Source of the DNA: Gammaproteobacteria bacterium
GTDB lineage: Bacteria > Pseudomonadota > Gammaproteobacteria > Pseudomonadales > Pseudohongiellaceae
Assembly: GCA_009844085.1 (NCBI GenBank)
Contig: VYCF01000014.1
Span: 1-64,000 of the forward strand
Direction of reading: 5' to 3'
DNA: 64,000 nucleotides
Shown here: one piece after another, positions 1-64,000 of the stretch
Position numbering within the stretch: the first letter of the stretch is position 1
Layout of the letters: each line of letters begins with the position of its first letter
The notes under the pieces: generated by a model
Databases searched by the model: none
What the model was told of the DNA's origin: nothing
What the model saw: only the letters and a program-made list of their open reading frames with translations
Made by a program: the position numbers and the translations under genes

Positions 1-42
1 CCGCTAAACCCCACGCCAACCACCGGCGACTCACGTTGTGCG
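1..42 (+). repeat. Partial copy C of the 134-nt palindromic repeat (cut by window edge)
   Basis: These 42 bases align without gaps to the last 42 bases of the full copy at 19057-19190. They share CCGCT at the start and GGCGACTCACxxTGTGC near the end. Between them lies a different arm sequence (AAACCCCACGCCAACC). In the full copies this arm pairs with an upstream arm, so the partner GGTTGGCGTGGGGTTT should lie just left of the window. The element ends 23 bases beyond the prmB stop codon. Confidence 0.7.
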
Positions 43-65
43 TAACCGACCATTTCTTATTTTGA

Positions 66-989
66 TTACGGCAAAGCACCTCTCGTCATTCCGCGCGAAG
101 CGGAGCGTAGTCGCGGAATCTCTTGGAGCTGTTCGGCGGTCAGGGCGCAGACGCCGGCGCCTCCGTGGTCGAATTCGAGCCAGAGGAAATTTGTGTTCGG
201 GAAGCGGTTTTCCAATTCTGTTGCGCTGTATCCGGTCTCAAGGATGAGCAGGCCGCCGGGATTGAGCCGCATTGCCGCCTGTTTGAGCAGGCGCTCGGCG
301 ATGTCGATGCCGTTTGTGCCGCCATCGAGTCCGAGGGCGGGCTCGTGGCTATATTCTTTCGGTAGTTGCGCCAGTTCTTCGGGGGATACATAGGGGGGAT
401 TGGCCAGGATCAGGTCGTAGCGGCCGCTCAATCCTTCGAACAGGTTCGCCTGCACTGCCGATACGCGCTCTTCCAGGTCGTGCAGACGAACGTTTTCCTG
501 CGCCAGATCGAGCGCTTCCGGGGATATGTCGGCAAGATCGACGCGGCAGGCGGGGAAGCGCAATGCGCAGGCGATGCCGATGCAGCCGCCGCCGCAGCAC
601 AGATCGAGCACGGCGGCGGATTCGCCGGTAAACCCGGGTTCAAAAAAAGGTTCGAAGCCGTTGTCGATCAATTCTGCTATCGGCGACCGGGGAACGAGAG
701 CGCGGGCGTCGCAGATTAATTCGTGTCCGGCGAACCAGGTCTTGCCGAGCAGATAGGCGGTGGGGACGCGCTGGCCGATGCGCGCCCGGACGAGTTTCTC
801 AAGCCTTTCGATTTCATCCTGTTCAAGTTTCCGGTCCTGTTGTGCGATCGACTGACGGAAATCGAGATCCAATGCGCCGAAAACCAGGAATACGGCCTCG
901 TCATGGACGTTGTCGACGCCATGACCGCAATGGACGCCGGCGCCCGCTAGGCGGTCGGCGAGTTGTTCGATACAGGACTGAAGGCGCAT
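66..989 (-). CDS. prmB: Ribosomal protein L3 glutamine N5-methyltransferase PrmB
   Basis: PrmB uses S-adenosylmethionine to methylate a glutamine side chain of ribosomal protein L3 in the cytoplasm. The 307-residue product has the N-terminal helical region of the PrmA/HemK group, an SAM-binding glycine motif (VLDLCCGGGCIGIA) and the diagnostic active-site motif NPPY. Length matches the E. coli protein (about 310). It diverges from folE with about 54 bases between starts. The normal C-terminus should end shortly after ALTAEQLQE. The last residues (IPRLRSASRGMTRGALP) and the stop are encoded by a dispersed palindromic repeat and the sequence after it, so the tail looks acquired by repeat insertion. 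PrmC is the closest alternative, but the N-terminal region fits PrmB better. Confidence 0.9.
   Translation of the reverse strand: MRLQSCIEQLADRLAGAGVHCGHGVDNVHDEAVFLVFGALDLDFRQSIAQQDRKLEQDEIERLEKLVRARIGQRVPTAYLLGKTWFAGHELICDARALVPRSPIAELIDNGFEPFFEPGFTGESAAVLDLCCGGGCIGIACALRFPACRVDLADISPEALDLAQENVRLHDLEERVSAVQANLFEGLSGRYDLILANPPYVSPEELAQLPKEYSHEPALGLDGGTNGIDIAERLLKQAAMRLNPGGLLILETGYSATELENRFPNTNFLWLEFDHGGAGVCALTAEQLQEIPRLRSASRGMTRGALP
84..122. repeat. 39-nt palindromic repeat R2, copy 1
   Basis: The element begins CGTCATTCCGCG and ends CGCGGAATCTC. ATTCCGCG and CGCGGAAT form a perfect 8-bp stem. It matches 34 of 39 positions of the reverse complement of 52582-52620. It lies inside the 3' end of prmB and encodes part of its C-terminal tail. 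Similar CGTCATTC...GAATCTC palindromes are common intergenic repeats in many bacteria, from general knowledge. Confidence 0.75.
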
Positions 990-1001
990 GCGGCATGATG
1001 A

Positions 1002-1031
1002 TATGATTGCGCGCTGGCTCGCGGCCAGCGA
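1002..1031 (+). promoter_or_regulatory. Possible folE -10 box and leader hairpin
   Basis: TATGAT at 1002-1007 is a plausible -10 hexamer, with only a weak CTGAAG -35 upstream. It is followed by a small hairpin (CGCTGG, loop CTCGCGG, CCAGCG) just before the folE start region. This is the only promoter-like signal seen in the divergent prmB-folE gap. Confidence 0.3.
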
Positions 1032-1043
1032 AAAGTACTTACG

Positions 1044-1604
1044 GTGTTGGCGGACATGCAGGAACTGGAAAAGGCTTATGCCTCGATTTTGAACGCGATC
1101 GGCGAAGATCCCGATCGCGACGGATTGCGGAAAACCCCTCGGCGCGCCGCGGAAGCGCTGAAGTTTCTGACGCGCGGCTATGGCCAGAACGTTGCCGATG
1201 TAGTCAACGAGGCGCTATATCCATCCACCACCGACGAGATGGTCATCGTCAAGAACATCGAGATGTACAGCATGTGCGAGCATCATCTGTTGCCTTTCAT
1301 CGGCAAGTGCCATGTGGCTTACGTGCCCGACGGCAAGGTGCTCGGCCTGTCGAAGATTGCCCGCATCGTCGATGTTTTCGCCCGCCGTTTGCAGATCCAG
1401 GAAAATCTCACCCAGGAGATCGCCAACTGCATCCAGGAAATCACCGGCGCCAAGGGCGTGGGCGTAATCGTCGAAGCGCAACACATGTGCATGATGATGC
1501 GCGGAGTGGAAAAGCAGAATTCGGTAATGACGACGTCCTGCATGCTCGGCGCTTTCCGCGCGCGAGTATCGACGCGGACGGAATTTCTGTCATTGCTCGG
1601 CTGA
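1044..1604 (+). CDS. folE: GTP cyclohydrolase I (FolE)
   Basis: FolE converts GTP to 7,8-dihydroneopterin triphosphate, the first step of tetrahydrofolate and pterin synthesis, as a cytosolic homodecamer. The product shows the family core: [19 protein letters not shown] near the N-terminus, the zinc ligand motif MCEHHLLPF, the [17 protein letters not shown] helix, and [10 protein letters not shown] with the third zinc cysteine. At 186 residues it is the short bacterial form. The start shown is a GTG. An ATG four codons on (1056) gives 182 residues and is equally plausible. The 3' end overlaps the convergent DUF4892 gene by 15 bases. Confidence 0.95.
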
Positions 1605-2507
1605 TTGCACGACCAGTTCGACTCTCTCGCCGCAATTCTCCGCCGCGCACAAGGGCGCCAACGGTCCCATGCCCCGGGCCGTGAGACGTTCGGCGTCGAT
1701 TCCTTGCTCCACCAGCGATTGCCGCACCGCGCTGGCGCGGGCCTCGCTGCGGGCCAGCAATTGTTCGAGATCGCCCTCCCCTTGCAGATGGGCGACAATG
1801 TACAGGCGCAGTGCCGAATCCAGCCGCAACAATTCCGCGACGGCATCCAGACCGGCGTCCTCCTCCAGCCGGTCGCCGGCGCCGAACGCCAGCCCCGGCG
1901 CGACGACGCCGCCGGCATCGCGCAGTTGTTCGAGCATGAACGCCGGACCGGCTTCGGCGGGGTTCGCGGCGCCGCCTTCGAGTTCGATGATTTCCAGATA
2001 TGCCAGCAACTGGCGGTTTATGCGGGTAATCACATAGGCCGAGACAAAAAACCGTCCGGGAGGCTCCGACCCCATCGCCAGGTAATACTGGTTTCGCACC
2101 GGCCCGTACAGAATGCGGTTGCCGAATATGTCATTGGCCCAATATTCACTGCTGCCGCAGGCGCGCCCGGCACAGGTGAACAATTCGCGATAGCCGCGCG
2201 ATCGCATCTGTTCGATGAGAAACTCGTACACGTCCTGACCGGAGAAGCCGCTTGCGACCTCGTAGAGTATCCGGGTCAGATTGCCCCGCACCCTTTCCGA
2301 GGCTTCCGGCGCCACCTGTCCGCGCGTGCTTTGCAGGCTGCCGAGCACTACCCGATAGTTGACGTCCCCGACATTCTCGAACTCGATGATTCCGGAATCG
2401 GGAAAGCCGCTGAACAGCGCATGATCGGCAGGGCCGCCCTGCTGGGCGCCGGCGCTGCCGGCCAACAATGTCAACAGGATTGTCGGTACAAGGTATCGGG
2501 CCTGCAT
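1590..2507 (-). CDS. DUF4892 protein with C-terminal OmpA-like region, probably periplasmic
   Basis: A Sec signal peptide (about residues 1-21, ending AGSAGAQ) is followed by a DUF4892-type domain with the motif [20 protein letters not shown] and [12 protein letters not shown]. The C-terminal third resembles an OmpA/MotB peptidoglycan-binding domain ([36 protein letters not shown]). I infer a periplasmic, envelope-associated protein; the biochemical role is unknown. It is the last gene of a gpsA-DUF4389-DUF4892 run, an order I associate with pseudomonads, where sixA often sits in between; sixA is absent here. Confidence 0.75.
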
Positions 2508-2531
2508 GGCGGTTACCCCATATCTTGCATA

Positions 2532-2981
2532 TCAGCTCTTGGATTTGTCCGCTGCGGCCTTGCTTGACGAAGTCTTCTTGCGAGTGGCTTTCTTCGGCGG
2601 CGCTTTCGGCGCCTCTTCCTCGGCGGGCGCTTCTTCAGTAACGGTTTCCGGCCCGGACGCGGTTTCTTCCTCGTCGGCCGCTACCGTGTCTTCGAGTTCC
2701 GCGACACGGGGAAACTCGGAGAATGGGAACGGCCTCTGTTCCCTGTTCCAGCTTGCGAACAGCAGTATCTCGCGAACGTATTCGGCCAGGGCCGCCGCCA
2801 GACCGCGCAGATTGCGGTTTTCCTCGCCGGTAAAAATCGTGAATACGGCCTGGACAACTCCAAGTATGATCGCCAGCGGCCCGACAATCAGCGCAAAAAT
2901 GAGCAGGAACAGGACGACAAATACGACCCGGCCCCAGATCGCCGGGTCTTTCCACGGACTTGCATTCGAATTTTCCGACAT
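2532..2981 (-). CDS. DUF4389 membrane protein with charged Lys/Ala-rich tail
   Basis: The first 90 residues fit DUF4389: a hydrophobic double span (about 17-55, VVFVVLFLLIFALIVGPLAI) and the conserved RNLRGLAAALAEYVREIL helix with the downstream RPFPFSEFP. The final 50 residues are unusual: an acidic stretch (AADEEETASGPETVTEEAPAEEE) followed by a basic, low-complexity tail (KKATRKKTSSSKAAADKSKS) like histone H1 tails. An AGGA ribosome-binding site precedes the ATG. It follows gpsA by 45 bases and is probably co-transcribed with it. Function unknown. Confidence 0.75.
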   Translation of the reverse strand: MSENSNASPWKDPAIWGRVVFVVLFLLIFALIVGPLAIILGVVQAVFTIFTGEENRNLRGLAAALAEYVREILLFASWNREQRPFPFSEFPRVAELEDTVAADEEETASGPETVTEEAPAEEEAPKAPPKKATRKKTSSSKAAADKSKS

Positions 2982-3026
2982 ATCCTCGCCTCAAACCGAT
3001 AATCTCGTCCCAATCGCCGGAACGAC

Positions 3027-4076
3027 TCAATCCGTATTGTTGCACCGCAGGGTCTTGTCCTCAATGGCGGCGAACTCCACGTCGAGCGCCTGTTCGCTGA
3101 GCATCAGCGAGGACAGGATGTTCTTGATGGATTCCCGCTCGAAGATGATTCGATACAGGCCGTTTGCCAGCGGCATGTAAACACCGAGTTCCTCGGCCTT
3201 CCGGGCTACCAGTTTAACCGTGTTGACGCCTTCCGCAACCTGTCCCACTTCCTCCGCGGCCGCTTCGATGTTCTTGCCCTGGCCGAGGGCGAATCCGATC
3301 CGGTAGTTGCGGCTCAACGGCGTGGAACTCGTCACTACCAGGTCGCCGACCCCGGACAGGCCGAGAAAGGTCATCGGGTCGGCGCCGAGCTCGCGTCCGA
3401 ACCGGGCCATTTCCGTCAGCGCCCGGGTCACCAGCATGCTGTTGGTATTGTGGCCCATGCCCAGGGCGGCGGCGATGCCGGCGATAATGGCGTAGATGTT
3501 CTTCAACGAGCCGCCGAGTTCCACGCCGAGCATGTCGTCGTTGGTATAGACCCGGAAGGACTCCGACCGCAGCAAGGTGCGCACATTCTCACGCACCTCC
3601 TCGTCGTCGCTGGCGATGACGGTTCCGGTCAGGTGACCCGCGGCGATCTCCCGGGCCAGATTGGGACCGCTGAGCACGCCGACTCGCGCCCGGGGAGCCT
3701 CCTGCCGCAAGATCTGGCTCATGAGCATGAAGCTCCCCGCCTCGATGCCCTTGGTGCCGCTGACCAGCATGGCGTCCGGCGAGACGTGAGGAACCATTTC
3801 GCGCAGGACAGCACGAAAGCCGTCGCTCGGAACGGCAATGAAGATCAATCCCGCGCCGTCGACCGCGGCGGACATGTCCTCCACCGCCACCACCCGCGAG
3901 TCGATTTCGTAGCCGGGGAGATATTGCGGGTTTTCACGCAGATCGTTGACGTCGCGCGCCAGTTCGTCGCTGCGCATCCAGAAGCCGACTTCACAGCCGT
4001 TTTTCGCTGTGATGTTGGCGATAACGGTGCCGAAACTGCCACCTCCGATCACCGCGACCTTGTCAATTTGGTTCAC
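3027..4076 (-). CDS. gpsA: Glycerol-3-phosphate dehydrogenase [NAD(P)+]
   Basis: GpsA reduces dihydroxyacetone phosphate to sn-glycerol 3-phosphate for phospholipid synthesis. The product has an N-terminal Rossmann motif (VAVIGGGSFGTVIA), the NAD-domain segment FIAVPSDGFRAVL, the VSGTKGIE and VGVLSGPNLAREIA motifs, and the catalytic lysine segment GGSLKNIYAI. I chose the GTG at 4076 (349 residues) over an upstream GTG at 4097 because AGAGGGG lies at normal spacing before it and the protein then starts at the family position. It heads the group with the DUF4389 and DUF4892 genes. Confidence 0.95.
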   Translation of the reverse strand: MNQIDKVAVIGGGSFGTVIANITAKNGCEVGFWMRSDELARDVNDLRENPQYLPGYEIDSRVVAVEDMSAAVDGAGLIFIAVPSDGFRAVLREMVPHVSPDAMLVSGTKGIEAGSFMLMSQILRQEAPRARVGVLSGPNLAREIAAGHLTGTVIASDDEEVRENVRTLLRSESFRVYTNDDMLGVELGGSLKNIYAIIAGIAAALGMGHNTNSMLVTRALTEMARFGRELGADPMTFLGLSGVGDLVVTSSTPLSRNYRIGFALGQGKNIEAAAEEVGQVAEGVNTVKLVARKAEELGVYMPLANGLYRIIFERESIKNILSSLMLSEQALDVEFAAIEDKTLRCNNTD

Positions 4077-4148
4077 GGCATCCCCTCTGCTCCGCACTCA
4101 TGATAGCCGTTATGCGACCTATATCGAAATCGATGCACCATGCTTGCA

Positions 4149-4172
4149 CGTCATCCTGCGCGCAGAATGACG
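4149..4172. repeat. Short R2-like palindrome
   Basis: CGTCATCCTGCG followed by CGCAGAATGACG is a near-perfect 24-nt palindrome with the same outer bases as the 39-nt repeat R2 but without its central loop. It sits in the gpsA upstream region, 12 bases from the larger repeat A. Confidence 0.55.
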
Positions 4173-4184
4173 ACACATCGGGTC

Positions 4185-4318
4185 TGCACAATGCGAGTCG
4201 CCGTCGGCTGGCTCCGGGTTCAGCGGGCGTCCTCGACATGGATGTCGAGGCCGAAGCGTACAGGGATGTATTCACAGCGTCCGCTGCACCCGGAGCCAGC
4301 CGGCGGCGACGGATCGAA
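4185..4318 (-). repeat. 134-nt palindromic repeat, full copy A
   Basis: Read on the minus strand, it aligns without gaps to 19057-19190 (105 of 134 positions identical by hand). Conserved parts are the outer stem GTCGCCG/CGGCGAC and a core with two small CATCC-loop hairpins. The variable arm CGGCTGGCTCCGGGT pairs perfectly over 15 bp with ACCCGGAGCCAGCCG. The element begins 17 bases after the nuoN stop codon, so it would form a long hairpin at the 3' end of the nuo transcript. Confidence 0.85.
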
Positions 4319-4335
4319 TCCACGGACTCAACCCG

Positions 4336-5808
4336 TCAAAGTGCTATGGCCTGAATGAGGTTCATCAGCGAAGCCGGATACACGCCGAACAGGACAAGCA
4401 GCATGAACAGCACGAGCACGACCGAAAAAGCGGCATTTCCCTCACGCAACTCCGGCGCGTCCGCCGGTTCCGGCAACAACATACGATAGACGATGCGCAG
4501 GTAGTAATACAGACCTATGCCGCTGCCGACGACCAGGGCGGCGAGCAACAGCCACAATCCCGATTCCACCCCCGCCAGCACCAGGTAGAACTTGCCGATG
4601 AAGCCCGCGGTCAAGGGAATCCCCGCCAGCGAGAGCAACATGCCGGTGAACGCGGCCGCCAGCCAGGGCCGCCGCCAGAACATGCCCTGGTAGTCGCTGA
4701 TGCTGTCTCTTTCCTGCGCGTCCGACGACAACAACGAGACGACGCCGAAGGCGCCGAGGGTCATGATCACATAGGCGAACAGATAGAAGCTCACCGCTTC
4801 GACGCTGATCGGGCCTTCGGCGTAAAAAGCGGCGATGATCGCGATCAGCAGGTAACCCATGTGGGCGATCGAGGAATAGGCGAGTATTCGCTTCAGATTG
4901 TCCTGCAACAACGCGAGCAGGTTGCCGGCGACGATGGAAAGCAGCGCCAGCAGGGAGAATACGACTGCCACCGGGGCGATGCCGAGAGTCCTGGTTTCCA
5001 CCACCACGCGCAACAGCACGATGAATACGGCAATCTTGCCGATCGTCGCCAGATAGGCGGTCGCCGGCGCCGGCGCGCCCTGGTAGACGTCCGGAGTCCA
5101 GATATGGAATGGGAACAGGGATAACTTGAAAGCCACGCCCGCGGAAATCAGCAGCAGCGCGACCACGGAAATTCCGATACCCGGCCCCGCCGGCAATCCT
5201 TCCAGCCCGGCAAAGCTGAGACTGCCGGTCTCGGCATAGACCAGGGCCACGCCAAAGAGGATCATGGCAGTGGAAACCGCTGAAAGGATCAGGTACTTGA
5301 CCGCCGATTCGAGCGCGTGACCGTTCGGCGCACGCTCGCTTTGCACGGGATAGGCCAACATGCCGTAAAGCGACATGCTCAAGGTTTCCAGGCCCAGCAA
5401 CAGGCTGGCGAAATGATTGGCGCCGGCGAGCACTACCGCCCCGAGCGTAGCCAACAGCAGCAACAGCAGGAATTCCTCGCGCTGGTCGTCGAATTCGGCC
5501 CAGTAATTGTGACCGACGAGGCTGACGCCGATGGCGAGTGCGCAGATCAGCACGGTAAAGAACTGGGCGTACGGGTCCATCGTCAGCAATGGCATCGAAT
5601 CCGGCGCCGGGCCGGGCAGCAGGTTCATGGCGAGCAAGCCGGCGATCAACAGGCCGCCGACCGTCGAGCCGAGGATAAACGGATAATTTCGCTTCACGCC
5701 GATCGCCATCATGACCCAGATCGACGACGCGGTAACGGCAAGCAACGGCAACAGGGGGATCAGGTCCCCCGCGCTCATCGTGTAGCCGGCGTATTCAAGT
5801 GGCGTCAT
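4336..5808 (-). CDS. nuoN: NADH-quinone oxidoreductase subunit N
   Basis: This is an antiporter-like proton-pumping membrane subunit of complex I, about 14 transmembrane helices, 490 residues. The key charged residues of the family are present: Glu141 in GLETLSMSLYG and Lys228 in FKLSLFPFHIWTPD. It is the last gene of the operon; its ATG overlaps the nuoM TGA (ATGA). An internal Met11 is an alternative start closer to the E. coli N-terminus. A long palindromic repeat follows the stop and may act as terminator or 3' stabiliser. Confidence 0.95.
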   Translation of the reverse strand: MTPLEYAGYTMSAGDLIPLLPLLAVTASSIWVMMAIGVKRNYPFILGSTVGGLLIAGLLAMNLLPGPAPDSMPLLTMDPYAQFFTVLICALAIGVSLVGHNYWAEFDDQREEFLLLLLLATLGAVVLAGANHFASLLLGLETLSMSLYGMLAYPVQSERAPNGHALESAVKYLILSAVSTAMILFGVALVYAETGSLSFAGLEGLPAGPGIGISVVALLLISAGVAFKLSLFPFHIWTPDVYQGAPAPATAYLATIGKIAVFIVLLRVVVETRTLGIAPVAVVFSLLALLSIVAGNLLALLQDNLKRILAYSSIAHMGYLLIAIIAAFYAEGPISVEAVSFYLFAYVIMTLGAFGVVSLLSSDAQERDSISDYQGMFWRRPWLAAAFTGMLLSLAGIPLTAGFIGKFYLVLAGVESGLWLLLAALVVGSGIGLYYYLRIVYRMLLPEPADAPELREGNAAFSVVLVLFMLLVLFGVYPASLMNLIQAIAL

Positions 5809-7304
5809 GGCCGCAGCGCTCCAATCACGACATTGCCGGCCTGTCCCTCAAGCAGCGACTGCAGGGCCGGCGCGGAGAGATCGAGAAACGACTGCGGATA
5901 TACACCCATCCAGACCAGGCCCGCCATCATCGCGGCGTAATAAACCATTTCCCGGTTGTCCAGATCGAGCAGATGGCTGCCGTCGAATGCCTTGTCCGAA
6001 TACTTGCCGTGAAATACCTTCTGGATCACCCAAAGCGAATACACAGAGGCGAAGATCAGGCCGAAAGCGGAAACGATGGTCAGCACCTGGTTGGCCTGGA
6101 AGGCGCCCAGCAAGGCGAGGAATTCGCCGACGAAATTGCCCAGACCCGGCATGCCGAGCGCGGCGATGGAAAAGAACAGCGCCACGGCCGACATGCGCGG
6201 CACGCGGCCCCAGAAACCGCCCATTTCGAGCATGTTGCGGGTATGGATGCGATGTTGCAGCGCGCCGGCGAGCATGAACAAGGCGGCCGAGCTGAGCCCG
6301 TGGGCGAGCATCGTCATCACCGCGCCCTGCAGCGCCAGTTCATTCCAGGCGTAGACCCCGAGCGTGACGAAACCCATATGGCTGACGCTGGTATAGGCGA
6401 TCAGCCGCTTGAAGTCCGCCTGGGCGAAAGCGACCTTGGCGCAATACAGGATGCTGACGGCGGCCAGCGTCATGGCGACGGGCGCAAACTCCGCGGCGGC
6501 CGTCGGAAACAGGGGCACGGCGAAACGCACCAGGCCATAGGCTCCGGTCTTGAGCAGGACGCCGGCGAGGATGATGCTGCCCGCGCTCGGCGCCTGGCTA
6601 TGAGCGTCCGGCAGCCAGTTGTGGAAAGGCACGCTCGGCAACTTGGTGGCGAAACCGATGAAGAATCCGAGCATGACCCACATTTCCATGCTTCGGTTCA
6701 TGCCCACGTTGAGCAGGTCCTGGTACGCGAAACTGAAAAAGCCGAATTGCAGATAGTGGAACCAGGCCAGCACGACGATGGAGACCAGCATGATCAGGCC
6801 GCTCACCTGGGTGAATATGAAGAACTTCTTCGCCGCGTAGAACTTGTTCTCGTGCCCCCAGATCGCGATGATGAAATACATCGGGATCAGCATCACTTCC
6901 CAGAAGAAAAAGAACAGGAACAGATCGAGCGCGGTGAATACGCCGACCACCCCGGCCAGCGTCCAGAGCAGGTTGAAATAGAAGAAACCGCTGCGATAGT
7001 TGATTTCCGACCAGGCCGAGCCTACCGCGACGATGCCGAGGAAGGCCGTCAGCAGAAGCAGCAGCAAGGCAAAGCCGTCGGCCGCGAAATGCAGGGCGAT
7101 GCCGAAGCGCGGCAGCCAGGCGTGATTGTATGCGGCCAGCCAGCCGTCCTCGGGAGCGGCGCCGAGCAGACTGAGCATCATTAGCAATTCGAGCGTCAGC
7201 ACCGCCAGCGCAACCCAGCGCGGCCACGCGGGATCGATCCGCTCGCTGAACCAGGCCAGCAGTCCGCCGACGAACAGGAGCGCGATGAGCCAGGTCAGGA
7301 TCAC
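5805..7304 (-). CDS. nuoM: NADH-quinone oxidoreductase subunit M
   Basis: This is the second antiporter-like proton-pumping subunit of complex I, 499 residues and almost entirely hydrophobic. Functional charges are visible: Glu136 in FFFFWEVMLIP, Lys221 in ATKLPSVPFHNWLPDAHS, and a further Lys252 in LLKTGAYGL. It starts with GTG, which overlaps the nuoL stop (GTGA), so translation is probably coupled. Confidence 0.96.
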   Translation of the reverse strand: MILTWLIALLFVGGLLAWFSERIDPAWPRWVALAVLTLELLMMLSLLGAAPEDGWLAAYNHAWLPRFGIALHFAADGFALLLLLLTAFLGIVAVGSAWSEINYRSGFFYFNLLWTLAGVVGVFTALDLFLFFFFWEVMLIPMYFIIAIWGHENKFYAAKKFFIFTQVSGLIMLVSIVVLAWFHYLQFGFFSFAYQDLLNVGMNRSMEMWVMLGFFIGFATKLPSVPFHNWLPDAHSQAPSAGSIILAGVLLKTGAYGLVRFAVPLFPTAAAEFAPVAMTLAAVSILYCAKVAFAQADFKRLIAYTSVSHMGFVTLGVYAWNELALQGAVMTMLAHGLSSAALFMLAGALQHRIHTRNMLEMGGFWGRVPRMSAVALFFSIAALGMPGLGNFVGEFLALLGAFQANQVLTIVSAFGLIFASVYSLWVIQKVFHGKYSDKAFDGSHLLDLDNREMVYYAAMMAGLVWMGVYPQSFLDLSAPALQSLLEGQAGNVVIGALRP

Positions 7305-9151
7305 AGCAGCACTCCCACCGCGATCAGGGCCACGAGCCCGGCGGCCATCGACAGCGCGTACCAGCGCAGATAACCGGTCTGGGTGCGCACGATCAGCAGA
7401 TGACCCGCCCGGCTGATAGCCGCCAGCATGTCGTAGAAGGCGTCAACGATGTCTTTCGCGTTGACCCGGGCCAGATACAGAAAGGGATTGACGAACAGCA
7501 AGTCGTACAGCCGGTCCATGCCCCAGCCGCTGTCCCAGAAACGGTGCAAGGCGCGGGAAGCCGGCAGCGACATGAGTTTCTCGACCGAGAATGTGCCCGA
7601 ACCGTAAAACAGGTAACTGATCCCGATGCCGATCAGCGGCAGCGCGATCATGACGCCATGCATGAAGGCGCTGATGTGATGCTCCTCATGTTCAGCGCCA
7701 TGACTGAAGACGGCGTCCAGCGGCACCGGAATCCAGCCGCCGAAAAGGGACAGCGCCATCAGGATGAACAGCGGCACTGCGATATTCAGGCCTTTCACTT
7801 CGATGGCGTCGTGATGCCCCCTGCTTTCGCCGAAAAACACCACGAAGAACAGGCGGAAGGTGTAAATCCCCGTGAAAAAGGCGCCGATGACCCCGCCGAG
7901 CCAAAGCCACAGCCCCTGTCCTTCGACTTCGAGCGCGGCGATCAGGATCTCGTCCTTGCTGAAATAGCCGGAAGTGTAGGGGAAGGCCGTCAGCGCGAGG
8001 CCGCCGATGAGAAAACACAGGAATCCGACCGGAAGCTGTTTGCGCTTCGCCCCCATGCGGAAGATGTCCTGTTCGTGATGCAGGCTGAGAATGACCGCGC
8101 CGGCGCCGAGGAAGAGCAGCGCCTTGAAAAAGGCGTGGGTCATCAGGTGGAAAATCGCTCCCGACCAGGCGCCGACGCCAAGGCCGAGAAACATGTAGCC
8201 GATCTGGGATACCGTCGAATACGCGAGAATCCGCTTGATGTCGTTCTGGGTCATGGCGGTGAATCCCGCCATCAGCAAGGTGATCAGCCCGACCCAGGCG
8301 ACGAGCAACTGAATGTCGGGCGCGAGTTCGAACAGCGTATGGGTGCGGGCGATCAGGTAAACGCCCGCCGTGACCATGGTGGCCGCGTGGATCAGGGCGC
8401 TGATCGGAGTCGGGCCCGCCATGGCGTCGGGAAGCCAGGTCTGCAAGGGCAACTGGGCCGATTTGCCGACCGCGCCGCCAAGCAGCAACAGCGCGGTAAT
8501 GGCGGGCAGAGTCGAGCCGATCGGCCATTCCGCCTCGGCCGCATGCAACATTTCCTGGATGTTCAGGGTGCCGAGTTGGGCGAACAGCAGGAACAGGCCG
8601 ATGGCCATGGCCGTATCGCCGACCCTGGTAACGACGAAGGCCTTGCGCGCGGCATAACCGTTGTACGGATCGTCGTACCAGAACCCGATCAGCAGGTAGC
8701 TGCACAGTCCGACGCCTTCCCAGCCCAGATACAGCAAGAGCAGATTATCGCCGAGCACGAGCAGCAGCATGGCGAAGACGAACAGGTTCATGTAGCAGAA
8801 AAAGCGGCTGAAGTCCGGGTCGTCGGCCATGTAGCCGGTGGAATAGACGTGGATCAGGAAGCCAACCCCGGTAATGACCAAAATCATCACCAGCGAGAGG
8901 CCGTCGAGATAGAGATTGACGCCGGGGTCAAAGCCGGCCACGGACATCCAGGTCCAGATGGGGACGGTATGGCTTTCGATTCCCGATTGCAGGAAGCTCA
9001 CGGCCACCAGCGCCGCCACGGCAAAGGACAGGCCGACGCTGCCGGCGCCGATCCAGCCCGCCGGACCCCTGGCAAGCTTGCCCTCGGTCAGGGCCAGGAT
9101 CAGAAATCCGAGCAGCGGAAATGTCGGCAACAGCCAGATCAGATCAAGCAC
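7301..9151 (-). CDS. nuoL: NADH-quinone oxidoreductase subunit L
   Basis: This is the distal and largest proton-pumping subunit of complex I (616 residues). Glu145 (GWEGVGLCSYLLIG) and Lys230 (GKSAQLPLQTWLPDAM) are the conserved channel charges. The C-terminal part carries the long amphipathic lateral-helix region and a last transmembrane helix, as expected for NuoL. The start is GTG, only 5 bases after the nuoK stop, with AAGGA close upstream. Confidence 0.96.
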   Translation of the reverse strand: MLDLIWLLPTFPLLGFLILALTEGKLARGPAGWIGAGSVGLSFAVAALVAVSFLQSGIESHTVPIWTWMSVAGFDPGVNLYLDGLSLVMILVITGVGFLIHVYSTGYMADDPDFSRFFCYMNLFVFAMLLLVLGDNLLLLYLGWEGVGLCSYLLIGFWYDDPYNGYAARKAFVVTRVGDTAMAIGLFLLFAQLGTLNIQEMLHAAEAEWPIGSTLPAITALLLLGGAVGKSAQLPLQTWLPDAMAGPTPISALIHAATMVTAGVYLIARTHTLFELAPDIQLLVAWVGLITLLMAGFTAMTQNDIKRILAYSTVSQIGYMFLGLGVGAWSGAIFHLMTHAFFKALLFLGAGAVILSLHHEQDIFRMGAKRKQLPVGFLCFLIGGLALTAFPYTSGYFSKDEILIAALEVEGQGLWLWLGGVIGAFFTGIYTFRLFFVVFFGESRGHHDAIEVKGLNIAVPLFILMALSLFGGWIPVPLDAVFSHGAEHEEHHISAFMHGVMIALPLIGIGISYLFYGSGTFSVEKLMSLPASRALHRFWDSGWGMDRLYDLLFVNPFLYLARVNAKDIVDAFYDMLAAISRAGHLLIVRTQTGYLRWYALSMAAGLVALIAVGVLL

Positions 9152-9156
9152 AGTCC

Positions 9157-9468
9157 TTATCCTTTCAACTCGCTGAGCACATTGATGTCGACGGTCTGGA
9201 AGCGCCGGTACATCTGAATGATCAGGCTGAGGCCGACGGCGACCTCGGCCGCGGCCAGGGTCAGGATCAGCAGGAACATGATCTGTCCGTCCGCCTGTTC
9301 CCAGCGCGAGCCGGCGACGATGAAGGCCAGCCCGCAGGCGTTGAGCATGACTTCCAGCGACATCAGCACGAATACGATATTGCGCCGGGTGAGAACGCCG
9401 ATCAGACCCAGCGAGAACAGGATTCCCGCCAGGATCAGTCCGTGTTCGACCGGAATCGCTCCCATCAT
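9157..9468 (-). CDS. nuoK: NADH-quinone oxidoreductase subunit K
   Basis: A small three-helix membrane subunit of complex I (103 residues; E. coli 100). It contains the two conserved intramembrane glutamates, Glu39 in SLEVMLNA and Glu75 in LAAAEVAVG. The ATG at 9468 overlaps the nuoJ TGA; a second ATG follows directly. A longer upstream extension of this frame would read through nuoJ and is not real. Confidence 0.95.
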
Positions 9469-9965
9469 TCGTCTCCCGCCTTCGGTTTCCGCGCCAGGTG
9501 GTAGGCGGTAATCAGTCCCGCCAGCAGCAGGATCGAGGCCAGTTCCACCGCCAGCACATAAGGCCCGAAGAGCCGCGTACCGACCGCCATGACGCCGACC
9601 TGTTCCGCTGCCGACATGCCTTCGACCCCGCTCAGCACGTAAAGCAATTGCCCCAGCAGCACGGCCGCGAGCAAGGCCGGCACAATCCAGCCGCGGCCCG
9701 CAAGCCAAGCCCGTTCCTGCTGCCGCGTACTCTGGCCGAGGTTGAGCATCATGATCACGAACAGGAACAGCACCATGATGGCGCCGGCATAGACGATGGC
9801 CTCGAGCATGGCCGCCAGCGGCGCGCCGAGCACATAGAAGATCACCGCCACCGCAAGCAGCGAAAGAATCAGATAAATCAGCGCGTGGACGATATTGGTC
9901 TGCACGATGACGCCGATGGTGGCGATCACGGCGACGGCAGCGGCGAGATAGAACAGCAGCATCAT
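9465..9965 (-). CDS. nuoJ: NADH-quinone oxidoreductase subunit J
   Basis: A membrane subunit of complex I with five predicted helices, 166 residues. The conserved third helix is clear ([20 protein letters not shown]), including the tyrosine that lines the proton path next to NuoK and NuoA. The start at 9965 overlaps the nuoI stop in ATGA, and a second in-frame ATG follows at once. The same frame stays open upstream through nuoI, which is a shadow. Confidence 0.94.
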
Positions 9966-10501
9966 GGCAGCAGGCTCCTGACGTCCACGGGTTCCGCTTC
10001 GTTGAGCGCTTCGCCCTTGTCCTTGCCGGCGACCTGCTTGCCCGCCACGCGATAGAAATTGTAGTCGTGATATTTGCCGACGCCGTCGATCAGCAGATCT
10101 TCCTTCTCCCAGACCATGTCCTGGCGCACGTATTCGGCCATTTCGAAATCCGGCGTCAATTGAATGGCGTTGGTGGGACAGGCCTCTTCGCAGAATCCGC
10201 ACATGATGCAGCGGGAAAAATTGATGCGAAAGAACTCCGGGTACCAGCGGCCGTCCTCGGTTTCCGCCTTCTGCAAGGCGATGCAGTCTACCGGACAGGC
10301 CACCGCGCAGAGATTGCAGGCCACGCAACGTTCCTCGCCGTCGGGGTCGCGGCTGAGAATGATGCGGCCGCGCCAGCGCGGAAACATGTATGGCTGCTCG
10401 TCGGGGTATTGCACGGTGTCCGCCTTGACGAACAACTTGCGGAATACGCCCCACAAGGTGACCGCCTGACTGAGCAGCGTGTCCTTAATCAATCTGAACA
10501 T
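9962..10501 (-). CDS. nuoI: NADH-quinone oxidoreductase subunit I
   Basis: A peripheral-arm subunit of complex I, 179 residues. It binds two [4Fe-4S] clusters (N6a and N6b) through [15 protein letters not shown] and [15 protein letters not shown], the classic double ferredoxin motif, passing electrons from NuoG to NuoB. An N-terminal amphipathic segment precedes the [16 protein letters not shown] stretch typical of NuoI. Confidence 0.96.
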
Positions 10502-10517
10502 GCGCCTTCCCCTCCCC

Positions 10518-11489
10518 CTACATCGTGGCTGTTGTTGAAACCAGGACTACCGCGCCGGTGACCAGCAGGTTCAGCAGCGACAGCGGCAGCAGGAAAAGCC
10601 AGCCGTAGCTCATGAGCTGGTCATAACGCGGCCGCGGCAGCGCCGCGCGCATCAGGATGAAAAACATGATGAAGAATCCGGCCTTGAGCGAGAACCAGAC
10701 GATCGGCGGCAGAAACGCCGGTCCCAGCCAGCCGCCGAAAAACAGCACGGTGATCAGCGAGGATATGAGCACCAGGCCAAGATATTCGCCGACGAAAAAC
10801 ATGCCGAACTTCATGCCGGAATATTCGGTGTGATAGCCCGCGCAGATTTCCTGTTCGGCCTCGGGAATGTCGAAAGGCAGCCGGTGGCTCTCGGCGACGC
10901 CGGCGATCAGGAAGATGAGAAAACCGATGAACTGTGGAACGATGTACCAGCCGTCGGCCTGGGTTTCGACGATCTCGCGCAAATTGAAGCTGCCCGCCAG
11001 CACTACCACGCCAAGCAGCGAGATGCCCATGAAGACTTCGTAGCTGACCATCTGCGCCGCCGCGCGCAGACTGCCGAGCAAGGCGTACTTGTTGTTCGAC
11101 GAAAGGCCGCCCAACATCACGCTATAAGCGCCGAGCGAGGCCATCGCCAGCACGAACAGCACGCCGACGTTCGAATCGATGACGCCGACTTCGGGCGTGA
11201 AAGGGATCACCGCGAAACTCATCAATACGACGATCATGATGATCGCCGGCGCGAGCACGAAGGTGAGCCGGTCGGCGAACGGCGGCACCCAATCTTCCTT
11301 GGTGAAGATCTTGATCATGTCGGCGACGACCTGCATGATGCCGAACCAGCCCACGCGGTTCGGCCCGAGGCGTTCCTGCCAGAAACTCAGCATCCGCCGC
11401 TCGACCCAGATCAGCAAGGCGGCGAGCACGATCACCGCCAGCAGAATGCTGGCGATGCTCAAAGCCGATCCGACCGCGAAAGTAAACAT
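10518..11489 (-). CDS. nuoH: NADH-quinone oxidoreductase subunit H
   Basis: A membrane subunit that forms the quinone-entry region and the joint between peripheral and membrane arms (323 residues, about 8 helices). Family hallmarks are [19 protein letters not shown], the [11 protein letters not shown] loop and the acidic [20 protein letters not shown] loop. Its ATG is three bases from the nuoG stop. Confidence 0.96.
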
Positions 11490-11492
11490 CGC

Positions 11493-14246
11493 CTATCGCT
11501 CCTCTCGCATCCGGACCAGATCGGAAACGATCAGTTCGCCGAGGCCGCGGCCCTCAGGAGCGTCCGCCGGCGCCAACTCAACTTGACTACCGAGGCCGTG
11601 ATAATCGATTTCCGCGTCGCCGACATGCAAGGCCGCCGCGCCGGGACTCATTTGCGTGCGAATGCATGTCAGCGCGATCGCTTCAATGCCTCCACCGCTC
11701 AGCCTTACGCCCCGACCCTGTTGCAGACCGTGCCGCTCCGCGTCCGCCGGTGAAACAGCCAGGTAGGCGTCGGTCATGCGCGCGCGTATCGCCTCGCTGC
11801 GCGAGGACAGTTCCTCGCTGCCGAATATCTGGAAGGCCGGCAGCAATTCTAGGCCGCCGCCGTCTCCGTTGGCCGGAACAGGCTTGAATTCGCCGCCCTC
11901 CGATTTCTTCTCCAGCAATAACGTGCCGCCATGGCCCTGGCGCAGGGGGCCGTTGATCTCGTCCTGAAACTTGCTGATGCTCTGGTTGGAATTCCATTGC
12001 GGAGCCCAGGACGAGGCCAGAATCGTCGCATCGCGCCGGGGCGGGATTCCTTCCATCGAAAACGCCAGCGCGGACTCGGGATCCTGCGCCTGCTTCGGTT
12101 CGTGCACGTTCAGATTCGCCTTCATCGCGGTCCTGCCGCTATAGCGTTCGGACTGGCGCGGCACCTTGATGCCGCTGGGCAAATTCGATGTGTCGGGCAA
12201 TACTTCGCCCAGTTTCGCGAATGCCGCAACCGAACCCGCGCAGTCGAGCAGCGCCTGGCGGAAATGCTCGAAATCCCCGGTCCACTGCCAGGCCGGGCAC
12301 GCCGCGCCATGGTTGCGATGCACCTGGTAGGCGAGTTGCGCCCTGCCCTCGTAATTCACATAACTTGTCTGCTGTTCGGAGAACGCGGTGACGGGAAGGA
12401 CGAGATCCGCTTTCGCCGTCGTTCGGTTGGGCAGCAGATCGAGCACGGCGGTCTTCCGGGCGGCGTCCAGGGCTGCGTCGACCTGGGCGTGGGGGGCGCG
12501 GCGGTATAGATCATTCTCGAGCACGATGACATTGGCCGTCTCGCCGGAACTCAATTTGCGCAAGGCTTCGCCAAGACTGTTTTCCTGCCGGGTCATCAGG
12601 TGCAGGTGCAGGCCCATGCTGTTGACTTCGGCCGTCAGCAGGCAGAGGTCTACTGGCGCCGCGGTTCCCCCATGGTTTTCATGAACAGCGCGGCGCTTTT
12701 GCAAAGCTCCGGCGATGTTGGCCGCGGCCTTGATCAGATCGATATTGCCGCTGCTCGTCCCGGCGACGATCAGCGGCCTGCGCGCCGCGAGCAATTGTCC
12801 GGCGACCCGCTCCAGCGCTTCGTGGCTTTTTGCGGTTCGCGGCGCGGATGCGTCAAGCCGACCGGCCAGTTCAATAGCGTTCCGCACGAGCCCCGAAGGC
12901 GTGTCGATGACACGATCCGAAGCCACATCGTCGAGCCTGGTTGCGCCACAGGCGAATATGCAAAGCGGACTGCGTTCCTGTTGGGCAAGTTCGCGCACCG
13001 CGGCGTCCTGCCAGCGTGGAATATTGGCGCCGTCGGCCAGTTCCAGCGCCTTGTTGTGTACCGACTGGCGCAGGGCAAGTGCGATGCGCGGCGCTGTATT
13101 CGTGACGTCTTCGCCAAGTACGAGCACAGCGTCGGCCTGCTCGATCTCCCGGATCGAAGGATTGTAGAAACGCGGATCGCCCGCGAGTTCTGCGGCCAGT
13201 TGCATGCAGGCGTGTTCGGCGTCGGAATAGCCGGCATGGAAATTCTCTTCGCCGACCAGCTTGCGCAAGGCGAAGTTGGCTTCGTTTCCGGCGCGCGGCG
13301 AGCCTATTCCTATAGCGTTGCCCGCGATCTCGCGCAACTGCCGCCCCGCCGCTTCCGCGTCGAGTTCATTGCCCGCGCCGTCGAGCGGAGTTGCAAGGCG
13401 CGCGGCGTCGTTCACATAGCCCGTGCCGAAGCGGCCGCGGTCGCAAATGAAATAGCCGTTCAACTCGCTGTGATAGCGATTGACGACGCGGCGCAATTCC
13501 CCGTAGCGCTCGCCCGGCGTGATGTTGCAGCCCACGCCGCAGCCGGTACAGATCGAAGGCGCGGTCTGCAGGTCCCATTTGCGCGTGTAGTTCTCGCTGA
13601 AAACCTTGTCGGTGAAGACCCCGGTAGGACATACCTCGACCAGGTTGCCGCTGAATTCGCTTTCCAGCGTGCCGTCGCGGTGCCGTCCGAAATAGGTGAA
13701 ATGATGCGAGGCCTGGGCTGAGAGATCTTCCCCGCCGGCGTATTCGTTATAGAAACGCACGCAGCGATAACAGGTGATGCAGCGATTCATCTCGTGATTG
13801 ATGAAAGGGCCGAGATACTGGTTGCGGTGCGTGACCTTCTTCTTGTCGTAGCGGCGGTAGTTGTGGCCCGACATCAGGGTCATGTCCTGCAGATGGCATT
13901 CGCCGCCTTCCTCGCAAACCGGGCAGTCGTGAGGATGGCTGATCATCAGGCTTTCGATGACGCCGGCCCGGAAGGCCTTCGCCTCGGCATCTTCGATGGA
14001 AATCCTCGCGCCTGGCTGCACCGGGGTCATGCACGCCATGGTCATCAAGCCGGCGCTGTCTTCTGCGTCGCGATATTGCTTGACCGCACATTGGCGGCAG
14101 GCGCCCACCGAGCCCATGCAGGGATGCCAGCAGAAATACGGCAGGTCCATGCCCAGCGTCAGGCATTCCTGCAACAGGTTGCTGCCGGCGTTCACCTCGT
14201 AGGTGACGCCGTCTATCGTGATTTCCACTTTTGCCTTTTCTGTCAT
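11493..14246 (-). CDS. nuoG: NADH-quinone oxidoreductase subunit G
   Basis: This is the large iron-sulfur subunit of complex I (917 residues; E. coli about 908). From the N-terminus it has the [2Fe-2S] ligands (CWHPCMGSVGACRQCAV), the His-Cys motif (SHPHDCPVCEEGGECHL), the N4/N5 region (CITCYRCVRFYNEYAG, CPTGVFTDK) and the extra N7 site (CTGCGVGCN with the fourth Cys in YFICDRG). A long molybdopterin-oxidoreductase-like domain follows. I chose the ATG at 14246 because the protein then begins directly with TEKAKVEITIDG; the upstream extension overlaps nuoF and is shadow. Confidence 0.95.
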   Translation of the reverse strand: MTEKAKVEITIDGVTYEVNAGSNLLQECLTLGMDLPYFCWHPCMGSVGACRQCAVKQYRDAEDSAGLMTMACMTPVQPGARISIEDAEAKAFRAGVIESLMISHPHDCPVCEEGGECHLQDMTLMSGHNYRRYDKKKVTHRNQYLGPFINHEMNRCITCYRCVRFYNEYAGGEDLSAQASHHFTYFGRHRDGTLESEFSGNLVEVCPTGVFTDKVFSENYTRKWDLQTAPSICTGCGVGCNITPGERYGELRRVVNRYHSELNGYFICDRGRFGTGYVNDAARLATPLDGAGNELDAEAAGRQLREIAGNAIGIGSPRAGNEANFALRKLVGEENFHAGYSDAEHACMQLAAELAGDPRFYNPSIREIEQADAVLVLGEDVTNTAPRIALALRQSVHNKALELADGANIPRWQDAAVRELAQQERSPLCIFACGATRLDDVASDRVIDTPSGLVRNAIELAGRLDASAPRTAKSHEALERVAGQLLAARRPLIVAGTSSGNIDLIKAAANIAGALQKRRAVHENHGGTAAPVDLCLLTAEVNSMGLHLHLMTRQENSLGEALRKLSSGETANVIVLENDLYRRAPHAQVDAALDAARKTAVLDLLPNRTTAKADLVLPVTAFSEQQTSYVNYEGRAQLAYQVHRNHGAACPAWQWTGDFEHFRQALLDCAGSVAAFAKLGEVLPDTSNLPSGIKVPRQSERYSGRTAMKANLNVHEPKQAQDPESALAFSMEGIPPRRDATILASSWAPQWNSNQSISKFQDEINGPLRQGHGGTLLLEKKSEGGEFKPVPANGDGGGLELLPAFQIFGSEELSSRSEAIRARMTDAYLAVSPADAERHGLQQGRGVRLSGGGIEAIALTCIRTQMSPGAAALHVGDAEIDYHGLGSQVELAPADAPEGRGLGELIVSDLVRMREER

Positions 14247-14259
14247 TTCTTGCCAGTCA

Positions 14260-15540
14260 CTAATTCTTGTACGGACACCGTTTCTCCGTGATATGCCGTT
14301 CAAAATCCTCGCGGAAGTAGCGCAGGCCGCTGCCCAGGGGCGCGGTGGCGCCGGGCGCGAGGGCGCAGAAAGTCTTGCCGGGGCCCATGTAGTCCACGTG
14401 TTCTTCGAGTATCGCAAGGTCCCGGTGCGTGCCGTTGCCGCGCTCGAATTCGCGGAAGATCTCATCGACCCAGGGCAATCCGTCGCGGCATGGCGTGCAA
14501 TAACCGCAGGACTCGTGGGAGAAGAACGTCATCAGGTTGCCGATCATGCCCACCGGGCAGGTCTTGTCGTCGAGCAGGATCAAGGTGCCGGTGGCGAGCC
14601 TGCTGCCGGCCCCGGCGATATCGTCGTAATCGAGATTCAGGTCGAGATGCTCCGGCAGCATGAAATCCGTGGAGCCGCCGCCGGGCAGGAAACCTTTCAG
14701 TTTCAGGCCGTCGCGCATCCCGCCGCCATAGACTTCGAGCAGTTCGCGGATCGGCGTGCCCAGGGGCAGCTCCCAGCAGCCGGGCGTGCGCGCCTTGCCG
14801 CTGATGCCGAACAGCTTGGTGCCGTGATCGTTGCCCTTCGTCAGGCTGCGATACCAGTCGATGCCCCAGGCGAGGATGCCGGGCAGATTGCAGATTGTCT
14901 CCACGTTATTGACGATTGTCGGCTTGCCCCAGAGACCGCTGACCTGGGGAAAAGGCGGCTTGGCGCGCGGATTGGCGCGCTTGCCTTCGAGCGCGTTGAG
15001 CAGCGCGGTCTCTTCGCCGCAGATATAACGGCCGGCGCTGGTATGCATGATGATGTCGAGATCGAAGCCGGTGTCGAGGATATTGCGGCCGAGATAGCCT
15101 CGTTCGTAAGCTTCCGCCAGCGCCTTGCGCAGGATGCGTTCCGAATCGGTGTATTCGCCGCGCAGGAAGATATAGGCCTTGCTCGCCTGGATCGCGTAGG
15201 AGGCGATGATCATGCCTTCCAGGAGCAGATGCGGATCGCCTTCCATCAGCAGGCGGTCCTTGAAGGTGCCCGGCTCCATTTCGTCGGCGTTGACGACGAA
15301 GTATTTCTGTTTCGGCGCCTTCTCTCCCATGGGCACGAAACTCCATTTCAGGCCGGTGGGAAAGCCCGCCCCGCCGCGGCCCTTCAGGCCCGATTCCTTG
15401 ACCAGGTCGAGCACGTCGGCCGGCTCGAGGCCGCGGGCGATCGCGTGCAGGCCGTGATAACCGCCGGTCGCCTCGTAGGCGCCCAGATCCAGCGGCGGAC
15501 GCGAGAAGTCGATGTTCCTGGTCAGGGGATTGCCAACCAC
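14260..15540 (-). CDS. nuoF: NADH-quinone oxidoreductase subunit F
   Basis: The NADH-oxidising subunit of complex I (426 residues). It binds FMN and NADH through GRGGAGFPTGLKW and the downstream Rossmann-like fold. It ligates cluster N3 through ESCGYCTPCRDG plus a fourth cysteine in GKTFCALAPGA. The start is a GTG two bases after the nuoE stop, again suggesting coupled translation. Confidence 0.96.
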   Translation of the reverse strand: MVGNPLTRNIDFSRPPLDLGAYEATGGYHGLHAIARGLEPADVLDLVKESGLKGRGGAGFPTGLKWSFVPMGEKAPKQKYFVVNADEMEPGTFKDRLLMEGDPHLLLEGMIIASYAIQASKAYIFLRGEYTDSERILRKALAEAYERGYLGRNILDTGFDLDIIMHTSAGRYICGEETALLNALEGKRANPRAKPPFPQVSGLWGKPTIVNNVETICNLPGILAWGIDWYRSLTKGNDHGTKLFGISGKARTPGCWELPLGTPIRELLEVYGGGMRDGLKLKGFLPGGGSTDFMLPEHLDLNLDYDDIAGAGSRLATGTLILLDDKTCPVGMIGNLMTFFSHESCGYCTPCRDGLPWVDEIFREFERGNGTHRDLAILEEHVDYMGPGKTFCALAPGATAPLGSGLRYFREDFERHITEKRCPYKN

Positions 15541-15542
15541 GA

Positions 15543-16070
15543 TCAGTCCCGCCCTTTCCGATAGCGCGCGAAAATCTCGCCGAGATTTTTTTCGTCCAGA
15601 TTTCGATGCTGATCCGGCCCCACCATCATTACCGGCGCCCGGTCGCAGTCGCCGAGGCAGGGAACCGGGATCAAGGTGAATTCGCCGTCTTCGCTGGTTT
15701 CGCCGTAATCGATGCCGAGTTCGCCGGAAATCTTTTCCTTGACCTCATCGCAACCCATGATCCAGCAACTGACGCTTTTGCAATACAGAATCACGTTCCT
15801 GCCGACAGGCTGACGGTAGATCAGGTTGAAAAAGGTCGCCACGCCTTCGAGTTCCGCCACCGGCAGACCGAGATATTCGGCGACGGCGAACAGCGATTCG
15901 TCGGAAACCCAGCCGCGATGCTTCTGCACGATTTTCAAGGCTTCCAGGCCCACGGCGCGAGTGTCCGGATATAGCGTGCGCTCGTGCTCGATTTCGGCGA
16001 TTTCCTCTTCATTCAGGTAATCCGCCGGCAAGGCCGTCGAGGCGATCAATCGTTCACTCATGCTGCTCAT
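15543..16070 (-). CDS. nuoE: NADH-quinone oxidoreductase subunit E
   Basis: A thioredoxin-like subunit (175 residues) that binds the [2Fe-2S] cluster N1a through Cys97, Cys102, Cys138 and Cys142 (YCKSVSC and CLGDC motifs). The preceding GVATFFNLIYRQPVGRNVI segment is characteristic. The ATG at 16070 was preferred; an ATG three codons on is an alternative. The frame stays open upstream through nuoCD, but that part is shadow. Confidence 0.95.
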   Translation of the reverse strand: MSSMSERLIASTALPADYLNEEEIAEIEHERTLYPDTRAVGLEALKIVQKHRGWVSDESLFAVAEYLGLPVAELEGVATFFNLIYRQPVGRNVILYCKSVSCWIMGCDEVKEKISGELGIDYGETSEDGEFTLIPVPCLGDCDRAPVMMVGPDQHRNLDEKNLGEIFARYRKGRD

Positions 16071-16102
16071 CGGAATTCGCTCACTTGTTTCAACCCCTGG
16101 CC

Positions 16103-17887
16103 CTAGCGGTCCACGTCGGCCATGACGAAATCGATGCTGGCGATGATCGCGATCAGGTCGGCGACCATGAAGCCGTTGCTGATATGCGGAATCATCTGCA
16201 AATGGGGGAAGGACGGCGTACGTATTCGCGTGCGATAGGAACCGCCGCTGCCGTCGCTTACCAGGTAATAGCTGTTGATGCCCTTGGTCGCTTCTATCGA
16301 TACGGTGACTTCGTTTGGCGGAATCACCGGCCCCCAGCTTACGCTGAGGAAGTGGTTGATCAGGGTTTCGATGTCGCGCAGGGTTTCTTCCCTGCGCGGC
16401 GGCGTGGTCAGCGGATGGTCGGCCTTGTAATGGCCGCCGGGCATGTTGTCGAGGCATTGCTTGATGATGCGCAGGCTCTGCCGCATTTCCTCGACCCGCA
16501 CCGCGCAGCGGTCGTAGCAATCGCCGTTGACGGCTATGGGCACGTCGAATTCGAAATCGTCATAGCCGGCATAGGGCCGCTGCTTGCGGAAGTCCCATTC
16601 CAGGCCCGTGGCGCGCAGGCCGGCGCCGGTGACGCCCCAGTCGAAAGCCTCCTGCGTATCGTAGACGCCGACGCCCTGGGTGCGCCGCTTGAGGATGCCG
16701 TTGTTGAGCACCATGCTGTCGTATTCGTCGATCCGCGGCGGCATGAATTCGAGCAGTTCGCGCACGCGCATGTCCCATCCTTCGGGCAGGTCCTGGGCCA
16801 CGCCGCCGATGCGGAACCAGCCCGGATGCATGCGCGCGCCGCAGATCGACTCGATGATGTTGAAGATGCGTTCACGCTCGACGAACATGTAGAAGATCGG
16901 CGAAAGCTGGCCCACGTCCTGGGCAAATGTGCCATAGAACAGCAAGTGGCTGCAGATGCGGAACATCTCGGCCAGCATGATGCGGATCACCCTGGCGCGC
17001 TCGGGCACTTCGATGCCCGCCATTTTCTCGACCGCCATCACGTAAGGCAGGTTGTTCATCACGCCGCCGAGGTAATCGATGCGGTCGGTGTAGGGAATGA
17101 AGGTGTGCCAGGACTGCCGTTCGGCCATCTTTTCCGCACCGCGGTGGTGGTAGCCGATATCCGGCACCGCGTCGAAGAGAATCTCCCCGTCGAGTTGCAG
17201 CGCGATGCGAAAAGCGCCATGGACGCTGGGGTGGTTGGGACCGAGATTGAGAAACATGAATTCCGAATCTTCGGACTTTCGTTTCATGCCCCATTGTTCG
17301 GGATTGAACAGCAGGGCATCCTGCTCGTAGCCCGCCTGGTCGTCATCGAGCGAATACGGGTCCATTTCCGTCGCCCGGGCCGGATGTTCCTTGCGCAGGG
17401 GGTGGCCTTCCCAGGTCGGCGGCAGGATCAGCCGGTAGAGGTTCGGATGGCCTTCGAAATTGATGGCGAACATGTCCCAGGCTTCGCGCTCGTACCAGTT
17501 CGCTGCGGGCCAGAGCCCGGTCACGGTCGGAATGTTCAGGTCCGCGTCCATCAGCGGGACCTTGACGCGGAAATCGCAATTGCCGGAAAAGGACATCAGG
17601 TGGTAGACGACGGTGAATTCGCTCGGCGGCTGTGATTCGCGATGGGTACGCATGCGCTCGTCGATGGCGGTCAGGTCGAACAGCATCTCGAAGCGGGGCC
17701 CGCCGGTTGCAGTTCCATTGCGCAATTCGCGCAGGAACTCCACCACGTCGCCGCGGTCTACCCAGGCGGTCGGAATGCCGTCACAGGTGAATTGCTCGGC
17801 GAGAATGCGGCCGGCGAATTTCGCCTGCAATTCAGCCGGAATCAGGCTGGCTGCGGCTGTCGGGCTGGTTGCGGTCGCGACTGTCAT
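16103..17887 (-). CDS. nuoC: NADH-quinone oxidoreductase fused subunits C and D
   Basis: A fused NuoC-NuoD protein of 594 residues, as in E. coli (about 596). The NuoC-like part covers about residues 1-190 ([26 protein letters not shown]). The NuoD part starts near residue 207 with [18 protein letters not shown]. It contains the quinone-pocket His and Tyr in the HPSVHG and PYTDRIDYL segments and ends with [10 protein letters not shown]. The fusion supports assignment to gammaproteobacteria. Confidence 0.96.
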
Positions 17888-17918
17888 GTCGTTGACTGTT
17901 CCGTTTCCCTTCCTGGTT

Positions 17919-18560
17919 TCAGACGCGATCGGGAGAGCGCAATTCGGTCGCGGCGATCCGTTCCGCCTGGCGAAACTCGCGTTGCACTGTCCTCGGTTTT
18001 TCCTGGATGACGCCCTGGTCGTTGATAACCCAGCTCAGCGGCCTGCGCTGTTTACCGACCTGTTCCTGCAACAGGATCAGCCCCTGGAGCAGGGCTTCCG
18101 GGCGCGGTGGACAGCCGGAAACGTAAACGTCGACGGGCAGGAACTTGTCGACTCCCTGCACTACGGAATAAATGTCGTACATGCCGCCGGAATTGGCGCA
18201 GGAACCCATGCTGATCACCCACTTGGGCTCGAGCATCTGGTCGTACAGCAATCGCACCACGGGCGCCATCTTGCGGAACACGGTGCCGGCAATGACGATC
18301 ATGTCCGCCTGCCGCGGCGTGCCGCGTATGACTTCGGCGCCGAAACGCGCCAGGTCGTGGCGGGCGGTAAAGGCGGTCGCCATTTCCACGTAACAGCAGG
18401 AAAGGCCGAAATTGAACGGCCAGATCGAGTTCTTGCGGCCCCAGGCGATCATGTCCTCCAGTCTGGCCATGACCACATTGCGGCGCAGGAATTCGTCCAT
18501 GCTCGCGCCGCCGGGCAGTCCCGACGAAGCTTCCTCGGCCTTCTGCAATTGCCAGCTCAC
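17919..18560 (-). CDS. nuoB: NADH-quinone oxidoreductase subunit B
   Basis: The subunit that carries cluster N2, the last electron carrier before quinone (213 residues). The unusual tandem cysteine pair is present in [12 protein letters not shown], with further ligands in [11 protein letters not shown] and [10 protein letters not shown]. The start is a GTG whose G-T-G overlaps the nuoA TGA (GTGA), and this gives a length close to E. coli NuoB (220). Longer in-frame starts would lie inside nuoA. Confidence 0.95.
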
Positions 18561-18985
18561 AGGTGGAACGCCTTCTTGTTGGTCACGCCGCCGGCACCGC
18601 GCAATTCGCGCAATTCGCGCCGCTGGATGCCGGTGCGCCAATCCAGGGCGCCGACGCGCCAGAGATAGAACAGGGCGGCAAGCAATATTGCGACGAAAAC
18701 GAAGATCTCGATGAATCCGACCCAGCCGGTTTCACGCACGGAAACCGCCCAGGCGAAAAGGAAAACGACCTCCAGATCGAAAATGATGAACAGGATCGCC
18801 GGCAGATAAAAATGCACCGACGTGCGGAATTGGGCCGAACCGACGGAAACGATGCCCGATTCGAAAGGCGTATCGGTGTACTTACGGGAGGTGCTCTGCC
18901 CCAGAAAATACGACAGGCCGAGCATGAGGCCGACGACCGCCAGCACGGCGGCGGCATAAAAGAAAAAAGGTGCTAACTCGCTCAT
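18557..18985 (-). CDS. nuoA: NADH-quinone oxidoreductase subunit A
   Basis: First gene of the complex I operon: a 142-residue, three-helix membrane subunit. It has the conserved loop [22 protein letters not shown], whose glutamate lies near the quinone channel, and [17 protein letters not shown]. The ATG at 18985 gives [10 protein letters not shown]; the upstream extension MQLALNGRS is not supported. Confidence 0.94.
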
Positions 18986-19012
18986 GGATGACGACGCCGA
19001 AATCGGTCCGGG

Positions 19013-19041
19013 AATGTACACGGAACGGCCGTTCAAGGCAA
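19013..19041 (-). promoter_or_regulatory. Candidate nuo operon promoter with palindrome in the spacer
   Basis: On the minus strand TTGCCT and TACATT are separated by 17 bases and would start transcription about 20 bases before nuoA. The spacer contains the perfect 10-bp palindrome AACGGCCGTT (19024-19033), a possible operator. Each hexamer matches consensus at only four positions. Confidence 0.35.
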
Positions 19042-19056
19042 GTTGCAAACATGAGC

Positions 19057-19190
19057 TTCGATCCGTCGCCGCCGGGTCAGGGCGAGTGCAGCGGACGCCT
19101 TAAATACATCCTTGTAGGCTTCGGGCTCGGCATCCCTGCCTCGCACGCCCGCTGCACTCGCCCTGACCCGACGGCGACTCACAGTGTGCA
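19057..19190 (+). repeat. 134-nt palindromic repeat, full copy B
   Basis: This is the reference copy. GTCGCCG (outer stem) is followed by the 18-base arm CGGGTCAGGGCGAGTGCA and GCGGACG. The 3' half answers with CGCCCGC, TGCACTCGCCCTGACCCG and CGGCGAC. The stem is about 32 bp with two mismatches. The loop holds TACATCCTTGTA and GGCATCCCTGCC. It begins 26 bases past the DUF2149 gene stop and lies upstream of the nuo promoter. Confidence 0.85.
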
Positions 19191-19216
19191 AATTCGAGGC
19201 TGATTCGCCCGAAAGA

Positions 19217-19546
19217 TCAGTTCGGTACGTAGATGATTTCGCCGGATTCGAGTTGGTAGGCCGTGCCGACGGGGCGGCCCCGCTCGCCTGTCTGTTGCCG
19301 GGATTCTTCGGCGGTGTAGGCGCGGATTTCCTCGCCTTCCTTGATGATTATTTCCATGTCTTCCTCGCCGGGATTCTTGACGAGGGTGAACTCTTCGCTG
19401 AACAGCAGTTCGCCGAGTTCGAGGTGGCTGATCAGCGCCGCCATCAGCGCCACGGAGAACACCATGGCGATATCGAACAGGTTGACGAGCGAACTCAGTG
19501 GGTCGAGTTCGTCGCTGTCGGCGATAAATGTTTCGTATCGCTTCAT
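19217..19546 (-). CDS. DUF2149 protein (HmuV-like), predicted partner of the TolQ/MotA-like channel
   Basis: This 109-residue protein has one transmembrane helix (about 20-44, LVNLFDIAMVFSVALMAALI) preceded by an acidic N-terminus. It is followed by a periplasmic segment with an IIIKEGEEIRAY strand and GTAYQLESGEIIYVPN at the end, the DUF2149 pattern. DUF2149 proteins occur beside CobN-like chelatases and MotA/TolQ/ExbB proteins, as in hmuV of Bacteroidetes heme loci. By position it may play the ExbD/TolR role. The ATG at 19546 overlaps the upstream stop (ATGA). It ends the island operon. Confidence 0.8.
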   Translation of the reverse strand: MKRYETFIADSDELDPLSSLVNLFDIAMVFSVALMAALISHLELGELLFSEEFTLVKNPGEEDMEIIIKEGEEIRAYTAEESRQQTGERGRPVGTAYQLESGEIIYVPN

Positions 19547-20157
19547 GATCGTTCCGCCTCCGACTCGGTCTTGTATTGCAGCACGAACTCCAGCCGATGC
19601 ATGCCCTGGGCGAAGCGCCGCTTGCGCGACTGATGCAGGACGAAGCCGATGCTGCCGATCACGATGCCGAGCACCGTGGTCGAAAAGGCGACCTGCATGT
19701 TCTGGGTCAGGCTGGCCATGTCTCCCGCCGCGAGGCCCGCCAATGCGGGACCCATCGGTATCAGCGTACCGATCAGTCCGAGACTCGGGCCCAGACGGAT
19801 CAGCAGTCTCGGAAAGGACAATTGATTGTCGCCGTGCAAGGCGAAGTCGCCAAGTTGGCGTTCGCGCACCGAGCGCTTCGTCATGTCTTCCATGACCGTG
19901 AGCATGTGTCCGCTCAGCGGCGAAGGGTAGCGGCCCGCGCATTCCGCGAGCCGCGTCTTGTAATCGGCAAATTCTCCGGCGACGAGCCGGCTTTCCGCGG
20001 CATCGAGCGCCTTGAGCAGGCTCAGGTCCTGCTGGCGTTGCTGCCAGTCCTGCCCGAGCAGCAGCAAGGCGCGCACGAGCAGATAGAGCAGCAGGGCGAT
20101 GCAGGGAACGAGCAGGCCCGTACTCACCCAGGTAAGCGTGGAGAAAAAACTCAACAT
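19543..20157 (-). CDS. MotA/TolQ/ExbB-type proton channel protein (HmuU-like)
   Basis: A 204-residue inner-membrane protein with helices at about 8-33, 118-143 and 149-172, separated by a long cytoplasmic loop. The second helix pair carries the family motif LGPSLGLIGTLIPMGPALAGL followed by MQVAFSTTVLGIVIG. Such proteins use the proton gradient to drive a partner, here probably the DUF2149 protein and, by inference, the CobN-like chelatase. It starts one base after the preceding stop. Confidence 0.85.
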   Translation of the reverse strand: MLSFFSTLTWVSTGLLVPCIALLLYLLVRALLLLGQDWQQRQQDLSLLKALDAAESRLVAGEFADYKTRLAECAGRYPSPLSGHMLTVMEDMTKRSVRERQLGDFALHGDNQLSFPRLLIRLGPSLGLIGTLIPMGPALAGLAAGDMASLTQNMQVAFSTTVLGIVIGSIGFVLHQSRKRRFAQGMHRLEFVLQYKTESEAERS

Positions 20158-20158
20158 G

Positions 20159-20857
20159 TCAGGCTCTCAACCTCGCCCTGGCGCTTCTGTCGCGCAGATT
20201 TTGCCACGAATATCCAATCAGAATCAGGACGAGCAGGATGCCGGGCGCCTGGACGGCACTTTCCAGCGTGATCCATTCATAGCCCTGGAAGTAGCCGGCC
20301 CAGCTTGTATCGGTGGCGTACAGCCATTGCAGGATCAGCAACAGGCAGGCGAGAAAGCGCGCGGCCGGCAGCCTGCGGGCGAGATCGATCCGCCCCAGCG
20401 CGAAAATCAACCCGGGCAGCGCGAGCAACAGGGCCGCGGCGTAAAGCATGCCGAGCCGCGAGAATTCGATGCCCAGCGCCTGGTAGAACAGCCACAGTTG
20501 CAGGCTGAGCGCGGCCGGCAGCAGCAACAGCAAGGCGCCGTACATCCGCCCGTGCAGCAACAGGCCGAGCGCCTGCAGACTCAGCACGACGCCGATCGGT
20601 CTTGACCAGAATTCAAGCGTGGCCAGCCAGACGGTCACGCTCTGGCCGCTTAGCCACTGCGACAGCCACAGCGCCGCGCAAGCGAGCGTCGCCGGAATCA
20701 GCGCAAGGCCGAATCCCAGCGCCACAGGCGGCGGGCAATAGCGCTGCACCAGCTTATTGCGGCCGAAAAACGACTGTTGCCGCGGCGGCCAGGCGAGCAA
20801 GGCGCAGCAGCAGCCGAGTCCCAGGCTGAGCGCCCACCAGGACGCGGCTTCGCTCAT
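20159..20857 (-). CDS. Polytopic membrane protein of unknown function (HmuT-like position)
   Basis: A 232-residue integral membrane protein with about six or seven hydrophobic segments and no recognisable catalytic motif. It opens with SWWALSLGLGCCCALLAW and ends in a basic tail (RDRSARARLRA). It lies between the chelatase and the TolQ-like gene with gaps of 5 and 1 bases, so it belongs to the same operon. Its place matches hmuT of the Bacteroidetes hmu loci, but I assign the relationship by position and topology, not by a clear motif. Confidence 0.6.
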   Translation of the reverse strand: MSEAASWWALSLGLGCCCALLAWPPRQQSFFGRNKLVQRYCPPPVALGFGLALIPATLACAALWLSQWLSGQSVTVWLATLEFWSRPIGVVLSLQALGLLLHGRMYGALLLLLPAALSLQLWLFYQALGIEFSRLGMLYAAALLLALPGLIFALGRIDLARRLPAARFLACLLLILQWLYATDTSWAGYFQGYEWITLESAVQAPGILLVLILIGYSWQNLRDRSARARLRA

Positions 20858-20862
20858 GCCCG

Positions 20863-23800
20863 TTAGGCTGCCGCCGGCCGCGAGCGCCGCCAGCGTGCAA
20901 ATGTCAACAGCGCAGTCAGCGCGAGGCCGATGCCGAGCAGGATCAGCGCCAGGTTACGGCCCGCCACGAGTTGCGGCTGCGCCGCCTCATTGCGCGTCGT
21001 TAATTCCGCCTCGGTAGCCTGTTCGCCGTTTTCCGCCTGCACATCCTGTTCTCGCAGCACGAGTTCCGCGCTTTGCTCGACCGAGCCGACTTCCGCCGCT
21101 TCGATCTGCTGCTGGTAGCTGGCGAGCAGGGTCGGGTCGAGTCGCTCGGAGATGAAGTCCTGCAACGCCGCGTTGCCGCAGGTAAAACTACCGCAGCCGG
21201 CTTCGAAGCGGCTGACAAGGTCTGCGTGCAGATCGACCAGCGCCTGCATCTGTTCGGCGGTCGGGGTCCAGAAATCCTTGCGGGCGGCTTCGAGCATGAC
21301 GCCGGTCACTTCCTGCAGGGCGTAGGGATTTTCGGTTTCGAAAAAGTCATTCAAGCCCAACGCGTGCTTGTCGTCGATCAGCGTTTCGTGGACCTGGTTC
21401 CAGAATCCCGATGCGATGGCGGCGGGTTTCATTGTGTTCCAGCCGAAGGAGTTGCGCAGGGTCTCGGCCATTACTTCGGCGCTCGACGCCTCTCCGGCCG
21501 TCAGGCCTTCGAGATAGCGCGGGTTAAACAGCGTGGTCCTGGCTTCCTGGGCGATCGCGCTTTGCAGCGTTTCCATCTTCGCCCGGTTGGGATTGCGGTA
21601 ATCGGAGAAATACGCCTCCGCGTCCTTGCCCGTGACCGAACGCACCGCCAGGCTCAGCCCGCCCATGAATTCGTAGACGTGATCAAGGCTGAGGCCGCCC
21701 CAGGTGTTGCTGGACCTGGGCTGGATGACGACGTCGGTATTAAGCAGCGCGGCGGTGAACAGTTCCGGCACGAACTCGCCCCATTCGTCGGATTCGCCGT
21801 ACATCGCGCCCATGTTATAGAGATACTGGCTGGCGACGTCGGCGTCCGATTCCCAGGTGTCGCCCTGCTCCACCATGCCCATGATCTGCGTGCCATAAGA
21901 TCCGTTGACGCCGCCGAAGCTGCGGCGCGTCGACAATCGCCGCGCCTCCGCGGGCGGCAGGCCCCGATCGAGCAGGTGCTGTTCGGCGAGGCGCACGCCA
22001 TCGCGGACAAAGTTGTCGTCCTGGTCGACCGCCAGCGCCGCCATTTCCACCGCGCGGTTGATCAGCGCCAGCCGCGAGGCAGCCAGGTCGCGCAACTGGC
22101 CCGCGCTTTGCACCACGACGTCGATGCGCGGCCGGCCAAGTTCTTCGGCGGGAATGAGTTCGAGCAACTGTACCTGCCCGTTGGGCGCCCACACCGGGGC
22201 GATGCCGAGCAGATACATCACCTGGGCGACCGTGGCGCCCTGGGAATGGATGAATTCGCTCGGCCAGAGCGTGAAACTTACCTTGTTCGGCAGGCGGCCA
22301 TGCCGTTCCCGGTAGTCGCGCAGCATGTCGTCGGCGAGTGCCTTGCCGACTTCCCACGCAGCCTGGGAAGGCGTCTGCTCGGCATCAATCGAAAACATGT
22401 TGCGCCCGGTCGGCAGTGCGTCGGGATTGAGCAGCGGGTCGCCGCCCGAGGCCGGCGAGACGTATCCGCCGGAGACGGCGTTGCCGAGCGCGACTTTCTG
22501 GTCGGCGCCGCCGGCGAGCAGCAGGTCCGTGTAATTGTCGTACAGCGAAAGCGTCTCAAGCAGGCCGGGTTCGTAATCGAAAGCCAGCGAATCGACGAGC
22601 CCGCCCGGCGTCGCGCCCTCGTTCAGTTCTGCGAACAGCACCTCGGCGCCGGAAGCCGCGCGCACGGGTTCGGGCAGCAGGTTTTTCACCGAATCGATCA
22701 GCATCAACTCGGCCGTCAGCGCGGCGTCCGCATCGGCCCAGGTATCGCCCCAGGTGTACAGGCCCTTGTTGATGCTCGCCTGGGCGAGATCGTCAAGGTA
22801 CAACTCGAGTTTCGGCAACACGTCATTGTCCCAGCCCGGCGCATCGGCCAGGTCGGTTTCGAGATCGACGTGCAATTCCATATCCGTCGCCAGTTCGATG
22901 ATTTGCCGCCGCTGCTCCTCGCGCACCTGGCCCTCCGTTAGGCGATAGTCGTCGAGCCAGCGTCCGAGCGTGGCGAGTTCGGAATACAGGCCGGCGCGCT
23001 GGAAGGGCGGCGTCAGGTGGTTGATGATCGTAGCGTATGAGCGACGCTTGGCGATGATCGCCTCGCCGACGTTGCTCATCGTATAGATGTAAAAATGCGG
23101 CGTATTGCCGATCAGCGCATCGGCCCAGTCATTGGCCGACAGCGCGACCTGCTTGCCCTGGGTGAATTCGAGGCTGCCGTGGGTGCCGTAGTGGACGATG
23201 GCGTCGGCGCCGAAGCCATGGCGCATCCACAGATAGGCCGCCACGTAGCTGTGCGGCGGCGCCTCGCCGGTGCCGTGCACCATGCGGAAATTGTCTTCGC
23301 CGAAGCCAGCCAGCGGTTGCGGCATCAGCGCGACGTTGCCGAATTCGAGCCGCGGCACGGCGATGCGGCTTTCACCATCCTGTGGCGCATCGACCAGAAA
23401 GCGGCCGAGGTTGCCGCCGTGGCGCTCATCTACCCGGGCGCAGACGCCCGCCGCAAGCTCCTCCCGGCACCACTGCCGGTACTCTCCTGCGGATACCCAC
23501 GCGGGATTCTGTTCGTCGAGGAAACGCCGCGCCTGTCCCATGCCGTCAGGCGTCAGCACCGGGCCTTCGACGTCGAGCCGCGCGCGGAACGCGGCATAAT
23601 CGTCCGGCAGGTCGCCGAGGTCGTAGCCCTGTTCCTTGAGCATGTGCAAGGTATTGAACAGCGAAGGACTGACTTCCAGCCCGCCGGCGACCAGTGCGTT
23701 CTTGCCCGGACCGCGGAAATAGACAATGCCGATGCGTTTCTCGGCGTTGGCCGTGCGCTTGAGCCCGATCCAGCGTTCGACCATTTCGACGTATTCATCG

Positions 23801-24822
23801 AGCCGCTCGGGAATAGCCTCGAAGATGCGAAAGCCGCGCTCATCGGCGAATTGCGCGTTGACCACCCGCGGCGCAACGCCGCCGTCGAGTTCGGGCAGGA
23901 CGACGTTCATGGTGAGCATTCCGCCCGCGTATCCCTGTGGGTCTTCGAGCCATTCCTGGTGTTCCTCGAACACCGACAGCGGCGTCAGCAGCGGTACCTG
24001 GTTTTCGCTGAACCAGTTGGCCACGGCGTTTTCCCGGCCGAAATTGAAACGCCCGTGGGGCATGAGCACTACCGCGTCGGGATTGACCTCGGCGACGAGC
24101 GCGAGCCGCTCCGCCTGGCCGTTGATGGGATACACGCGCATGCCCGCGCCTTCAAAGGCCTCAATCATTGCGTTCAGGTGATCGCGGTTGGCGTTGAACG
24201 GGCCCGGCACCGTGGTGATCAACGCGATCTTGTAGCCGTCGGGATTGTAGTTCGGCACGGTTTCGTAGAATCGCTGGTAATCCTCCACCGTGGTGAACAC
24301 TTCGTCGCCGAGGTAGAACAGCACGTCGGTATCGATCAGCAGCGGGTCGCCGGCCTCGGGAGACCGCCACAACTTGCCGTCGAGTTCGCGGCGCACGTAG
24401 TACCAGAAATTGCGGTAGTTGTAGTCGCCGCCGTTATCGACATAGGTCCGCGCCAATTCGCCCGCGTCAGGGTCGAGGCTCGTGAGTTGCACGTGGTTGG
24501 GATTGGTGGGGCTGTCGATGAAAATGGCGCTGCCGGATTGTACGGCTTCGTCGATCCAGGCCAATTGTTCGCCGTCGAGCGCGAGACCGCGGCCGAAAAT
24601 CATCACGAAGTCGAAATCCCGCGCGCGTTCGAGCGCCCCGACTTCGAGGCGCTCGAAACGGAACTGCGGCATGTCGGCTACCGCCTTGATGACGCGGCTG
24701 GCGGTGAAATCCGCAAAACTGACCAGCGCGACGCGGGTCGGCGCCGCATAGCGCTGATACGAGAAGAACAGCGCCAGCGCGAGCGTCGCGAGTATTACTG
24801 CAGGGACGGCGAATCTTTTCAT
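20863..24822 (-). CDS. Membrane-anchored CobN/ChlH/HmuS-like chelatase
   Basis: A 1319-residue protein of the CobN/BchH/ChlH class. Core motifs are HYGTHGSLEF (544-553), YTMSNVGEAIIAKRR, NHLTPPFQRAG and, later, GRPRIDVVVQSAGQLRDLAASR. Unlike soluble CobN it has a hydrophobic anchor at each end (about residues 4-21 and 1288-1310), so the catalytic body probably faces the periplasm. No CobS/CobT or ChlI/ChlD ATPase partner is nearby; a proton-channel pair follows instead. This architecture matches HmuS, reported in Bacteroidetes to remove iron from heme. I infer metal removal from an imported tetrapyrrole. Cobaltochelation for cobalamin synthesis is the weaker alternative. Confidence 0.85.
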   Translation of the reverse strand: MKRFAVPAVILATLALALFFSYQRYAAPTRVALVSFADFTASRVIKAVADMPQFRFERLEVGALERARDFDFVMIFGRGLALDGEQLAWIDEAVQSGSAIFIDSPTNPNHVQLTSLDPDAGELARTYVDNGGDYNYRNFWYYVRRELDGKLWRSPEAGDPLLIDTDVLFYLGDEVFTTVEDYQRFYETVPNYNPDGYKIALITTVPGPFNANRDHLNAMIEAFEGAGMRVYPINGQAERLALVAEVNPDAVVLMPHGRFNFGRENAVANWFSENQVPLLTPLSVFEEHQEWLEDPQGYAGGMLTMNVVLPELDGGVAPRVVNAQFADERGFRIFEAIPERLDEYVEMVERWIGLKRTANAEKRIGIVYFRGPGKNALVAGGLEVSPSLFNTLHMLKEQGYDLGDLPDDYAAFRARLDVEGPVLTPDGMGQARRFLDEQNPAWVSAGEYRQWCREELAAGVCARVDERHGGNLGRFLVDAPQDGESRIAVPRLEFGNVALMPQPLAGFGEDNFRMVHGTGEAPPHSYVAAYLWMRHGFGADAIVHYGTHGSLEFTQGKQVALSANDWADALIGNTPHFYIYTMSNVGEAIIAKRRSYATIINHLTPPFQRAGLYSELATLGRWLDDYRLTEGQVREEQRRQIIELATDMELHVDLETDLADAPGWDNDVLPKLELYLDDLAQASINKGLYTWGDTWADADAALTAELMLIDSVKNLLPEPVRAASGAEVLFAELNEGATPGGLVDSLAFDYEPGLLETLSLYDNYTDLLLAGGADQKVALGNAVSGGYVSPASGGDPLLNPDALPTGRNMFSIDAEQTPSQAAWEVGKALADDMLRDYRERHGRLPNKVSFTLWPSEFIHSQGATVAQVMYLLGIAPVWAPNGQVQLLELIPAEELGRPRIDVVVQSAGQLRDLAASRLALINRAVEMAALAVDQDDNFVRDGVRLAEQHLLDRGLPPAEARRLSTRRSFGGVNGSYGTQIMGMVEQGDTWESDADVASQYLYNMGAMYGESDEWGEFVPELFTAALLNTDVVIQPRSSNTWGGLSLDHVYEFMGGLSLAVRSVTGKDAEAYFSDYRNPNRAKMETLQSAIAQEARTTLFNPRYLEGLTAGEASSAEVMAETLRNSFGWNTMKPAAIASGFWNQVHETLIDDKHALGLNDFFETENPYALQEVTGVMLEAARKDFWTPTAEQMQALVDLHADLVSRFEAGCGSFTCGNAALQDFISERLDPTLLASYQQQIEAAEVGSVEQSAELVLREQDVQAENGEQATEAELTTRNEAAQPQLVAGRNLALILLGIGLALTALLTFARWRRSRPAAA

Positions 24823-24833
24823 GACGGATGCTC

Positions 24834-27011
24834 CTACATGCCGAATCGATAGCGGGCCGAGACGGAGAAGGTCCTGCCCGGCGCGGCGGCGCCGTCAGGG
24901 TCGTCGCTGATGCCCGAACCCGCGACGAATTGCGGCCAGTACTGTTCGTCGAACAGGTTGTCGATCCTGAAATTCAGGCTGAAGCTGTCGGAGAAGTCGT
25001 AAAAAAGGCTGGCGTCGACGCGCGTGTAGTCAGGCACGACGAAACTGCCCGGCTCGACATTGGCAAATTCGTCCACCAGCAGGGCCTGCAGGTTGGCGCC
25101 GAAATTGGCAGCAGCGGAGCGGTAGCCGAGTCCGAGTATCGTCTGCCGCGGGCCGACGCTGGTCAGCGGTTCGTCGCTCGAGCGATTTTCGCCTTCGATG
25201 TCGCTCCAACTCAGGCTCAGCAGCCATTCGTCCTCGGTGTCCAGCCAGTTGTGCAGATACAGTTCGGCGTCGATTTCAGCTCCGCTTACTTCCACCTCGC
25301 TCAGATTCTGATACTGGATCTGCGTCACGGAACGGAACCCGGGAATCGGGTTCGGGCGCCTGCCGGAACGCGTGCTCTCGATGAAGTCCTCGTAGTCGGT
25401 GTTGTAAGTCGAGATTTCGAATCTGCCGATCTCGCCGCGCAGCCGCAGGCCGACCTCGATGCCGTTGCTCTTTTCCGACTTCAGATCGGGATTGGCGAGC
25501 ACTTCGTGCGGGAACCAGCGGCTCTGGATGAAGGTGTTGATGTATTGCGAAGACACCGGCGGCGCGCGGAATCCGCTGACGTAGTTGCCGAACAGGATCA
25601 GGTTGTCGTTCGCTTCCCAGGTCACGCCCAGGCTCGGCGAGACGCTTTCGCTGCTGAAGGCGCCGACGCTGATTCCGGTGGGATTCGAATTGAAGTACAA
25701 CTCATCGGGCTGCGGGTCGTTCTTGAAGTAGTCGTAGCGTAGGCCCAGCGTGATCCGCAGCCGGTCTTCCACCAGGCTCAATTCGTCCTGGACGAAAACG
25801 CCGAGCAGGTCGGTATCACTGGAAGGATAGCTCTTGAGCGGGTAGACGACGCCATTGCGCGCCGGATCGACCACGCCGGTGTCCGGGTAGAAATCCCGGT
25901 AGTAATTGAGGCGTGCGGCGGACTTGCGCACGAAATCGACCCCGGCCAGCAGTTCGTGGTTCGAGAACTCCTCGCCGATCAACACGCTGGCCGAAACCAG
26001 ATCCTGGTCGATGTCGACCTCTTCTATGTCGATTACGTTCTCGCCGCCACGGGACACGCTTTCTTCGAATTCGTCCTCGTCGATGCGACCCTGCTGCAGA
26101 TCGACCTGCCAGTCGAGCCGGTCCAGCCCCATGACGTCGGTCAGGTTCTGGTAAAAGCCGATGCGCCAGCGGTGGCTCTGGTCCTGCTCGTAGTGGTCGG
26201 TAACCGACGTTCCCGGAGGGAGGGCGGAGTTGTAGTTGACGTCCACGCTGCGGCGCCAGAAATCCGCCAGGAAGCCGTATTCGTTGTCTGAATTGCCGTC
26301 ATTCTCCCACTTCAGCAACACGTTTTCCTGGTTGCCGTCGAAGGGGTGATTCTCGTAGTCGCCGTAGATCTCGGTTTCGGAGAATTGCCGCGTGGAAACC
26401 TGCAGCAGATACGCCCCGCCGAGTGCCGCGCCGGCGCCGCTGAAGGTCTGCCGGAAGCCGTCGTTGACCTGGTCATAGCCGCCGCCCACTTCGAATACCG
26501 AATCGTCGCCGCCGCCGAGCATCTGCCGCGGCGAAATCGTGTTCAGCAACACCACGCCGGCGAGCGCGTCGCTGCCGTAGAGCGCCGAAGACGGCCCCTT
26601 GAGGAACTGGATGTTGTTCATCGAATAGGGTTCGAAACTGTTGCGGCCATTGGAGACGCCGGCGGAACCGAATCCGTCGGGCAGCCGCGTGCCGTCGATC
26701 AGCATCACCACGCGATTGCCGGACAGGCCGCGGATGACGAAGGTGCCGTTGCCGCGCCGGTCGCTGGACTGGTCGATACTGATTGCCGGCTGGTAGCGGA
26801 CGAGGTCCGCCAGGCTGTTCGGCTGCAATTCCTGTATATCCTGCTCATCCAGCACTTCCAGGCTTGCCGGCGTGCTCCAGAGGGAGGTTTCCTTCCGCTG
26901 CACCTGGACAACGATTTCTTCGACCTGTTCTTGTGCGATCGCAAGTTCCGCGCCTGCAAAGGCGGAGATTGCCAACGGAATGGTCCAACCGTATTTTCGC
27001 TTCATACTCAT
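24834..27011 (-). CDS. TonB-dependent outer-membrane receptor, heme type (HmuR-like)
   Basis: A 725-residue receptor with a signal peptide ending AELAIAQ, a TonB box (EEIVVQV), a plug domain (RGLSGNRVVMLIDGTRLPDG, LKGPSSALYGSDALAGVV) and a 22-strand barrel ending in Phe-Gly-Met. Two boxes typical of heme receptors are present, FRAP (481-484) and NPDL (507-510). A histidine (His502) lies between them, where heme receptors place a ligand. The ATG at 27011 was chosen over ATG 27005 and an upstream start. It is 11 bases from the chelatase gene, so receptor and chelatase are co-transcribed. Confidence 0.88.
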   Translation of the reverse strand: MSMKRKYGWTIPLAISAFAGAELAIAQEQVEEIVVQVQRKETSLWSTPASLEVLDEQDIQELQPNSLADLVRYQPAISIDQSSDRRGNGTFVIRGLSGNRVVMLIDGTRLPDGFGSAGVSNGRNSFEPYSMNNIQFLKGPSSALYGSDALAGVVLLNTISPRQMLGGGDDSVFEVGGGYDQVNDGFRQTFSGAGAALGGAYLLQVSTRQFSETEIYGDYENHPFDGNQENVLLKWENDGNSDNEYGFLADFWRRSVDVNYNSALPPGTSVTDHYEQDQSHRWRIGFYQNLTDVMGLDRLDWQVDLQQGRIDEDEFEESVSRGGENVIDIEEVDIDQDLVSASVLIGEEFSNHELLAGVDFVRKSAARLNYYRDFYPDTGVVDPARNGVVYPLKSYPSSDTDLLGVFVQDELSLVEDRLRITLGLRYDYFKNDPQPDELYFNSNPTGISVGAFSSESVSPSLGVTWEANDNLILFGNYVSGFRAPPVSSQYINTFIQSRWFPHEVLANPDLKSEKSNGIEVGLRLRGEIGRFEISTYNTDYEDFIESTRSGRRPNPIPGFRSVTQIQYQNLSEVEVSGAEIDAELYLHNWLDTEDEWLLSLSWSDIEGENRSSDEPLTSVGPRQTILGLGYRSAAANFGANLQALLVDEFANVEPGSFVVPDYTRVDASLFYDFSDSFSLNFRIDNLFDEQYWPQFVAGSGISDDPDGAAAPGRTFSVSARYRFGM

Positions 27012-27055
27012 GAGATAGTTACCTGACTTGTTCTTTCGCAAGTGAATGCACGCCG

Positions 27056-27072
27056 CCGCATCGAAGATGCGG
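27056..27072 (-). promoter_or_regulatory. Leader hairpin before the heme-type receptor gene
   Basis: CCGCATC and GATGCGG form a perfect 7-bp stem with a 3-base loop between the small His/Cys gene and the receptor. No T-run follows, so it is more likely an RNA stability or processing element than a terminator. Confidence 0.35.
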
Positions 27073-27100
27073 ACGATCGTGCCGGTTCGAAAATGGTCAG

Positions 27101-27421
27101 TTAACTGCGGGGTGGAGAACGGGACCGCGCCAGGGGGACTTCGACCGACTGGGGAGTCAGCGAGGCGCGGTCGAATGTCTGGTCAATCGGGAGTCGAACC
27201 GAATCGAGTTCACGGGATTGCGTGAAATCTTCGTCCTGGCCGAACTTGAGGCAGATATTGCAATCGAGATGCGCTTCGGGCTCGCCGTCATGGCTATCGT
27301 GGCTGCCATGGCTGTGTGCGAGGTCATAGCCGATCGAGACAAGCAGCAACAGGGAAAGCACGGCCATCGATTTGAGATGGCCAGCCAGGGATTTCCCAAT
27401 GCCTGCTATAGATATTCGCAT
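27101..27421 (-). CDS. Small His/Cys-rich envelope protein, DUF2946-like
   Basis: A 106-residue protein with an N-terminal hydrophobic helix (about 18-33), a histidine-rich segment (HSHGSHDSHD, then HLDCNICLKF with a CxxC motif) and a proline/serine/arginine tail (RSRSPPRS). The layout resembles DUF2946-type proteins found next to metal-linked TonB receptors. It is the first gene after a strong promoter and precedes the heme-type receptor by 89 bases. A metal-sensing or metal-binding periplasmic role is inference. The gene at 37306-37602 has the same layout and the same position before a receptor. Confidence 0.65.
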   Translation of the reverse strand: MRISIAGIGKSLAGHLKSMAVLSLLLLVSIGYDLAHSHGSHDSHDGEPEAHLDCNICLKFGQDEDFTQSRELDSVRLPIDQTFDRASLTPQSVEVPLARSRSPPRS

Positions 27422-27464
27422 TGCAAACCGCTATCCCGACCGTGCATTTGAAGCGAACCGGTCG

Positions 27465-27493
27465 AGTATCCGGACAAGCCCGCACCTTGTCAA
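27465..27493 (-). promoter_or_regulatory. Strong sigma70-type promoter for the hmu-like operon
   Basis: On the minus strand a perfect TTGACA -35 box (27493-27488) is separated by 17 bases from GATACT (27470-27465). Transcription would start near 27458, about 37 bases before the small His/Cys gene. I see no clear Fur box over it. Confidence 0.65.
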
Positions 27494-27519
27494 GTTGGCG
27501 CAGTGCAGTTGTCGAGTTT

Positions 27520-27936
27520 TCAATTGTCTTGCCTGGACTCGTCCGCGGCGTGGCAATCGCGTTGTCGACACAGCGTAAAATTGCGCACATGTGCGTACGC
27601 GATGATCGTTGCGCCCGCTACGGTCAGAATCTTCTCACCGAGCTCTCCCGTTACCTCTTCACCGAGTATCGGCACGAGAAAAAGAACCAGGAGACCTGAC
27701 AAGCCGATAACGAGAATATCGAAACCGCGGTGCTTGCGGCAGCCAAGGGTCAGGGCAAACAGGCTGGTTGGAAGCACGAGGAAGAGAACCGCGTAGTGGA
27801 AAGTCTCGTCTTCCAGGAAAGTCGCTCCCAGCGCCGGAATCATGGCGATGGCCACAGGCGTGAGCAGGCAATGGATTACGCAAACCAGCGATAGTCCGAT
27901 GGCTGCCCTGTCCGCGTTTGTCGACGACACCTGCAT
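27520..27936 (-). CDS. MerC-domain membrane protein
   Basis: A 138-residue protein with four predicted helices and the MerC signature: an early DRAAIGLSLVCVIHCLLTPV with paired cysteines, and GCRKHRG between helices 2 and 3. MerC proteins carry mercuric ions across the inner membrane, but many MerC-domain genes lie outside mer operons. Here no merA, merR, merT or merP is visible, so transport of another soft metal is equally possible. The ATG at 27936 has AGGAG 7 bases upstream. It follows the last ABC permease by about 30 bases. Confidence 0.75.
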   Translation of the reverse strand: MQVSSTNADRAAIGLSLVCVIHCLLTPVAIAMIPALGATFLEDETFHYAVLFLVLPTSLFALTLGCRKHRGFDILVIGLSGLLVLFLVPILGEEVTGELGEKILTVAGATIIAYAHVRNFTLCRQRDCHAADESRQDN

Positions 27937-27965
27937 TATCCGGCTCCTGAACTCCTGACATTCAA

Positions 27966-29408
27966 TCAATCATTGATGGGACTGACCGAGCGCAACTGTC
28001 TGTTCGCAAGCGACATCATACCGATGGATAGCAAAATCAGGAAAATCATCGGCGCCATCTCGCGACTCATTCTCGCGCGAAGCGGTACGCCGGCAAACCG
28101 GAATTCCGGGATGGCCTGATAAAACCCGGAATCGATCGGCTGCTTGGCGACGATGTTCGGGCCGACGAGTTCCGCGTAGTCGGCCTTGAAATTTCGCGCC
28201 TGGGTCAGGTAGTCCTGATGCCTGCGGGCTGAAGTTCCGGCGAGTTCATTGAACAGGCCGTGGGCGGCAACTGCGGGCGAAAGAAAGCGGAAAAGCCCGA
28301 TCGCGCTTTCTCGGCTTTGCAGCGCCGATTCGAAGTCATCGACGATGGGCCGGGTCGCCTCGTCCACGGTCGAGGTCACCAGAAAAGCGGATTGGACAAA
28401 GGCCGGAATCTCCGACTCCTGATTGACCAATAACTCCGGGTGGTCAAGCATGAACTGGTTCGCCACATCGGCCTCGGCAAGCCGGGTTTCGTTTTCGACT
28501 TCCCTGGCGTCGGCCAGATAGGCCAGGCGCGAGGGCGTCGGATACAGCGCCTCCGCCGTCGCACTGGTGGCCGCGGGAACAACCAGCGTGAGCCCGGCCC
28601 ACAAGCCGAGCAGCGCCAACACATTGAACTCGCCGCTCTTGTTGGCGCTGGCGACCCAGGCAATGAGCATCAACCAGAAGAACCCGTAAGCCAGCACAAG
28701 CAGCGACCAGAAAGCGAAGGCCGGTAAACGCTCGCCAAGACCTGCCCCGCCAGGTCCCGATGAGAGTCCGGAGGCCAGCACGTACAAGGCGGCGGCGAAA
28801 GTCACGAGCAGCACGACAGCCGCGCGGAACAGCAAACGCTGCCAGAAAAGGCGTTTCACGCTCACGCCCTGGGCCACGGCGAGGCCGAGTCTCCCGGCAT
28901 CCCGATCCGCGGCGATCACGTCAAAGCAGAATACGATCAGCAGCAGCGGCAGGAACAGGATTACCGCCTTGCTGATGTCGAAACCGCCGAGGGCCAATGA
29001 AACCGGGTCGGCGAATTCGTAATTCGAGAACAGGCGGATGTCCGGGTCCCATAGCGAAATCTCACCCAGAAAGGGCATCAGATCCGATTGGCCAACGGCA
29101 AAGTCCGCCAGCGGCGCCTGGGGCAGCGACGAAGCAAATGACACATCCATGGCCGAGCCAGTCGCCGGCGGCACTTCCGCGGCACTGCCAAGCCGTTCCA
29201 ACTCGCGCAGGTCCGCCAGCCATTCGTCCATCGCTTCTGCGATTTCCGCATGGTGGCCGGCAATCGCCGCGGCGCGGTCATCGCGCTCGGTCTTGCCCGC
29301 CAGACCCCCGTAAACCAGCACCGCGGCAAAGGCCAGCAGCAACAGCAGTGAAGAGATGCGCTGAAATTGCATCTTCGATTCGCAGGCGATGAGATCCGTC
29401 ATTCGCAT
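27966..29408 (-). CDS. ABC transporter permease, DUF3526 type (triad 2, second permease)
   Basis: A 480-residue ABC-2-like permease. It has an N-terminal helix, a large extracytoplasmic domain (about 40-145), a cluster of five helices (about 145-290), a second extracytoplasmic domain and a last helix (MIFLILLSIGMMSLAN). The FDVIAADRDAGRLGLAVAQG segment corresponds to the coupling region with the ATPase. It sits 9 bases after the previous permease. Cargo unknown; the two periplasmic domains suggest action on a periplasmic or outer-membrane substrate. Confidence 0.8.
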   Translation of the reverse strand: MRMTDLIACESKMQFQRISSLLLLLAFAAVLVYGGLAGKTERDDRAAAIAGHHAEIAEAMDEWLADLRELERLGSAAEVPPATGSAMDVSFASSLPQAPLADFAVGQSDLMPFLGEISLWDPDIRLFSNYEFADPVSLALGGFDISKAVILFLPLLLIVFCFDVIAADRDAGRLGLAVAQGVSVKRLFWQRLLFRAAVVLLVTFAAALYVLASGLSSGPGGAGLGERLPAFAFWSLLVLAYGFFWLMLIAWVASANKSGEFNVLALLGLWAGLTLVVPAATSATAEALYPTPSRLAYLADAREVENETRLAEADVANQFMLDHPELLVNQESEIPAFVQSAFLVTSTVDEATRPIVDDFESALQSRESAIGLFRFLSPAVAAHGLFNELAGTSARRHQDYLTQARNFKADYAELVGPNIVAKQPIDSGFYQAIPEFRFAGVPLRARMSREMAPMIFLILLSIGMMSLANRQLRSVSPIND

Positions 29409-29417
29409 TAAAGCACC

Positions 29418-30854
29418 TCACACCCTGACTCGATTGCCGCCGAACCAGAACATGGCTGCCACGGCGGCAAGTCCCCAAAGCAGCAATATCGTCAGGTCCC
29501 GGATACCCTCGCTCCAGGCCAGGGCAACAGAAGGCGGCCGGTAGTCGAACTCCGGCACCGATTCCCAGAATTCCGGAGGCGCCAGGTAGCCGAAACTCTC
29601 ACCGGCGCCATTGAGCAGCATGTCTTCGTTCATCGCCCGCACGATATTGTTGCGCTGGATTTCGGCTTCCACGGAAAAATGTTCGTGAGCGCTTACATCG
29701 GTTCCCGAGAGCGTCCGGGAAAGATGCTGCAAGGCGATCGCCGGCGAGAAAATGGAAAGCATCTGGCGCAGGTTCTTCTGCCTCTCATAGTTGGCGAACA
29801 GTTCAGCGTAAGCCGCGTTGTAGGCTTCCGTATCGATCACTTCGCTCACTTCCAGACGCAATGCGCCGCGGTTGATCTCCAGGTCATCGAGCTCGCCTTC
29901 GCGCAACTCCCTGCCCAGGGCGCGTTCAACGACTTCCCGCTCCACGGCGACGTAGTCTTCACTATCGCTCGGAGGCCGATTGGCCTGCAGGCTGGCCCGA
30001 GTGTCTTCCCAGAAACTTGCCGAATCCGGGCTGGGATACACTTGCTCGGCAATGCTCGCAGAAAGGCGCGGCAATCCGACCACGGTCACCACCCAGATCC
30101 CGAGCAAGAGCAGCAAGGCTGTTCTCGCCTCGGCAACCAGCAGGGAAACGAGCAGCGTGAGGGCGGTCAGGCATACGATGTAAAGCCCGTACACCAGAAG
30201 CAGCGAGAGGCCGCGCAGCGCCAGGTCGCCACCGGAATAGCCGGATTCCGACAGCGAAAGCAGGGAGAAGGTCGTCGAAATTGCCACCGCGGCCGCCAGC
30301 ACGGCAAAGCCCACTCCGGCGATGACCGTAAATTTGCCAAGCAGAAGCCGAGTCGGGCTTGCGCCGGACCCAACGAGTTGCCGCAGGGTGCCTCGCTCCC
30401 GCTCGCCGGCGATGCTGCCATATCCCAGCAGCACGACAAGCAGCGGCAGGATGAGCGTCAGGACACCCGCGATACTGAAGTTTTCGAGCCTGCTGAGCCC
30501 GGGAGCATCTTCAGCGGCACGGAACATGGCTGGATTGCGGGAATGCGCTTCGAGCCAGATGACTTGCCCCATGTAGGCGGCTACTCCAGGATCGAAGGAG
30601 GCAAGGGGCGCCACCGGCTTGTGCGCCATGCGGCTGAAATGCGCGGCGGAGTGCGGGTTTTTCTCACCCTGCTCCAGGAACACCGCGGCATCGTCGGCCT
30701 GGGCCTGCAGGACTTCCCGCTCTCTCGCATTCTCGGTTGCAAGGCCGGTAGTCAATCCAAGCACGAGCAGCAGCCCGACGATGCCCAGCAAGCCCAGGGC
30801 CCGGCCGTCGCGTCTTATCTCTGTCAACTCTTTACCGATAATTGCGCCGATCAT
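29418..30854 (-). CDS. ABC transporter permease, DUF3526 type (triad 2, first permease)
   Basis: A 478-residue permease with the same helix plan as its neighbour. The coupling segment is GYGSIAGERERGTLRQLVGSG, the ABC-2 equivalent of an EAA loop. A large periplasmic domain between helices 1 and 2 includes FDPGVAAYMGQVIWLEAHSRN, close to the FDPGVDSVTGQSIFLEGHRQN-like stretch of the permease at 32832, showing the triads are duplicates. The ATG at 30854 is preferred; a GTG directly before it overlaps the ATPase stop. Confidence 0.82.
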   Translation of the reverse strand: MIGAIIGKELTEIRRDGRALGLLGIVGLLLVLGLTTGLATENAREREVLQAQADDAAVFLEQGEKNPHSAAHFSRMAHKPVAPLASFDPGVAAYMGQVIWLEAHSRNPAMFRAAEDAPGLSRLENFSIAGVLTLILPLLVVLLGYGSIAGERERGTLRQLVGSGASPTRLLLGKFTVIAGVGFAVLAAAVAISTTFSLLSLSESGYSGGDLALRGLSLLLVYGLYIVCLTALTLLVSLLVAEARTALLLLLGIWVVTVVGLPRLSASIAEQVYPSPDSASFWEDTRASLQANRPPSDSEDYVAVEREVVERALGRELREGELDDLEINRGALRLEVSEVIDTEAYNAAYAELFANYERQKNLRQMLSIFSPAIALQHLSRTLSGTDVSAHEHFSVEAEIQRNNIVRAMNEDMLLNGAGESFGYLAPPEFWESVPEFDYRPPSVALAWSEGIRDLTILLLWGLAAVAAMFWFGGNRVRV

Positions 30855-30856
30855 CA

Positions 30857-31588
30857 CTACGCCTCCTCGACTGTTTCGTCGTCGTGCATGTGATTGAGGT
30901 AGATCTGCTCAAGCGCGGCCTGGTCCAGGGATTCCGGCGAAAGCACTTCCACCAGCGTCCCGGATTTCATGATGCCGATGCGGTCGGCGAGTTCCCTGGC
31001 CCGGAACAGGTCATGGGTTGCCATCAGCACCGCCGCGCCGTTGTCGGCAAGCTGCCGCAGCAGCCGGCAGAATTCGTTCGCGGCGCTGGGGTCCAGGCCG
31101 GAAAGCGGTTCGTCGAGCAACAGCGCCCTGGCGCCCTTGGCCAGCGCGATCGCAAGCCCGATCTTCTGCCTCATGCCCTTGGAATACGCGCCGACTTTCT
31201 GATCCGCGGCGCCCTGATCCAGCCCAACCTGATCGAGCAGTCCGCGGAGATGGCTTTCATCGCGATGCCCGCCGCCGAGCTTGACGAAATAGTCGAGATT
31301 CTCCAGGCCCGTCAAGGTCGGATACAGCGACACCTGCTCGGGCACATAGCCGAGTTTGCTTCGCGCCCGCTTCAGGTCGGCGGTCACTTCGGTTCCATCA
31401 ACGATGGCGGCGCCCGAAGTCGGTTCGAGAAACCCGAGAAAAAGGTTTATCGTCGTCGTCTTGCCCGCGCCGTTGGCGCCGAGCAGGCAGACGATCTCCT
31501 TCTCGTTTACCGAAAGATTCAAGCCATTGAGCGCCGTATTTGACCGGAACGCCTTGGTCAGATCCTTGGCGCGAAGCAGTTCGCTCAT
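30857..31588 (-). CDS. ABC transporter ATP-binding protein (triad 2)
   Basis: A 243-residue nucleotide-binding subunit with Walker A (LLGANGAGKTTT), the signature helix YSKGMRQKIGLA in place of LSGGQ as in NatA/CcmA-type ABC-2 exporters, Walker B (LLLDEPLSGLDP) and the H-loop MATHD. Its ATG overlaps the stop of the upstream permease (ATGA), so the triads are translationally linked. Confidence 0.92.
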   Translation of the reverse strand: MSELLRAKDLTKAFRSNTALNGLNLSVNEKEIVCLLGANGAGKTTTINLFLGFLEPTSGAAIVDGTEVTADLKRARSKLGYVPEQVSLYPTLTGLENLDYFVKLGGGHRDESHLRGLLDQVGLDQGAADQKVGAYSKGMRQKIGLAIALAKGARALLLDEPLSGLDPSAANEFCRLLRQLADNGAAVLMATHDLFRARELADRIGIMKSGTLVEVLSPESLDQAALEQIYLNHMHDDETVEEA

Positions 31589-32835
31589 GATTCTTTTCCT
31601 CGGAATTGCGGCCGCTGTTGGAGGCTGACGGTTGAGACAGGCTCCCCGCGAAACAGGCGCGGGTAGTAGTACTCTCTCAGCGCCTTGTGGAAAGCGCGCA
31701 CTCGCTGTTCATAGGTCAGGGTCGCCGCCACATTGGTATCGGCAAGCGCCTGCATTGCGCGCTCGGCCAGTGCCGGCGGCGACAGCCAGGCAAGCGAACC
31801 CGCCAATCTGTCCCGTCTGATGCGGCCATCACGATAAGCCTGCGACAGAGGTTCGACAGTCTGGTCGCCGACCTGTTGAAAGGCGTAATACCACTTCCAC
31901 TCGAATGGCTGGCTGACTTCGGTGTAATCCGCCCATTCCGGATGACGCTCGATAAATGGTTCCATCGTTGCGGCTTTGGGCAGATCCCAGGCGTCGTTGA
32001 CCGCCTCTCTCTGGGTAAGCAGGATTTCACCGCCATCCGGCAGTGGCACAATCGACTCGACCGAAATCTTGATTGCCGCCGGAACGATCACGGCAAACGC
32101 CAGCCAGACGCCGACCAGCGCGGTGAGATTGACCGGGCTGCTCCAGCCGTAACGGTCGACCAGCGCACACACGCCCCACCAGAACGCGATGTGCAATATC
32201 ACCACGAGGCTTGCCGGAACCAGGGTCGATGCGCCGGCCCCGCCAAGCAGACCGCCGGCCCAGAGTGGACCGATCAGGCATATCGTCAACGCGCCCACGC
32301 GCAAGGCCGCCCGGGCGAACCAGGGGCTCCCCTGACTTGCCGCGGTCGCGCTGAGCAATTCATAGCGGCCCGCGGTGCGCTCGGCGGAGCGCAGGTCGTG
32401 CAACAGGAGAATCAGCAACAGCGGGGCGAGCAGATTCGCTGCGAATGCGAAGTCGAAGCGGCCGATCAGGGCGAAGTCCGGGTTTTCCGCGTCTGTCTCG
32501 TAAATCTGCCCTTCCAGCGCCAGTGCGCGAATCTGGTGCTTCCAGGGAGAAGTGTCGCGTTGGCCCAGCGCGGCGAAAGCAAAATCCGACGGCGAATCCC
32601 AGGTGAGGTGAAATGTGTAATACGCCACATCGCCCCAGTCCTGGTACAGCGTGTCGAGGACTTCCCGTTCCGCGCTATCGATTTCGATCAATTCGTTCAG
32701 GACCACACGTTGCGTGGCGATTTCACGCAGGCCGAGGACTACCGACACACAAGCCACAAGCAGCGCGATTCCCAGCCAGAGCAAAGCCGCCCGGTCACTC
32801 GCGAGAAAGCGGATTTCGCGGACCAGTCCGCTCAT
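31585..32835 (-). CDS. ABC transporter permease, DUF3526 type (triad 1, second permease)
   Basis: A 416-residue membrane protein with an N-terminal helix (about 14-38), a periplasmic domain, a five-helix group with LLLILLLHDLRSAERTAGRYELL as coupling segment, and a long C-terminal extracytoplasmic region ending without an obvious last helix. That makes it shorter than the other three permeases by about 60 residues. Its start overlaps the previous gene's stop. Confidence 0.78.
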   Translation of the reverse strand: MSGLVREIRFLASDRAALLWLGIALLVACVSVVLGLREIATQRVVLNELIEIDSAEREVLDTLYQDWGDVAYYTFHLTWDSPSDFAFAALGQRDTSPWKHQIRALALEGQIYETDAENPDFALIGRFDFAFAANLLAPLLLILLLHDLRSAERTAGRYELLSATAASQGSPWFARAALRVGALTICLIGPLWAGGLLGGAGASTLVPASLVVILHIAFWWGVCALVDRYGWSSPVNLTALVGVWLAFAVIVPAAIKISVESIVPLPDGGEILLTQREAVNDAWDLPKAATMEPFIERHPEWADYTEVSQPFEWKWYYAFQQVGDQTVEPLSQAYRDGRIRRDRLAGSLAWLSPPALAERAMQALADTNVAATLTYEQRVRAFHKALREYYYPRLFRGEPVSTVSLQQRPQFRGKES

Positions 32836-34274
32836 GGCTGCATTCTTCGCGCAGCGCCGACGCCGCCGGCCGTCAGCAACAGCAACCAGGCGGACAGCAT
32901 GCCCAGGGGCGTGCCGGCGCGAGCCAGGCGTTCATCGGCGGCAGCGGGCTGGAAGGAAAACTCGTCGAGGACGTTCCAGTTTTCGGCTGACATTCTCGTG
33001 CGACGATTGGCTTCTTCGTTAAGACTGCGATTGATGTCGTCGTTATAGGCGAGTTGCTCGGCATGGACGCGATTAAGGCCCTGCACGAAATCGAAGCGCA
33101 CGTCCTCCGCTTCACGCAGGAAACGATGGTGCGTCGCAAGATCGGTACCCGACAGCGCGCGGGAGCCCGCGGAAACCGCCACTACCGGCGAAAGCCAGCC
33201 GAAAGATTCGGCAAATCGCGCCTGGCGCACTTCAAATTCCATGCGTTCTTCGGCAAACCGGTTCATCACCTCGGTCACATCGGCTTCCGCAACTTCGGAG
33301 ACGACGCCGCGAAAATTGACCGGCAGGTCTTCCACGCGCTCCACATCGTATTGGACAAGCAGATTCGCCCGAAGCTGCATGAACTGCGGAGCGCCGGCAT
33401 TGTGGCCGTCGCCGACTTCCCGCAATTCCGCCTGCATGCGCAGGTCGGTCTCGATTTTGCCTGGCGCGGGCATGGCCGAAACGGCGGATTCAACCGCCAT
33501 CCGCGGAACGATCAGGGCGGAGGCGAGCCAGAACAGCGCCAGAATGCCGAGCGAGAGTGCGCGCGAGCGGACCATGGCCGAAACCAGCAGAATCAGTCCG
33601 CACCAGACGAACAGATAGAGCGCGTAAAGACCAATGACGCCGAAGCTCGCCAGCAGCGTCTCACCCCTGACGACAGCCGCGGCCGACACTATCGCCAGCG
33701 GCAACAGCAGCGCCAGCGTGACTCCCGCCAGGGCAATCCATTTGCCTGCGTACAATTCGTTCCCGGTCACGCCCTGGGCCAGCAGCGGCGCAAGCGTGTT
33801 CTCTTCGCGCTCGCGAATGAATACGCCATGGCCGATGGCGATCAGCAGCAGCGGCACGAACAATTGATAAACCAGTGCCGCGGTCAGCCCCTCGAAGCCG
33901 CCGAGGTCGGCGCCCGCCCTCGCATCGGCGAACATTGCCGTGTTTTGCCGGTGGCCTTCCAGAAAAATCGATTGCCCGGTGACCGAGTCGACGCCGGGGT
34001 CGATCATCGCCAGCGGCGGAGGCGTACGGAAAACATAATGCCCGTAATGCACCATCCTGTGCGGATGGCGGTCCGGCTGGGACAGGAAGGTCTCTTCCGC
34101 CAGCGCCTGCTGTTCGGAGCGTTCCCGATGTTCTTCGCTCATCCGCAGTGAGGTTGCGATGCTGACGGCTGCCAGCAACACAGCGAAAATCAGCAAGGCA
34201 AATAATGCGAGCCGCGATCTCAGCCACAGCCGCGACTCTTCCCGCGCGATCGAAAGTACATTGCTCATCGTCAT
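32832..34274 (-). CDS. ABC transporter permease, DUF3526 type (triad 1, first permease)
   Basis: A 480-residue permease paralogous to the one at 29418. Shared parts are the IDPGVDSVTGQSIFLEGHRQ periplasmic segment, the coupling loop HGVFIREREENTLAPLLAQG and a C-terminal helix. Conserved extracytoplasmic repeats include FGWLSPVVAVSAGSRALSGTDLATHHRF. The ATG overlaps the ATPase stop (ATGA); a second in-frame ATG lies two codons on. Confidence 0.82.
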   Translation of the reverse strand: MTMSNVLSIAREESRLWLRSRLALFALLIFAVLLAAVSIATSLRMSEEHRERSEQQALAEETFLSQPDRHPHRMVHYGHYVFRTPPPLAMIDPGVDSVTGQSIFLEGHRQNTAMFADARAGADLGGFEGLTAALVYQLFVPLLLIAIGHGVFIREREENTLAPLLAQGVTGNELYAGKWIALAGVTLALLLPLAIVSAAAVVRGETLLASFGVIGLYALYLFVWCGLILLVSAMVRSRALSLGILALFWLASALIVPRMAVESAVSAMPAPGKIETDLRMQAELREVGDGHNAGAPQFMQLRANLLVQYDVERVEDLPVNFRGVVSEVAEADVTEVMNRFAEERMEFEVRQARFAESFGWLSPVVAVSAGSRALSGTDLATHHRFLREAEDVRFDFVQGLNRVHAEQLAYNDDINRSLNEEANRRTRMSAENWNVLDEFSFQPAAADERLARAGTPLGMLSAWLLLLTAGGVGAARRMQP

Positions 34275-34993
34275 GCTCCCGCGTGTTGGGCAAAGGCGAC
34301 ATGGACCGCCTCGGTATCGATCCGGTCCATGCCGGCCGGCCGGTCGAAGGCGCCGACAAGTACGCCGTTCTGCAACAGGTCGATGCGGTCGGCCACATGG
34401 CAGGCGCCGTAGACATCGTGGGTGACCAGCAGAATGGTTCGGCCGGCCTCGGCCAGATCCCTGGCCAACCGGTTGAACTCGTCGATCGCCACGGGGTCGA
34501 GACCCGAGGTCGGCTCGTCCAATAGCAGGATCGGCGTATCCCGCAGGATTGCCAGGGCGATCGCCACCTTCTGACGCATGCCCTTGGAGTAGGTTTCCAT
34601 TCGCATGTTTCGGGCTTCGGGTTGCAATGCCACCCGGTCCAGGGCGTCATCCAGCGCTTTCCGGCCGGTATCCGTGCCCGCCAGCGAAAGGAAATAGTGG
34701 AGATTTTCGTAGGCGCTCAAATGTCCATACAAGGTGGCCGCCTCGGGCAGGTAGGCGATGGCCTGCCGGGCGGCGCTGACATTTTCGCTTACGTCGCGCC
34801 CCTGAACATGCACATTTCCCGACGCCGGCGCAAGGAAGCCGAGAAAGGTCAGCAAGGTGGTTGACTTGCCGGCGCCGTTACCTCCCAGCAAGGCATGAAT
34901 CTCCCCTTGCTTGATGCTGAAGGAGACGTCCTTCAGCACTTCCTGGCCGGAGCGCATTACGCTGAGAGACTGAGCTGCGAGCATGGAAATCAT
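34271..34993 (-). CDS. ABC transporter ATP-binding protein (triad 1)
   Basis: A 240-residue ATPase with Walker A (LLGGNGAGKSTT), the signature YSKGMRQKVAIA, Walker B (LLLDEPTSGLDP) and the H-loop VTHDV. It closely parallels the second ATPase of the island. The ATG at 34993 has AGGAG at good spacing; the longer frame upstream runs into the receptor gene and is shadow. It begins 19 bases after the siderophore-type receptor stop, so receptor and exporter are probably one transcript. Confidence 0.92.
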   Translation of the reverse strand: MISMLAAQSLSVMRSGQEVLKDVSFSIKQGEIHALLGGNGAGKSTTLLTFLGFLAPASGNVHVQGRDVSENVSAARQAIAYLPEAATLYGHLSAYENLHYFLSLAGTDTGRKALDDALDRVALQPEARNMRMETYSKGMRQKVAIALAILRDTPILLLDEPTSGLDPVAIDEFNRLARDLAEAGRTILLVTHDVYGACHVADRIDLLQNGVLVGAFDRPAGMDRIDTEAVHVAFAQHAGA

Positions 34994-35012
34994 TTGAACT
35001 CCTGAATCGAGG

Positions 35013-37214
35013 CTAGAACGTATAGGCCACCGTAATATGGAAATGACGCGGTGCGCCCGGCTCGACCCAGACGTCCGCATAGGAATTGGTGTAGTACACC
35101 TCGTCGAATGTGTTATCCAGGTCAAAGCGAATCATGAAACGCTCGGTGGGTGCGATCTGGCCAAAGATTCGCGCGGTGGTATAACCGGGCAAGTAGAAGT
35201 CAAAGGCGGTAAACCCAAGCCGCTCGCCGGTGTACTGAACGCCGGCGCCCACTTGCGCCGGCATGCCTCCCACCTCGAAATTCTGGCTGAAATGCACGTT
35301 CGCCTGTTGTTCCGGCGAGTTGATGAGCGGGTCGCCGGCTTCAATGACCGCGCCCCAGTCGGCTTCGAGACTGGTGGTGGTGAATACCGCGTCGGCGTAC
35401 GCGTAGGACAACCACAGATTGGCGCCGCTCTCGAAGGCAAGGTCCGCGTCAATTTCAAACCCGCGGCTGCGCGCTTCGCCTGCATCGTGAGAAAACCACC
35501 CCAGTGCCTGGGCTTCCGGCCGATCGTCGTTCACCAGAATGTTGCTTTGGTCCACACGGAACAGCGCAAACGTGAGCGAACCGGAGACCTCTTCGGAAAA
35601 TTGCGCAATATCGAATTTCAGCCCGACTTCCGCGGACTCGGTGAGGTTCGGATTGAACTGGTTGCCTTGATAGTCGGACCCCGGCTGTTGGCGGAAGCCT
35701 TCGCCGTAGGAAGCGTAGAGGCTGGCGCCGTCGTTTATCGAGTAGACCGCGCCAAACTGCGGTGAGACGCGGCTATCCGATGTCGTACTCGTAGATGGGG
35801 GCGTCCTGAGAAGGTTGGTCAGATCCTGCTCGAAGTCATCCCAGCGCAAGCCCAGGCGAACCTGCAAACGATCCGTGACGTCGATCTGGTCCTGTATGTA
35901 AAAGCCGAATCCGTCCAGGTTTTCGTCCCGGTTCGTGTTTGGCCCGGGCACCGGTTGCGGAGACTGACCGTAGACCGGATTGAACACATCCAGAAAGAGA
36001 TAGGCCGCCGGGTCGAGAGTGCCGATATCCGTACTCCCCGGAAACCAGCCTGGCCGATAACGCTGGATAAACCAGTTCAGGTCGAAACGGTCGAAGTCGG
36101 CGCCCACAAGCAGTCTGTGACGAAGCGCGCCTGACTCGAACTCACCCGCAAGTTCGGCCCGGGCTACGAAATACTCCGACTCGAATTTTCGATAACGGAA
36201 AAATCGCGACAGGGTTCGGCCATCGAGGAAGTATGTCTGGCGACCGCCGAAGTTCGTTTCGGATGCGTTGCCTTCAAAAGTCGTATCCCTGTACCCGAGA
36301 CCGGCAAGAAGGCTCCAGTTGTTGGAGAAGTTGTGCTGGACTTCGAACTGATGACCCAGCACTTCGGTCTCGATGGGACCGTCGCCGGGCTCGCCGACAA
36401 AAGTTTCACGTGGCGTGAAACCGTACTCTTCCGAATAGGCGACGCCTCGATCGAAGGGAATCTCCTGATTTGTGTATTCCAGTTCGTAAGTCAAGCTGGT
36501 TGCATCGGAGATAGCCCAGGCGATCGACGGATAAAGGCCCGTACGCGCTGTTTCAACCGTTTCCCTGAAGCTCTCCGCATCCTCCTGGAATCCCACGATG
36601 CGCAGCCCGAACTCGTCGTTGGTTCCCGCTGTGGTTTGGAAATCCCCTTCGAAACGCCTTTGATTCCAGCTCCCGAAGGTGGCTCGGAAGTCCCCCAGCG
36701 TCTCGAATTGCGGTCGTTTGGTCACAAGATTTACCGTGCCGCCAGGCTCGCCGCGTCCAAACAGCGCCGAGCGCGGCCCTTTGAGCACTTCCACGGACTC
36801 GATGCCCACCAGGTCCCGTGGACCGGCGAACCCGCGGCCCGCATTGAATCCGTTGACCAGAAATCCGCTTGGCAGATTGATGTCTCCGTAGAAGCCGCGA
36901 ATCGAAAAGCTGTTCCACAATCCACCGAAGTTGTTCTGGCGCGCAACGGACGCCGATAGATCCAGCGCTTGATTGAGGTTTATCGCGCCGGTTTCGCGAA
37001 GCAGGTCTGCATCGATTAACTGGTCCGCGGACGGTTTTTCCAGATCGTCGAAATTTCCCCGATACGCGCGGCGCTCGCCCAGTACGAAAATCTCCTCCAG
37101 GACTTCCTCGCTGTCGCCTGTCTGTGTTGTTTGCGCCGCAACGGGCAGCGCGCATGGAACCGTGAGTGCGGCAGCGAATGCGAGCGCCACCGGCTTGAAT
37201 GTGTGTTTGGTCAT
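35013..37214 (-). CDS. TonB-dependent siderophore-type receptor
   Basis: A 733-residue outer-membrane receptor with a signal peptide ending ALPVAAQ, a TonB box (EEIFVLG), a plug domain (FSIRGFYGDINLPSGFLVNG, VEVLKGPRSALFGRGEPGGTVN) and a barrel ending YTF, the usual terminal aromatic. The FGRGEPGGTVNLVTKRP plug motif and FNPNLTESAEVGLK segment are typical of FhuA/FpvA-type siderophore receptors. It lacks the FRAP box of the second receptor. The ATG at 37214 follows GAGG. Ligand unknown; a ferric siderophore is the first guess. Confidence 0.88.
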   Translation of the reverse strand: MTKHTFKPVALAFAAALTVPCALPVAAQTTQTGDSEEVLEEIFVLGERRAYRGNFDDLEKPSADQLIDADLLRETGAINLNQALDLSASVARQNNFGGLWNSFSIRGFYGDINLPSGFLVNGFNAGRGFAGPRDLVGIESVEVLKGPRSALFGRGEPGGTVNLVTKRPQFETLGDFRATFGSWNQRRFEGDFQTTAGTNDEFGLRIVGFQEDAESFRETVETARTGLYPSIAWAISDATSLTYELEYTNQEIPFDRGVAYSEEYGFTPRETFVGEPGDGPIETEVLGHQFEVQHNFSNNWSLLAGLGYRDTTFEGNASETNFGGRQTYFLDGRTLSRFFRYRKFESEYFVARAELAGEFESGALRHRLLVGADFDRFDLNWFIQRYRPGWFPGSTDIGTLDPAAYLFLDVFNPVYGQSPQPVPGPNTNRDENLDGFGFYIQDQIDVTDRLQVRLGLRWDDFEQDLTNLLRTPPSTSTTSDSRVSPQFGAVYSINDGASLYASYGEGFRQQPGSDYQGNQFNPNLTESAEVGLKFDIAQFSEEVSGSLTFALFRVDQSNILVNDDRPEAQALGWFSHDAGEARSRGFEIDADLAFESGANLWLSYAYADAVFTTTSLEADWGAVIEAGDPLINSPEQQANVHFSQNFEVGGMPAQVGAGVQYTGERLGFTAFDFYLPGYTTARIFGQIAPTERFMIRFDLDNTFDEVYYTNSYADVWVEPGAPRHFHITVAYTF

Positions 37215-37305
37215 TTGTTGCCTCAATCCGTAAACGTTTGAAATGCTGCAAAGACAACTGCGCGGAGTGCGCAGAAGCTCGTGGTAGTGCGAAAATCAAA
37301 GCGTT

Positions 37306-37602
37306 CTAGATCGAGGGAGGACCCGTGGGCGGAGGTCGAATCAGGCGCAGGCGCTTCAGCGGCGCCTGTCTCGTGGATTGAGTTGCGGCAGAGGCCGCGG
37401 CGACGAACATTGGCGCGGTGAGATTCGCGGCCGACACGAGTCCTTCCTGCTCATCGGCCAGGATCGCGATACAGGCAACGCCATTATGCTCGTGGGGAAG
37501 TGAGCCGAACTCGCTCGCATGTACAACGGAGATCGTCTGCCCGGCGAGGAACAGGACTACCCCGAGCTTCAGTATCCAATTGTGCTGGGCGATCAGCGAC
37601 AT
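37306..37602 (-). CDS. Small His/Cys protein before a TonB receptor (paralogue in layout of 27101-27421)
   Basis: A 98-residue protein with an N-terminal signal-like helix (about 12-28, ending VVHAS), a short HEHNGVACIAIL segment and a tail rich in proline (RLIRPPPTGPPSI). It precedes the siderophore-type receptor by 91 bases on the same strand. The layout (export signal, His-x-His, Cys, proline tail) repeats that of the other small protein of the island, though only one Cys remains here. No known function. Confidence 0.55.
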   Translation of the reverse strand: MSLIAQHNWILKLGVVLFLAGQTISVVHASEFGSLPHEHNGVACIAILADEQEGLVSAANLTAPMFVAAASAATQSTRQAPLKRLRLIRPPPTGPPSI

Positions 37603-37641
37603 GCCGGCATTCTACACGAGTCGCATTCCTTCGCAAAATCC

Positions 37642-40083
37642 CTAAAACACGACCGGTGGCATGGCGGTGAAGGCGGCGCCGGGGGTGGCGGGGAGGAAGA
37701 CCGCCATGATCTCCCGGTCGCATAGCAGGGCTGCCTCGCCGCCCGCGAAATCGCCGGGCAACTCGAACAGGTCGACCAGGAACCGGATCGCTGTGGACTT
37801 GCCCTCGATCTGAACAGGCGAGTCGGCCGTGAGCGTTTCTTCCCGCCCGGTCAACTTCAGCGTGGCCTCGCAGGAAGCATCGGCTTCTGCGGCGTTGGTC
37901 AGCACCAGCGCCAAACTCTCCAACCGGGGCGCGACCGGAAACCAGACCTCCCGCGCGGACTGCACGGGCGCAATGGACGCGATGCCGGCCGGGCCATCCG
38001 ACGTGCGCACGGTCAGCAGATTGCGCACGTCCGCCGGCGCGTCGCAATCCATCACGGCGTGGCCAAACGATACGAATATCGAGCGGTCCAGGGAAGACAG
38101 CAAAATCTGACTGCCGGGGCCGGCCAGTTCCAGCACCGCCCTGCGCGAATCGTCCCAGGTCACGTCCGCCGTGCTTTGGAACTTGGCCGAGGGCACACCC
38201 GGGAGATCGAAGTGCATCGTGCATGCATTGGCCGTGTCGGACAGGTTCGTCACCAGCAGGTTGGATTGAAAGCCCGCGCCGTCCTGCACCAGGGGCAGAA
38301 TCCGATGCGAACGCGACGTGCTATCTGCCGGATCACTTTCTGCCGATTCGGCGGTATTGAAATCCACCGCCGCCAGCGCGGCAAAGTCGCCGCCGTGCAG
38401 TGGCACACCCAGGGCCGCGACCGCCCGGTCGCAGGTCACTCTCACCGCACTGTCGGTCGCGCCATCTTCCATCGGAACCAGTTCGTCCAGAAACCCCACG
38501 GCGGCCGACTGCGCGGGAACGGCAAAATCGCCTCCGCCGGCGCTCATGCCTTCGGCGGTTGTGACCTCCACGGCGCAGGCGGCTTCCAGTGCGTTGTCGT
38601 TGGCGAGCGCCAATCCCAGCCGGCCCAGCCGGGGCAATACCGGAAACTGGAATGTGTGTATCGCCTTCACGCTTTCCAGGTTCGTCAGGGCGGCTGGCGC
38701 GCCGCTGACTTCCTGGACGAGCAGGATGCGCGCCACCGCCGGCTGCTCGCAAGCGAGTTTCGCGTAACCGACCGACAGTTTCCCTGCACCGGCGGTCGTC
38801 AGCGTAACGGTCGCGCCGGTTTCGTCTAGATCGACGTCGATACCGGTAGTCGAAGCCGTCAACGCGGGGTGCTGCCCGAAAGCGACGGCATCCAGGCCCA
38901 GCCCGTGCAACTCCAGCGCGCAACGGTTGTCCGCACCGGAAACGTTTGTCAGGAACAGACGGCTGCGGAAGCCGTCCCCGTCGGCAAACAGCGGAAACAG
39001 GTGCGAAAGGGACGCCGTCCCGTCCACGGGCGCGTCCGGAGGCGCCCGGTACCCCACGGCGAAAGGCGGGAATTCGGTGACCGTTACACACAGCAAGGAC
39101 TCGCCGGAATCCAGGGCCGCGTTCGGAACCTCGGCCCATTCCCCGTCCGCATAATACAGCAGCGTCAGCGGCCGGTCCGCCGCTGCCTCAAGCAGGGCCG
39201 GCGTTAACGGCAGGCACAGCATTAGCCCATCCGCAGGTATGGGGTTCACCGTAATATCCACCACAATTCGCTCGACCGGGGGGCCAAATACGAAGGCGCC
39301 CGGCTCCAGGGGAACGTCCCCGGCCACCGGGGCGACGGTAATCGTCGTGTCCTCGGTAAGCAGCCCCGGCACGGCGAAGCGCACCGCGGGCGTGCCGGGT
39401 TCGCGCCGCACGGTTACCGTGTGGTCTCCCTTCCGGTATTCGGTCTCGCCGATGTCGGGCGTTTCCTCGATACTGAGTTCACGGGGCTGGATGAGGCCGT
39501 CGCCACTTCCGGACGGGGAGCCGCCGGAACTGGTCGTCCGGGTTACCGGGCTGGTAGTGAAATTCGCGACCGCGAGGCCGTTCGTGTCCATCAGCCGCGC
39601 GTTGATTTTCGACGCGAGGTTTGCATTGTAGCTGACCGTGATTGGCCGCCCGGAGAGAATCTTCGCGGCGCTGTACTGGAAGTACAAGGTCAGATTCCGG
39701 CCCGAGATCACTATTCCGTCCGGCCCCATGCTGGGAACGCGGGCACCCGCGTGGTAGGCCCCGTGAAGGTAAATCGCATACTTCAGGTTCGACAGCTGCT
39801 CCGTGGTCATGGCCCGGAGATTCTTGTCGAAAGTTAGCGTCACCACCCTCCCGGTCGCTGCGTCTACTGTCACCGTCGGCGCGGCGCCAACGGCAGTCGC
39901 GGGCGCCCCGGCGAGCGACAGGGCGAGGCCAAGCAAGCACGCCGTCGCGAGCCACCCCCGCCCAAGGCGGGCGACGAAGCGGGAAACGGTGATAAGGGAG
40001 GGAGGATGGCGCCCGTTCCCGATGAAGTTCATGCAAGCCCGTGGGTAGTAGTCCGGCCTTGACGACTCCAGTTGCTTCTGCAT
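37642..40083 (-). CDS. Secreted protein of unknown function with SwmB-like domain and two internal repeats
   Basis: An 813-residue protein. A long N-terminal leader with a hydrophobic core (WLATACLLGLALSLAGAPATA) is followed by a SwmB-type Ig-like domain (about 70-180: VVTLTFDKNL, GRPITVSYNANL), a Ser/Gly linker, a ZU5-like region (about 220-345, ending VTEFPPFAVGY) and two tandem units of about 210 residues (360-570 and 592-803). Each unit has an HxxFPL or HRILPL start, a GFRS/GFQS strand and four cysteines at matching places. The ATG at 40083 follows AAGGA. I infer an exported surface or matrix protein. Confidence 0.65.
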   Translation of the reverse strand: MQKQLESSRPDYYPRACMNFIGNGRHPPSLITVSRFVARLGRGWLATACLLGLALSLAGAPATAVGAAPTVTVDAATGRVVTLTFDKNLRAMTTEQLSNLKYAIYLHGAYHAGARVPSMGPDGIVISGRNLTLYFQYSAAKILSGRPITVSYNANLASKINARLMDTNGLAVANFTTSPVTRTTSSGGSPSGSGDGLIQPRELSIEETPDIGETEYRKGDHTVTVRREPGTPAVRFAVPGLLTEDTTITVAPVAGDVPLEPGAFVFGPPVERIVVDITVNPIPADGLMLCLPLTPALLEAAADRPLTLLYYADGEWAEVPNAALDSGESLLCVTVTEFPPFAVGYRAPPDAPVDGTASLSHLFPLFADGDGFRSRLFLTNVSGADNRCALELHGLGLDAVAFGQHPALTASTTGIDVDLDETGATVTLTTAGAGKLSVGYAKLACEQPAVARILLVQEVSGAPAALTNLESVKAIHTFQFPVLPRLGRLGLALANDNALEAACAVEVTTAEGMSAGGGDFAVPAQSAAVGFLDELVPMEDGATDSAVRVTCDRAVAALGVPLHGGDFAALAAVDFNTAESAESDPADSTSRSHRILPLVQDGAGFQSNLLVTNLSDTANACTMHFDLPGVPSAKFQSTADVTWDDSRRAVLELAGPGSQILLSSLDRSIFVSFGHAVMDCDAPADVRNLLTVRTSDGPAGIASIAPVQSAREVWFPVAPRLESLALVLTNAAEADASCEATLKLTGREETLTADSPVQIEGKSTAIRFLVDLFELPGDFAGGEAALLCDREIMAVFLPATPGAAFTAMPPVVF

Positions 40084-40272
40084 GATTTCCTTCCCCCAAA
40101 AAACATCCGACAAAAATCGAAAAGGAGTTTAGGAAAATTCTTTCAGGCGATGGGTTCTTTTTTGATGCTTTTTTCTCTAAGTTTCGTTCCGATTTGGTCG
40201 CTTTTGCATTTTTGGCGCAAAGCTTTCCTGGACTCCGAAATGGTCTCGACGATTCTTTGGTAAAAATTCCGA
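40084..40272. other. AT-rich intergenic stretch, probable promoter region
   Basis: This gap between apbE and the secreted protein is markedly AT-rich: 24 of 60 bases in 40141-40200 are G or C, against roughly 60 percent in the neighbours. It contains repeated T-runs and A-runs but no convincing gene or terminator. It may hold the promoter of the secreted protein gene. Confidence 0.5.
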
Positions 40273-41325
40273 TTACCGCGCCAGATAGATATTGAATCCT
40301 TCGCTGGCGTAGTGGCTCCACTCGCCTGACTCGTCGGCGTAGATCAGGTAAACGGGCTGGTCATTGCCTTCGGCAAAAGCGCGGCTTTCGGCCAACCCCA
40401 GCACCATGAGGCCCGTGGCCAGGGCGTCCGCTCTTGCGGCGGACGGGTCGATGACGTAGGCCGCAGCGAGTTCGTGCCGCACCGGGCGGCCGTTGCGCGG
40501 GTCGATCTGGTGGGACCAGCGTTCGCCTTCGAGTTCGAAAAAGTTACGATAACTGCCCGAGCCGGCGATGCCGAAGTTTTCACCGCGATTGCCGACCACG
40601 GCATAGATATCGAAGGCTTCGGAATCGGGCGCTTCGAGCGCGGCCAGCCAGTACCGGAAGCCGGGTTTGCGGCCGCCGATCCTGAGTTCGCCGCCGATTT
40701 CGAGGAAGTAGCCGTCGAATCCCCGCTCTTCAAGCAAGGCGGCCATGCGGTCCACGGCATAGCCCTTGGCGACCGCGCTCAGATCGATGTAAACGTCGGT
40801 CAGGCGGGTCGCTGTCGATGCGGACTCGTCCAGTTCGATCTTGTCCGCCCCGGTGCGGCTCAACGCTTCGCGGATTTCCTCTTCGCCGGGAATTCGCGGG
40901 CCGCCGGCAATCGGGCTGCCCGGCCCGAAACCCCAGAGATTGACGAGGGCGCCCGCGGTCACGTCGAAGGCGCCACCGGTGAGCGACGAGATCTCGCGCG
41001 ACAGGCGCAGGACTTCAAGCAATTCGCCGGATACGGGCATCGCAGTTCCGACAGGCTGCGAGTTCAGGCGGGAAAGTTCCGATTCGGCGGCCCAGGTCGA
41101 GAACACTTGCCGGTCGAGGCGTTCGAGCAGGGATGCGAATTCGGCCGCCAGGCCGGGCTGCCGGTCTTGCCAGGGCGGGACGACCCATTGCGCGGACCAC
41201 GAGGTGCCCATGGTGAGGCCGGAAGCCTCGCGAATCGTGCCCGAGCCGGCGAACCAGAGCAGTCCGACAGCGAGCAGCAGGCCCCAGATGCCGGTGAATG
41301 CGAGCAGGCGTCTGGACACCCGCAA
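40273..41325 (-). CDS. apbE: FAD:protein FMN transferase (ApbE family)
   Basis: ApbE enzymes attach FMN covalently to Ser/Thr of exported or membrane flavoproteins, using FAD and Mg2+. The 350-residue product has an N-terminal membrane anchor (about 7-26) without a lipobox, then GLTMGTSWSAQW, SEISRLN-like FSTWAAESELSRLN, FDVTAGALVNLWGFG, DLSAVAKGYAVD and the signature SHQIDPRNGRPV. No Nqr or Rnf genes, the usual targets, are present in the window. It lies 12 bases downstream of the GAPDH gene on the same strand. Confidence 0.9.
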   Translation of the reverse strand: MRVSRRLLAFTGIWGLLLAVGLLWFAGSGTIREASGLTMGTSWSAQWVVPPWQDRQPGLAAEFASLLERLDRQVFSTWAAESELSRLNSQPVGTAMPVSGELLEVLRLSREISSLTGGAFDVTAGALVNLWGFGPGSPIAGGPRIPGEEEIREALSRTGADKIELDESASTATRLTDVYIDLSAVAKGYAVDRMAALLEERGFDGYFLEIGGELRIGGRKPGFRYWLAALEAPDSEAFDIYAVVGNRGENFGIAGSGSYRNFFELEGERWSHQIDPRNGRPVRHELAAAYVIDPSAARADALATGLMVLGLAESRAFAEGNDQPVYLIYADESGEWSHYASEGFNIYLAR

Positions 41326-41337
41326 TTCCCGTCCGCG

Positions 41338-42915
41338 TCAGGCCGCGGCCTCTTCCCGCGGATAATGGCGGTAAAGAATGCCGGCCATCTTGTAGACGGT
41401 GCGCACGACCTGGGCGCAATAGCCGAACTCGTTGTCGTACCACAGATACAGTACGCAATTGTTACCGCCTGCCACGGTGGCGATGCTGTCGACGATGGAG
41501 GCTTCCCGGGTGCCGACGAAATCGCTGGAAACCGCGTCTTCCGACTGGGTGTAGCTGATCTGGTTCTGCAGATTCGAATGCAGCGCGATATCGCGCAGGA
41601 ATTCGTTCAATTCATCCCTGGTCGTCTCCCTGCCAAGAGTCAGGTTCATGATCGCCATGGAAACATTGGGCACCGGGACGCGAATGGCGTTCGCGGTCAA
41701 CTTGCCGGAAAGTTCGGGTATCGCCTTCACCGCCGCCCTGGCCGCGCCGGTCTCGGTCAGCACCATGTTCATCGCCGCACCGCGGCCGCGGCGGGCGCCC
41801 TTGTGATAGTTGTCGATCAGGTTCTGGTCGTTGGTATAGGCGTGCACGGTCTCGATATGTCCGCGCTCGATGCCGAACTCGTCCTGGATCACCTTGAGCA
41901 CGGGAACGACCGCGTTGGTGGTGCAGGACGCGGCGGTGACGATCTTGTCCCCGGGCTCGATCAGATCGTCGTTGATGCCATAGACGATATTCTTCAGTTC
42001 GCCCTTGCCCGGCGCAGTCAGCAGCACCTTGCTCACGCCTTTCGACTGCAGATGCTGGGAAAGGCCCGCTTCGTCGCGCCACTTGCCCGTATTGTCGATG
42101 ACCAGGGCGTTGTCGATTCCGTACCGGGTATAGTCGATCTCATCCGGGGAGTTCGCATAGATCACCTTGATGACGTTGCCGTTGGCGATCAGGGAGTTGT
42201 TTTCCTCGTCGACGCGCAAGGTGCCCTGGAACGCGCCATGGACCGAGTCGGCGGTGAACAGGTTGGCGCGCTTGACGAGGTCGCCTTCGACTCCGGGCCG
42301 CACGACGATGGCCTTCAGGCGCATGTCCTCGCCGGTGCTCGTGCGCTCGAGCAGCAACCGGGCGCAAAGCCGGCCGATGCGGCCGAAACCGTACAGCACG
42401 ACATCCGTGGAATGGTCCGAGGGACGTTTGCGCACGCCGTCGAGGTAGCTGAGTTCCCTACGCACGAAAACGGCGGGAGAGACGGCGCCGGGATTTTTTG
42501 CGTCGAGTTCCATGAAGCGGACCGTCAGCTTGCCGAGATCGATGCGCGCGTGCCAGAGATCGAGTTCCGCCATCGCCATGAGAATGGGATGGGTCTCGAA
42601 CTCGGACATTTCGTTGCGTTCGACCTGCCGCACGAAACGGTGGGATTTCATGATGAAGGTGACCGAACGGTTATGCACCGGCCTGCCGTAGATGTAGACG
42701 CCGACATTGCGCTGGCTGAACAGCCGGCCGATGACGGGAATCATTTCCTGCACGAGCGCCTCGCGCTGCTTCCAGTCGCCGAAGTAGTCGTCAACCCTGG
42801 GCCGCGCGGATTTCACGGCCGCCGAAACCTTGTTCCGGCCCTTCGATTTTGCCCGTTTCGCGGACTTGGCATCGTTCGCTGATTCGGTTTCGGCATCTAC
42901 TTTGAGCTGATCCAC
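41338..42915 (-). CDS. gap: Long-form glyceraldehyde-3-phosphate dehydrogenase
   Basis: This 525-residue enzyme oxidises glyceraldehyde 3-phosphate with NAD(P). The catalytic domain begins near residue 170 (VVLYGFGRIGRLCARLLLE) with the active Cys in ASCTTNAVVPV, and it ends VLYLWYDNEFGYCAQVVR. The first 165 residues are the extra N-terminal domain of the long gammaproteobacterial form (GDWKQREALVQEMIPVIGRLF). It is preceded by a 40-residue Lys/Ala/Ser-rich extension that I do not recognise from the family. Translation starts at GTG with GGAG six bases upstream. Confidence 0.93.
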   Translation of the reverse strand: MDQLKVDAETESANDAKSAKRAKSKGRNKVSAAVKSARPRVDDYFGDWKQREALVQEMIPVIGRLFSQRNVGVYIYGRPVHNRSVTFIMKSHRFVRQVERNEMSEFETHPILMAMAELDLWHARIDLGKLTVRFMELDAKNPGAVSPAVFVRRELSYLDGVRKRPSDHSTDVVLYGFGRIGRLCARLLLERTSTGEDMRLKAIVVRPGVEGDLVKRANLFTADSVHGAFQGTLRVDEENNSLIANGNVIKVIYANSPDEIDYTRYGIDNALVIDNTGKWRDEAGLSQHLQSKGVSKVLLTAPGKGELKNIVYGINDDLIEPGDKIVTAASCTTNAVVPVLKVIQDEFGIERGHIETVHAYTNDQNLIDNYHKGARRGRGAAMNMVLTETGAARAAVKAIPELSGKLTANAIRVPVPNVSMAIMNLTLGRETTRDELNEFLRDIALHSNLQNQISYTQSEDAVSSDFVGTREASIVDSIATVAGGNNCVLYLWYDNEFGYCAQVVRTVYKMAGILYRHYPREEAAA

Positions 42916-42950
42916 GTCGGTCTCCGCAGGACTGGAATTCGGCGCGGCGT

Positions 42951-42979
42951 ATTATCGTTTTTTGGCCGCCGGAATTCAA
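42951..42979 (-). promoter_or_regulatory. Sigma70-type promoter of the GAPDH gene
   Basis: TTGAAT (42979-42974) and GATAAT (42956-42951) are separated by exactly 17 bases on the minus strand. Transcription would start about 28 bases before the GTG start. On the plus strand TACAAT at 42999-43004 may serve mfd but lacks a good -35. Confidence 0.6.
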
Positions 42980-43048
42980 TGTGGGGCCGCGCCTGGGTTA
43001 CAATCCGCGGCCCTTCGCGTACGCGGCCAACCAGTATGCTGAACGTTC

Positions 43049-46000
43049 ATGGCTGAAGTCTTCAATCCGCCCTTGCCCGCCGGCGCCGGCAGGGCCAGCT
43101 ATTGGCCCATCCGGCAGGATTCCGCGAACAGCCTTGCGCTCGCGGCGGCCGCCCGCCGGGCCGAAGGTCCCCTGCTCGTCGTTTGCGAAGACACCGAAGC
43201 GGCCGAGCGGCTGCTGAGGGAGTTGCGCTACTACCTGTCGCGGCATGAGGATCTGCCCGTACTCGGCTTCCCGGACTGGGAAACCCTGCCCTACGAGAAT
43301 TTTTCTCCGCACCAGGACATCGTTTCACAGCGCCTGACGACCTTGCACCGGTTGCCCCTGCTGCAACATGGCATTCTCGTGCTTCCGGTTACCGGACTGA
43401 TGTTGCGGCTGCCGCCGAGAACTTATGTGGCCGCAAACAGTCTCGATCTGCAAGTCGGCCGGCGGCTTGCCATCGAGGAGTTTCGCGAGCAGTTGATTGC
43501 CGCGGGATACACCGCGGTCAATACCGTGCTCGATCACGCCGAGTTCGCCGTGCGCGGATCCGTGGTCGACCTGTTTCCCATGGGCAGCCCGGAACCGATC
43601 CGCGTCGACCTGTTCGACGAGGAAATCGAATCCTTGCGCAGCTTCGACCCTGAAACCCAGCGGACCCGGGAGCGGATCCGGGAAATACGCCTGCTGCCGG
43701 GGCGCGAATACCCGCTCGACGCAAACGCGATCAGCGGCTTCCGGGGCCGTTTCCGCGACCGTTTCGACGTAAATCCCCGCCAATGCCCGATTTACCGCGA
43801 TGTCAGCGACGGCATCGCTTCCCCCGGCCTCGAATACTACCTGCCGCTGTTCTTCGACGAGTTGCATTCACTGTCCGACTATCTTCCGGAACGGACACTC
43901 GCGGTCCAGGTCGGCGATATCCATCAGGCCGGCGAGGAATTCAGGCGCGAGGTCGCAAACCGCCACCACGACCGCAATTTCGACAGCCGCCGGCCCATCC
44001 TCGAACCCGATGAAGTCTTCCTGCCGGTGAACGAGACGCTGGCGGGGCTCAAGCGCTATCCGCGGATTCGCATGACAGCTTCCGCACGAGAGGTTTTCCG
44101 CCTGCGGCAACTTCCCGAACTGGCGATGAATCCCCGGCTAAGCGAGCCCCTGCAGGCCCTGAACGACTTCATCGGCGATTGCGAGTCGCGCGTGCTGTTC
44201 TGCGCGGAAAGCCCCGGCCGCCGGGAGAACCTGCAACAGTTGCTCGGCCGGATCGGACTGCAGCCCGTGGCCTTCGACCATTGGGAGGACTTCATCGAAG
44301 CGGACGCGCCCCACGGCATTACCGTGGCGCCCATCGACCGCGGGCTCTGGCTCGAAGACGAAAAGCTCGTACTCATCACCGAAGAGATGCTGTTCGGCAA
44401 CCGCGTCGCGCAGCGGCGGCGCAGAAGGCCCTCGGAGCAAAATCCCGACCTGGTGCTGAAAGATCTCTCCGAATTGCATCTCGACGACGCCGTCGTCCAT
44501 ATCGAGCATGGCGTCGGCAGATATCGCGGCCTGACCACGATCGCCAGCGACGGGCAGAACGCAGAGTTCCTGACGATCGAATACGCCAAACAGGCGAAAT
44601 TGTACGTGCCGGTGACCGACCTCCATCTCGTCGGCCGCTACAGCGGCATGAGCCAGGACGAGGCGCCGCTGAACGTACTGGGCACGGAGCAATGGCGGCG
44701 CGAGAAACGGAAGGCGGCCGAGAAAATCCGCGACGTCGCCGCCGAACTGCTCGAAATCCATGCCCGCCGCGAAGCGGAAAAGGGCTTTGCCTATCGTTGC
44801 GACCTGCCCGAATACGACCGCTTCGCCGCCGGATTTCCCTTCGAGGAGACAGCGGATCAGCAGACCGCCATCGACGCGGTCCTCAAGGACATGGGTTCGC
44901 AACGGCCGATGGACCGGCTGGTCTGCGGCGACGTCGGCTTCGGCAAGACCGAAGTCGCCATGCGGGCGGCGTTCGTCGCCGTGATGAACGGCCGCCAGGC
45001 CGCCGTGCTCGTGCCGACGACCTTGCTGGCGCAACAGCATTTCGAGAATTTCCGCGACCGCTTCAGCGACTGGCCGTATACGGTGGAAGTGATTTCCCGC
45101 TTCAAGACCCAGGCCGAGCAGACGGAGATTCTCCAGCGCGTGAAATCCGGCGGCATCGACATCCTCATCGGCACCCATAGCCTGTTGAGCGCCAGGATCA
45201 ACTACGGCAAGCTCGGCTTGCTCGTCATCGACGAAGAACATCGCTTCGGCGTGCGGCAGAAGGACAAACTGAAATCCCTGCGCGCCAGCGTCGATATCCT
45301 CACTCTCACCGCAACGCCGATTCCCCGCACGCTCAATATGGCGCTGGCGGACATGCGCGACCTGTCGCTGATCGTCACGCCGCCGGCAAAACGCCTGTCG
45401 ATCCGGACTTTCGTTCGCGAACACGAGGACGCCATCGTAAAGGAAGCGATCAGCCGCGAATTGCTGCGCGGCGGCCAGGTCTTCTACCTGCACAACGAGG
45501 TGCGCAGCATGGAGCGCGCCATGCTGCATCTGGCCGACATCGTGCCCCAGGCGCGGCTCGCCATGGCCCACGGGCAGATGCCCGAGCGCCAGCTCGAAAA
45601 GGTCATGGCCGACTTCTATCACAAGCGCTACAACGTGCTCGTCTGTTCGACGATCATCGAAACGGGCATCGACATCCCCAGCGCCAACACCATCGTCATC
45701 CGCCGCGCCGACAAGTTCGGCCTCGCGCAATTGCACCAGTTGCGCGGCCGCGTCGGCCGCTCGCACCACCAGGCTTACGCCTATCTGCTGATCCCCGAGC
45801 GCCGCGCGCTCCGCGCCGACGCCCGCAAGCGAATCGAAGCGATCGAGACCGCCACCGAACTCGGCGCGGGCTTCACTCTCGCGTCTCACGATCTCGAAAT
45901 CCGCGGTGCGGGCGAGTTGCTCGGAGAGGAACAAAGCGGCCATATGCAAAAGATCGGATACACGCTCTACATGGAACTGCTGATGGACGCGGTACGGGCG

Positions 46001-46507
46001 ATTCGCGAAGGAAGAATGCCGAGCAGCAGTCCGGAACTCGAGGAATCGGTGGATATCAGCCTGCGCATTCCGGCGCTGATTCCGGAAGACTATCTGCCGG
46101 ACGTGCATACCCGGCTGATCATGTACAAGCGCATCGCCTCCTGCCGCGGCAAGGAGGACCTTGACGAATTGCAGGTGGAAATGATCGACCGCTTCGGACT
46201 GCTGCCGCCGCCGCTTAAATCGATGTTCCGCCTGAGCGAACTGAAATTGCGCGCCCGGGACTTCGGTATCCGCAAGATTGATGCTAATGTTTCCGGGGCA
46301 CGCCTGGACTTCGCCGACTCCGCCCGCATCGACCCGGCGGCCATCGTGCGGCTGATCGAATCCGAACCGGCGAATTTCGCCCTCGGCGGAACGAACCAGT
46401 TGCGAATCAAGGCCGGTTTCCGCGAAGCCGACGACAAGCTCGGTTACATCGAGAACCTGCTCGAACGCATTGCCGCAAGGGAGCCGGCCGTTGCGCAAAC
46501 AGCATGA
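43049..46507 (+). CDS. mfd: Transcription-repair coupling factor Mfd
   Basis: Mfd removes stalled RNA polymerase at DNA lesions and recruits UvrA. The 1152-residue product has the UvrB-like N-terminal domains, the CarD-like RNA-polymerase interaction domain (DAVVHIEHGVGRYRGL, about 475-545), the RecG-like motor with Walker A (GDVGFGKTEVAMRA), the DEEH box (VIDEEHRFGVRQK) and motif VI region (GRVGRSHHQAYAYLL), and the C-terminal autoinhibitory domain. Length equals that of E. coli Mfd (1148). The plus-strand start ATG is 133 bases from the divergent GAPDH start. Confidence 0.97.
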   Translation: MAEVFNPPLPAGAGRASYWPIRQDSANSLALAAAARRAEGPLLVVCEDTEAAERLLRELRYYLSRHEDLPVLGFPDWETLPYENFSPHQDIVSQRLTTLHRLPLLQHGILVLPVTGLMLRLPPRTYVAANSLDLQVGRRLAIEEFREQLIAAGYTAVNTVLDHAEFAVRGSVVDLFPMGSPEPIRVDLFDEEIESLRSFDPETQRTRERIREIRLLPGREYPLDANAISGFRGRFRDRFDVNPRQCPIYRDVSDGIASPGLEYYLPLFFDELHSLSDYLPERTLAVQVGDIHQAGEEFRREVANRHHDRNFDSRRPILEPDEVFLPVNETLAGLKRYPRIRMTASAREVFRLRQLPELAMNPRLSEPLQALNDFIGDCESRVLFCAESPGRRENLQQLLGRIGLQPVAFDHWEDFIEADAPHGITVAPIDRGLWLEDEKLVLITEEMLFGNRVAQRRRRRPSEQNPDLVLKDLSELHLDDAVVHIEHGVGRYRGLTTIASDGQNAEFLTIEYAKQAKLYVPVTDLHLVGRYSGMSQDEAPLNVLGTEQWRREKRKAAEKIRDVAAELLEIHARREAEKGFAYRCDLPEYDRFAAGFPFEETADQQTAIDAVLKDMGSQRPMDRLVCGDVGFGKTEVAMRAAFVAVMNGRQAAVLVPTTLLAQQHFENFRDRFSDWPYTVEVISRFKTQAEQTEILQRVKSGGIDILIGTHSLLSARINYGKLGLLVIDEEHRFGVRQKDKLKSLRASVDILTLTATPIPRTLNMALADMRDLSLIVTPPAKRLSIRTFVREHEDAIVKEAISRELLRGGQVFYLHNEVRSMERAMLHLADIVPQARLAMAHGQMPERQLEKVMADFYHKRYNVLVCSTIIETGIDIPSANTIVIRRADKFGLAQLHQLRGRVGRSHHQAYAYLLIPERRALRADARKRIEAIETATELGAGFTLASHDLEIRGAGELLGEEQSGHMQKIGYTLYMELLMDAVRAIREGRMPSSSPELEESVDISLRIPALIPEDYLPDVHTRLIMYKRIASCRGKEDLDELQVEMIDRFGLLPPPLKSMFRLSELKLRARDFGIRKIDANVSGARLDFADSARIDPAAIVRLIESEPANFALGGTNQLRIKAGFREADDKLGYIENLLERIAAREPAVAQTA

Positions 46508-46511
46508 CGCC

Positions 46512-47384
46512 ATGAGACATATTCGCTTCCCGACCCTGCTGGCAGGCCTGTTCGTATGGGGCCATGCCGGCATAGCCGAAGCCCAGGGTTTCCAGCGCTG
46601 GTTCCAGGTCGAGTTGACCATTTTCAGCAACGAATCCTTCGCCGACCGCGAGCGGGAAACCTGGCGATCGGACACCCTGGATCTGAATTTTCCGCCGGAG
46701 ATGGTCCGCCTGGGGCGATTGACCGATCTGCTTTTTCTTGAATTGTTCACGGCAGACGGTGAACCGGAAGCGCTCGAAGCCGAACCGCCTGAGACCGAAC
46801 TCGCGCGTTTACGCGACACGGGCCCTTTCCCCGCCCGCGAGGCAAGCGGCTTCCGCTTTCCCGACCTGCAACGGGATCCGTTCCTGGAATTGCCGGCCTC
46901 GTACAGCGATTTTCGCCAGACTAACCAGTCGATCGAACGGGCGGGACAATATCGGGTGCTATACGACGCGGTCTGGCGCCAGTCGATAGGAGACGCGGGC
47001 TCAGCGACGCCGATATTCGTCGCCGGGGGCGACCGTTACGGTTCGCTGGCCGAATTACAGGGCTCCGTTGCATTGAATTTCAACGCCGGCCGCGACCGGG
47101 TGATTTTCAGCGCGGACCTGTGGCTCGCGGAATTCGGCGGCGCGTCTGGTGGCGAACAATGGTCATTGCCGCCGCTGCCGGAAGCTCTTGTTGAAACCTT
47201 GGGCGTGGAAACCCCGGCCAGCGCGGCCGCACCGGCAATCAGTCGCATATACACCATGCGCCAGCAACGCGAATTGCGCAGCGGCGAATTCCACTATCTC
47301 GACCACCCCGCCCTCGGCATCGTCGTGCAGATCACGCCTTACGACCTGCCCCCGCCGTTCGAATTCGTCGATAGTCAACCCTGA
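46512..47384 (+). CDS. CsiV-family protein
   Basis: A 290-residue exported protein with a signal peptide ending AGIAEAQ, directly followed by FQRWFQVELTIFSNESF, the opening strand characteristic of CsiV-family proteins encoded next to mfd in pseudomonads. The C-terminal SRIYTMRQQRELRSGEFHYLDHPALGIVVQITPY is also typical. CsiV of Pseudomonas is described as an outer-membrane-associated, peptidoglycan-linked protein. The ATG at 46512 lies four bases after the mfd stop, so the two genes are an operon. An upstream in-frame start overlapping mfd is less likely. Confidence 0.8.
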   Translation: MRHIRFPTLLAGLFVWGHAGIAEAQGFQRWFQVELTIFSNESFADRERETWRSDTLDLNFPPEMVRLGRLTDLLFLELFTADGEPEALEAEPPETELARLRDTGPFPAREASGFRFPDLQRDPFLELPASYSDFRQTNQSIERAGQYRVLYDAVWRQSIGDAGSATPIFVAGGDRYGSLAELQGSVALNFNAGRDRVIFSADLWLAEFGGASGGEQWSLPPLPEALVETLGVETPASAAAPAISRIYTMRQQRELRSGEFHYLDHPALGIVVQITPYDLPPPFEFVDSQP

Positions 47385-47386
47385 GG

Positions 47387-48139
47387 TTACTTCAGGGCTT
47401 CGGATTCTATAAGGGCTTCGATAATGCCGATCAGTTCTACGGTGCCGAAGCCGTGGACCCGTTTGATGTCCTTCATGTCGATCACGCCATCGCCGAGTCC
47501 GGCCGCCCAGTTTACGGAAAGGGCGAGGCAGGCGTAGGGGATTTCCAGTTCGCGGGCCAGGACTGCCTCGGGCATGCTCGTCATGCCTACCATGTCGCAG
47601 CCGTCCCGGCGCAGGCGCAGGATTTCGGCCGCGGTTTCCAGGCGCGGTCCCTGCAATACGCCGTAGACGCCGCCGAACTTGATCGGTTTCTCCACCCTTG
47701 CCGCGGCGTCGCGCAATGCCTCGCGCAGCGACAGGTCGTAAGGCCAGGTGAAATCGATGTGCCTGGGTTCCTGATCGGCTCCATCGAAATACGAACTCTC
47801 GCGGCCCCAGGTGTAGTCGATCAATTGTTCGGGTATCGCCATCGCGCCCGGAGGAAGGTCTTCGCTGATGCCGCCGACGGTATTGGTCGCGATGATGCGA
47901 TCGACGCCGAGGCTTTGCAGCGCCCAGATGTTGGCCTTGTAGTTGACCTTGTGGGCGGGAACGCGGTCGCCAGCGGCATGGCGCGGCAGAAATGCGATCC
48001 TGACATTCTTCAGCCGGCAGATATCGACCTGCACCGGCCCGCCGTATGGCGTCCGGATCGCCTCGATGGTTTCCATTTCCAGCGCGCGCACTTCCCCGCG
48101 CAACGAGCCCAGACCCGATCCCCCGATTACCGCCAGCAT
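47387..48139 (-). CDS. S-methyl-5'-thioinosine phosphorylase (MTAP/PNP family)
   Basis: The enzyme belongs to the MTAP-type nucleoside phosphorylases, which split purine nucleosides with phosphate in purine or methionine salvage. Visible motifs are IGGSGL at the N-terminus, LPRHAAGDRVPAHKVNYKANIWAL (phosphate/ribose site), NTVGGI and VGMTSMPEAVLARELEIPYA. The length (250) and phylum suggest the thioinosine-specific form known from Pseudomonas; methylthioadenosine phosphorylase remains possible. The ATG at 48139 follows GGGAG and lies 27 bases after the tRNA-Arg 3' end on the same strand. It meets the CsiV gene tail-to-tail with a 2-base gap. Confidence 0.85.
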   Translation of the reverse strand: MLAVIGGSGLGSLRGEVRALEMETIEAIRTPYGGPVQVDICRLKNVRIAFLPRHAAGDRVPAHKVNYKANIWALQSLGVDRIIATNTVGGISEDLPPGAMAIPEQLIDYTWGRESSYFDGADQEPRHIDFTWPYDLSLREALRDAAARVEKPIKFGGVYGVLQGPRLETAAEILRLRRDGCDMVGMTSMPEAVLARELEIPYACLALSVNWAAGLGDGVIDMKDIKRVHGFGTVELIGIIEALIESEALK

Positions 48140-48166
48140 TTTTACTCCCTGCCTGATTTTGAGAAT

Positions 48167-48243
48167 TGGCGCGCCCGGCAGGACTTGAACCTGCAACCCT
48201 CGGCTTAGAAGGCCGATGCTCTATCCGGTTGAGCTACGGGCGC
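48167..48243 (-). tRNA. tRNA-Arg (TCT)
   Basis: A 77-base cloverleaf on the minus strand: acceptor GCGCCCG/CGGGCGC, D-arm GCTC/GAGC, anticodon stem TCGGC/GCCGA around loop CTTCTAA (anticodon TCT), T-arm GCAGG TTCAAGT CCTGC, discriminator G and an encoded CCA. Confidence 0.95.
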
Positions 48244-48310
48244 GTAGTCTTGCGATGAAATTGCATCACGATTCGCCTGCGCCGGGCAATGCCGATGCAG
48301 AAGAAAGAAA

Positions 48311-48387
48311 TGGGGTGACCGATGGGGCTCGAACCCACGACAACCGGAGTCACAGTCCGGGGCTCTACCAACTGAGCTACGGTCACC
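48311..48387 (-). tRNA. tRNA-His (GTG)
   Basis: A 77-base cloverleaf including the extra 5' G (-1) that pairs with discriminator C, the identity element of tRNA-His. The anticodon stem CCGGA/TCCGG holds loop CTGTGAC (anticodon GTG). T-arm GTGGG TTCGAGC CCCAT; CCA is encoded. Confidence 0.96.
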
Positions 48388-48406
48388 ACGAAGAAGGAAC
48401 GGGACT

Positions 48407-48483
48407 TGGTCGGGGTAGAGAGATTTGAACTCCCGACATCTTGCTCCCAAAGCAAGCGCGCTACCAGACTGCGCTATACCCCG
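48407..48483 (-). tRNA. tRNA-Pro (TGG)
   Basis: A 77-base cloverleaf with acceptor CGGGGTA/TACCCCG, anticodon stem CTTGC/GCAAG and loop TTTGGGA (anticodon TGG), T-arm GGGAG TTCAAAT CTCTC, discriminator A and an encoded CCA. It is the first of the Pro-His-Arg cluster. A 7-bp inverted repeat (CCGATAA/TTATCGG, 48481-48500) overlaps its 5' end. Confidence 0.96.
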
Positions 48484-48584
48484 ATAAGATACGTTATCGG
48501 ACCTGCCGTCGAAGGCGGGAATGATACTTGCCGACCCTGTTCCAGTCAATCGGCGGCGGCCGGAAACGAAGGGTGGAAACGAGC

Positions 48585-49394
48585 ATGAGCGATACGCAGA
48601 AGAACAGGAAATCGAATCGCATGGATAGCGAGGCATACCTTGCGGAACTCTTCCGCCTGCAAACGGAACTGGTGAAATTGCAGGCCTGGATCAAGCATCA
48701 GGGCCTGAAAGTCGTCGTCATTTTCGAAGGCCGTGACGCCGCCGGCAAGGGCGGCGTGATCAAGCGCATTACCGAGTATCTCAATCCGCGGATATGCCGG
48801 GTCGTGGCCCTGCCCGCTCCCAGCGAACGCGAAACTTCACAATGGTATTTCCAGCGCTATGCGGCTCACCTGCCGGCGGCCGGGGAGATGGTGCTGATGG
48901 ACCGGAGCTGGTACAACCGCGCCGGCGTAGAGCGCGTGATGGGATTCTGCAGCGAAGCCGAGTATGGCGAATTCCTGGAAGAATGTCCGCGCTTCGAACG
49001 CATGCTCGTGCGAGCCGGCATCGTCCTCGTCAAATACTGGTTTTCGATTTCCGAGGAAGAGCAGGAACGGCGTTTCCTCTCCCGCGTCCGAAATCCCCAC
49101 AAACGCTGGAAACTCTCCCCGATGGATCTCGAAGCGCGGGCCCGCTGGGTCGATTATTCCAGGGCCAAGGACGAAATGTTCGCCCATTGCGACATCGCCG
49201 AGGCGCCCTGGCATGTAGTGAACGCGGAGATCAAGGAACACGCGCGGCTCAACTGTATTCGTCATCTGTTGAGCCTGATCCCGTATGAGGATCTGACGCC
49301 GGAGTCCGTATCCCTGCCCGAGCGGCCCGGGGACGACGACTATGAGCGTCCCCCGGTATCGAGCCAGAAATTCATCCCGGAGTACTATCCCTGA
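48585..49394 (+). CDS. ppk2: Polyphosphate kinase 2
   Basis: PPK2 transfers phosphate between polyphosphate and nucleoside di- or monophosphates. The 269-residue product is a single-domain, class I-like PPK2 with Walker A (FEGRDAAGKGGVIKR), the DRSWYNRAGVERVMGFC Walker B segment and the lid module RNPHKRWKLSPMDLEAR. The chosen ATG is preceded by GGTGG and gives the usual short charged leader (MSDTQKNRKSNRMD). The 3' end overlaps cysS on the other strand by 23 bases. Confidence 0.93.
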   Translation: MSDTQKNRKSNRMDSEAYLAELFRLQTELVKLQAWIKHQGLKVVVIFEGRDAAGKGGVIKRITEYLNPRICRVVALPAPSERETSQWYFQRYAAHLPAAGEMVLMDRSWYNRAGVERVMGFCSEAEYGEFLEECPRFERMLVRAGIVLVKYWFSISEEEQERRFLSRVRNPHKRWKLSPMDLEARARWVDYSRAKDEMFAHCDIAEAPWHVVNAEIKEHARLNCIRHLLSLIPYEDLTPESVSLPERPGDDDYERPPVSSQKFIPEYYP

Positions 49395-50790
49395 CTGCCT
49401 GGTCGTGGACGACGCGCCAGCGCGAACCTTCCGCGCTGTCTTCGACTGCGACGTTCATGGCGCTGAGCTGGTCGCGGATGCGGTCCGCTTCCTGCCAGTT
49501 CTTTTCCGCTCTTGCCTTTTCTCTCGCCGCGACCAGGGACTCCACCCGCGCCGTGTCGACCTGCTCCGAATCCGCGCCCTTCAGGAAAACTTCCGGATCG
49601 GATTGCAGGATGCCGAGTACGCCGCCGAGCTTGACGAGCAGCCGGCCGAGCTGCGCCGCGGAGCGGCCTTCTTCCGCTTTCAGCCGGTTGATCTCGCGGG
49701 CCAGGTCGAACAGCACGCGGAATGCCACCGGGGTATTGAAATCGTCGTCCATGGCGGCGTTGAAGGCGCGCTCGAAGCGGCTGTTGACCAGCGCTCTCGC
49801 TTGCGCCGTATCCAGCCCCTGCAAGGCCGTGTAAAGACGCTTGAGCGCGCTCGCGGACTGGGCAAGCGCCTGTTCCGAATAGTTCAGCGGGCTGCGGTAA
49901 TGGCTCGATATCAGGAACTGCCGCACAACTTCGGCATTGTGGCGCGAAAGCACGTCCCGCACCGTGAAGAAATTGCCCAGTGACTTGGACATCTTCTCGT
50001 CATCGGTCCGCAGCGGCCCGTTATGCATCCACACATTCGCGAAGGGCTCGCCTGTCGCGGCGACGGACTGGGCGATCTCGTTCTCGTGATGGGGAAAGAT
50101 CAGGTCCGAGCCGCCGCCGTGGATATCGAAATGCTCGCCCAGGGTGCGGCAGGACATGGCCGAACATTCGATATGCCAGCCCGGCCGCCCGTAACCCCAG
50201 GGCGAATCCCAGCCGACGCCTTCGTCGGGCGATGCCTTCCACAAGGCGAAGTCGCGCGGGTCGCGTTTCAGTTCCCCCGGCTCGACCCGGGCGCCGCTGA
50301 GGAGTTCGTCGAGATTCCTGTTCGACAGCCGTCCGTATTCGGGGAAGCGCAACACGGAAAAATAGACATCGCCATTGTCGGTCCGATAGGCATGGCCACT
50401 ATCCACAAGGGTTTCGATCATGGCGATGATCTCGTTCATGTAGACCGTGGCCCGAGGCTCCAAGTCCGGCGGCCGGATGCCGAGGGCTCTTTCGTCCTCG
50501 TGCATGGCGGCGATGAAACGCTCGGTCAGGTCGGAGAACAGTTCTCCGTTCTCCTCGGCCCGGGCGAGAATCTTGTCGTCGATGTCGGTGATGTTGCGGA
50601 CGTAGTTGACGTCGAAGCCACGCGAGCGCAGATAGCGCACGATGATGTCGAATGCCACGAGGCAGCGGGCGTGGCCGAGATGGCAATAGTCGTAGGTGGT
50701 GATCCCGCAGACGTACATGCGCACCTTGCCGGGTTCGATCGGCCTGAATTCTTCCTTGCGGCCGGTGAAAGTGTTGTAGATCGAAAGCAT
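49372..50790 (-). CDS. cysS: Cysteinyl-tRNA synthetase
   Basis: CysRS charges tRNA-Cys. The 472-residue class I enzyme shows the HIGH-type motif as HLGH ([16 protein letters not shown]) and KMSKS ([13 protein letters not shown]). Zinc ligands are the Cys of the [10 protein letters not shown] segment, the WHIECSAMS segment and HHENE. It is transcribed 25 bases downstream of glnS, so the two synthetases form an operon. The upstream in-frame extension overlaps glnS and is shadow. Confidence 0.96.
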
Positions 50791-50815
50791 TGAATTCCCG
50801 AACCTTGCCCCGTTG

Positions 50816-52570
50816 TCACCTGCCGGCGGCGCCCGCCGTCCAACTGTCGCGCAGACTGATGGTGCGATTGAAGACCGCGGCGGCGCCTGCCGGCGCCTTC
50901 CGGTCACGATAAAAATAGCCGACGCGTTCGAACTGGAAATGATCGCCGGCCGCATCGGGGAACGCGCCTGGTTCAAGCACGCAGCCGTCGAGTTGCACGA
51001 GCGAATCGGGGTTGATGCCGTCGAACACTTCCTCCACGCTTTTCGGCGCGGGATTCTCACTCAAAAAAAGGCGGTCGTACAGCCTGACGGTGATTTCTTT
51101 CCCTTCAACCGCGGAAACCCAGTGAATCACGCCTTTCACCTTGCGGCCTTCGGGACGTTTTCCCAGCGTGTCGAAATCGACGCTGCAGCGAAGTTCCGCG
51201 ATTCCACCCTCCGCATCCCGGACCAGCTCGTCGCAGCGAATGACATAAGCGCCGCGCAGGCGCACTTCTCCACCCGGGACCAACCGTTTGAAACCTGCCG
51301 GCGGATCTTCGCTGAAGTCTTCCCGTTCGATATATATTTCGCGCGTCAGGGGAACCTCGCGGCTGCCGGCTTCCTCGCGCTTGGGGTGACGCGGCATTTG
51401 CAGCCGGTCGACCCGCTCCGCGTCGAAATTGCTCAGCACGACTTTCAGCGGGCGCAATACGCACATGGCGCGGGGAGCGTTCCGGTCCAGATCCTCGCGG
51501 ATTGCGTGCTCGAGCATGCCGATATCGACCAGGCTTTCGCTGCGGGCGACTCCCGCCGCCTCGCAGAAATTGCGGATCGAAGCGGGCGTATAGCCCCGCC
51601 GCCGCATTCCGGAGAGGGTCGGCATGCGCGGGTCGTCCCAGCCGTCGACCTTGCCCTCATCCACCATCGCCCGCAGGAAGCGTTTGCCCATCATGGTGTA
51701 GCTGACCCGCAACGGGGCGAACTCGGTCTGCTCCGGCAGCACGTAGGCGACGTCCGAGTCGCGCAGGTCGCTGGCCGCGCGCAGGGACTCGATGTCGAGC
51801 TTGCGCAGGATCCAGTCGTAAAGCGGGCGATGATCCTCGAATTCCAGCGTGCATAGCGAATGGGTGATGTTCTCGATGGCGTCGGAAATGCAATGGGTGT
51901 AGTCGTAAGTCGGATAGATGCACCATTGCGAGCCAGTCTGATGATGGTCGGCATGGCGGATGCGATACAGGATCGGATCGCGCATGTTGATGTTGGGCGA
52001 GGTCATGTCGATCCTGGCGCGCAGGGATAATTCTCCGTCCCTGAATTCTCCGGCGCGCATGCGCGCGAAGAGATCGAGGCTTTCTTCCGGTTCGCGTTCG
52101 CGCCATGGGCTGTTCCGTCCCGACTCGGTGAGGGTGCCGCGATGTTCCCGGGCCTCTTCCGGGCTCAGCGCGCAGACATAGGCCTGGCCCTTGCGGATCA
52201 GTTGCCGGGCAAATTCGTACAACTGCTCGAAGTACGACGAGGAATAGCGCACTTCGCCGTGCCAGCCGAATCCCAACCAGCGGATGTTCTCCTGGATCGC
52301 TTCGACGAATTCCTGGCTTTCCTTGAGCGGATTCGTGTCGTCGAAACGCAGATTGCAATGACCGCCGTATTCTTCCGCGAGCGTGAAATTGAGGCAGATG
52401 GACTTGGCGTGGCCGATGTGCAGATAGCCGTTCGGCTCCGGCGGGAAGCGCGTATGCACGCGACCGCCGTGTTTCCCGGAAGCCAGATCCCGGGCAATCA
52501 TCTGCCGGATGAAACCGGACGGTTCGGCAGCGCCGGGCGCCGTTGCGGGATTGTTTTCCGAGTCGTTCAT
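50816..52570 (-). CDS. glnS: Glutaminyl-tRNA synthetase
   Basis: GlnRS charges tRNA-Gln directly. The 584-residue protein has [16 protein letters not shown] (HIGH motif), the GlnRS-specific LRFDDTNP with N at the third place (GluRS has E), and VMSKR-type [13 protein letters not shown] beta-barrel anticodon-binding domain follows ([23 protein letters not shown]). The ATG at 52570 starts [11 protein letters not shown]; the longer frame runs through an intergenic palindromic repeat and is rejected. E. coli GlnRS is 554 residues. Confidence 0.96.
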
Positions 52571-52581
52571 AGCATTCCAGC

Positions 52582-52620
52582 GAGATTCTGCGTCTGCGCT
52601 TCGCTTCGCGCAGAATGACG
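52582..52620. repeat. 39-nt palindromic repeat R2, copy 2
   Basis: The reverse complement reads CGTCATTCTGCG to CGCAGAATCTC and matches 34 of 39 bases of 84-122. Stem ATTCTGCG/CGCAGAAT is perfect. Compared with copy 1, both partners of one pair have changed (C-G to T-A). It lies between the divergent glnS and ppiB genes. Confidence 0.75.
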
Positions 52621-52682
52621 GAGGAAGCCAAAAGTGGCTATTATAGCGACCTTCCCGCTTCTTCCACAGCAAGGACAACTCC

Positions 52683-53186
52683 GTGATAGTGCTGCAAACC
52701 AACTTCGGAACCATTCGCATCGAGCTCGACTTCGACAAGGCGCCCGTCTCGGCGCGCAACTTCCAGGACTATGTCGAACAGGGCTTCTACGACGGCACCC
52801 TGTTTCACCGGGTAATCGACGATTTCATGATCCAGGGCGGCGGTTTCACTTCGGGACTCAGCGGCAAGCACGGCAACGCCCCGATCCGCAACGAAGCCGA
52901 TAACGGCCTGAAGAACCTGAGCGGCACGCTCGCCATGGCCCGTACCTCGGACCCGCATTCGGCGACCTCGCAGTTCTTCATCAACGTCGCCGACAACGGC
53001 TTTCTCGACCATCGCAACCAGACTCCCAACGGCTGGGGCTATGCGGTATTCGGCAAGGTCGTCGATGGCATGGACGTGGTCAACCGGATCAAGGGCTGCG
53101 CGACGACGGCCATGGCGGGTCATCGCGACGTGCCCGTCGAAGATGTCGTCATCGAGTCGGCCAAGGTCGAATCCGGAGCAGACTGA
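52683..53186 (+). CDS. ppiB: Peptidyl-prolyl cis-trans isomerase B (cyclophilin)
   Basis: A cytoplasmic cyclophilin, 167 residues, without a signal peptide. The catalytic core is complete: [19 protein letters not shown] with the active-site Arg, [21 protein letters not shown] and [12 protein letters not shown]. It starts at GTG with AAGGA upstream and runs directly into lpxH, whose ATG follows the stop without a gap. Confidence 0.95.
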
Positions 53187-53963
53187 ATGGCGGCGCCAGC
53201 CGTACCCGACTCGCCGGTCATCCTCATTTCCGACCTGCATTTGCAGGAATCGCGGCCCGACATCACGCGCGCGTTCGTAGATTTCGTCGCGGCCGTGTCC
53301 GCCGCCTGCCGGCGGTTTTTCATTCTCGGCGACCTTTTCGAACTATGGATCGGCGACGATGCCGAATCGGCGCTGGCGGACGAGGTCGCCGCCTCGCTGC
53401 AAGCGCTTGCCGCGCGCGGCGTGAAAATCCATCTCATGCACGGCAATCGCGACTTTCTGATCGGCGACGATTATGCCGCGCGTTGCGGCGGCGAACTCAT
53501 TTCCGAACCGTTCGAGCTCGAAGTCGATGGCGCACACTGGCTCCTGCTGCACGGGGACGCGCTTTGCATCGACGACACCGGCTACATGGAATTCCGCCGC
53601 ATGGTGAGAAATCCGGCCTGGCAGCGCGAATTCCTCTCACAGCCACTGGCCGAACGCCAGGCATGGGCCGACCGGGCCCGGGAGCAAAGCCAGGTCGCCA
53701 CCGCGGGCAAACCGGCCGAAATCATGGACGTCAATCACGGCGCCGTGCTCGATCTGATCCGCGACAGCGGTCGCCATCGGATCCTTCACGGACATACCCA
53801 TCGCCCGGCGGTGCACGAACTGCCCGAAGCCGGGCCGAGGCCGGACGAACCGGCCCTGCGGGTAGTCCTCGGCGACTGGGACCGCCAGGGCTGGTACGCC
53901 GCCATCGACGGCGCCCGGTTCACATTGCGGAATTTCCCCCTGGAAAGCGGGGCATCGATCTAA
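53187..53963 (+). CDS. lpxH: UDP-2,3-diacylglucosamine diphosphatase LpxH
   Basis: LpxH hydrolyses UDP-2,3-diacylglucosamine to lipid X in lipid A synthesis, at the inner face of the cytoplasmic membrane. The 258-residue product has the calcineurin-like metal motifs in order: ISDLHLQES, GDLFELWIGDDA, HGNRDFLIG, LLHGDALC and HGHTHRPAVH. E. coli LpxH is 240 residues. Its presence means the organism makes lipid A and has an outer membrane, in line with the TonB receptors. Its 3' end overlaps the convergent gene by 4 bases. Confidence 0.95.
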   Translation: MAAPAVPDSPVILISDLHLQESRPDITRAFVDFVAAVSAACRRFFILGDLFELWIGDDAESALADEVAASLQALAARGVKIHLMHGNRDFLIGDDYAARCGGELISEPFELEVDGAHWLLLHGDALCIDDTGYMEFRRMVRNPAWQREFLSQPLAERQAWADRAREQSQVATAGKPAEIMDVNHGAVLDLIRDSGRHRILHGHTHRPAVHELPEAGPRPDEPALRVVLGDWDRQGWYAAIDGARFTLRNFPLESGASI

Positions 53964-54433
53964 TACGGGACTGCTCCGGCCGCCTTGCGCCGGACAGGCG
54001 CGATGTAGCGGTCGAAATGGGCTTCGGCCAGTTGCAACAATTCTTCTTCGATCTGGATTGAAAGCTCAAACAGATCCCGGTCGGCGTATTCCGGCAGCAG
54101 GCGTACGCCGAAACTGTCGAGATCGTCGATTTCTTCCACACCCTTCTTTAGCAGGTTGTGCAGCCAGCACCAGGGCGACTGTTGCGGATTGCAGGGAATG
54201 CGCAGGCGGCGCAGGCCCGCCTGCAGGCGATCCGGCGCGCTGATGCTGAACCGGGTTTCTAGAATCTGGATATTCAGGCGTTCGATTCGCGCGAGCACGG
54301 CGTTCTTCGCGCCGCTGTCGTAGCCGTTCCAGTGGATCACTTCCTCAGCGTATCGCTTGCACCCCCGGCATACGCGGTCCCCCAGGGAAGTGGTGGAGCA
54401 GATACCTATACAGGGCGTCTTGACGTCTTTCAT
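53960..54433 (-). CDS. DUF1289 protein with unknown C-terminal region
   Basis: The N-terminal 50 residues form a DUF1289 domain, a small Cys-containing module ([33 protein letters not shown]). The remaining 100 residues contain an [23 protein letters not shown] segment and an amphipathic helix ([23 protein letters not shown]) that I do not recognise. The ATG at 54433 gives [12 protein letters not shown], the normal beginning of DUF1289. It is divergent from acnB by about 100 bases. The four cysteines suggest metal or Fe-S binding; no function is established. Confidence 0.75.
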
Positions 54434-54533
54434 CGCCGGCGCAAAGGACTGGACCCGGACATTGTACCGCATAGCCGCAAGACAAGCCGGGGTCTGTTCA
54501 CTTAAAATGGCAGGTTATTCGGAGGAATTCAGT

Positions 54534-57128
54534 TTGTTGCAAGAGTATCGAAAGCATGTCGCAGAACGGGCCGAACTCGGCATCGTTCCCCTTCCCCTTT
54601 CCGCGCAGCAAGTCGCCGAACTCGTGGAATTGCTAAAGAAACCGCCTGCCGGAGAAGAAGAATTCCTGCTCGACCTGATTTCCAACCGGGTTCCGCCCGG
54701 CGTCGACGAAGCCGCTTATGTGAAGGCGGGTTTTCTGTCCGCGATCGCCCGCGGCGAGGCGCAATCGCCCCTCATCGACCGCGGCAAGGCGGTGGAACTG
54801 CTCGGCACGATGCTTGGGGGATATAACGTCTCGACCCTCGTCGAACTGCTCGACGATGCCGAAATGGCCGCGTCCGCCGCGGACGAATTGAGCCACATCC
54901 TGCTGATTTTCGACGCCTTTCACGATATCGAGGAACGCGCCAACAAGGGCAACGAACACGCCCGGCGCGTCCTGCAAAGCTGGGCCGACGCCGAATGGTT
55001 CACCTCGCGTCCGCCTTTGCCGGAAAAGCTCACCATGACCGTGTTCAAGGTGCCCGGCGAAACCAATACCGACGATCTTTCTCCGGCCCAGGACGCCTGG
55101 TCGCGTCCCGATATTCCGCTGCACGCGCTGGCGATGTACAAGAATCCCCGCGAAGGCGTCACAAACGCGGTGGAACAGATTAACGAACTGGAAAAGAGCG
55201 GCCATCCGGTCGTGCTCGTGGGCGATGTCATGGGTACCGGATCGTCGCGCAAATCTGCCACCAATTCGGTGCTCTGGCACATCGGCGACGATATTCCCCA
55301 TGTTCCCAACAAGCGCTCGGGGGGCGTCTGCATCGGCGGCAAGATGGCGCCGATCTTCTTCAACACCATGGAAGACGCCGGCGCCCTGCCGCTCGAATGC
55401 GATGTCGACAGGCTCAATACCGGCGATGTCATCGACATCGACGCCTATGCGGGAACGATTCACGACCACGCCAGCGGCGAATTGCTGAGCGAATTCGAAC
55501 TGAAAACCGAGGTCCTGCTCGACGAAGTCCAGGCCGGCGGCAGGATTCCGCTGATCATCGGCCGCGGATTGACCGGCCGCGCGCGCGCCGCGCTCGAACT
55601 GCCGCCGGGTGACGCCTTTCGCTCACCCGTGACCGGCCAGGAATCGGACAAGGGATATACCCTCGCCCAGAAGATGGTCGGCCGGGCCTGCGGCGTCGAA
55701 GGCGTGCGCCCAGGCAGCTATTGCGAGCCGCACATGACCACCGTCGGCAGCCAGGACACCACCGGCCCGATGACCCGGGACGAATTGAAGGATCTGGCCT
55801 GTCTCGGCTTTTCCGCCGACCTGGTGATGCAATCCTTCTGCCATACGGCGGCCTATCCCAAGCCGGTGGATATCGAGACCCAGCACTCGCTGCCGAGTTT
55901 TTTCCAGACCCGGGGCGGCGTTTCCCTGCGTCCCGGAGACGGCATCATCCATAGCTGGATGAATCGCATGTTGCTGCCGGACACCGTCGGCACCGGCGGC
56001 GACTCGCATACCCGTTTCCCCATCGGTATTTCCTTTCCGGCAGGCTCGGGCCTCGTCGCCTTCGCCGCCGCCACCGGCGTCATGCCGCTCGACATGCCGG
56101 AATCGGTACTCGTCCGTTTCAAGGGCGAAATGCAGCCGGGCATCACCTTGCGCGACCTCGTCAACGCGATTCCCTACGCGGCGATTCAATCCGGCGACCT
56201 GACCATCGCCAAGAAAGGCAAGAAGAACATCTTCTCCGGCCGGGTGCTTGAGATCGAAGGCCTGCCCAAATTGAAAGTCGAGCAGGCTTTCGAAATATCC
56301 GACGCCTCCGCTGAGCGCTCGGCAGGAGGCTGCACGATCCTGCTCGACGAGGAGCCGATCGTCGAATATCTCAAGTCGAACGTCACCTTGCTGCGCTGGA
56401 TGATCGACAATCATTACGGCGACGCGCGCACGCTCGAACGGCGTACGCGGCAGATGGAGGAATGGCTGGAGAATCCGGTTTTGCTGCAGCCCGACCCGGA
56501 CGCCGAGTACCACAAGGTGCTCGAGATCGATCTCAACGAGATTACCGAACCCCTGCTCGCCTGTCCGAACGACCCCGACGACATCAAGCCGCTGTCCGCG
56601 GTGGCGGGAACGAAGATCGACGAGGTCTTCATCGGTTCCTGCATGACCAATATCGGTCATTTCCGCGCCGCCGGCGAAGTGCTGCAACGGGTGGAGCCGC
56701 CCTTGCCGACCCGACTCTGGATCGCGCCGCCGACCCGAATGGACGAACACCAGTTGATCAGCGAAGGCGTTTACAGCATTTTCGGCGTTTCCGGCGCGCG
56801 CACCGAACTGCCGGGCTGCTCGCTGTGCATGGGCAACCAGGCCCGGGTGGCGCCCAATTCGACGGTCGTCTCGACTTCGACCCGGAACTTTCCGAACCGG
56901 CTCGGACAAGGAGCCAACGTATTCCTCGCCTCTTCGGAACTGTCCGCGGTCAGCGCGGCGCTAGGCAGGATTCCGACCATGGACGAATACATGGCGCACA
57001 TGAAGCCGATCGACACCATGGCGGACAATATCTACCGCTATCTCAACTTCAACGAGATCGAATCCTTCATGGAAGCCGCCGAACGAGCCAAGTCGATCCC
57101 GCTGACCAATATCGCCGAAGTCGCCTAG
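54534..57128 (+). CDS. acnB: Bifunctional aconitate hydratase B / 2-methylisocitrate dehydratase
   Basis: AcnB interconverts citrate and isocitrate in the TCA cycle. The 864-residue product (E. coli 865) has the N-terminal HEAT-like domain ([12 protein letters not shown]) and the swivel domain ([19 protein letters not shown]). The [4Fe-4S] cysteines are in [15 protein letters not shown] and [12 protein letters not shown] place the start at a TTG because GGAGG lies 8 bases upstream and the protein then begins [11 protein letters not shown], aligning with E. coli [11 protein letters not shown]. In-frame ATGs at 54507 and further upstream would add residues absent from the family. Confidence 0.95.
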
Positions 57129-59815
57129 ACGCTTTTCTGCACAATTTCGCTGACGTCCCTGGAGACGCCTTCGCGGTCGCCGATGCGGCGCAGTTGTTCG
57201 CGCATCATCTGCTGGCGTTCTGCGTCGAACTTGCGCCAGCGCGTCAGCGGGGTGATCAGCCGCGCGGCGATCTGCGGATTGATCGCATCGAGTTGCATGG
57301 CCTGTTCGCCGAGGAATTCGTAGCCTGCGCCGGAGGCGTCATGGAAATTGATGTGGTTCTGGCCGCAGAAGGCGCCGATCACCGCGCGCACCTTATTCGG
57401 ATTGCGGATTTCGAAATCGGGATGGCGCAACAACCCCTGCACTTGCGCCAGGGCGCCCGGATGGGGACGGGTCGCCTGCAGGCTGAACCATTGGTCTACC
57501 ACCAACGGCTCATCGCGCCATCGCTCGTGGAATTCGGCCAGCGCCGTCTTGAAAACACCCTCGCCCGGGCGGCTGTGGGTCAATATCTGCAAGGCGGCGA
57601 ACTGGTCGGTCATGTTGTCGGCCTGCTCGAACTGGCGCTGGCAGCGATCGAGCCACTCCTGCTCGCCGGTCCGGACGAGGGCCGACAGGGCGAGATTGCG
57701 TAGCGACCGGGCGGCGATCGATTCGGCATCTGCCCGATAATCGCCGGTGGCGGGAATGCTTTCGAACAGTCCCGCCAGCAACTTCCGGTGGGAATCGGCG
57801 AGTCCGTCGAGCAGGAATTCCCGTACTGCATGAATCGCCTCGACGTCAGCGGTTTCAGCCTGCTCGATCAGATAGCTTTCGGCCGGCAGGCGCAGCAATT
57901 CGGCGAGCATGGCACGGTCGGCTTCCGCCCCGGAAGCGACCGCCTCGCCGAGAATGTTCCCATGCGCCTCGCGCAGAATCTCCGGCAAGCGCAGCTTGCC
58001 GCCAGCGCGGAATTCGTCCTGCAATTCCCGCATGAGCATCAAGGCCAGTTCCTGGCCGGCGTTCCAGCGATTGAAGCCGTCGCTGTCGTGACTCATCAGG
58101 AACAGCAGGTCTTCGGGCCTGTAGTCGTATCTGAGCCGCACCGGCGCGCTGAAACCGCGCAAGAGCGAAGGCACGGGAGGCTCGGCCACGTCCTCGAACA
58201 CGAATGTCTGCTCCGGCTCGGCGACCGCCAGCACGCGGTCGGTCCCGGCTGGCGCGGGCTCATCCTGCAATCGCAACGGAACTTCCCCGCCCGCCGGGTC
58301 GAGCAGGCCCATGCGCAAGGGAATATGAAACGGGTTCTTGCTCTCCTGGCCTGGCGTCGGCGGGCAGGACTGGCGCACGCGCAATTCGAATCGCTGCCGC
58401 TGCGCATCGTGACGGCCTTCGATTTCGAGCAGCGGCGTGCCGGCCTGGCGATACCAGTTGCGGAATTGCCGCAAATCGATTCCTCCGGCTTCTTCCATTG
58501 CCGCGACGAATTCCTCGATCGTCACCGCCTGCCCGTCGTGCCGCTCGAAATACAGATCGGCGCCGGCGCGGAAGCGCTCGGGGCCGAGCAGATTGCTGAT
58601 CATGCGCACGACTTCGGCGCCTTTCTCGTATATCGTTACGGTATAGAAATTCGAGATTTCCATGTAGGAATCGGGCTGCACCGAATGCGCCATGGGACCG
58701 CTGTCCTCGGCGAATTGCACCGAGCGCAGAAAGGCCACGTCCTGCACGCGCTTGACCGTGCGCGAATTCATGTCGGCGCTGAATTCGCTGTCGCGGAATA
58801 CCGTAAACCCTTCCTTGAGGCTCAACTGGAACCAGTCGCGGCAGGTGACGCGGTTGCCCGACCAGTTATGGAAATATTCATGGGCGACCACGGCTTCCAC
58901 GCGCTGGAAGGCCCAGTCGGTCTGGGTCACGGAATTGGCCAGGATGCAGGAGGTGTTGAAGATATTCAGGCCCTTGTTTTCCATCGCGCCCATGTTGAAA
59001 TCGTCGACCGCGACGATCATGAAGACGTCGAGATCGTATTCGCGCCCGTATTTTTCCTCGTCCCAGCGCATCGCCTTTTTCAGCGAGACCATGGCGTGAT
59101 CGCATTTGTCGAGATCCTTGGGCTCGACGAAGATGCGCAATTGCACCTCGCGGCCCGAGGCCGTGGTGAAACTGTCGTCGAGACTGACGAGATCTCCGGC
59201 CACCAGGGCGAACAGGTAACTCGGCTTGGGAAAGGGGTCCTCCCAGGTGCGCCAATGCCGTGCCGGATCTTCGCATTCGCCCTCGGCGACGCAATTGCCG
59301 TTGGACAGCAACACGGGATACCTGTCGCGCTCGGCCCGGATCGTCGTGGTGAATTTCGACATCACGTCGGGTCGGTCGAGGTACCAGGTGATGCGGCGAA
59401 ATCCCTCCGCCTCGCATTGCGTGCAGAACATCTTGCGCGACTTGTACAGGCCTTCCAGGGCGGTATTGTTCTGCGGCTCGATCCGGGTGCGGCAATAGAG
59501 CATGAAGCGGTCGGCGCCGCCGGACGCCAGCGAGCGCAAGTTCGGTATCCGCAGGCTTTCCTCTTCGAGCGCGAAATCGGAAGCGTCCAGCACCCGCTCG
59601 TCGAGCCGCAATTCCTCGAGCAGAAGTTCGCGTCCGTGCAGAACCAGCATGTCTTCGTCCGCGCCGCTGAAATCCGGGTTGCGCCTGAATTGCAGTTTCG
59701 CCTCCACTACCGCATGGGTCTCGTACAGGTCGAAATCGAGTTCCGTACTTTCGATGGTGAACGGCGGCGGCCGATAGTCATGCAGATACGTGGTGCGTGC
59801 CTGTGCGTCTTTCAT
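57125..59815 (-). CDS. pepN: Aminopeptidase N
   Basis: An M1-family zinc aminopeptidase of 896 residues (E. coli PepN 870), cytoplasmic. The GAMEN exopeptidase motif ([10 protein letters not shown]) and the zinc motif HEYFHNW with its downstream glutamate ([12 protein letters not shown]) are intact. The four-domain plan is complete, ending in the helical superhelix ([12 protein letters not shown]). It is the last gene of the nadK-rhomboid-DUF2797-pepN group, and it overlaps acnB tail-to-tail by 4 bases. Confidence 0.96.
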
Positions 59816-59878
59816 CAGGAACTGGTTCCTTTCCGTTGCAACTGTGTTGGAGTTCTTTGCCTTCGCCGGCTCATGCGA

Positions 59879-60736
59879 TCAGGACGGGAGCCTCAGTTCG
59901 ATTTCATAGCCGGCGAAGCGGCGCAGGTTGATCACGCCCTGGTCGAAGATCAGGTATTGGCCCTTGATGCCTTGCAGGATTCCGCCGACCAACGGCTCCT
60001 TGTCGAAATTGAAGGAATTCAGCCTGGCCGGGTATTCGAGCACCGGATAGCGGATTTCCACCGGATCGAGGCCGGTCAGGACGCTGATGGCGAAGAAGCC
60101 GAAACGCTCGGAGAGATCGTCGATGCCGGTCTTGCAGATCTCGATCAGGCGCTCTTTCTCCGCGAGCAGATCGAGCGGCTCGGCGGTGCCCTTGAGCATG
60201 TCGCGCCAGTTGGTCTTGTCGGCCACTTCCTGCTTGAAAAGCACTTCGAGATAGCCCGATTGCATGCGGCTGCGGACGCGGATGATCGCCAGCGCCTGGG
60301 TCGCCCCCTGGTCGATCCAGCGGGTCGGCACTTGCACGGCGCGCGTGATTCCGACCTTGAGGCCGGAGGAATTGGCGAGATAGACGATATGGTCGCGCAT
60401 GCAGACGCGCTCGCCCCAGTCGGGTTCGCGGCAGGTGCCCTGGTCGAAATGGCATTTTTCCGGATGGATGATGCAGGAATCACATTGCGCGAGCTTGCGG
60501 AAGCAGGGGTAGCAATAGCCCTGGTTGAAACTCTTGGCGGTCTTGCGGCCGCAATGGACGCAGAAGATGCGGCCGGTATGGGCGAGTTGCACCGATTGGC
60601 CAATCATCGCGTTGAGCGGCACCCGTTCTTCGGAAAGCACCATGCTGTAGGCGACGGGTTCTTCGAGGCGGCTTTCCATTTTGCGCATGGTGCCGCAGGC
60701 CGCGGTGCGAAGTGCGTTGTCCTGTAGATCGAGCAT
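59879..60736 (-). CDS. DUF2797 protein
   Basis: A 285-residue protein with several Cys pairs that look like zinc or Fe-S knuckles (FCVHCGRKT, GYCYPCFRKLAQCDSC, HPEKCHFDQGTCREP). It then has a GIY-like segment (HIVYLANSSGLKVGITR) and a C-terminal LVGGILQGIKGQYLIFDQGVINLRRF stretch, all typical of DUF2797. The HIVYLANSSGLKVGITR part resembles GIY-YIG nuclease cores, though catalytic function is not shown. The ATG lies one base from the rhomboid stop. Confidence 0.82.
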   Translation of the reverse strand: MLDLQDNALRTAACGTMRKMESRLEEPVAYSMVLSEERVPLNAMIGQSVQLAHTGRIFCVHCGRKTAKSFNQGYCYPCFRKLAQCDSCIIHPEKCHFDQGTCREPDWGERVCMRDHIVYLANSSGLKVGITRAVQVPTRWIDQGATQALAIIRVRSRMQSGYLEVLFKQEVADKTNWRDMLKGTAEPLDLLAEKERLIEICKTGIDDLSERFGFFAISVLTGLDPVEIRYPVLEYPARLNSFNFDKEPLVGGILQGIKGQYLIFDQGVINLRRFAGYEIELRLPS

Positions 60737-60737
60737 G

Positions 60738-61616
60738 TCAGTTATCGAGTCCCCCGCCGCGGGCGTTCCCGCGTCTGCGCATTGCAGCCGCCACAACAAT
60801 ACCGAGGAACAGTCCCGCGAGCAATCCGCCGATATGCGCCGCGGTGGCGATCCAGGACGAGGCGAGCAACTCCATCGCCACGAGCATGAATACGAAAACC
60901 ATGAACATCTGGTCGCTGAGAATCGGTCTGCCGCCGGGCAGCATCTTCTGCATTACCCAGGCGAAGCCGAGCAGGCCGTAAACCACGCCGGACATGCCGC
61001 CGAAATTGTTGCCGCCGCCAAGCAGGTATTGCGCCGTGTTCGCGGTGAACGACGTGAACAGAATCGCGGCCGGGTAGAGCCAGCGCGGCCGCCGCGGCTC
61101 GAGTTGCCGGCCGAAATACCATAGCCACAACATGTTGAAGACCAGGTGCAATTCGCCGAAATGCAGGAACATCGGCGTCAGCGTGCGCGCCATCAGCACC
61201 GGATTGACGATATCGCCGAGCAATGCGCCGAGGCTGTCGGGCGCCAACAGTGGATAGAACAGGAAGTCCACCCGCCAGACCTGCATGCCGAGCCGGCTTA
61301 AAACCGCGACCAGCGCGCAGGCGAGCATCAGCGAGATCGTGATCGGGCAAAGCCATACTTCACGCACGAAGGCGTTCAGCATTCGGCCGGGCCGGAACAG
61401 GGGTTGTCTTGTGGGCTCGGGCGCTTGCTGTTCGCGCTCGAGTTCGCTCCATTGCGCCAGGGCGTCGCGAACCATGCGCGATTCCGATTCGGTCGGCGTC
61501 CAGATCACCTGCCGGCCCGATTCCTCGATGATGCGATGCCGCACGCCCTGGTGCGTAAGCGCCTGGCTGAAAGCGAGCAGATCGACATCGATCGGCAGAC
61601 TGGCAGCCTTAATCAT
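60738..61616 (-). CDS. Rhomboid-family intramembrane serine protease (GlpG-like)
   Basis: A 292-residue membrane protein with a soluble N-terminal domain (about 1-75) like GlpG and six transmembrane helices. The catalytic serine is in GGMSGVVYGL and the catalytic histidine in TAAHIGGLLAG; the upstream HFGELHLVFNMLWLWYFG carries the conserved HxxxN motif. It cleaves membrane proteins within the lipid bilayer. The gene starts inside the 3' end of nadK (8-base overlap). Confidence 0.9.
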   Translation of the reverse strand: MIKAASLPIDVDLLAFSQALTHQGVRHRIIEESGRQVIWTPTESESRMVRDALAQWSELEREQQAPEPTRQPLFRPGRMLNAFVREVWLCPITISLMLACALVAVLSRLGMQVWRVDFLFYPLLAPDSLGALLGDIVNPVLMARTLTPMFLHFGELHLVFNMLWLWYFGRQLEPRRPRWLYPAAILFTSFTANTAQYLLGGGNNFGGMSGVVYGLLGFAWVMQKMLPGGRPILSDQMFMVFVFMLVAMELLASSWIATAAHIGGLLAGLFLGIVVAAAMRRRGNARGGGLDN

Positions 61617-62502
61617 CTGTCCGGTTGGAATTGGCCAGGCGACTGCCCCAGCCGAGCTTGCTGCGGCAGGCCTGGTAACTGGTGTAGTCGAGGGGATGGA
61701 TCAACTTGAGAAAAGTCGAATTCTTGCGCACGAAGATTTCGTCGCCGGCGCGGGCCGTATAGCGCACCTGCCCGTCGCAACTCAATTGCGGCTCAAGTTC
61801 TTCCTTCGCCCCGACCACCAGGCGGATCTCGCTGCCGCCGTCCACTACCAGGGGGCGGCTGCTCAGAGAATGCGGATACATCGGTACGAGCACGAGTGCG
61901 TCGAGCCGGGGATGCATGATCGGCCCGCCCGCGGAAAGCGCGTAAGCCGTTGAGCCGGTCGGCGTCGCCACGATGAGTCCGTCGGATTCCTGGCTATAGA
62001 CGAATTGCCCGTCGATGAACAACTCGAAGGAAATCATCTGCGCGGCCTTTCCCGGGTGCAGCACGATATCGTTCAGGGCGCGGCCGACCGCCTGACTGCT
62101 GCCTTCCCGGACCACTTCGGCGTCGAGCAGAAACCGGTCCTCGCTGACGAAATTGCCATCCAGGAATTCGCCGATGCGTTGTTCGAGTTCGTCCGGCAGC
62201 ACATCGGTCAGAAAGCCGAGGCGGCCGCGATTGACGCCGATTACCGGCGTATCGAAGACATGTTTCGCCACATGCAGGAGGCTGCCGTCGCCGCCGACGA
62301 CGATGACGAGATCGCAATGACTCGCCAGCTCCTCCACCGGAACTGCCCGCGCCTTCGGCAATTGCATCATGCCGGCGGTAACGTCGTCGAAGACGATCTT
62401 GCGGCCCTTGCCTTCGAGGAAAGAAATCAGCCGTTGCAGGGTTTCCACGGCGCCGTTGTGGCCGGGCCGTCCTATCGCGCCAATGCTGGTGAATTCCGCC
62501 AT
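61609..62502 (-). CDS. nadK: NAD kinase
   Basis: NAD kinase phosphorylates NAD to NADP. The 297-residue product has the diagnostic GGDGSLLHVAK, NRGRLGFLTDV and TPTGSTAYALSAGGPI motifs. The ATG at 62502 (MAEFTSIGAIGRPG) fits the family N-terminus; an upstream in-frame start would overlap the -10 box. First gene of the group that continues with the rhomboid, DUF2797 and pepN. Confidence 0.95.
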   Translation of the reverse strand: MAEFTSIGAIGRPGHNGAVETLQRLISFLEGKGRKIVFDDVTAGMMQLPKARAVPVEELASHCDLVIVVGGDGSLLHVAKHVFDTPVIGVNRGRLGFLTDVLPDELEQRIGEFLDGNFVSEDRFLLDAEVVREGSSQAVGRALNDIVLHPGKAAQMISFELFIDGQFVYSQESDGLIVATPTGSTAYALSAGGPIMHPRLDALVLVPMYPHSLSSRPLVVDGGSEIRLVVGAKEELEPQLSCDGQVRYTARAGDEIFVRKNSTFLKLIHPLDYTSYQACRSKLGWGSRLANSNRTDD

Positions 62503-62548
62503 GTCGCCAAACCGGGCCGGGCCGCGGGGAAGCCGCCAAGGGGCATGG

Positions 62549-62557
62549 AGTATAGCA
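62549..62557 (-). promoter_or_regulatory. Extended -10 promoter of nadK
   Basis: TGC followed by TATACT on the minus strand is a good extended -10 element, 47 bases upstream of the nadK ATG. A TTGACC lies 21 bases upstream of the -10, too far for a normal -35. Confidence 0.4.
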
Positions 62558-62592
62558 CGCGACACCATTTCGGCCGGTCAATACCGCCGCGG

Positions 62593-64000
62593 TCAGTTCG
62601 TAAACCGCAGGCGCAGGGGCTGGTGCAAATAGATGATTTCGCCCGGGATCTGATAGGCGAGATAGATCTGGATTTCGATGCCGCGCAGATTGGCGGCGAC
62701 CTCGTAATTGTCGACGATGTGGAATCGCTCGATCGGCCGCAGGGCGCGTTCGAATGTGGCCGACCTGAGTCCGCCCAGGGTCCCGTCCCACAAGGTGAGG
62801 CCGATTTCCCGATCGAGTTGATGGAACTCGCGGGAATCCGCGGTGATGAGAATATGGAACGACCCCGTCAGCCCGATGTGTTCCGGATCCACCTCGATTT
62901 CCGCCACCAGGCGCAGCACATCGCCGGACCCGGCGCTGTCGGTGTAGCCGAGTTCATCGTTGATCTGGCCGGCCAGGGCCAGTCGCGCGGACGTAGACCC
63001 GGCAATGAGGCTCCGCCCGTGCAGGAAAGGCAGGTCGGGCATGGTCCGGGGCAGCCATGACTCGACCTGGGGCGCCACGATGTTGAGAGTCGCTGTCGCG
63101 TTGGCGCCCATGTCTTCGTTTTGCGGACGGCCGCAGGCGAATTCGCCGCATTGCAGATCGGGGTTGGAGAAAATCGAAGTTCGGTTCGGCACGGAAAACT
63201 TTGACGGAGTCGCCATGACCGTGGCGAATTCCTCATCTACTCCATAGCCGGTCGCAAAATCGAAAGTGCCGCCGTAGCCGTCTTCCCGGTGCGAATGGGT
63301 CAGACCCATGTTGTGTCCGATTTCATGGGCGAGTACCAGGTCCTGGGCGCAGTCGGCGGCGACCCAGGCGTAGCCGAGGGCCATTTCCGCCGGATCGCTG
63401 AAGTCGCCTTGCATGCCGAATCCGCCTATCGGCGCCAGACCGCATTTCGTTTCGCTTTCGGCAGCGTCGAACAGCACCACGAGGTCGGCGCCATAGCGCT
63501 GCCGCAACTCCATGACGCCGGCAAAGGCGGGATGGGATCCGCTCATCAATTCGGTCAACGTGCGGTTCGCGTCTCCGCTTTCGACATAGGGGACGAGCTG
63601 GAAATGCACCGGCCGCAGGCGAATTCGCGCTTCGCTGTTGTACAAGGCGCTGTTAGCTGCGTTAATGAAGCCGTTTATTCGATTCTCGATGCTCGCCGGA
63701 TAAAGCCTGGCGGCGGCCGGCGTATACAGGGCCATGAGGTCGATTGCGGCAATCGAATCGTCCACCGAAGAAGCGTCGCCGGGGTCGGTGCGGCGCAGCG
63801 TCTCGATGAAATCGCTGACCCCGTCGCCGTCATTGTCGCTGAGGGTGTCGTGAACGACCGGCGCCGATGAATCTACCCGCAAGTCGCCGAGCAGCGCGGA
63901 GGCGACCACGGCCGGGCGGCTGTTTTCCGAGGTTGCCACCGTAACCGAAAAGGATCTGCGACTTCCCGCGGAAAAATCGCCAAGTTCGCAATAGAGAATC
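62593..64000 (-). CDS. Secreted zinc metalloprotease, C-terminal part (cut by window edge)
   Basis: The frame is open to the last base of the window, so the GTG at 63939 is probably internal and the N-terminus lies outside. The first visible residues (CELGDFSAGSRRSFSVTV) resemble the end of a DUF11-type repeat. Then come a Ca-binding thrombospondin-3-like segment (DNDGDGVSDFIE) and a reprolysin-like protease domain with the zinc site HEIGHNMGLTHSH and a downstream Met-turn candidate (VMATPSKF). A beta-rich C-terminal domain of about 170 residues follows. I infer a large exported protease; substrate unknown. Confidence 0.8.
   Translation of the reverse strand, partial: ILYCELGDFSAGSRRSFSVTVATSENSRPAVVASALLGDLRVDSSAPVVHDTLSDNDGDGVSDFIETLRRTDPGDASSVDDSIAAIDLMALYTPAAARLYPASIENRINGFINAANSALYNSEARIRLRPVHFQLVPYVESGDANRTLTELMSGSHPAFAGVMELRQRYGADLVVLFDAAESETKCGLAPIGGFGMQGDFSDPAEMALGYAWVAADCAQDLVLAHEIGHNMGLTHSHREDGYGGTFDFATGYGVDEEFATVMATPSKFSVPNRTSIFSNPDLQCGEFACGRPQNEDMGANATATLNIVAPQVESWLPRTMPDLPFLHGRSLIAGSTSARLALAGQINDELGYTDSAGSGDVLRLVAEIEVDPEHIGLTGSFHILITADSREFHQLDREIGLTLWDGTLGGLRSATFERALRPIERFHIVDNYEVAANLRGIEIQIYLAYQIPGEIIYLHQPLRLRFTN

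What the first reader, a model, noticed from the sequence alone, without database searches (positions are those of the whole stretch)
4185..4318. 134-nt palindromic repeat family with compensatory arm changes
Copies at 4185-4318 and 19057-19190 align gaplessly over 134 bases (105 identical by hand). The differences cluster in two paired arms that remain perfectly complementary (15 bp in one, 18 bp in the other), and a small inner CATCC-loop hairpin covaries too. The 42-nt partial copy at 1-42 has a third arm sequence. This pattern implies selection for RNA or DNA hairpin structure rather than sequence. All three lie about 17-26 bases after a stop codon.
Basis: seen in the sequence. Interest (0 to 1): 0.72.

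Follow-up and report, generated by a model that had tools for sequence, protein, structure and literature searches.

The report
Widespread intergenic CsrA-type hairpin repeat
The window holds copies of a roughly 150-base hairpin repeat, present at least 57 times in this genome and found across Gammaproteobacteria, whose tip carries two loops shaped like binding sites for the RNA regulator CsrA, and whose two long arms change in matched pairs mainly because one arm appears to be copied into the other.

Summary
The repeat is real. The copies at 4185-4318 (+) and 19057-19190 (-) match at 105/134 positions, but on opposite strands. A covariance model finds 57 full copies in the genome, and the partial copy at 1-42 is completed by an overlapping contig. 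It belongs to a Gammaproteobacteria-wide superfamily that includes Yersinia YPAL/RU-2 (Rfam Ysr224) and the Rfam TwoAYGGAY RNA (same clan as CsrB).

Anatomy: arms of about 25-34 bp with arbitrary sequence, topped by two small hairpins 23-24 nt apart. Their loops match the CsrA/RsmA site CANGGANG, and mainly the two N positions vary.

At 35 sites shared by two Marinobacter genomes, arm pairs changed together (115 double, 28 one-sided) at about the flank rate and with the flank transition:transversion ratio. That points to arm-to-arm copying more than slow compensatory selection. The fixed loop bases are conserved in resident copies. G-U but not A-C pairs are tolerated, on the GGA strand only.

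GGA-strand orientation relative to neighbouring genes is random, so a simple sense 3'-UTR role is not supported. CsrA binding and sequestration is the best inferred function, untested. Known kind, new member; the evolutionary mode and the YPAL-TwoAYGGAY-CsrA link appear unreported in the library searched.

The parts
1..49 (-). partial copy (5' arm end of the element on the GGA strand), cut by the contig start; full copy lies at the end of contig C74 (G000:C74:340470-340623)
   Evidence: 55-base exact overlap of C74 end with window start; full copy in L012
4179..4332 (+). full repeat element, GGA strand = +
   Evidence: covariance model R1, 167.9 bits, E 8.9e-52; blastn family
4197..4230 (+). 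left arm of the long stem
   Evidence: pairs with 4277-4310; columns 24-57 of alignment A1
4277..4310 (+). right arm of the long stem
   Evidence: columns 104-137 of A1
4231..4250 (+). inner hairpin 1, loop CATGGATG at 4237-4244 (GGA 4240-4242)
   Evidence: covarying stem, invariant loop
4259..4270 (+). inner hairpin 2, UACAGGGAUGUA, loop CAGGGATG at 4261-4268 (GGA 4264-4266); matches CsrA SELEX consensus RUACARGGAUGU
   Evidence: consensus quoted in PMC7652899
19043..19196 (-). full repeat element, GGA strand = -
   Evidence: model R1, 164.7 bits, E 9.6e-51
19145..19178 (-). left arm (GGA strand)
   Evidence: gapless mapping to the 4185 copy; alignment A1
19065..19098 (-). right arm (GGA strand)
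   Evidence: as above
19125..19144 (-). inner hairpin 1, loop CAGGGATG (GGA complement at 19133-19135)
19105..19116 (-). inner hairpin 2, UACAAGGAUGUA (GGA complement at 19109-19111)

Best explanation
This is a resident, once-mobile intergenic repeat of the TwoAYGGAY/YPAL superfamily. One strand (the GGA strand) folds into a long stem of free sequence carrying two short hairpins with CsrA/RsmA-type loops (CANGGANG), 23-24 nt apart. Shown: the family, its fold, constraint on the loop bases, one-strand G-U tolerance, and paired arm change with a neutral spectrum. Inferred: when the GGA strand is transcribed, one CsrA/RsmA dimer bridges the two loops, so the many copies together act as dispersed CsrA landing or sequestration sites, and the long stem protects the RNA end. 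Inferred: the stem is kept perfect largely by intramolecular copying of one arm into the other during replication (quasipalindrome correction), with selection mainly on the tip and on pairing of the GGA strand.
For: 57 full copies in the genome. Rfam TwoAYGGAY hits the elements on the GGA strand; one own copy scores 43.8 against a cut-off of 43, and the two Marinobacter genomes give 43 and 35 matches. TwoAYGGAY and E. coli CsrB share clan CL00106. Hairpin 2 matches the CsrA SELEX consensus RUACARGGAUGU and mainly its N positions vary. Hairpin 1, not part of the search pattern, keeps CANGGANG or CAGGANG in 89 of 113 copies from many genera. In resident Marinobacter orthologues the N positions changed 27/132 times and the fixed positions 12/396. 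GGA-GGA spacing is 23-24 nt in nearly all, inside the 10-63 nt CsrA bridging range. csrA is present in the genome and in all 22 good-quality element-bearing genomes. Arm copying.
Against: Orientation of the GGA strand to neighbouring genes is random (own 15 sense, 11 antisense; others 36 and 46), and both loop conservation and G-U bias are as strong in antisense copies. The RNA strand that should bind CsrA is therefore not regularly part of the neighbours' mRNA. csrA presence does not separate element-bearing genomes significantly (22/22 vs 124/140 good-quality). No binding or expression data exist here. The curated Ysr224 RNA is the opposite strand.
Confidence: 0.45

Rival explanations
1. Mobile hairpin (MITE- or REPIN-like) recognised as folded single-stranded DNA of the GGA strand by an unknown recombinase; the loops are its recognition marks and the host gains nothing.
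For: Insertion-like distribution without gene-orientation bias; strand-specific G-U tolerance in all contexts; inverted doublets almost always in one polarity, 25 (-,+) against 1 (+,-); in this genus outer ends are shared by copies; Yersinia YPAL is reported mobile with target duplications.
Against: No Y1/RAYT transposase in the genome. 37 of 39 examined sites are shared by two Marinobacter species, so copies are old, yet the loops are still conserved in place. Loops match the CsrA site specifically.
Confidence: 0.27
2. 3'-end element of neighbouring transcripts: the long stem blocks exonucleases or read-through in either orientation, as reported for YPAL-bearing mRNAs; the loops are secondary.
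For: Ends of many copies abut stop codons; YPAL elements are described as cotranscribed and possibly affecting RNA stability; very stable hairpins.
Against: 13 own copies lie between divergent genes; G-U tolerance is on the GGA strand even where the neighbours transcribe the other strand; does not explain CANGGANG conservation; no T-run follows the stem.
Confidence: 0.17
3. Palindrome kept only by mutational arm copying, with no function.
For: Double changes at neutral rate and neutral transition:transversion ratio; deletion scars of the hairpin in the same genome.
Against: Core diverges at 0.074 against 0.196 in flanks; loop bases fixed while N positions vary; G-U 18 against A-C 1.
Confidence: 0.06

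Closest known systems
TwoAYGGAY RNA (Rfam RF01731, clan CL00106; listed in PMC2864571)
   Same: Long variable basal stem, two terminal hairpins with A-N-GGA-N loops, Gammaproteobacteria, same strand; whole-length model matches, one own copy over the cut-off
   Different: Most own copies score below the cut-off; first loop position is often G or A, not Y; here it is a dispersed high-copy repeat with shared outer ends, and the arms are shorter
YPAL / RU-2 of Yersinia (Rfam RF02770 Ysr224)
   Same: Core ...GCGCCAAGGATGGCGC..CTCGAGCCTACATGGATGTATTTACGGCGTC is the same design; intergenic, multi-copy, near stop codons
   Different: 168 bp with other arms and ends; own copies hit Ysr224 only weakly (22.9-31.9 bits, cut-off 70); Rfam models the opposite strand
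CsrB/RsmY-type CsrA-sequestering sRNAs
   Same: Repeated GGA hairpin loops; CsrB is in the same Rfam clan
   Different: Single genes with own promoters and many sites; here two sites per unit, dozens of units, no conserved promoter
REP/BIME/REPIN elements with RAYT transposases
   Same: Extragenic palindromes, many copies, inverted doublets of fixed polarity
   Different: Length about 150 not 20-40 bp; no Y1 transposase found; arms are not conserved between copies of older families
ERIC
   Same: Intergenic hairpin element of similar length
   Different: No Rfam or sequence match seen; core unlike

Membership tests
TwoAYGGAY RNA (RF01731) | model score at or above 43 bits | tested here: inconclusive
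   One own copy 43.8, one G207 copy 43.5, one G217 copy 44.3; all other element copies below, but dozens of them match at E<0.01
TwoAYGGAY RNA (RF01731) | two terminal hairpins with AYGGAY loops on a common stem | tested here: met
   ANGGAN in both loops of nearly all copies; N is not always Y
YPAL / Ysr224 (RF02770) | model score at or above 70 bits | tested here: not met
   22.9-31.9 bits for own copies; Yersinia and Pectobacterium copies pass
YPAL / Ysr224 (RF02770) | shared core sequence | tested here: met
   RU-2 sequence in PMC2759123 Table 1b contains the same core
YPAL / Ysr224 (RF02770) | target-site duplication, recent mobility | tested here: inconclusive
   Two presence/absence differences between G217 and G218, neither with clean ends
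CsrA/RsmA-binding RNA | GGA in hairpin loops fitting RUACARGGAUGU / CANGGANG | tested here: met
   consensus
CsrA/RsmA-binding RNA | csrA in the genome | tested here: met
   G000:C36:7291-7446
CsrA/RsmA-binding RNA | GGA strand transcribed | tested here: inconclusive
   orientation to genes random; no expression data
CsrA/RsmA-binding RNA | direct binding | not testable with these tools
   needs gel shift or CLIP
REP/RAYT | RAYT (Y1 transposase) in the genome | tested here: not met
   PF01797 absent, control genomes positive
Rho-independent terminator | short G+C-rich stem followed directly by a T-run | tested here: not met
   sequence after the stem is GGATCGAAGCCAC, no T-run

The most novel reading that the evidence does not exclude
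Two linked claims that the data do not exclude. First, dozens of intergenic copies per genome, in both orientations, are individually maintained CsrA-type sites, implying that the GGA strand acts independently of neighbouring transcription (through antisense RNA or as folded single-stranded DNA). Second, perfect structural covariation can be generated mainly by DNA arm-to-arm copying, so strong covariation alone is not proof of RNA-structure selection.
Probability: 0.35. Interest if true: 0.75.

Novelty: new member of a known kind. Interest (0 to 1): 0.55.

Why it matters
It unites three separately catalogued things (the Yersinia YPAL repeats, the Ysr224 RNA and the TwoAYGGAY RNA motif) into one class-wide repeat family with dozens of copies per genome in the genomes examined closely, and gives a concrete, testable ligand (CsrA/RsmA). 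It is also a warning for covariation tests: in these palindromes, base pairs co-change at about the neutral rate and with the neutral mutation spectrum, which mimics selection for RNA structure.

Tried and rejected
Sense 3'-UTR CsrA tether: rejected as the general role because orientation is random and antisense copies are equally conserved. RAYT-driven REP: no Y1 transposase in the genome. csrA co-occurrence: 26/29 element-bearing vs 133/156 others, not informative. De novo arms at each insertion (unrelated arms between copies of one genome): not needed, since orthologous sites show arms changing in place. Cytosine deamination of an exposed strand as the cause of the G-U excess: A>G (5) vs T>C (0) also favours G-U, so not deamination of C alone. 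Weak Rfam microRNA matches (mir-345 and others) are generic long hairpins. Clean empty sites for target duplication: two candidates, both with ragged ends. The gpsA-nuoN site could not be compared because the two genes lie on different contigs in G202. Replication-strand bias was only eyeballed in G207 and looked random.

Full report
OBSERVATION. The two window copies match at 105 of 134 positions once one is reverse-complemented: the copy at 4185-4318 has its GGA strand on +, the copy at 19057-19190 on -. blastn finds 40 scored copies in the 3.43 Mb draft genome, and a covariance model built from 31 copies finds 57 full-length copies above 95 bits.

ANATOMY. On the GGA strand the order is: outer end TGCACNNNGTGAGTCGCC, left arm, CGGGCGT, hairpin 1, CCGAAG, hairpin 2, TTNACNGCGTCCG, right arm, outer end GGCGACGGATCGAAGCCAC. 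The long stem has 34 pairs; 22 of the 43 pairs in the whole structure are doubly changed somewhere, and 99.2% of cells are paired, against 89% in shuffles. Within the tip, hairpin 1 reads G(A/G)CA-N-GGAUG(U/C)C (some copies lack the N) and hairpin 2 UACA-N-GGA-N-GUA; within the loops only the N columns vary. Eight or more short derivatives keep both outer ends but have lost the hairpin, and three copies carry a 73-nt insertion in hairpin 2.

DISTRIBUTION. In a class-wide sample 29 of 185 genomes match; in a phylum-wide sample all 15 matching genomes are in the same class. A 27-base core pattern is found in many named genera, among them Marinobacter, Methylomonas, Stenotrophomonas, Shewanella, Rheinheimera, Pectobacterium and Yersinia. 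Between copies the arms are unrelated, usually 20-33 bp and nearly perfect, while the core stays the same. A 71-copy alignment gives 40 of 43 pairs covarying and a score of 0.924, against 0.177 (sd 0.008) shuffled and at most 0.136 for slid partners.

WHAT IT IS. The Yersinia YPAL/RU-2 repeat contains the same core, and Rfam Ysr224 (RF02770) is that repeat on the opposite strand. On the GGA strand, Rfam TwoAYGGAY (RF01731) matches the elements: one own copy at 43.8 bits (cut-off 43), with 43 and 35 matches in two Marinobacter genomes, many of them coinciding with listed element positions. TwoAYGGAY shares Rfam clan CL00106 with E. coli CsrB. I therefore file the window repeat as a member of a TwoAYGGAY/YPAL superfamily, with the caveat that most copies fall below the curated score.

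LOOPS AND CsrA. The CsrA SELEX consensus is RUACARGGAUGU with GGA in a hairpin loop, and a CsrA dimer bridges two sites 10-63 nt apart, best above 18 (PMC7652899; also PMC3791407). Hairpin 2 is that sequence. Hairpin 1, which was not part of the search pattern, has CANGGANG or CAGGANG in 89 of 113 copies from many genera. The two GGA triplets are 23-24 nt apart in nearly all copies. The genome has one csrA. No paper in the library mentions YPAL and CsrA together.

IN-PLACE EVOLUTION. Genomes G217 and G218 are Marinobacter (L240, L244). Of 39 examined element sites, 37 are occupied in both. In 35 aligned resident copies, 115 arm pairs show a double Watson-Crick change, 18 a one-sided change to G-U, 1 to A-C and 9 to other mismatches. 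Arm divergence is 0.165 per site, flank 0.196, core 0.074; double changes are 53 transitions and 57 transversions, flanks 452 and 428. The result holds in low-divergence and gap-free subsets. Compensatory selection through G-U intermediates should be slower than neutral and rich in transitions; copying of one arm into the other predicts a neutral per-site rate and a neutral spectrum. I infer that arm copying produces most of the covariation. The tip is different: N positions changed 27 times in 132, fixed loop positions 12 in 396.

STRAND. Non-Watson-Crick pairs on the GGA strand are 98 G-U against 4 A-C in own copies and 249 against 70 in other genomes. On the opposite strand these would be A-C. 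With the five innermost pairs left out, the bias persists where both neighbours are transcribed from the opposite strand (own 11:1, others 51:14), and loop bases are unchanged in such resident copies. The GGA strand therefore matters as a folded single strand, but not because it is regularly part of the neighbours' mRNA. Orientation to genes is random (own 15 sense, 11 antisense, 13 divergent, 10 convergent). This is the main unexplained fact and the main weakness of the CsrA-RNA reading.

VERDICT. Identity: strong. One-strand fold with constrained CsrA-type loops: strong. Arm copying: well supported in Marinobacter, assumed for this genome, where only two intact orthologous pairs could be compared. 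CsrA binding and sequestration: plausible, untested. The alternative is a mobile element read as single-stranded DNA; fixed-polarity doublets (25 against 1) fit that picture.

Noticed in passing
window 85-121, 4149-4175, 52608 onwards; also beside copies L020, L066, L092: A second, unrelated dispersed repeat of the type GTCATTCYGCGCGAAGCG...GCGCAGAATGAC, often next to the hairpin element.
   Followed up: no
L088, L092, L096 (own genome), L180 (G202): Variant with about 73 nt inserted in hairpin 2, shared by two species, itself containing small hairpins; it removes the second GGA loop from its usual place.
   Followed up: partly
G207, G215-G218, L230, L241, L243, L245, L250, L261 and others: Inverted doublets about 125-270 nt apart (core to core) are almost always (-,+), 25 against 1 (+,-): on either strand the CATCC version comes first and the GGA version second.
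   Followed up: partly
L065, L066, L068, L070, L073, L074, L075, L076, L091: Deletion scars in the own genome: both outer ends kept, hairpin reduced to a few base pairs; at one site the sister species still has the full element (L130 against L091).
   Followed up: partly
L310 (viral contig IMGVR_UViG_2724679354_000001, 6178-6284) and L309: A full YPAL-type element and a partial core on contigs classed as viral; a possible vehicle between hosts.
   Followed up: no
L202 (3157-3700) and L257 (2179-2513): Tandem same-strand arrays of three or four copies, 150-180 nt apart, in an uncultured Saccharophagus genome.
   Followed up: no
window 1-55: The window begins at a contig edge; contig C74 ends with the same 55 bases, so the repeat probably broke the assembly and C74 joins the window here.
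   Followed up: yes

Follow-up and report, generated by a model that had tools for sequence, protein, structure and literature searches.

Does a five-gene block in a gammaproteobacterium, with a TonB-dependent receptor followed by a CobN-like protein, encode a system that takes the metal out of heme? The block lies on the minus strand of the window, our term for the whole 64,000-nucleotide stretch of DNA that was analyzed. The complete hmu operon has been reported only from Bacteroidota, the divergent exceptions carrying a cobalamin riboswitch (PMC10100974), and heme de-chelation was directly demonstrated only in 2025. In Bacteroides thetaiotaomicron, HmuS turns heme into protoporphyrin and Fe(II), with His538 as an essential residue (PMC12583661). 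We conclude that the block probably belongs to a divergent HmuS-type heme utilization module. The features on which this reading rests are as follows.

19043-31595, no strand assigned: stretch absent as a whole in genus-mate G760, flanks kept (comparison with G760)
19217-19546, minus strand: DUF2149 protein, single membrane helix, HmuV-like (Pfam; 49-52% identical to Bacteroidota HmuV)
19543-20157, minus strand: MotA/TolQ/ExbB-type channel, HmuU-like (Pfam MotA_ExbB; 32-38% identical to Bacteroidota HmuU)
20159-20857, minus strand: polytopic protein of the inner membrane, 232 aa, placed where HmuT would be (roughly 6-7 hydrophobic helices)
20863-24822, minus strand: HmuS-type class I de-chelatase (predicted), CobN-like, 1319 aa (Pfam CobN 926 bits; HmuS 9d26 1023 bits)
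24834-27041, minus strand: TonB-dependent receptor, PhuR-like heme/hemoglobin type (TIGR01785, TIGR01786 and PhuR match)
27101-27421, minus strand: small His/Cys-rich exported-type protein (in three of four loci)
27520-27930, minus strand: membrane protein of the MerC family with an approximate start (three of the four loci have it)
27966-29408, minus strand: ABC-2/DUF3526 permease ABCp1 (accompanies the module at each of the four loci)
29418-30857, minus strand: ABC-2/DUF3526 permease ABCp2 (accompanies the module at each of the four loci)
30857-31588, minus strand: ABC ATPase ABCa1 (accompanies the module at each of the four loci; shares 51% identity with the ATPase near Aureibacter hmu)
31585-37602, minus strand: second cassette with a small ORF, a second TonB-dependent receptor, an ABC ATPase and two permeases (neighboring context)

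The five genes from the receptor to the DUF2149 gene are colinear, as a first-pass annotation of this DNA had described: all are on the minus strand, and the gaps 3' of the receptor measure 11, 5, 1 and -4 bases, the last being an ATGA overlap. The receptor has 735 aa when read from the TTG at 27041, and the ATG at 27011 is the likelier start. Pfam recognizes a plug and barrel in the receptor, CobN-Mg_chel (926 bits), MotA_ExbB and DUF2149 in the block, and neither the polytopic protein nor the small His/Cys-rich one has a match. The upstream edge that had been placed at 27421 did not hold. The gene chain runs on through MerC and the ABC-transporter genes to at least 31588, and probably to 37602, so that the unit begins farther upstream than 27421. 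Upstream of the operon, an 823-aa protein (37642-40113) has no Pfam match, and its DNA is without a counterpart at the matching place in G760.

A gene-neighborhood survey, which had been suggested along with the first annotation, found relatives of the block in three other metagenome-assembled genomes (MAGs), the genus-mates G295, G741 and G742; these loci are L057 (HmuS 96% identical), L058 (88%) and L059 (70%). The block is not a chance arrangement, since it recurs at these identities. With a profile built from seven HmuS sequences, the HmuS cassette was found in 4 of 84 genomes of the genus. Across a phylum sample of 398 genomes a score in the HmuS range was reached solely in the window's own genome (1313 bits for the best piece), the next best being 596 bits for a protein that lacks the HmuS motif, and a class-wide search with a single HmuS protein gave only distant matches elsewhere. 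We looked for the habitat of the related MAGs and found none.

The 1319-aa protein is, on the sequence comparisons made here, a predicted HmuS-type de-chelatase and not a cobaltochelatase. In a search against solved structures its best relative was HmuS (9d26) with 1023 bits, ahead of the other solved relatives by a factor of three (CobN and ChlH, about 345-360 bits). An alignment of 26 class I chelatases gave 39-45% identity to three Bacteroidota hmu-operon proteins and 25-27% to CobN, BchH and CobN-like proteins, which are all the aligned proteins beyond its own genus cluster and the Bacteroidota HmuS. In a 41-row tree, made by a quick method with a midpoint root and with several rows partial, the four gammaproteobacterial proteins and the three operonic Bacteroidota HmuS form one clade (SH-aLRT 100, stem 1.29), apart from CobN, BchH and the CobN-like proteins frequent among gammaproteobacteria. 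The motif LSLDHVYEFMGG is present in all seven proteins of this clade and in none of the 34 other chelatases. Hydrophobic anchor segments lie at both ends of the protein (4-22 and 1291-1309), and the sampled Sphingobium CobN and Thiodictyon BchH are without them.

The Pfam CobN-Mg_chel domain would also suit a subunit of cobalamin synthesis (CobN) or of bacteriochlorophyll synthesis (BchH). This reading is already contradicted and retains next to no probability, because every equivalog model for CobN and BchH falls well short of its cut-off (the best CobN model reaches 636 of the 1248 bits needed), the tree and the anchors point elsewhere, and no CobT was found in the four cassette genomes, the window's own among them; we rejected it on these grounds. 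The window's own genome has a single CobN-family gene. No cobalamin riboswitch was found in the window or at the loci L057-L060 by a search that found two at a Trichlorobacter locus, and control of the block by such a riboswitch was rejected as well. The result that the first-pass annotation had set against its own reading, a chelatase inside the true cobaltochelatases accompanied by CobT, is contrary to both the tree and the CobT search, and its claim of an HmuS-type chelatase thus gains from the 9d26 match, the clade with operonic HmuS and the lack of CobT and riboswitch. Its other refuting result, ligand data that would give the receptor a non-tetrapyrrole substrate, was not encountered either.

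The active-site residues were compared in the numbering of B. thetaiotaomicron HmuS (PMC12583661), the window pocket being assessed by alignment alone. By this measure the predicted chemistry site is intact, the second heme site lacks one ligand, and the predicted propionate patch is altered. Catalytic His538 and Glu577 are kept as His548 and Glu587; His1209, Asp1208 and Glu1212 as His1048, Asp1047 and Glu1051; and loop-I Phe502 and His506 as Phe512 and His516. The His254-Gly-Arg motif is also kept, with His254 at His256. The H(F)G(T/A)HG motif that contains His538 reads HYGTHG in three of the four gammaproteobacterial proteins (Phe to Tyr) and HFGTHG in L059, and the LSLDHxxEFMGG motif of His1209 and Glu1212 occurs in the window protein as LSLDHVYEFMGG.

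Other positions have changed. The head/neck heme ligand Met79 is Arg78 in the window protein; Aureibacter, which has a full hmu operon, also has Arg there, so Met79 is not universal in the HmuS clade. Gln299 is replaced by Met, likewise in Aureibacter, and since Met is usual at this position in CobN proteins too, it is probably ancestral and not a compensating ligand. The four gammaproteobacterial proteins all have Pro for Ser1014, Ala for Ser1067 and Ser for Gln1198, replacements that none of the three Bacteroidota proteins shows; three of the five predicted propionate contacts are thus substituted, with Trp1202 and Ser1199 kept. The Met-rich insertion of domain IV was not found in the alignment of the window protein, where the region has 85 residues and 1 Met, compared with 150-339 residues and 8-31 Met in the three Bacteroidota HmuS. 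Met79, the Met-rich insertion and Ser1014/Ser1067/Gln1198 have all been published as conserved in HmuS. We have filed the window protein as a sister branch of HmuS rather than a standard member because two published family-defining features, Met79 and the Met-rich insertion, are lacking. These two hallmarks therefore vary within the clade, and both axial histidines do not.

The altered positions also bear on what the substrate might be. The module could demetallate a tetrapyrrole other than protoheme, such as a chlorophyll derivative or another metalloporphyrin, for its metal or its ring, as the replaced Met79 ligand and the three propionate residues that distinguish the gammaproteobacterial from the Bacteroidota proteins would suggest; however, the propionate contacts in HmuS come from docking (PMC12583661), no change is seen in Trp1202, Ser1199 or any catalytic residue, and the receptor is of heme type, and we consider this rather unlikely. 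A pocket re-tuned for a non-protoheme tetrapyrrole, or for one without two free propionates, in a branch whose ABC-2/DUF3526 transporter carries porphyrin or metal through the inner membrane, is a possibility to which we give fairly little weight. It would, if true, be a new type of tetrapyrrole-salvage system.

The receptor can be classed from its sequence as a heme/hemoglobin type and not as an HmuR ortholog. It passes the curated heme-receptor cut-offs of TIGR01785 (326.5, cut-off 316.85) and TIGR01786 (344.9, cut-off 323.75), and its best solved relative is PhuR, with 184 bits from the single sequence and 235 bits from a four-sequence profile, compared with about 69 bits for ShuA and about 51 for BtuB. 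The FRAP and NPDL boxes with a His between them, noted earlier, are present at 491-494 and 517-520 around His512; four relatives all have His512 and NPDL, and two of them have FRTP in place of FRAP. Identity to the receptors of three Bacteroidota hmu operons is 18-21%. Of the earlier "HmuR" label, the heme-type TonB-dependent receptor survives, on the TIGR cut-offs and the PhuR match, and the orthology does not. Because two unrelated heme-type receptors pair with the same enzyme family, we infer that heme or a heme-like ring is the ligand, the strongest independent hint of this kind.

Among the partner proteins, the DUF2149 and ExbB-like proteins are readily related to Bacteroidota HmuV and HmuU by the identities listed above. 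The polytopic protein matches HmuT in position, size and helix number, but the profile comparison with HmuT gives a probability of 3% (E 0.014), and its structure prediction is a poor model (pLDDT 47). It is a candidate HmuT by position, not recognizable as HmuT by sequence; of the HmuS-T-U-V set first proposed, homology is supported for S, U and V. No HmuY-like gene adjoins the receptor in the window or in L057-L059, in agreement with the earlier observation. The small His/Cys protein, said to take the leading place instead, is present, as is MerC, in three of the four loci and is missing from the fourth, so it does not consistently stand in for HmuY.

In each of the four loci the block is accompanied by genes for an ABC ATPase and two DUF3526 permeases, which lie downstream of it in L059 and upstream in the other three. 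The hmu operon of Aureibacter also has an ABC ATPase with a pair of DUF3526 permeases next to it, together with a DUF4374 gene and a receptor, and that ATPase is 51% identical to ABCa1 of the window and 41% to the neighboring paralog ABCa2. The published HmuS model includes no such transporter, and a literature search found no papers on DUF3526 together with TonB-dependent receptors. This conserved partner is a concrete candidate for the route that porphyrin or iron takes after release.

Comparison with G760 sets the limits of the unit. A window stretch of 12.5 kb (about 19043-31595) is absent there as a whole, and the flanking nuoA and second receptor/ABC cassette are kept. Since exactly that stretch is missing, ABCa1-ABCp2-ABCp1-MerC-His/Cys-receptor-S-T-U-V is the unit gained or lost, and the cassette, patchily distributed, is gained or lost as one. 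The second cassette (31585-37602) abuts the HmuS cassette by an ATGA overlap, is paralogous to it and is kept in G760 without it; no HmuS partner was seen for its receptor. At the edge of the stretch absent in G760, between nuoA and the DUF2149 gene, lies an inverted repeat (19065-19178; 33-nt arms, 48-nt spacer, 94% complementary, folding z-score -8.6) that is single copy in the window, and G760 has a short hairpin there. In GC and GC3 the receptor gene and the genes from HmuS to DUF2149 resemble the neighboring nuo genes, so base composition is uninformative on recent transfer, and because the Bacteroidota HmuS set consists of three sequences we claim no donor or direction.

Which metal is recovered was approached through gene content and regulatory sites. 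The four cassette genomes have no FeoB C-terminal domain, and neither a PF01126 heme oxygenase nor HemS was found in a search covering those two types; ferrochelatase is present. Since these genomes are MAGs (the window's own is 97% complete), such absences are suggestive, not absolute. No Fur or Zur box at the window locus scored above shuffles. A Zur-box-like palindrome, GATATGTTATATTATCACATCAA, stands before the receptor gene in L059 (4816-4838) and matches 18 of 23 positions, compared with at most 15 in shuffles; that locus has 49% GC and lies beside a 23S-5S rRNA end. In other gammaproteobacterial CobN-like modules, a strong Fur-like site is seen in one and Zur-like sites in the other (L052, 4080-4104, and L044, 7983-8010), and metal control of the wider CobN-like family therefore differs between lineages.

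The L059 palindrome, the lack of FeoB, a related module inside a Runella nickel-hydrogenase cluster, and the same gene kinds (receptor, CobN-like, ExbD-like, DUF2149) in PA1922-PA1925 of Pseudomonas aeruginosa, a listed member of the Zur regulon (PMC9431628), would fit a module for acquiring zinc or another metal. We regard this as improbable. The sampled gammaproteobacterial CobN-like proteins of that architecture (PA1923 itself being outside the alignment) are about 26% identical, fall in another clade and lack the HmuS motif, a scan of the window's entire own genome at two mismatches finds no Zur-type pattern, and the receptor is of heme type. The identity of the metal is nevertheless less certain, given this palindrome and the similarly built modules elsewhere that are linked to zinc, nickel or corrinoids.

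For the HmuS-type heme module we counted the catalytic residues with LSLDHVYEFMGG, the receptor type, the lack of PF01126 and HemS, and the conserved ABC partner. Against it we counted Met79 to Arg, the missing Met-rich insertion and the three substituted contacts, the lack of FeoB to take up Fe(II), the lack of a Fur box at the locus, the Zur-like site in L059 and the unrecognizable HmuT. On balance the module most likely removes iron from heme in the periplasm, by analogy with the characterized enzyme, with ring and metal both candidates. Import and demetallation of heme or another tetrapyrrole without HmuY, as first proposed, is supported at the sequence level by the kinship with HmuS, the heme-type receptor and the lack of an HmuY-like gene. 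The PhuR-like receptor would, from its family, bring heme to the periplasm, where HmuS, anchored in the inner membrane at both ends, would grip the tetrapyrrole between His548 and His1048 and, like the B. thetaiotaomicron enzyme, free the metal, which is most likely Fe(II), and leave protoporphyrin behind. Energy from the proton-motive force probably reaches HmuS or the receptor through the ExbB-like and DUF2149 proteins. The ABC-2/DUF3526 transporter probably handles porphyrin or released iron at the inner membrane, which is the weakest step, and the ferrochelatase encoded in the genome could put metal back into free porphyrin. These results suggest that the removal of iron from heme as an iron source is not confined to Bacteroidota, and that an S-U-V core is able to pair with other receptors and move between lineages.

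PhuR in P. aeruginosa works with the cytosolic Phu pathway. The window receptor matches PhuR (PDB 8the) over nearly its full length, yet the window genome differs from the PhuR system in having neither a HemS/PhuS-type protein nor a heme oxygenase. PA1922-PA1925-type modules, Zur-regulated in P. aeruginosa (PMC9431628), share the receptor, CobN-like, ExbB/D-type and DUF2149 genes, but the sampled proteins differ as described above and lack LSLDHxxEFMGG, and no T-position gene stands beside the ExbB-like gene in the loci examined. On a Runella slithyformis plasmid (L095, 1089-9123), receptor, urease-accessory-like, MotA, DUF2149 and CobN-like genes are embedded in a hyp cluster for hydrogenase maturation, and this setting suggests that the module is a relative linked to nickel. 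A corrinoid-linked version of the architecture is found on a Trichlorobacter lovleyi plasmid (L064, 2146-10558), where two cobalamin riboswitches precede receptor-DUF2162-MotA-DUF2149-CobN beside bzaF.

The hmu operon of Aureibacter tunicatorum plasmid pAT2 (L060/L099) encodes the closest named HmuS outside the genus (45%). It is like the window in Arg at Met79, Met at Gln299 and the orthologous ABC ATPase with two DUF3526 permeases nearby; unlike the window, this Bacteroidota operon has HmuY and another receptor, and its HmuS keeps the three propionate-contact residues and has a long insertion in domain IV. With hmuYRSTUV of B. thetaiotaomicron (PMC12583661, PMC10100974) the window has in common the order receptor-S-T-U-V, the HmuU- and HmuV-like proteins and, in HmuS, both axial histidines, their carboxylate partners, HGR, LSLDHxxEFMGG and the anchors at both ends. 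It differs in having no HmuY, a receptor of another family, a T protein not recognizable as HmuT, Arg for Met79, no Met-rich insertion, three changed propionate contacts predicted in HmuS, a linked ABC-2/DUF3526 transporter and a gammaproteobacterial host.
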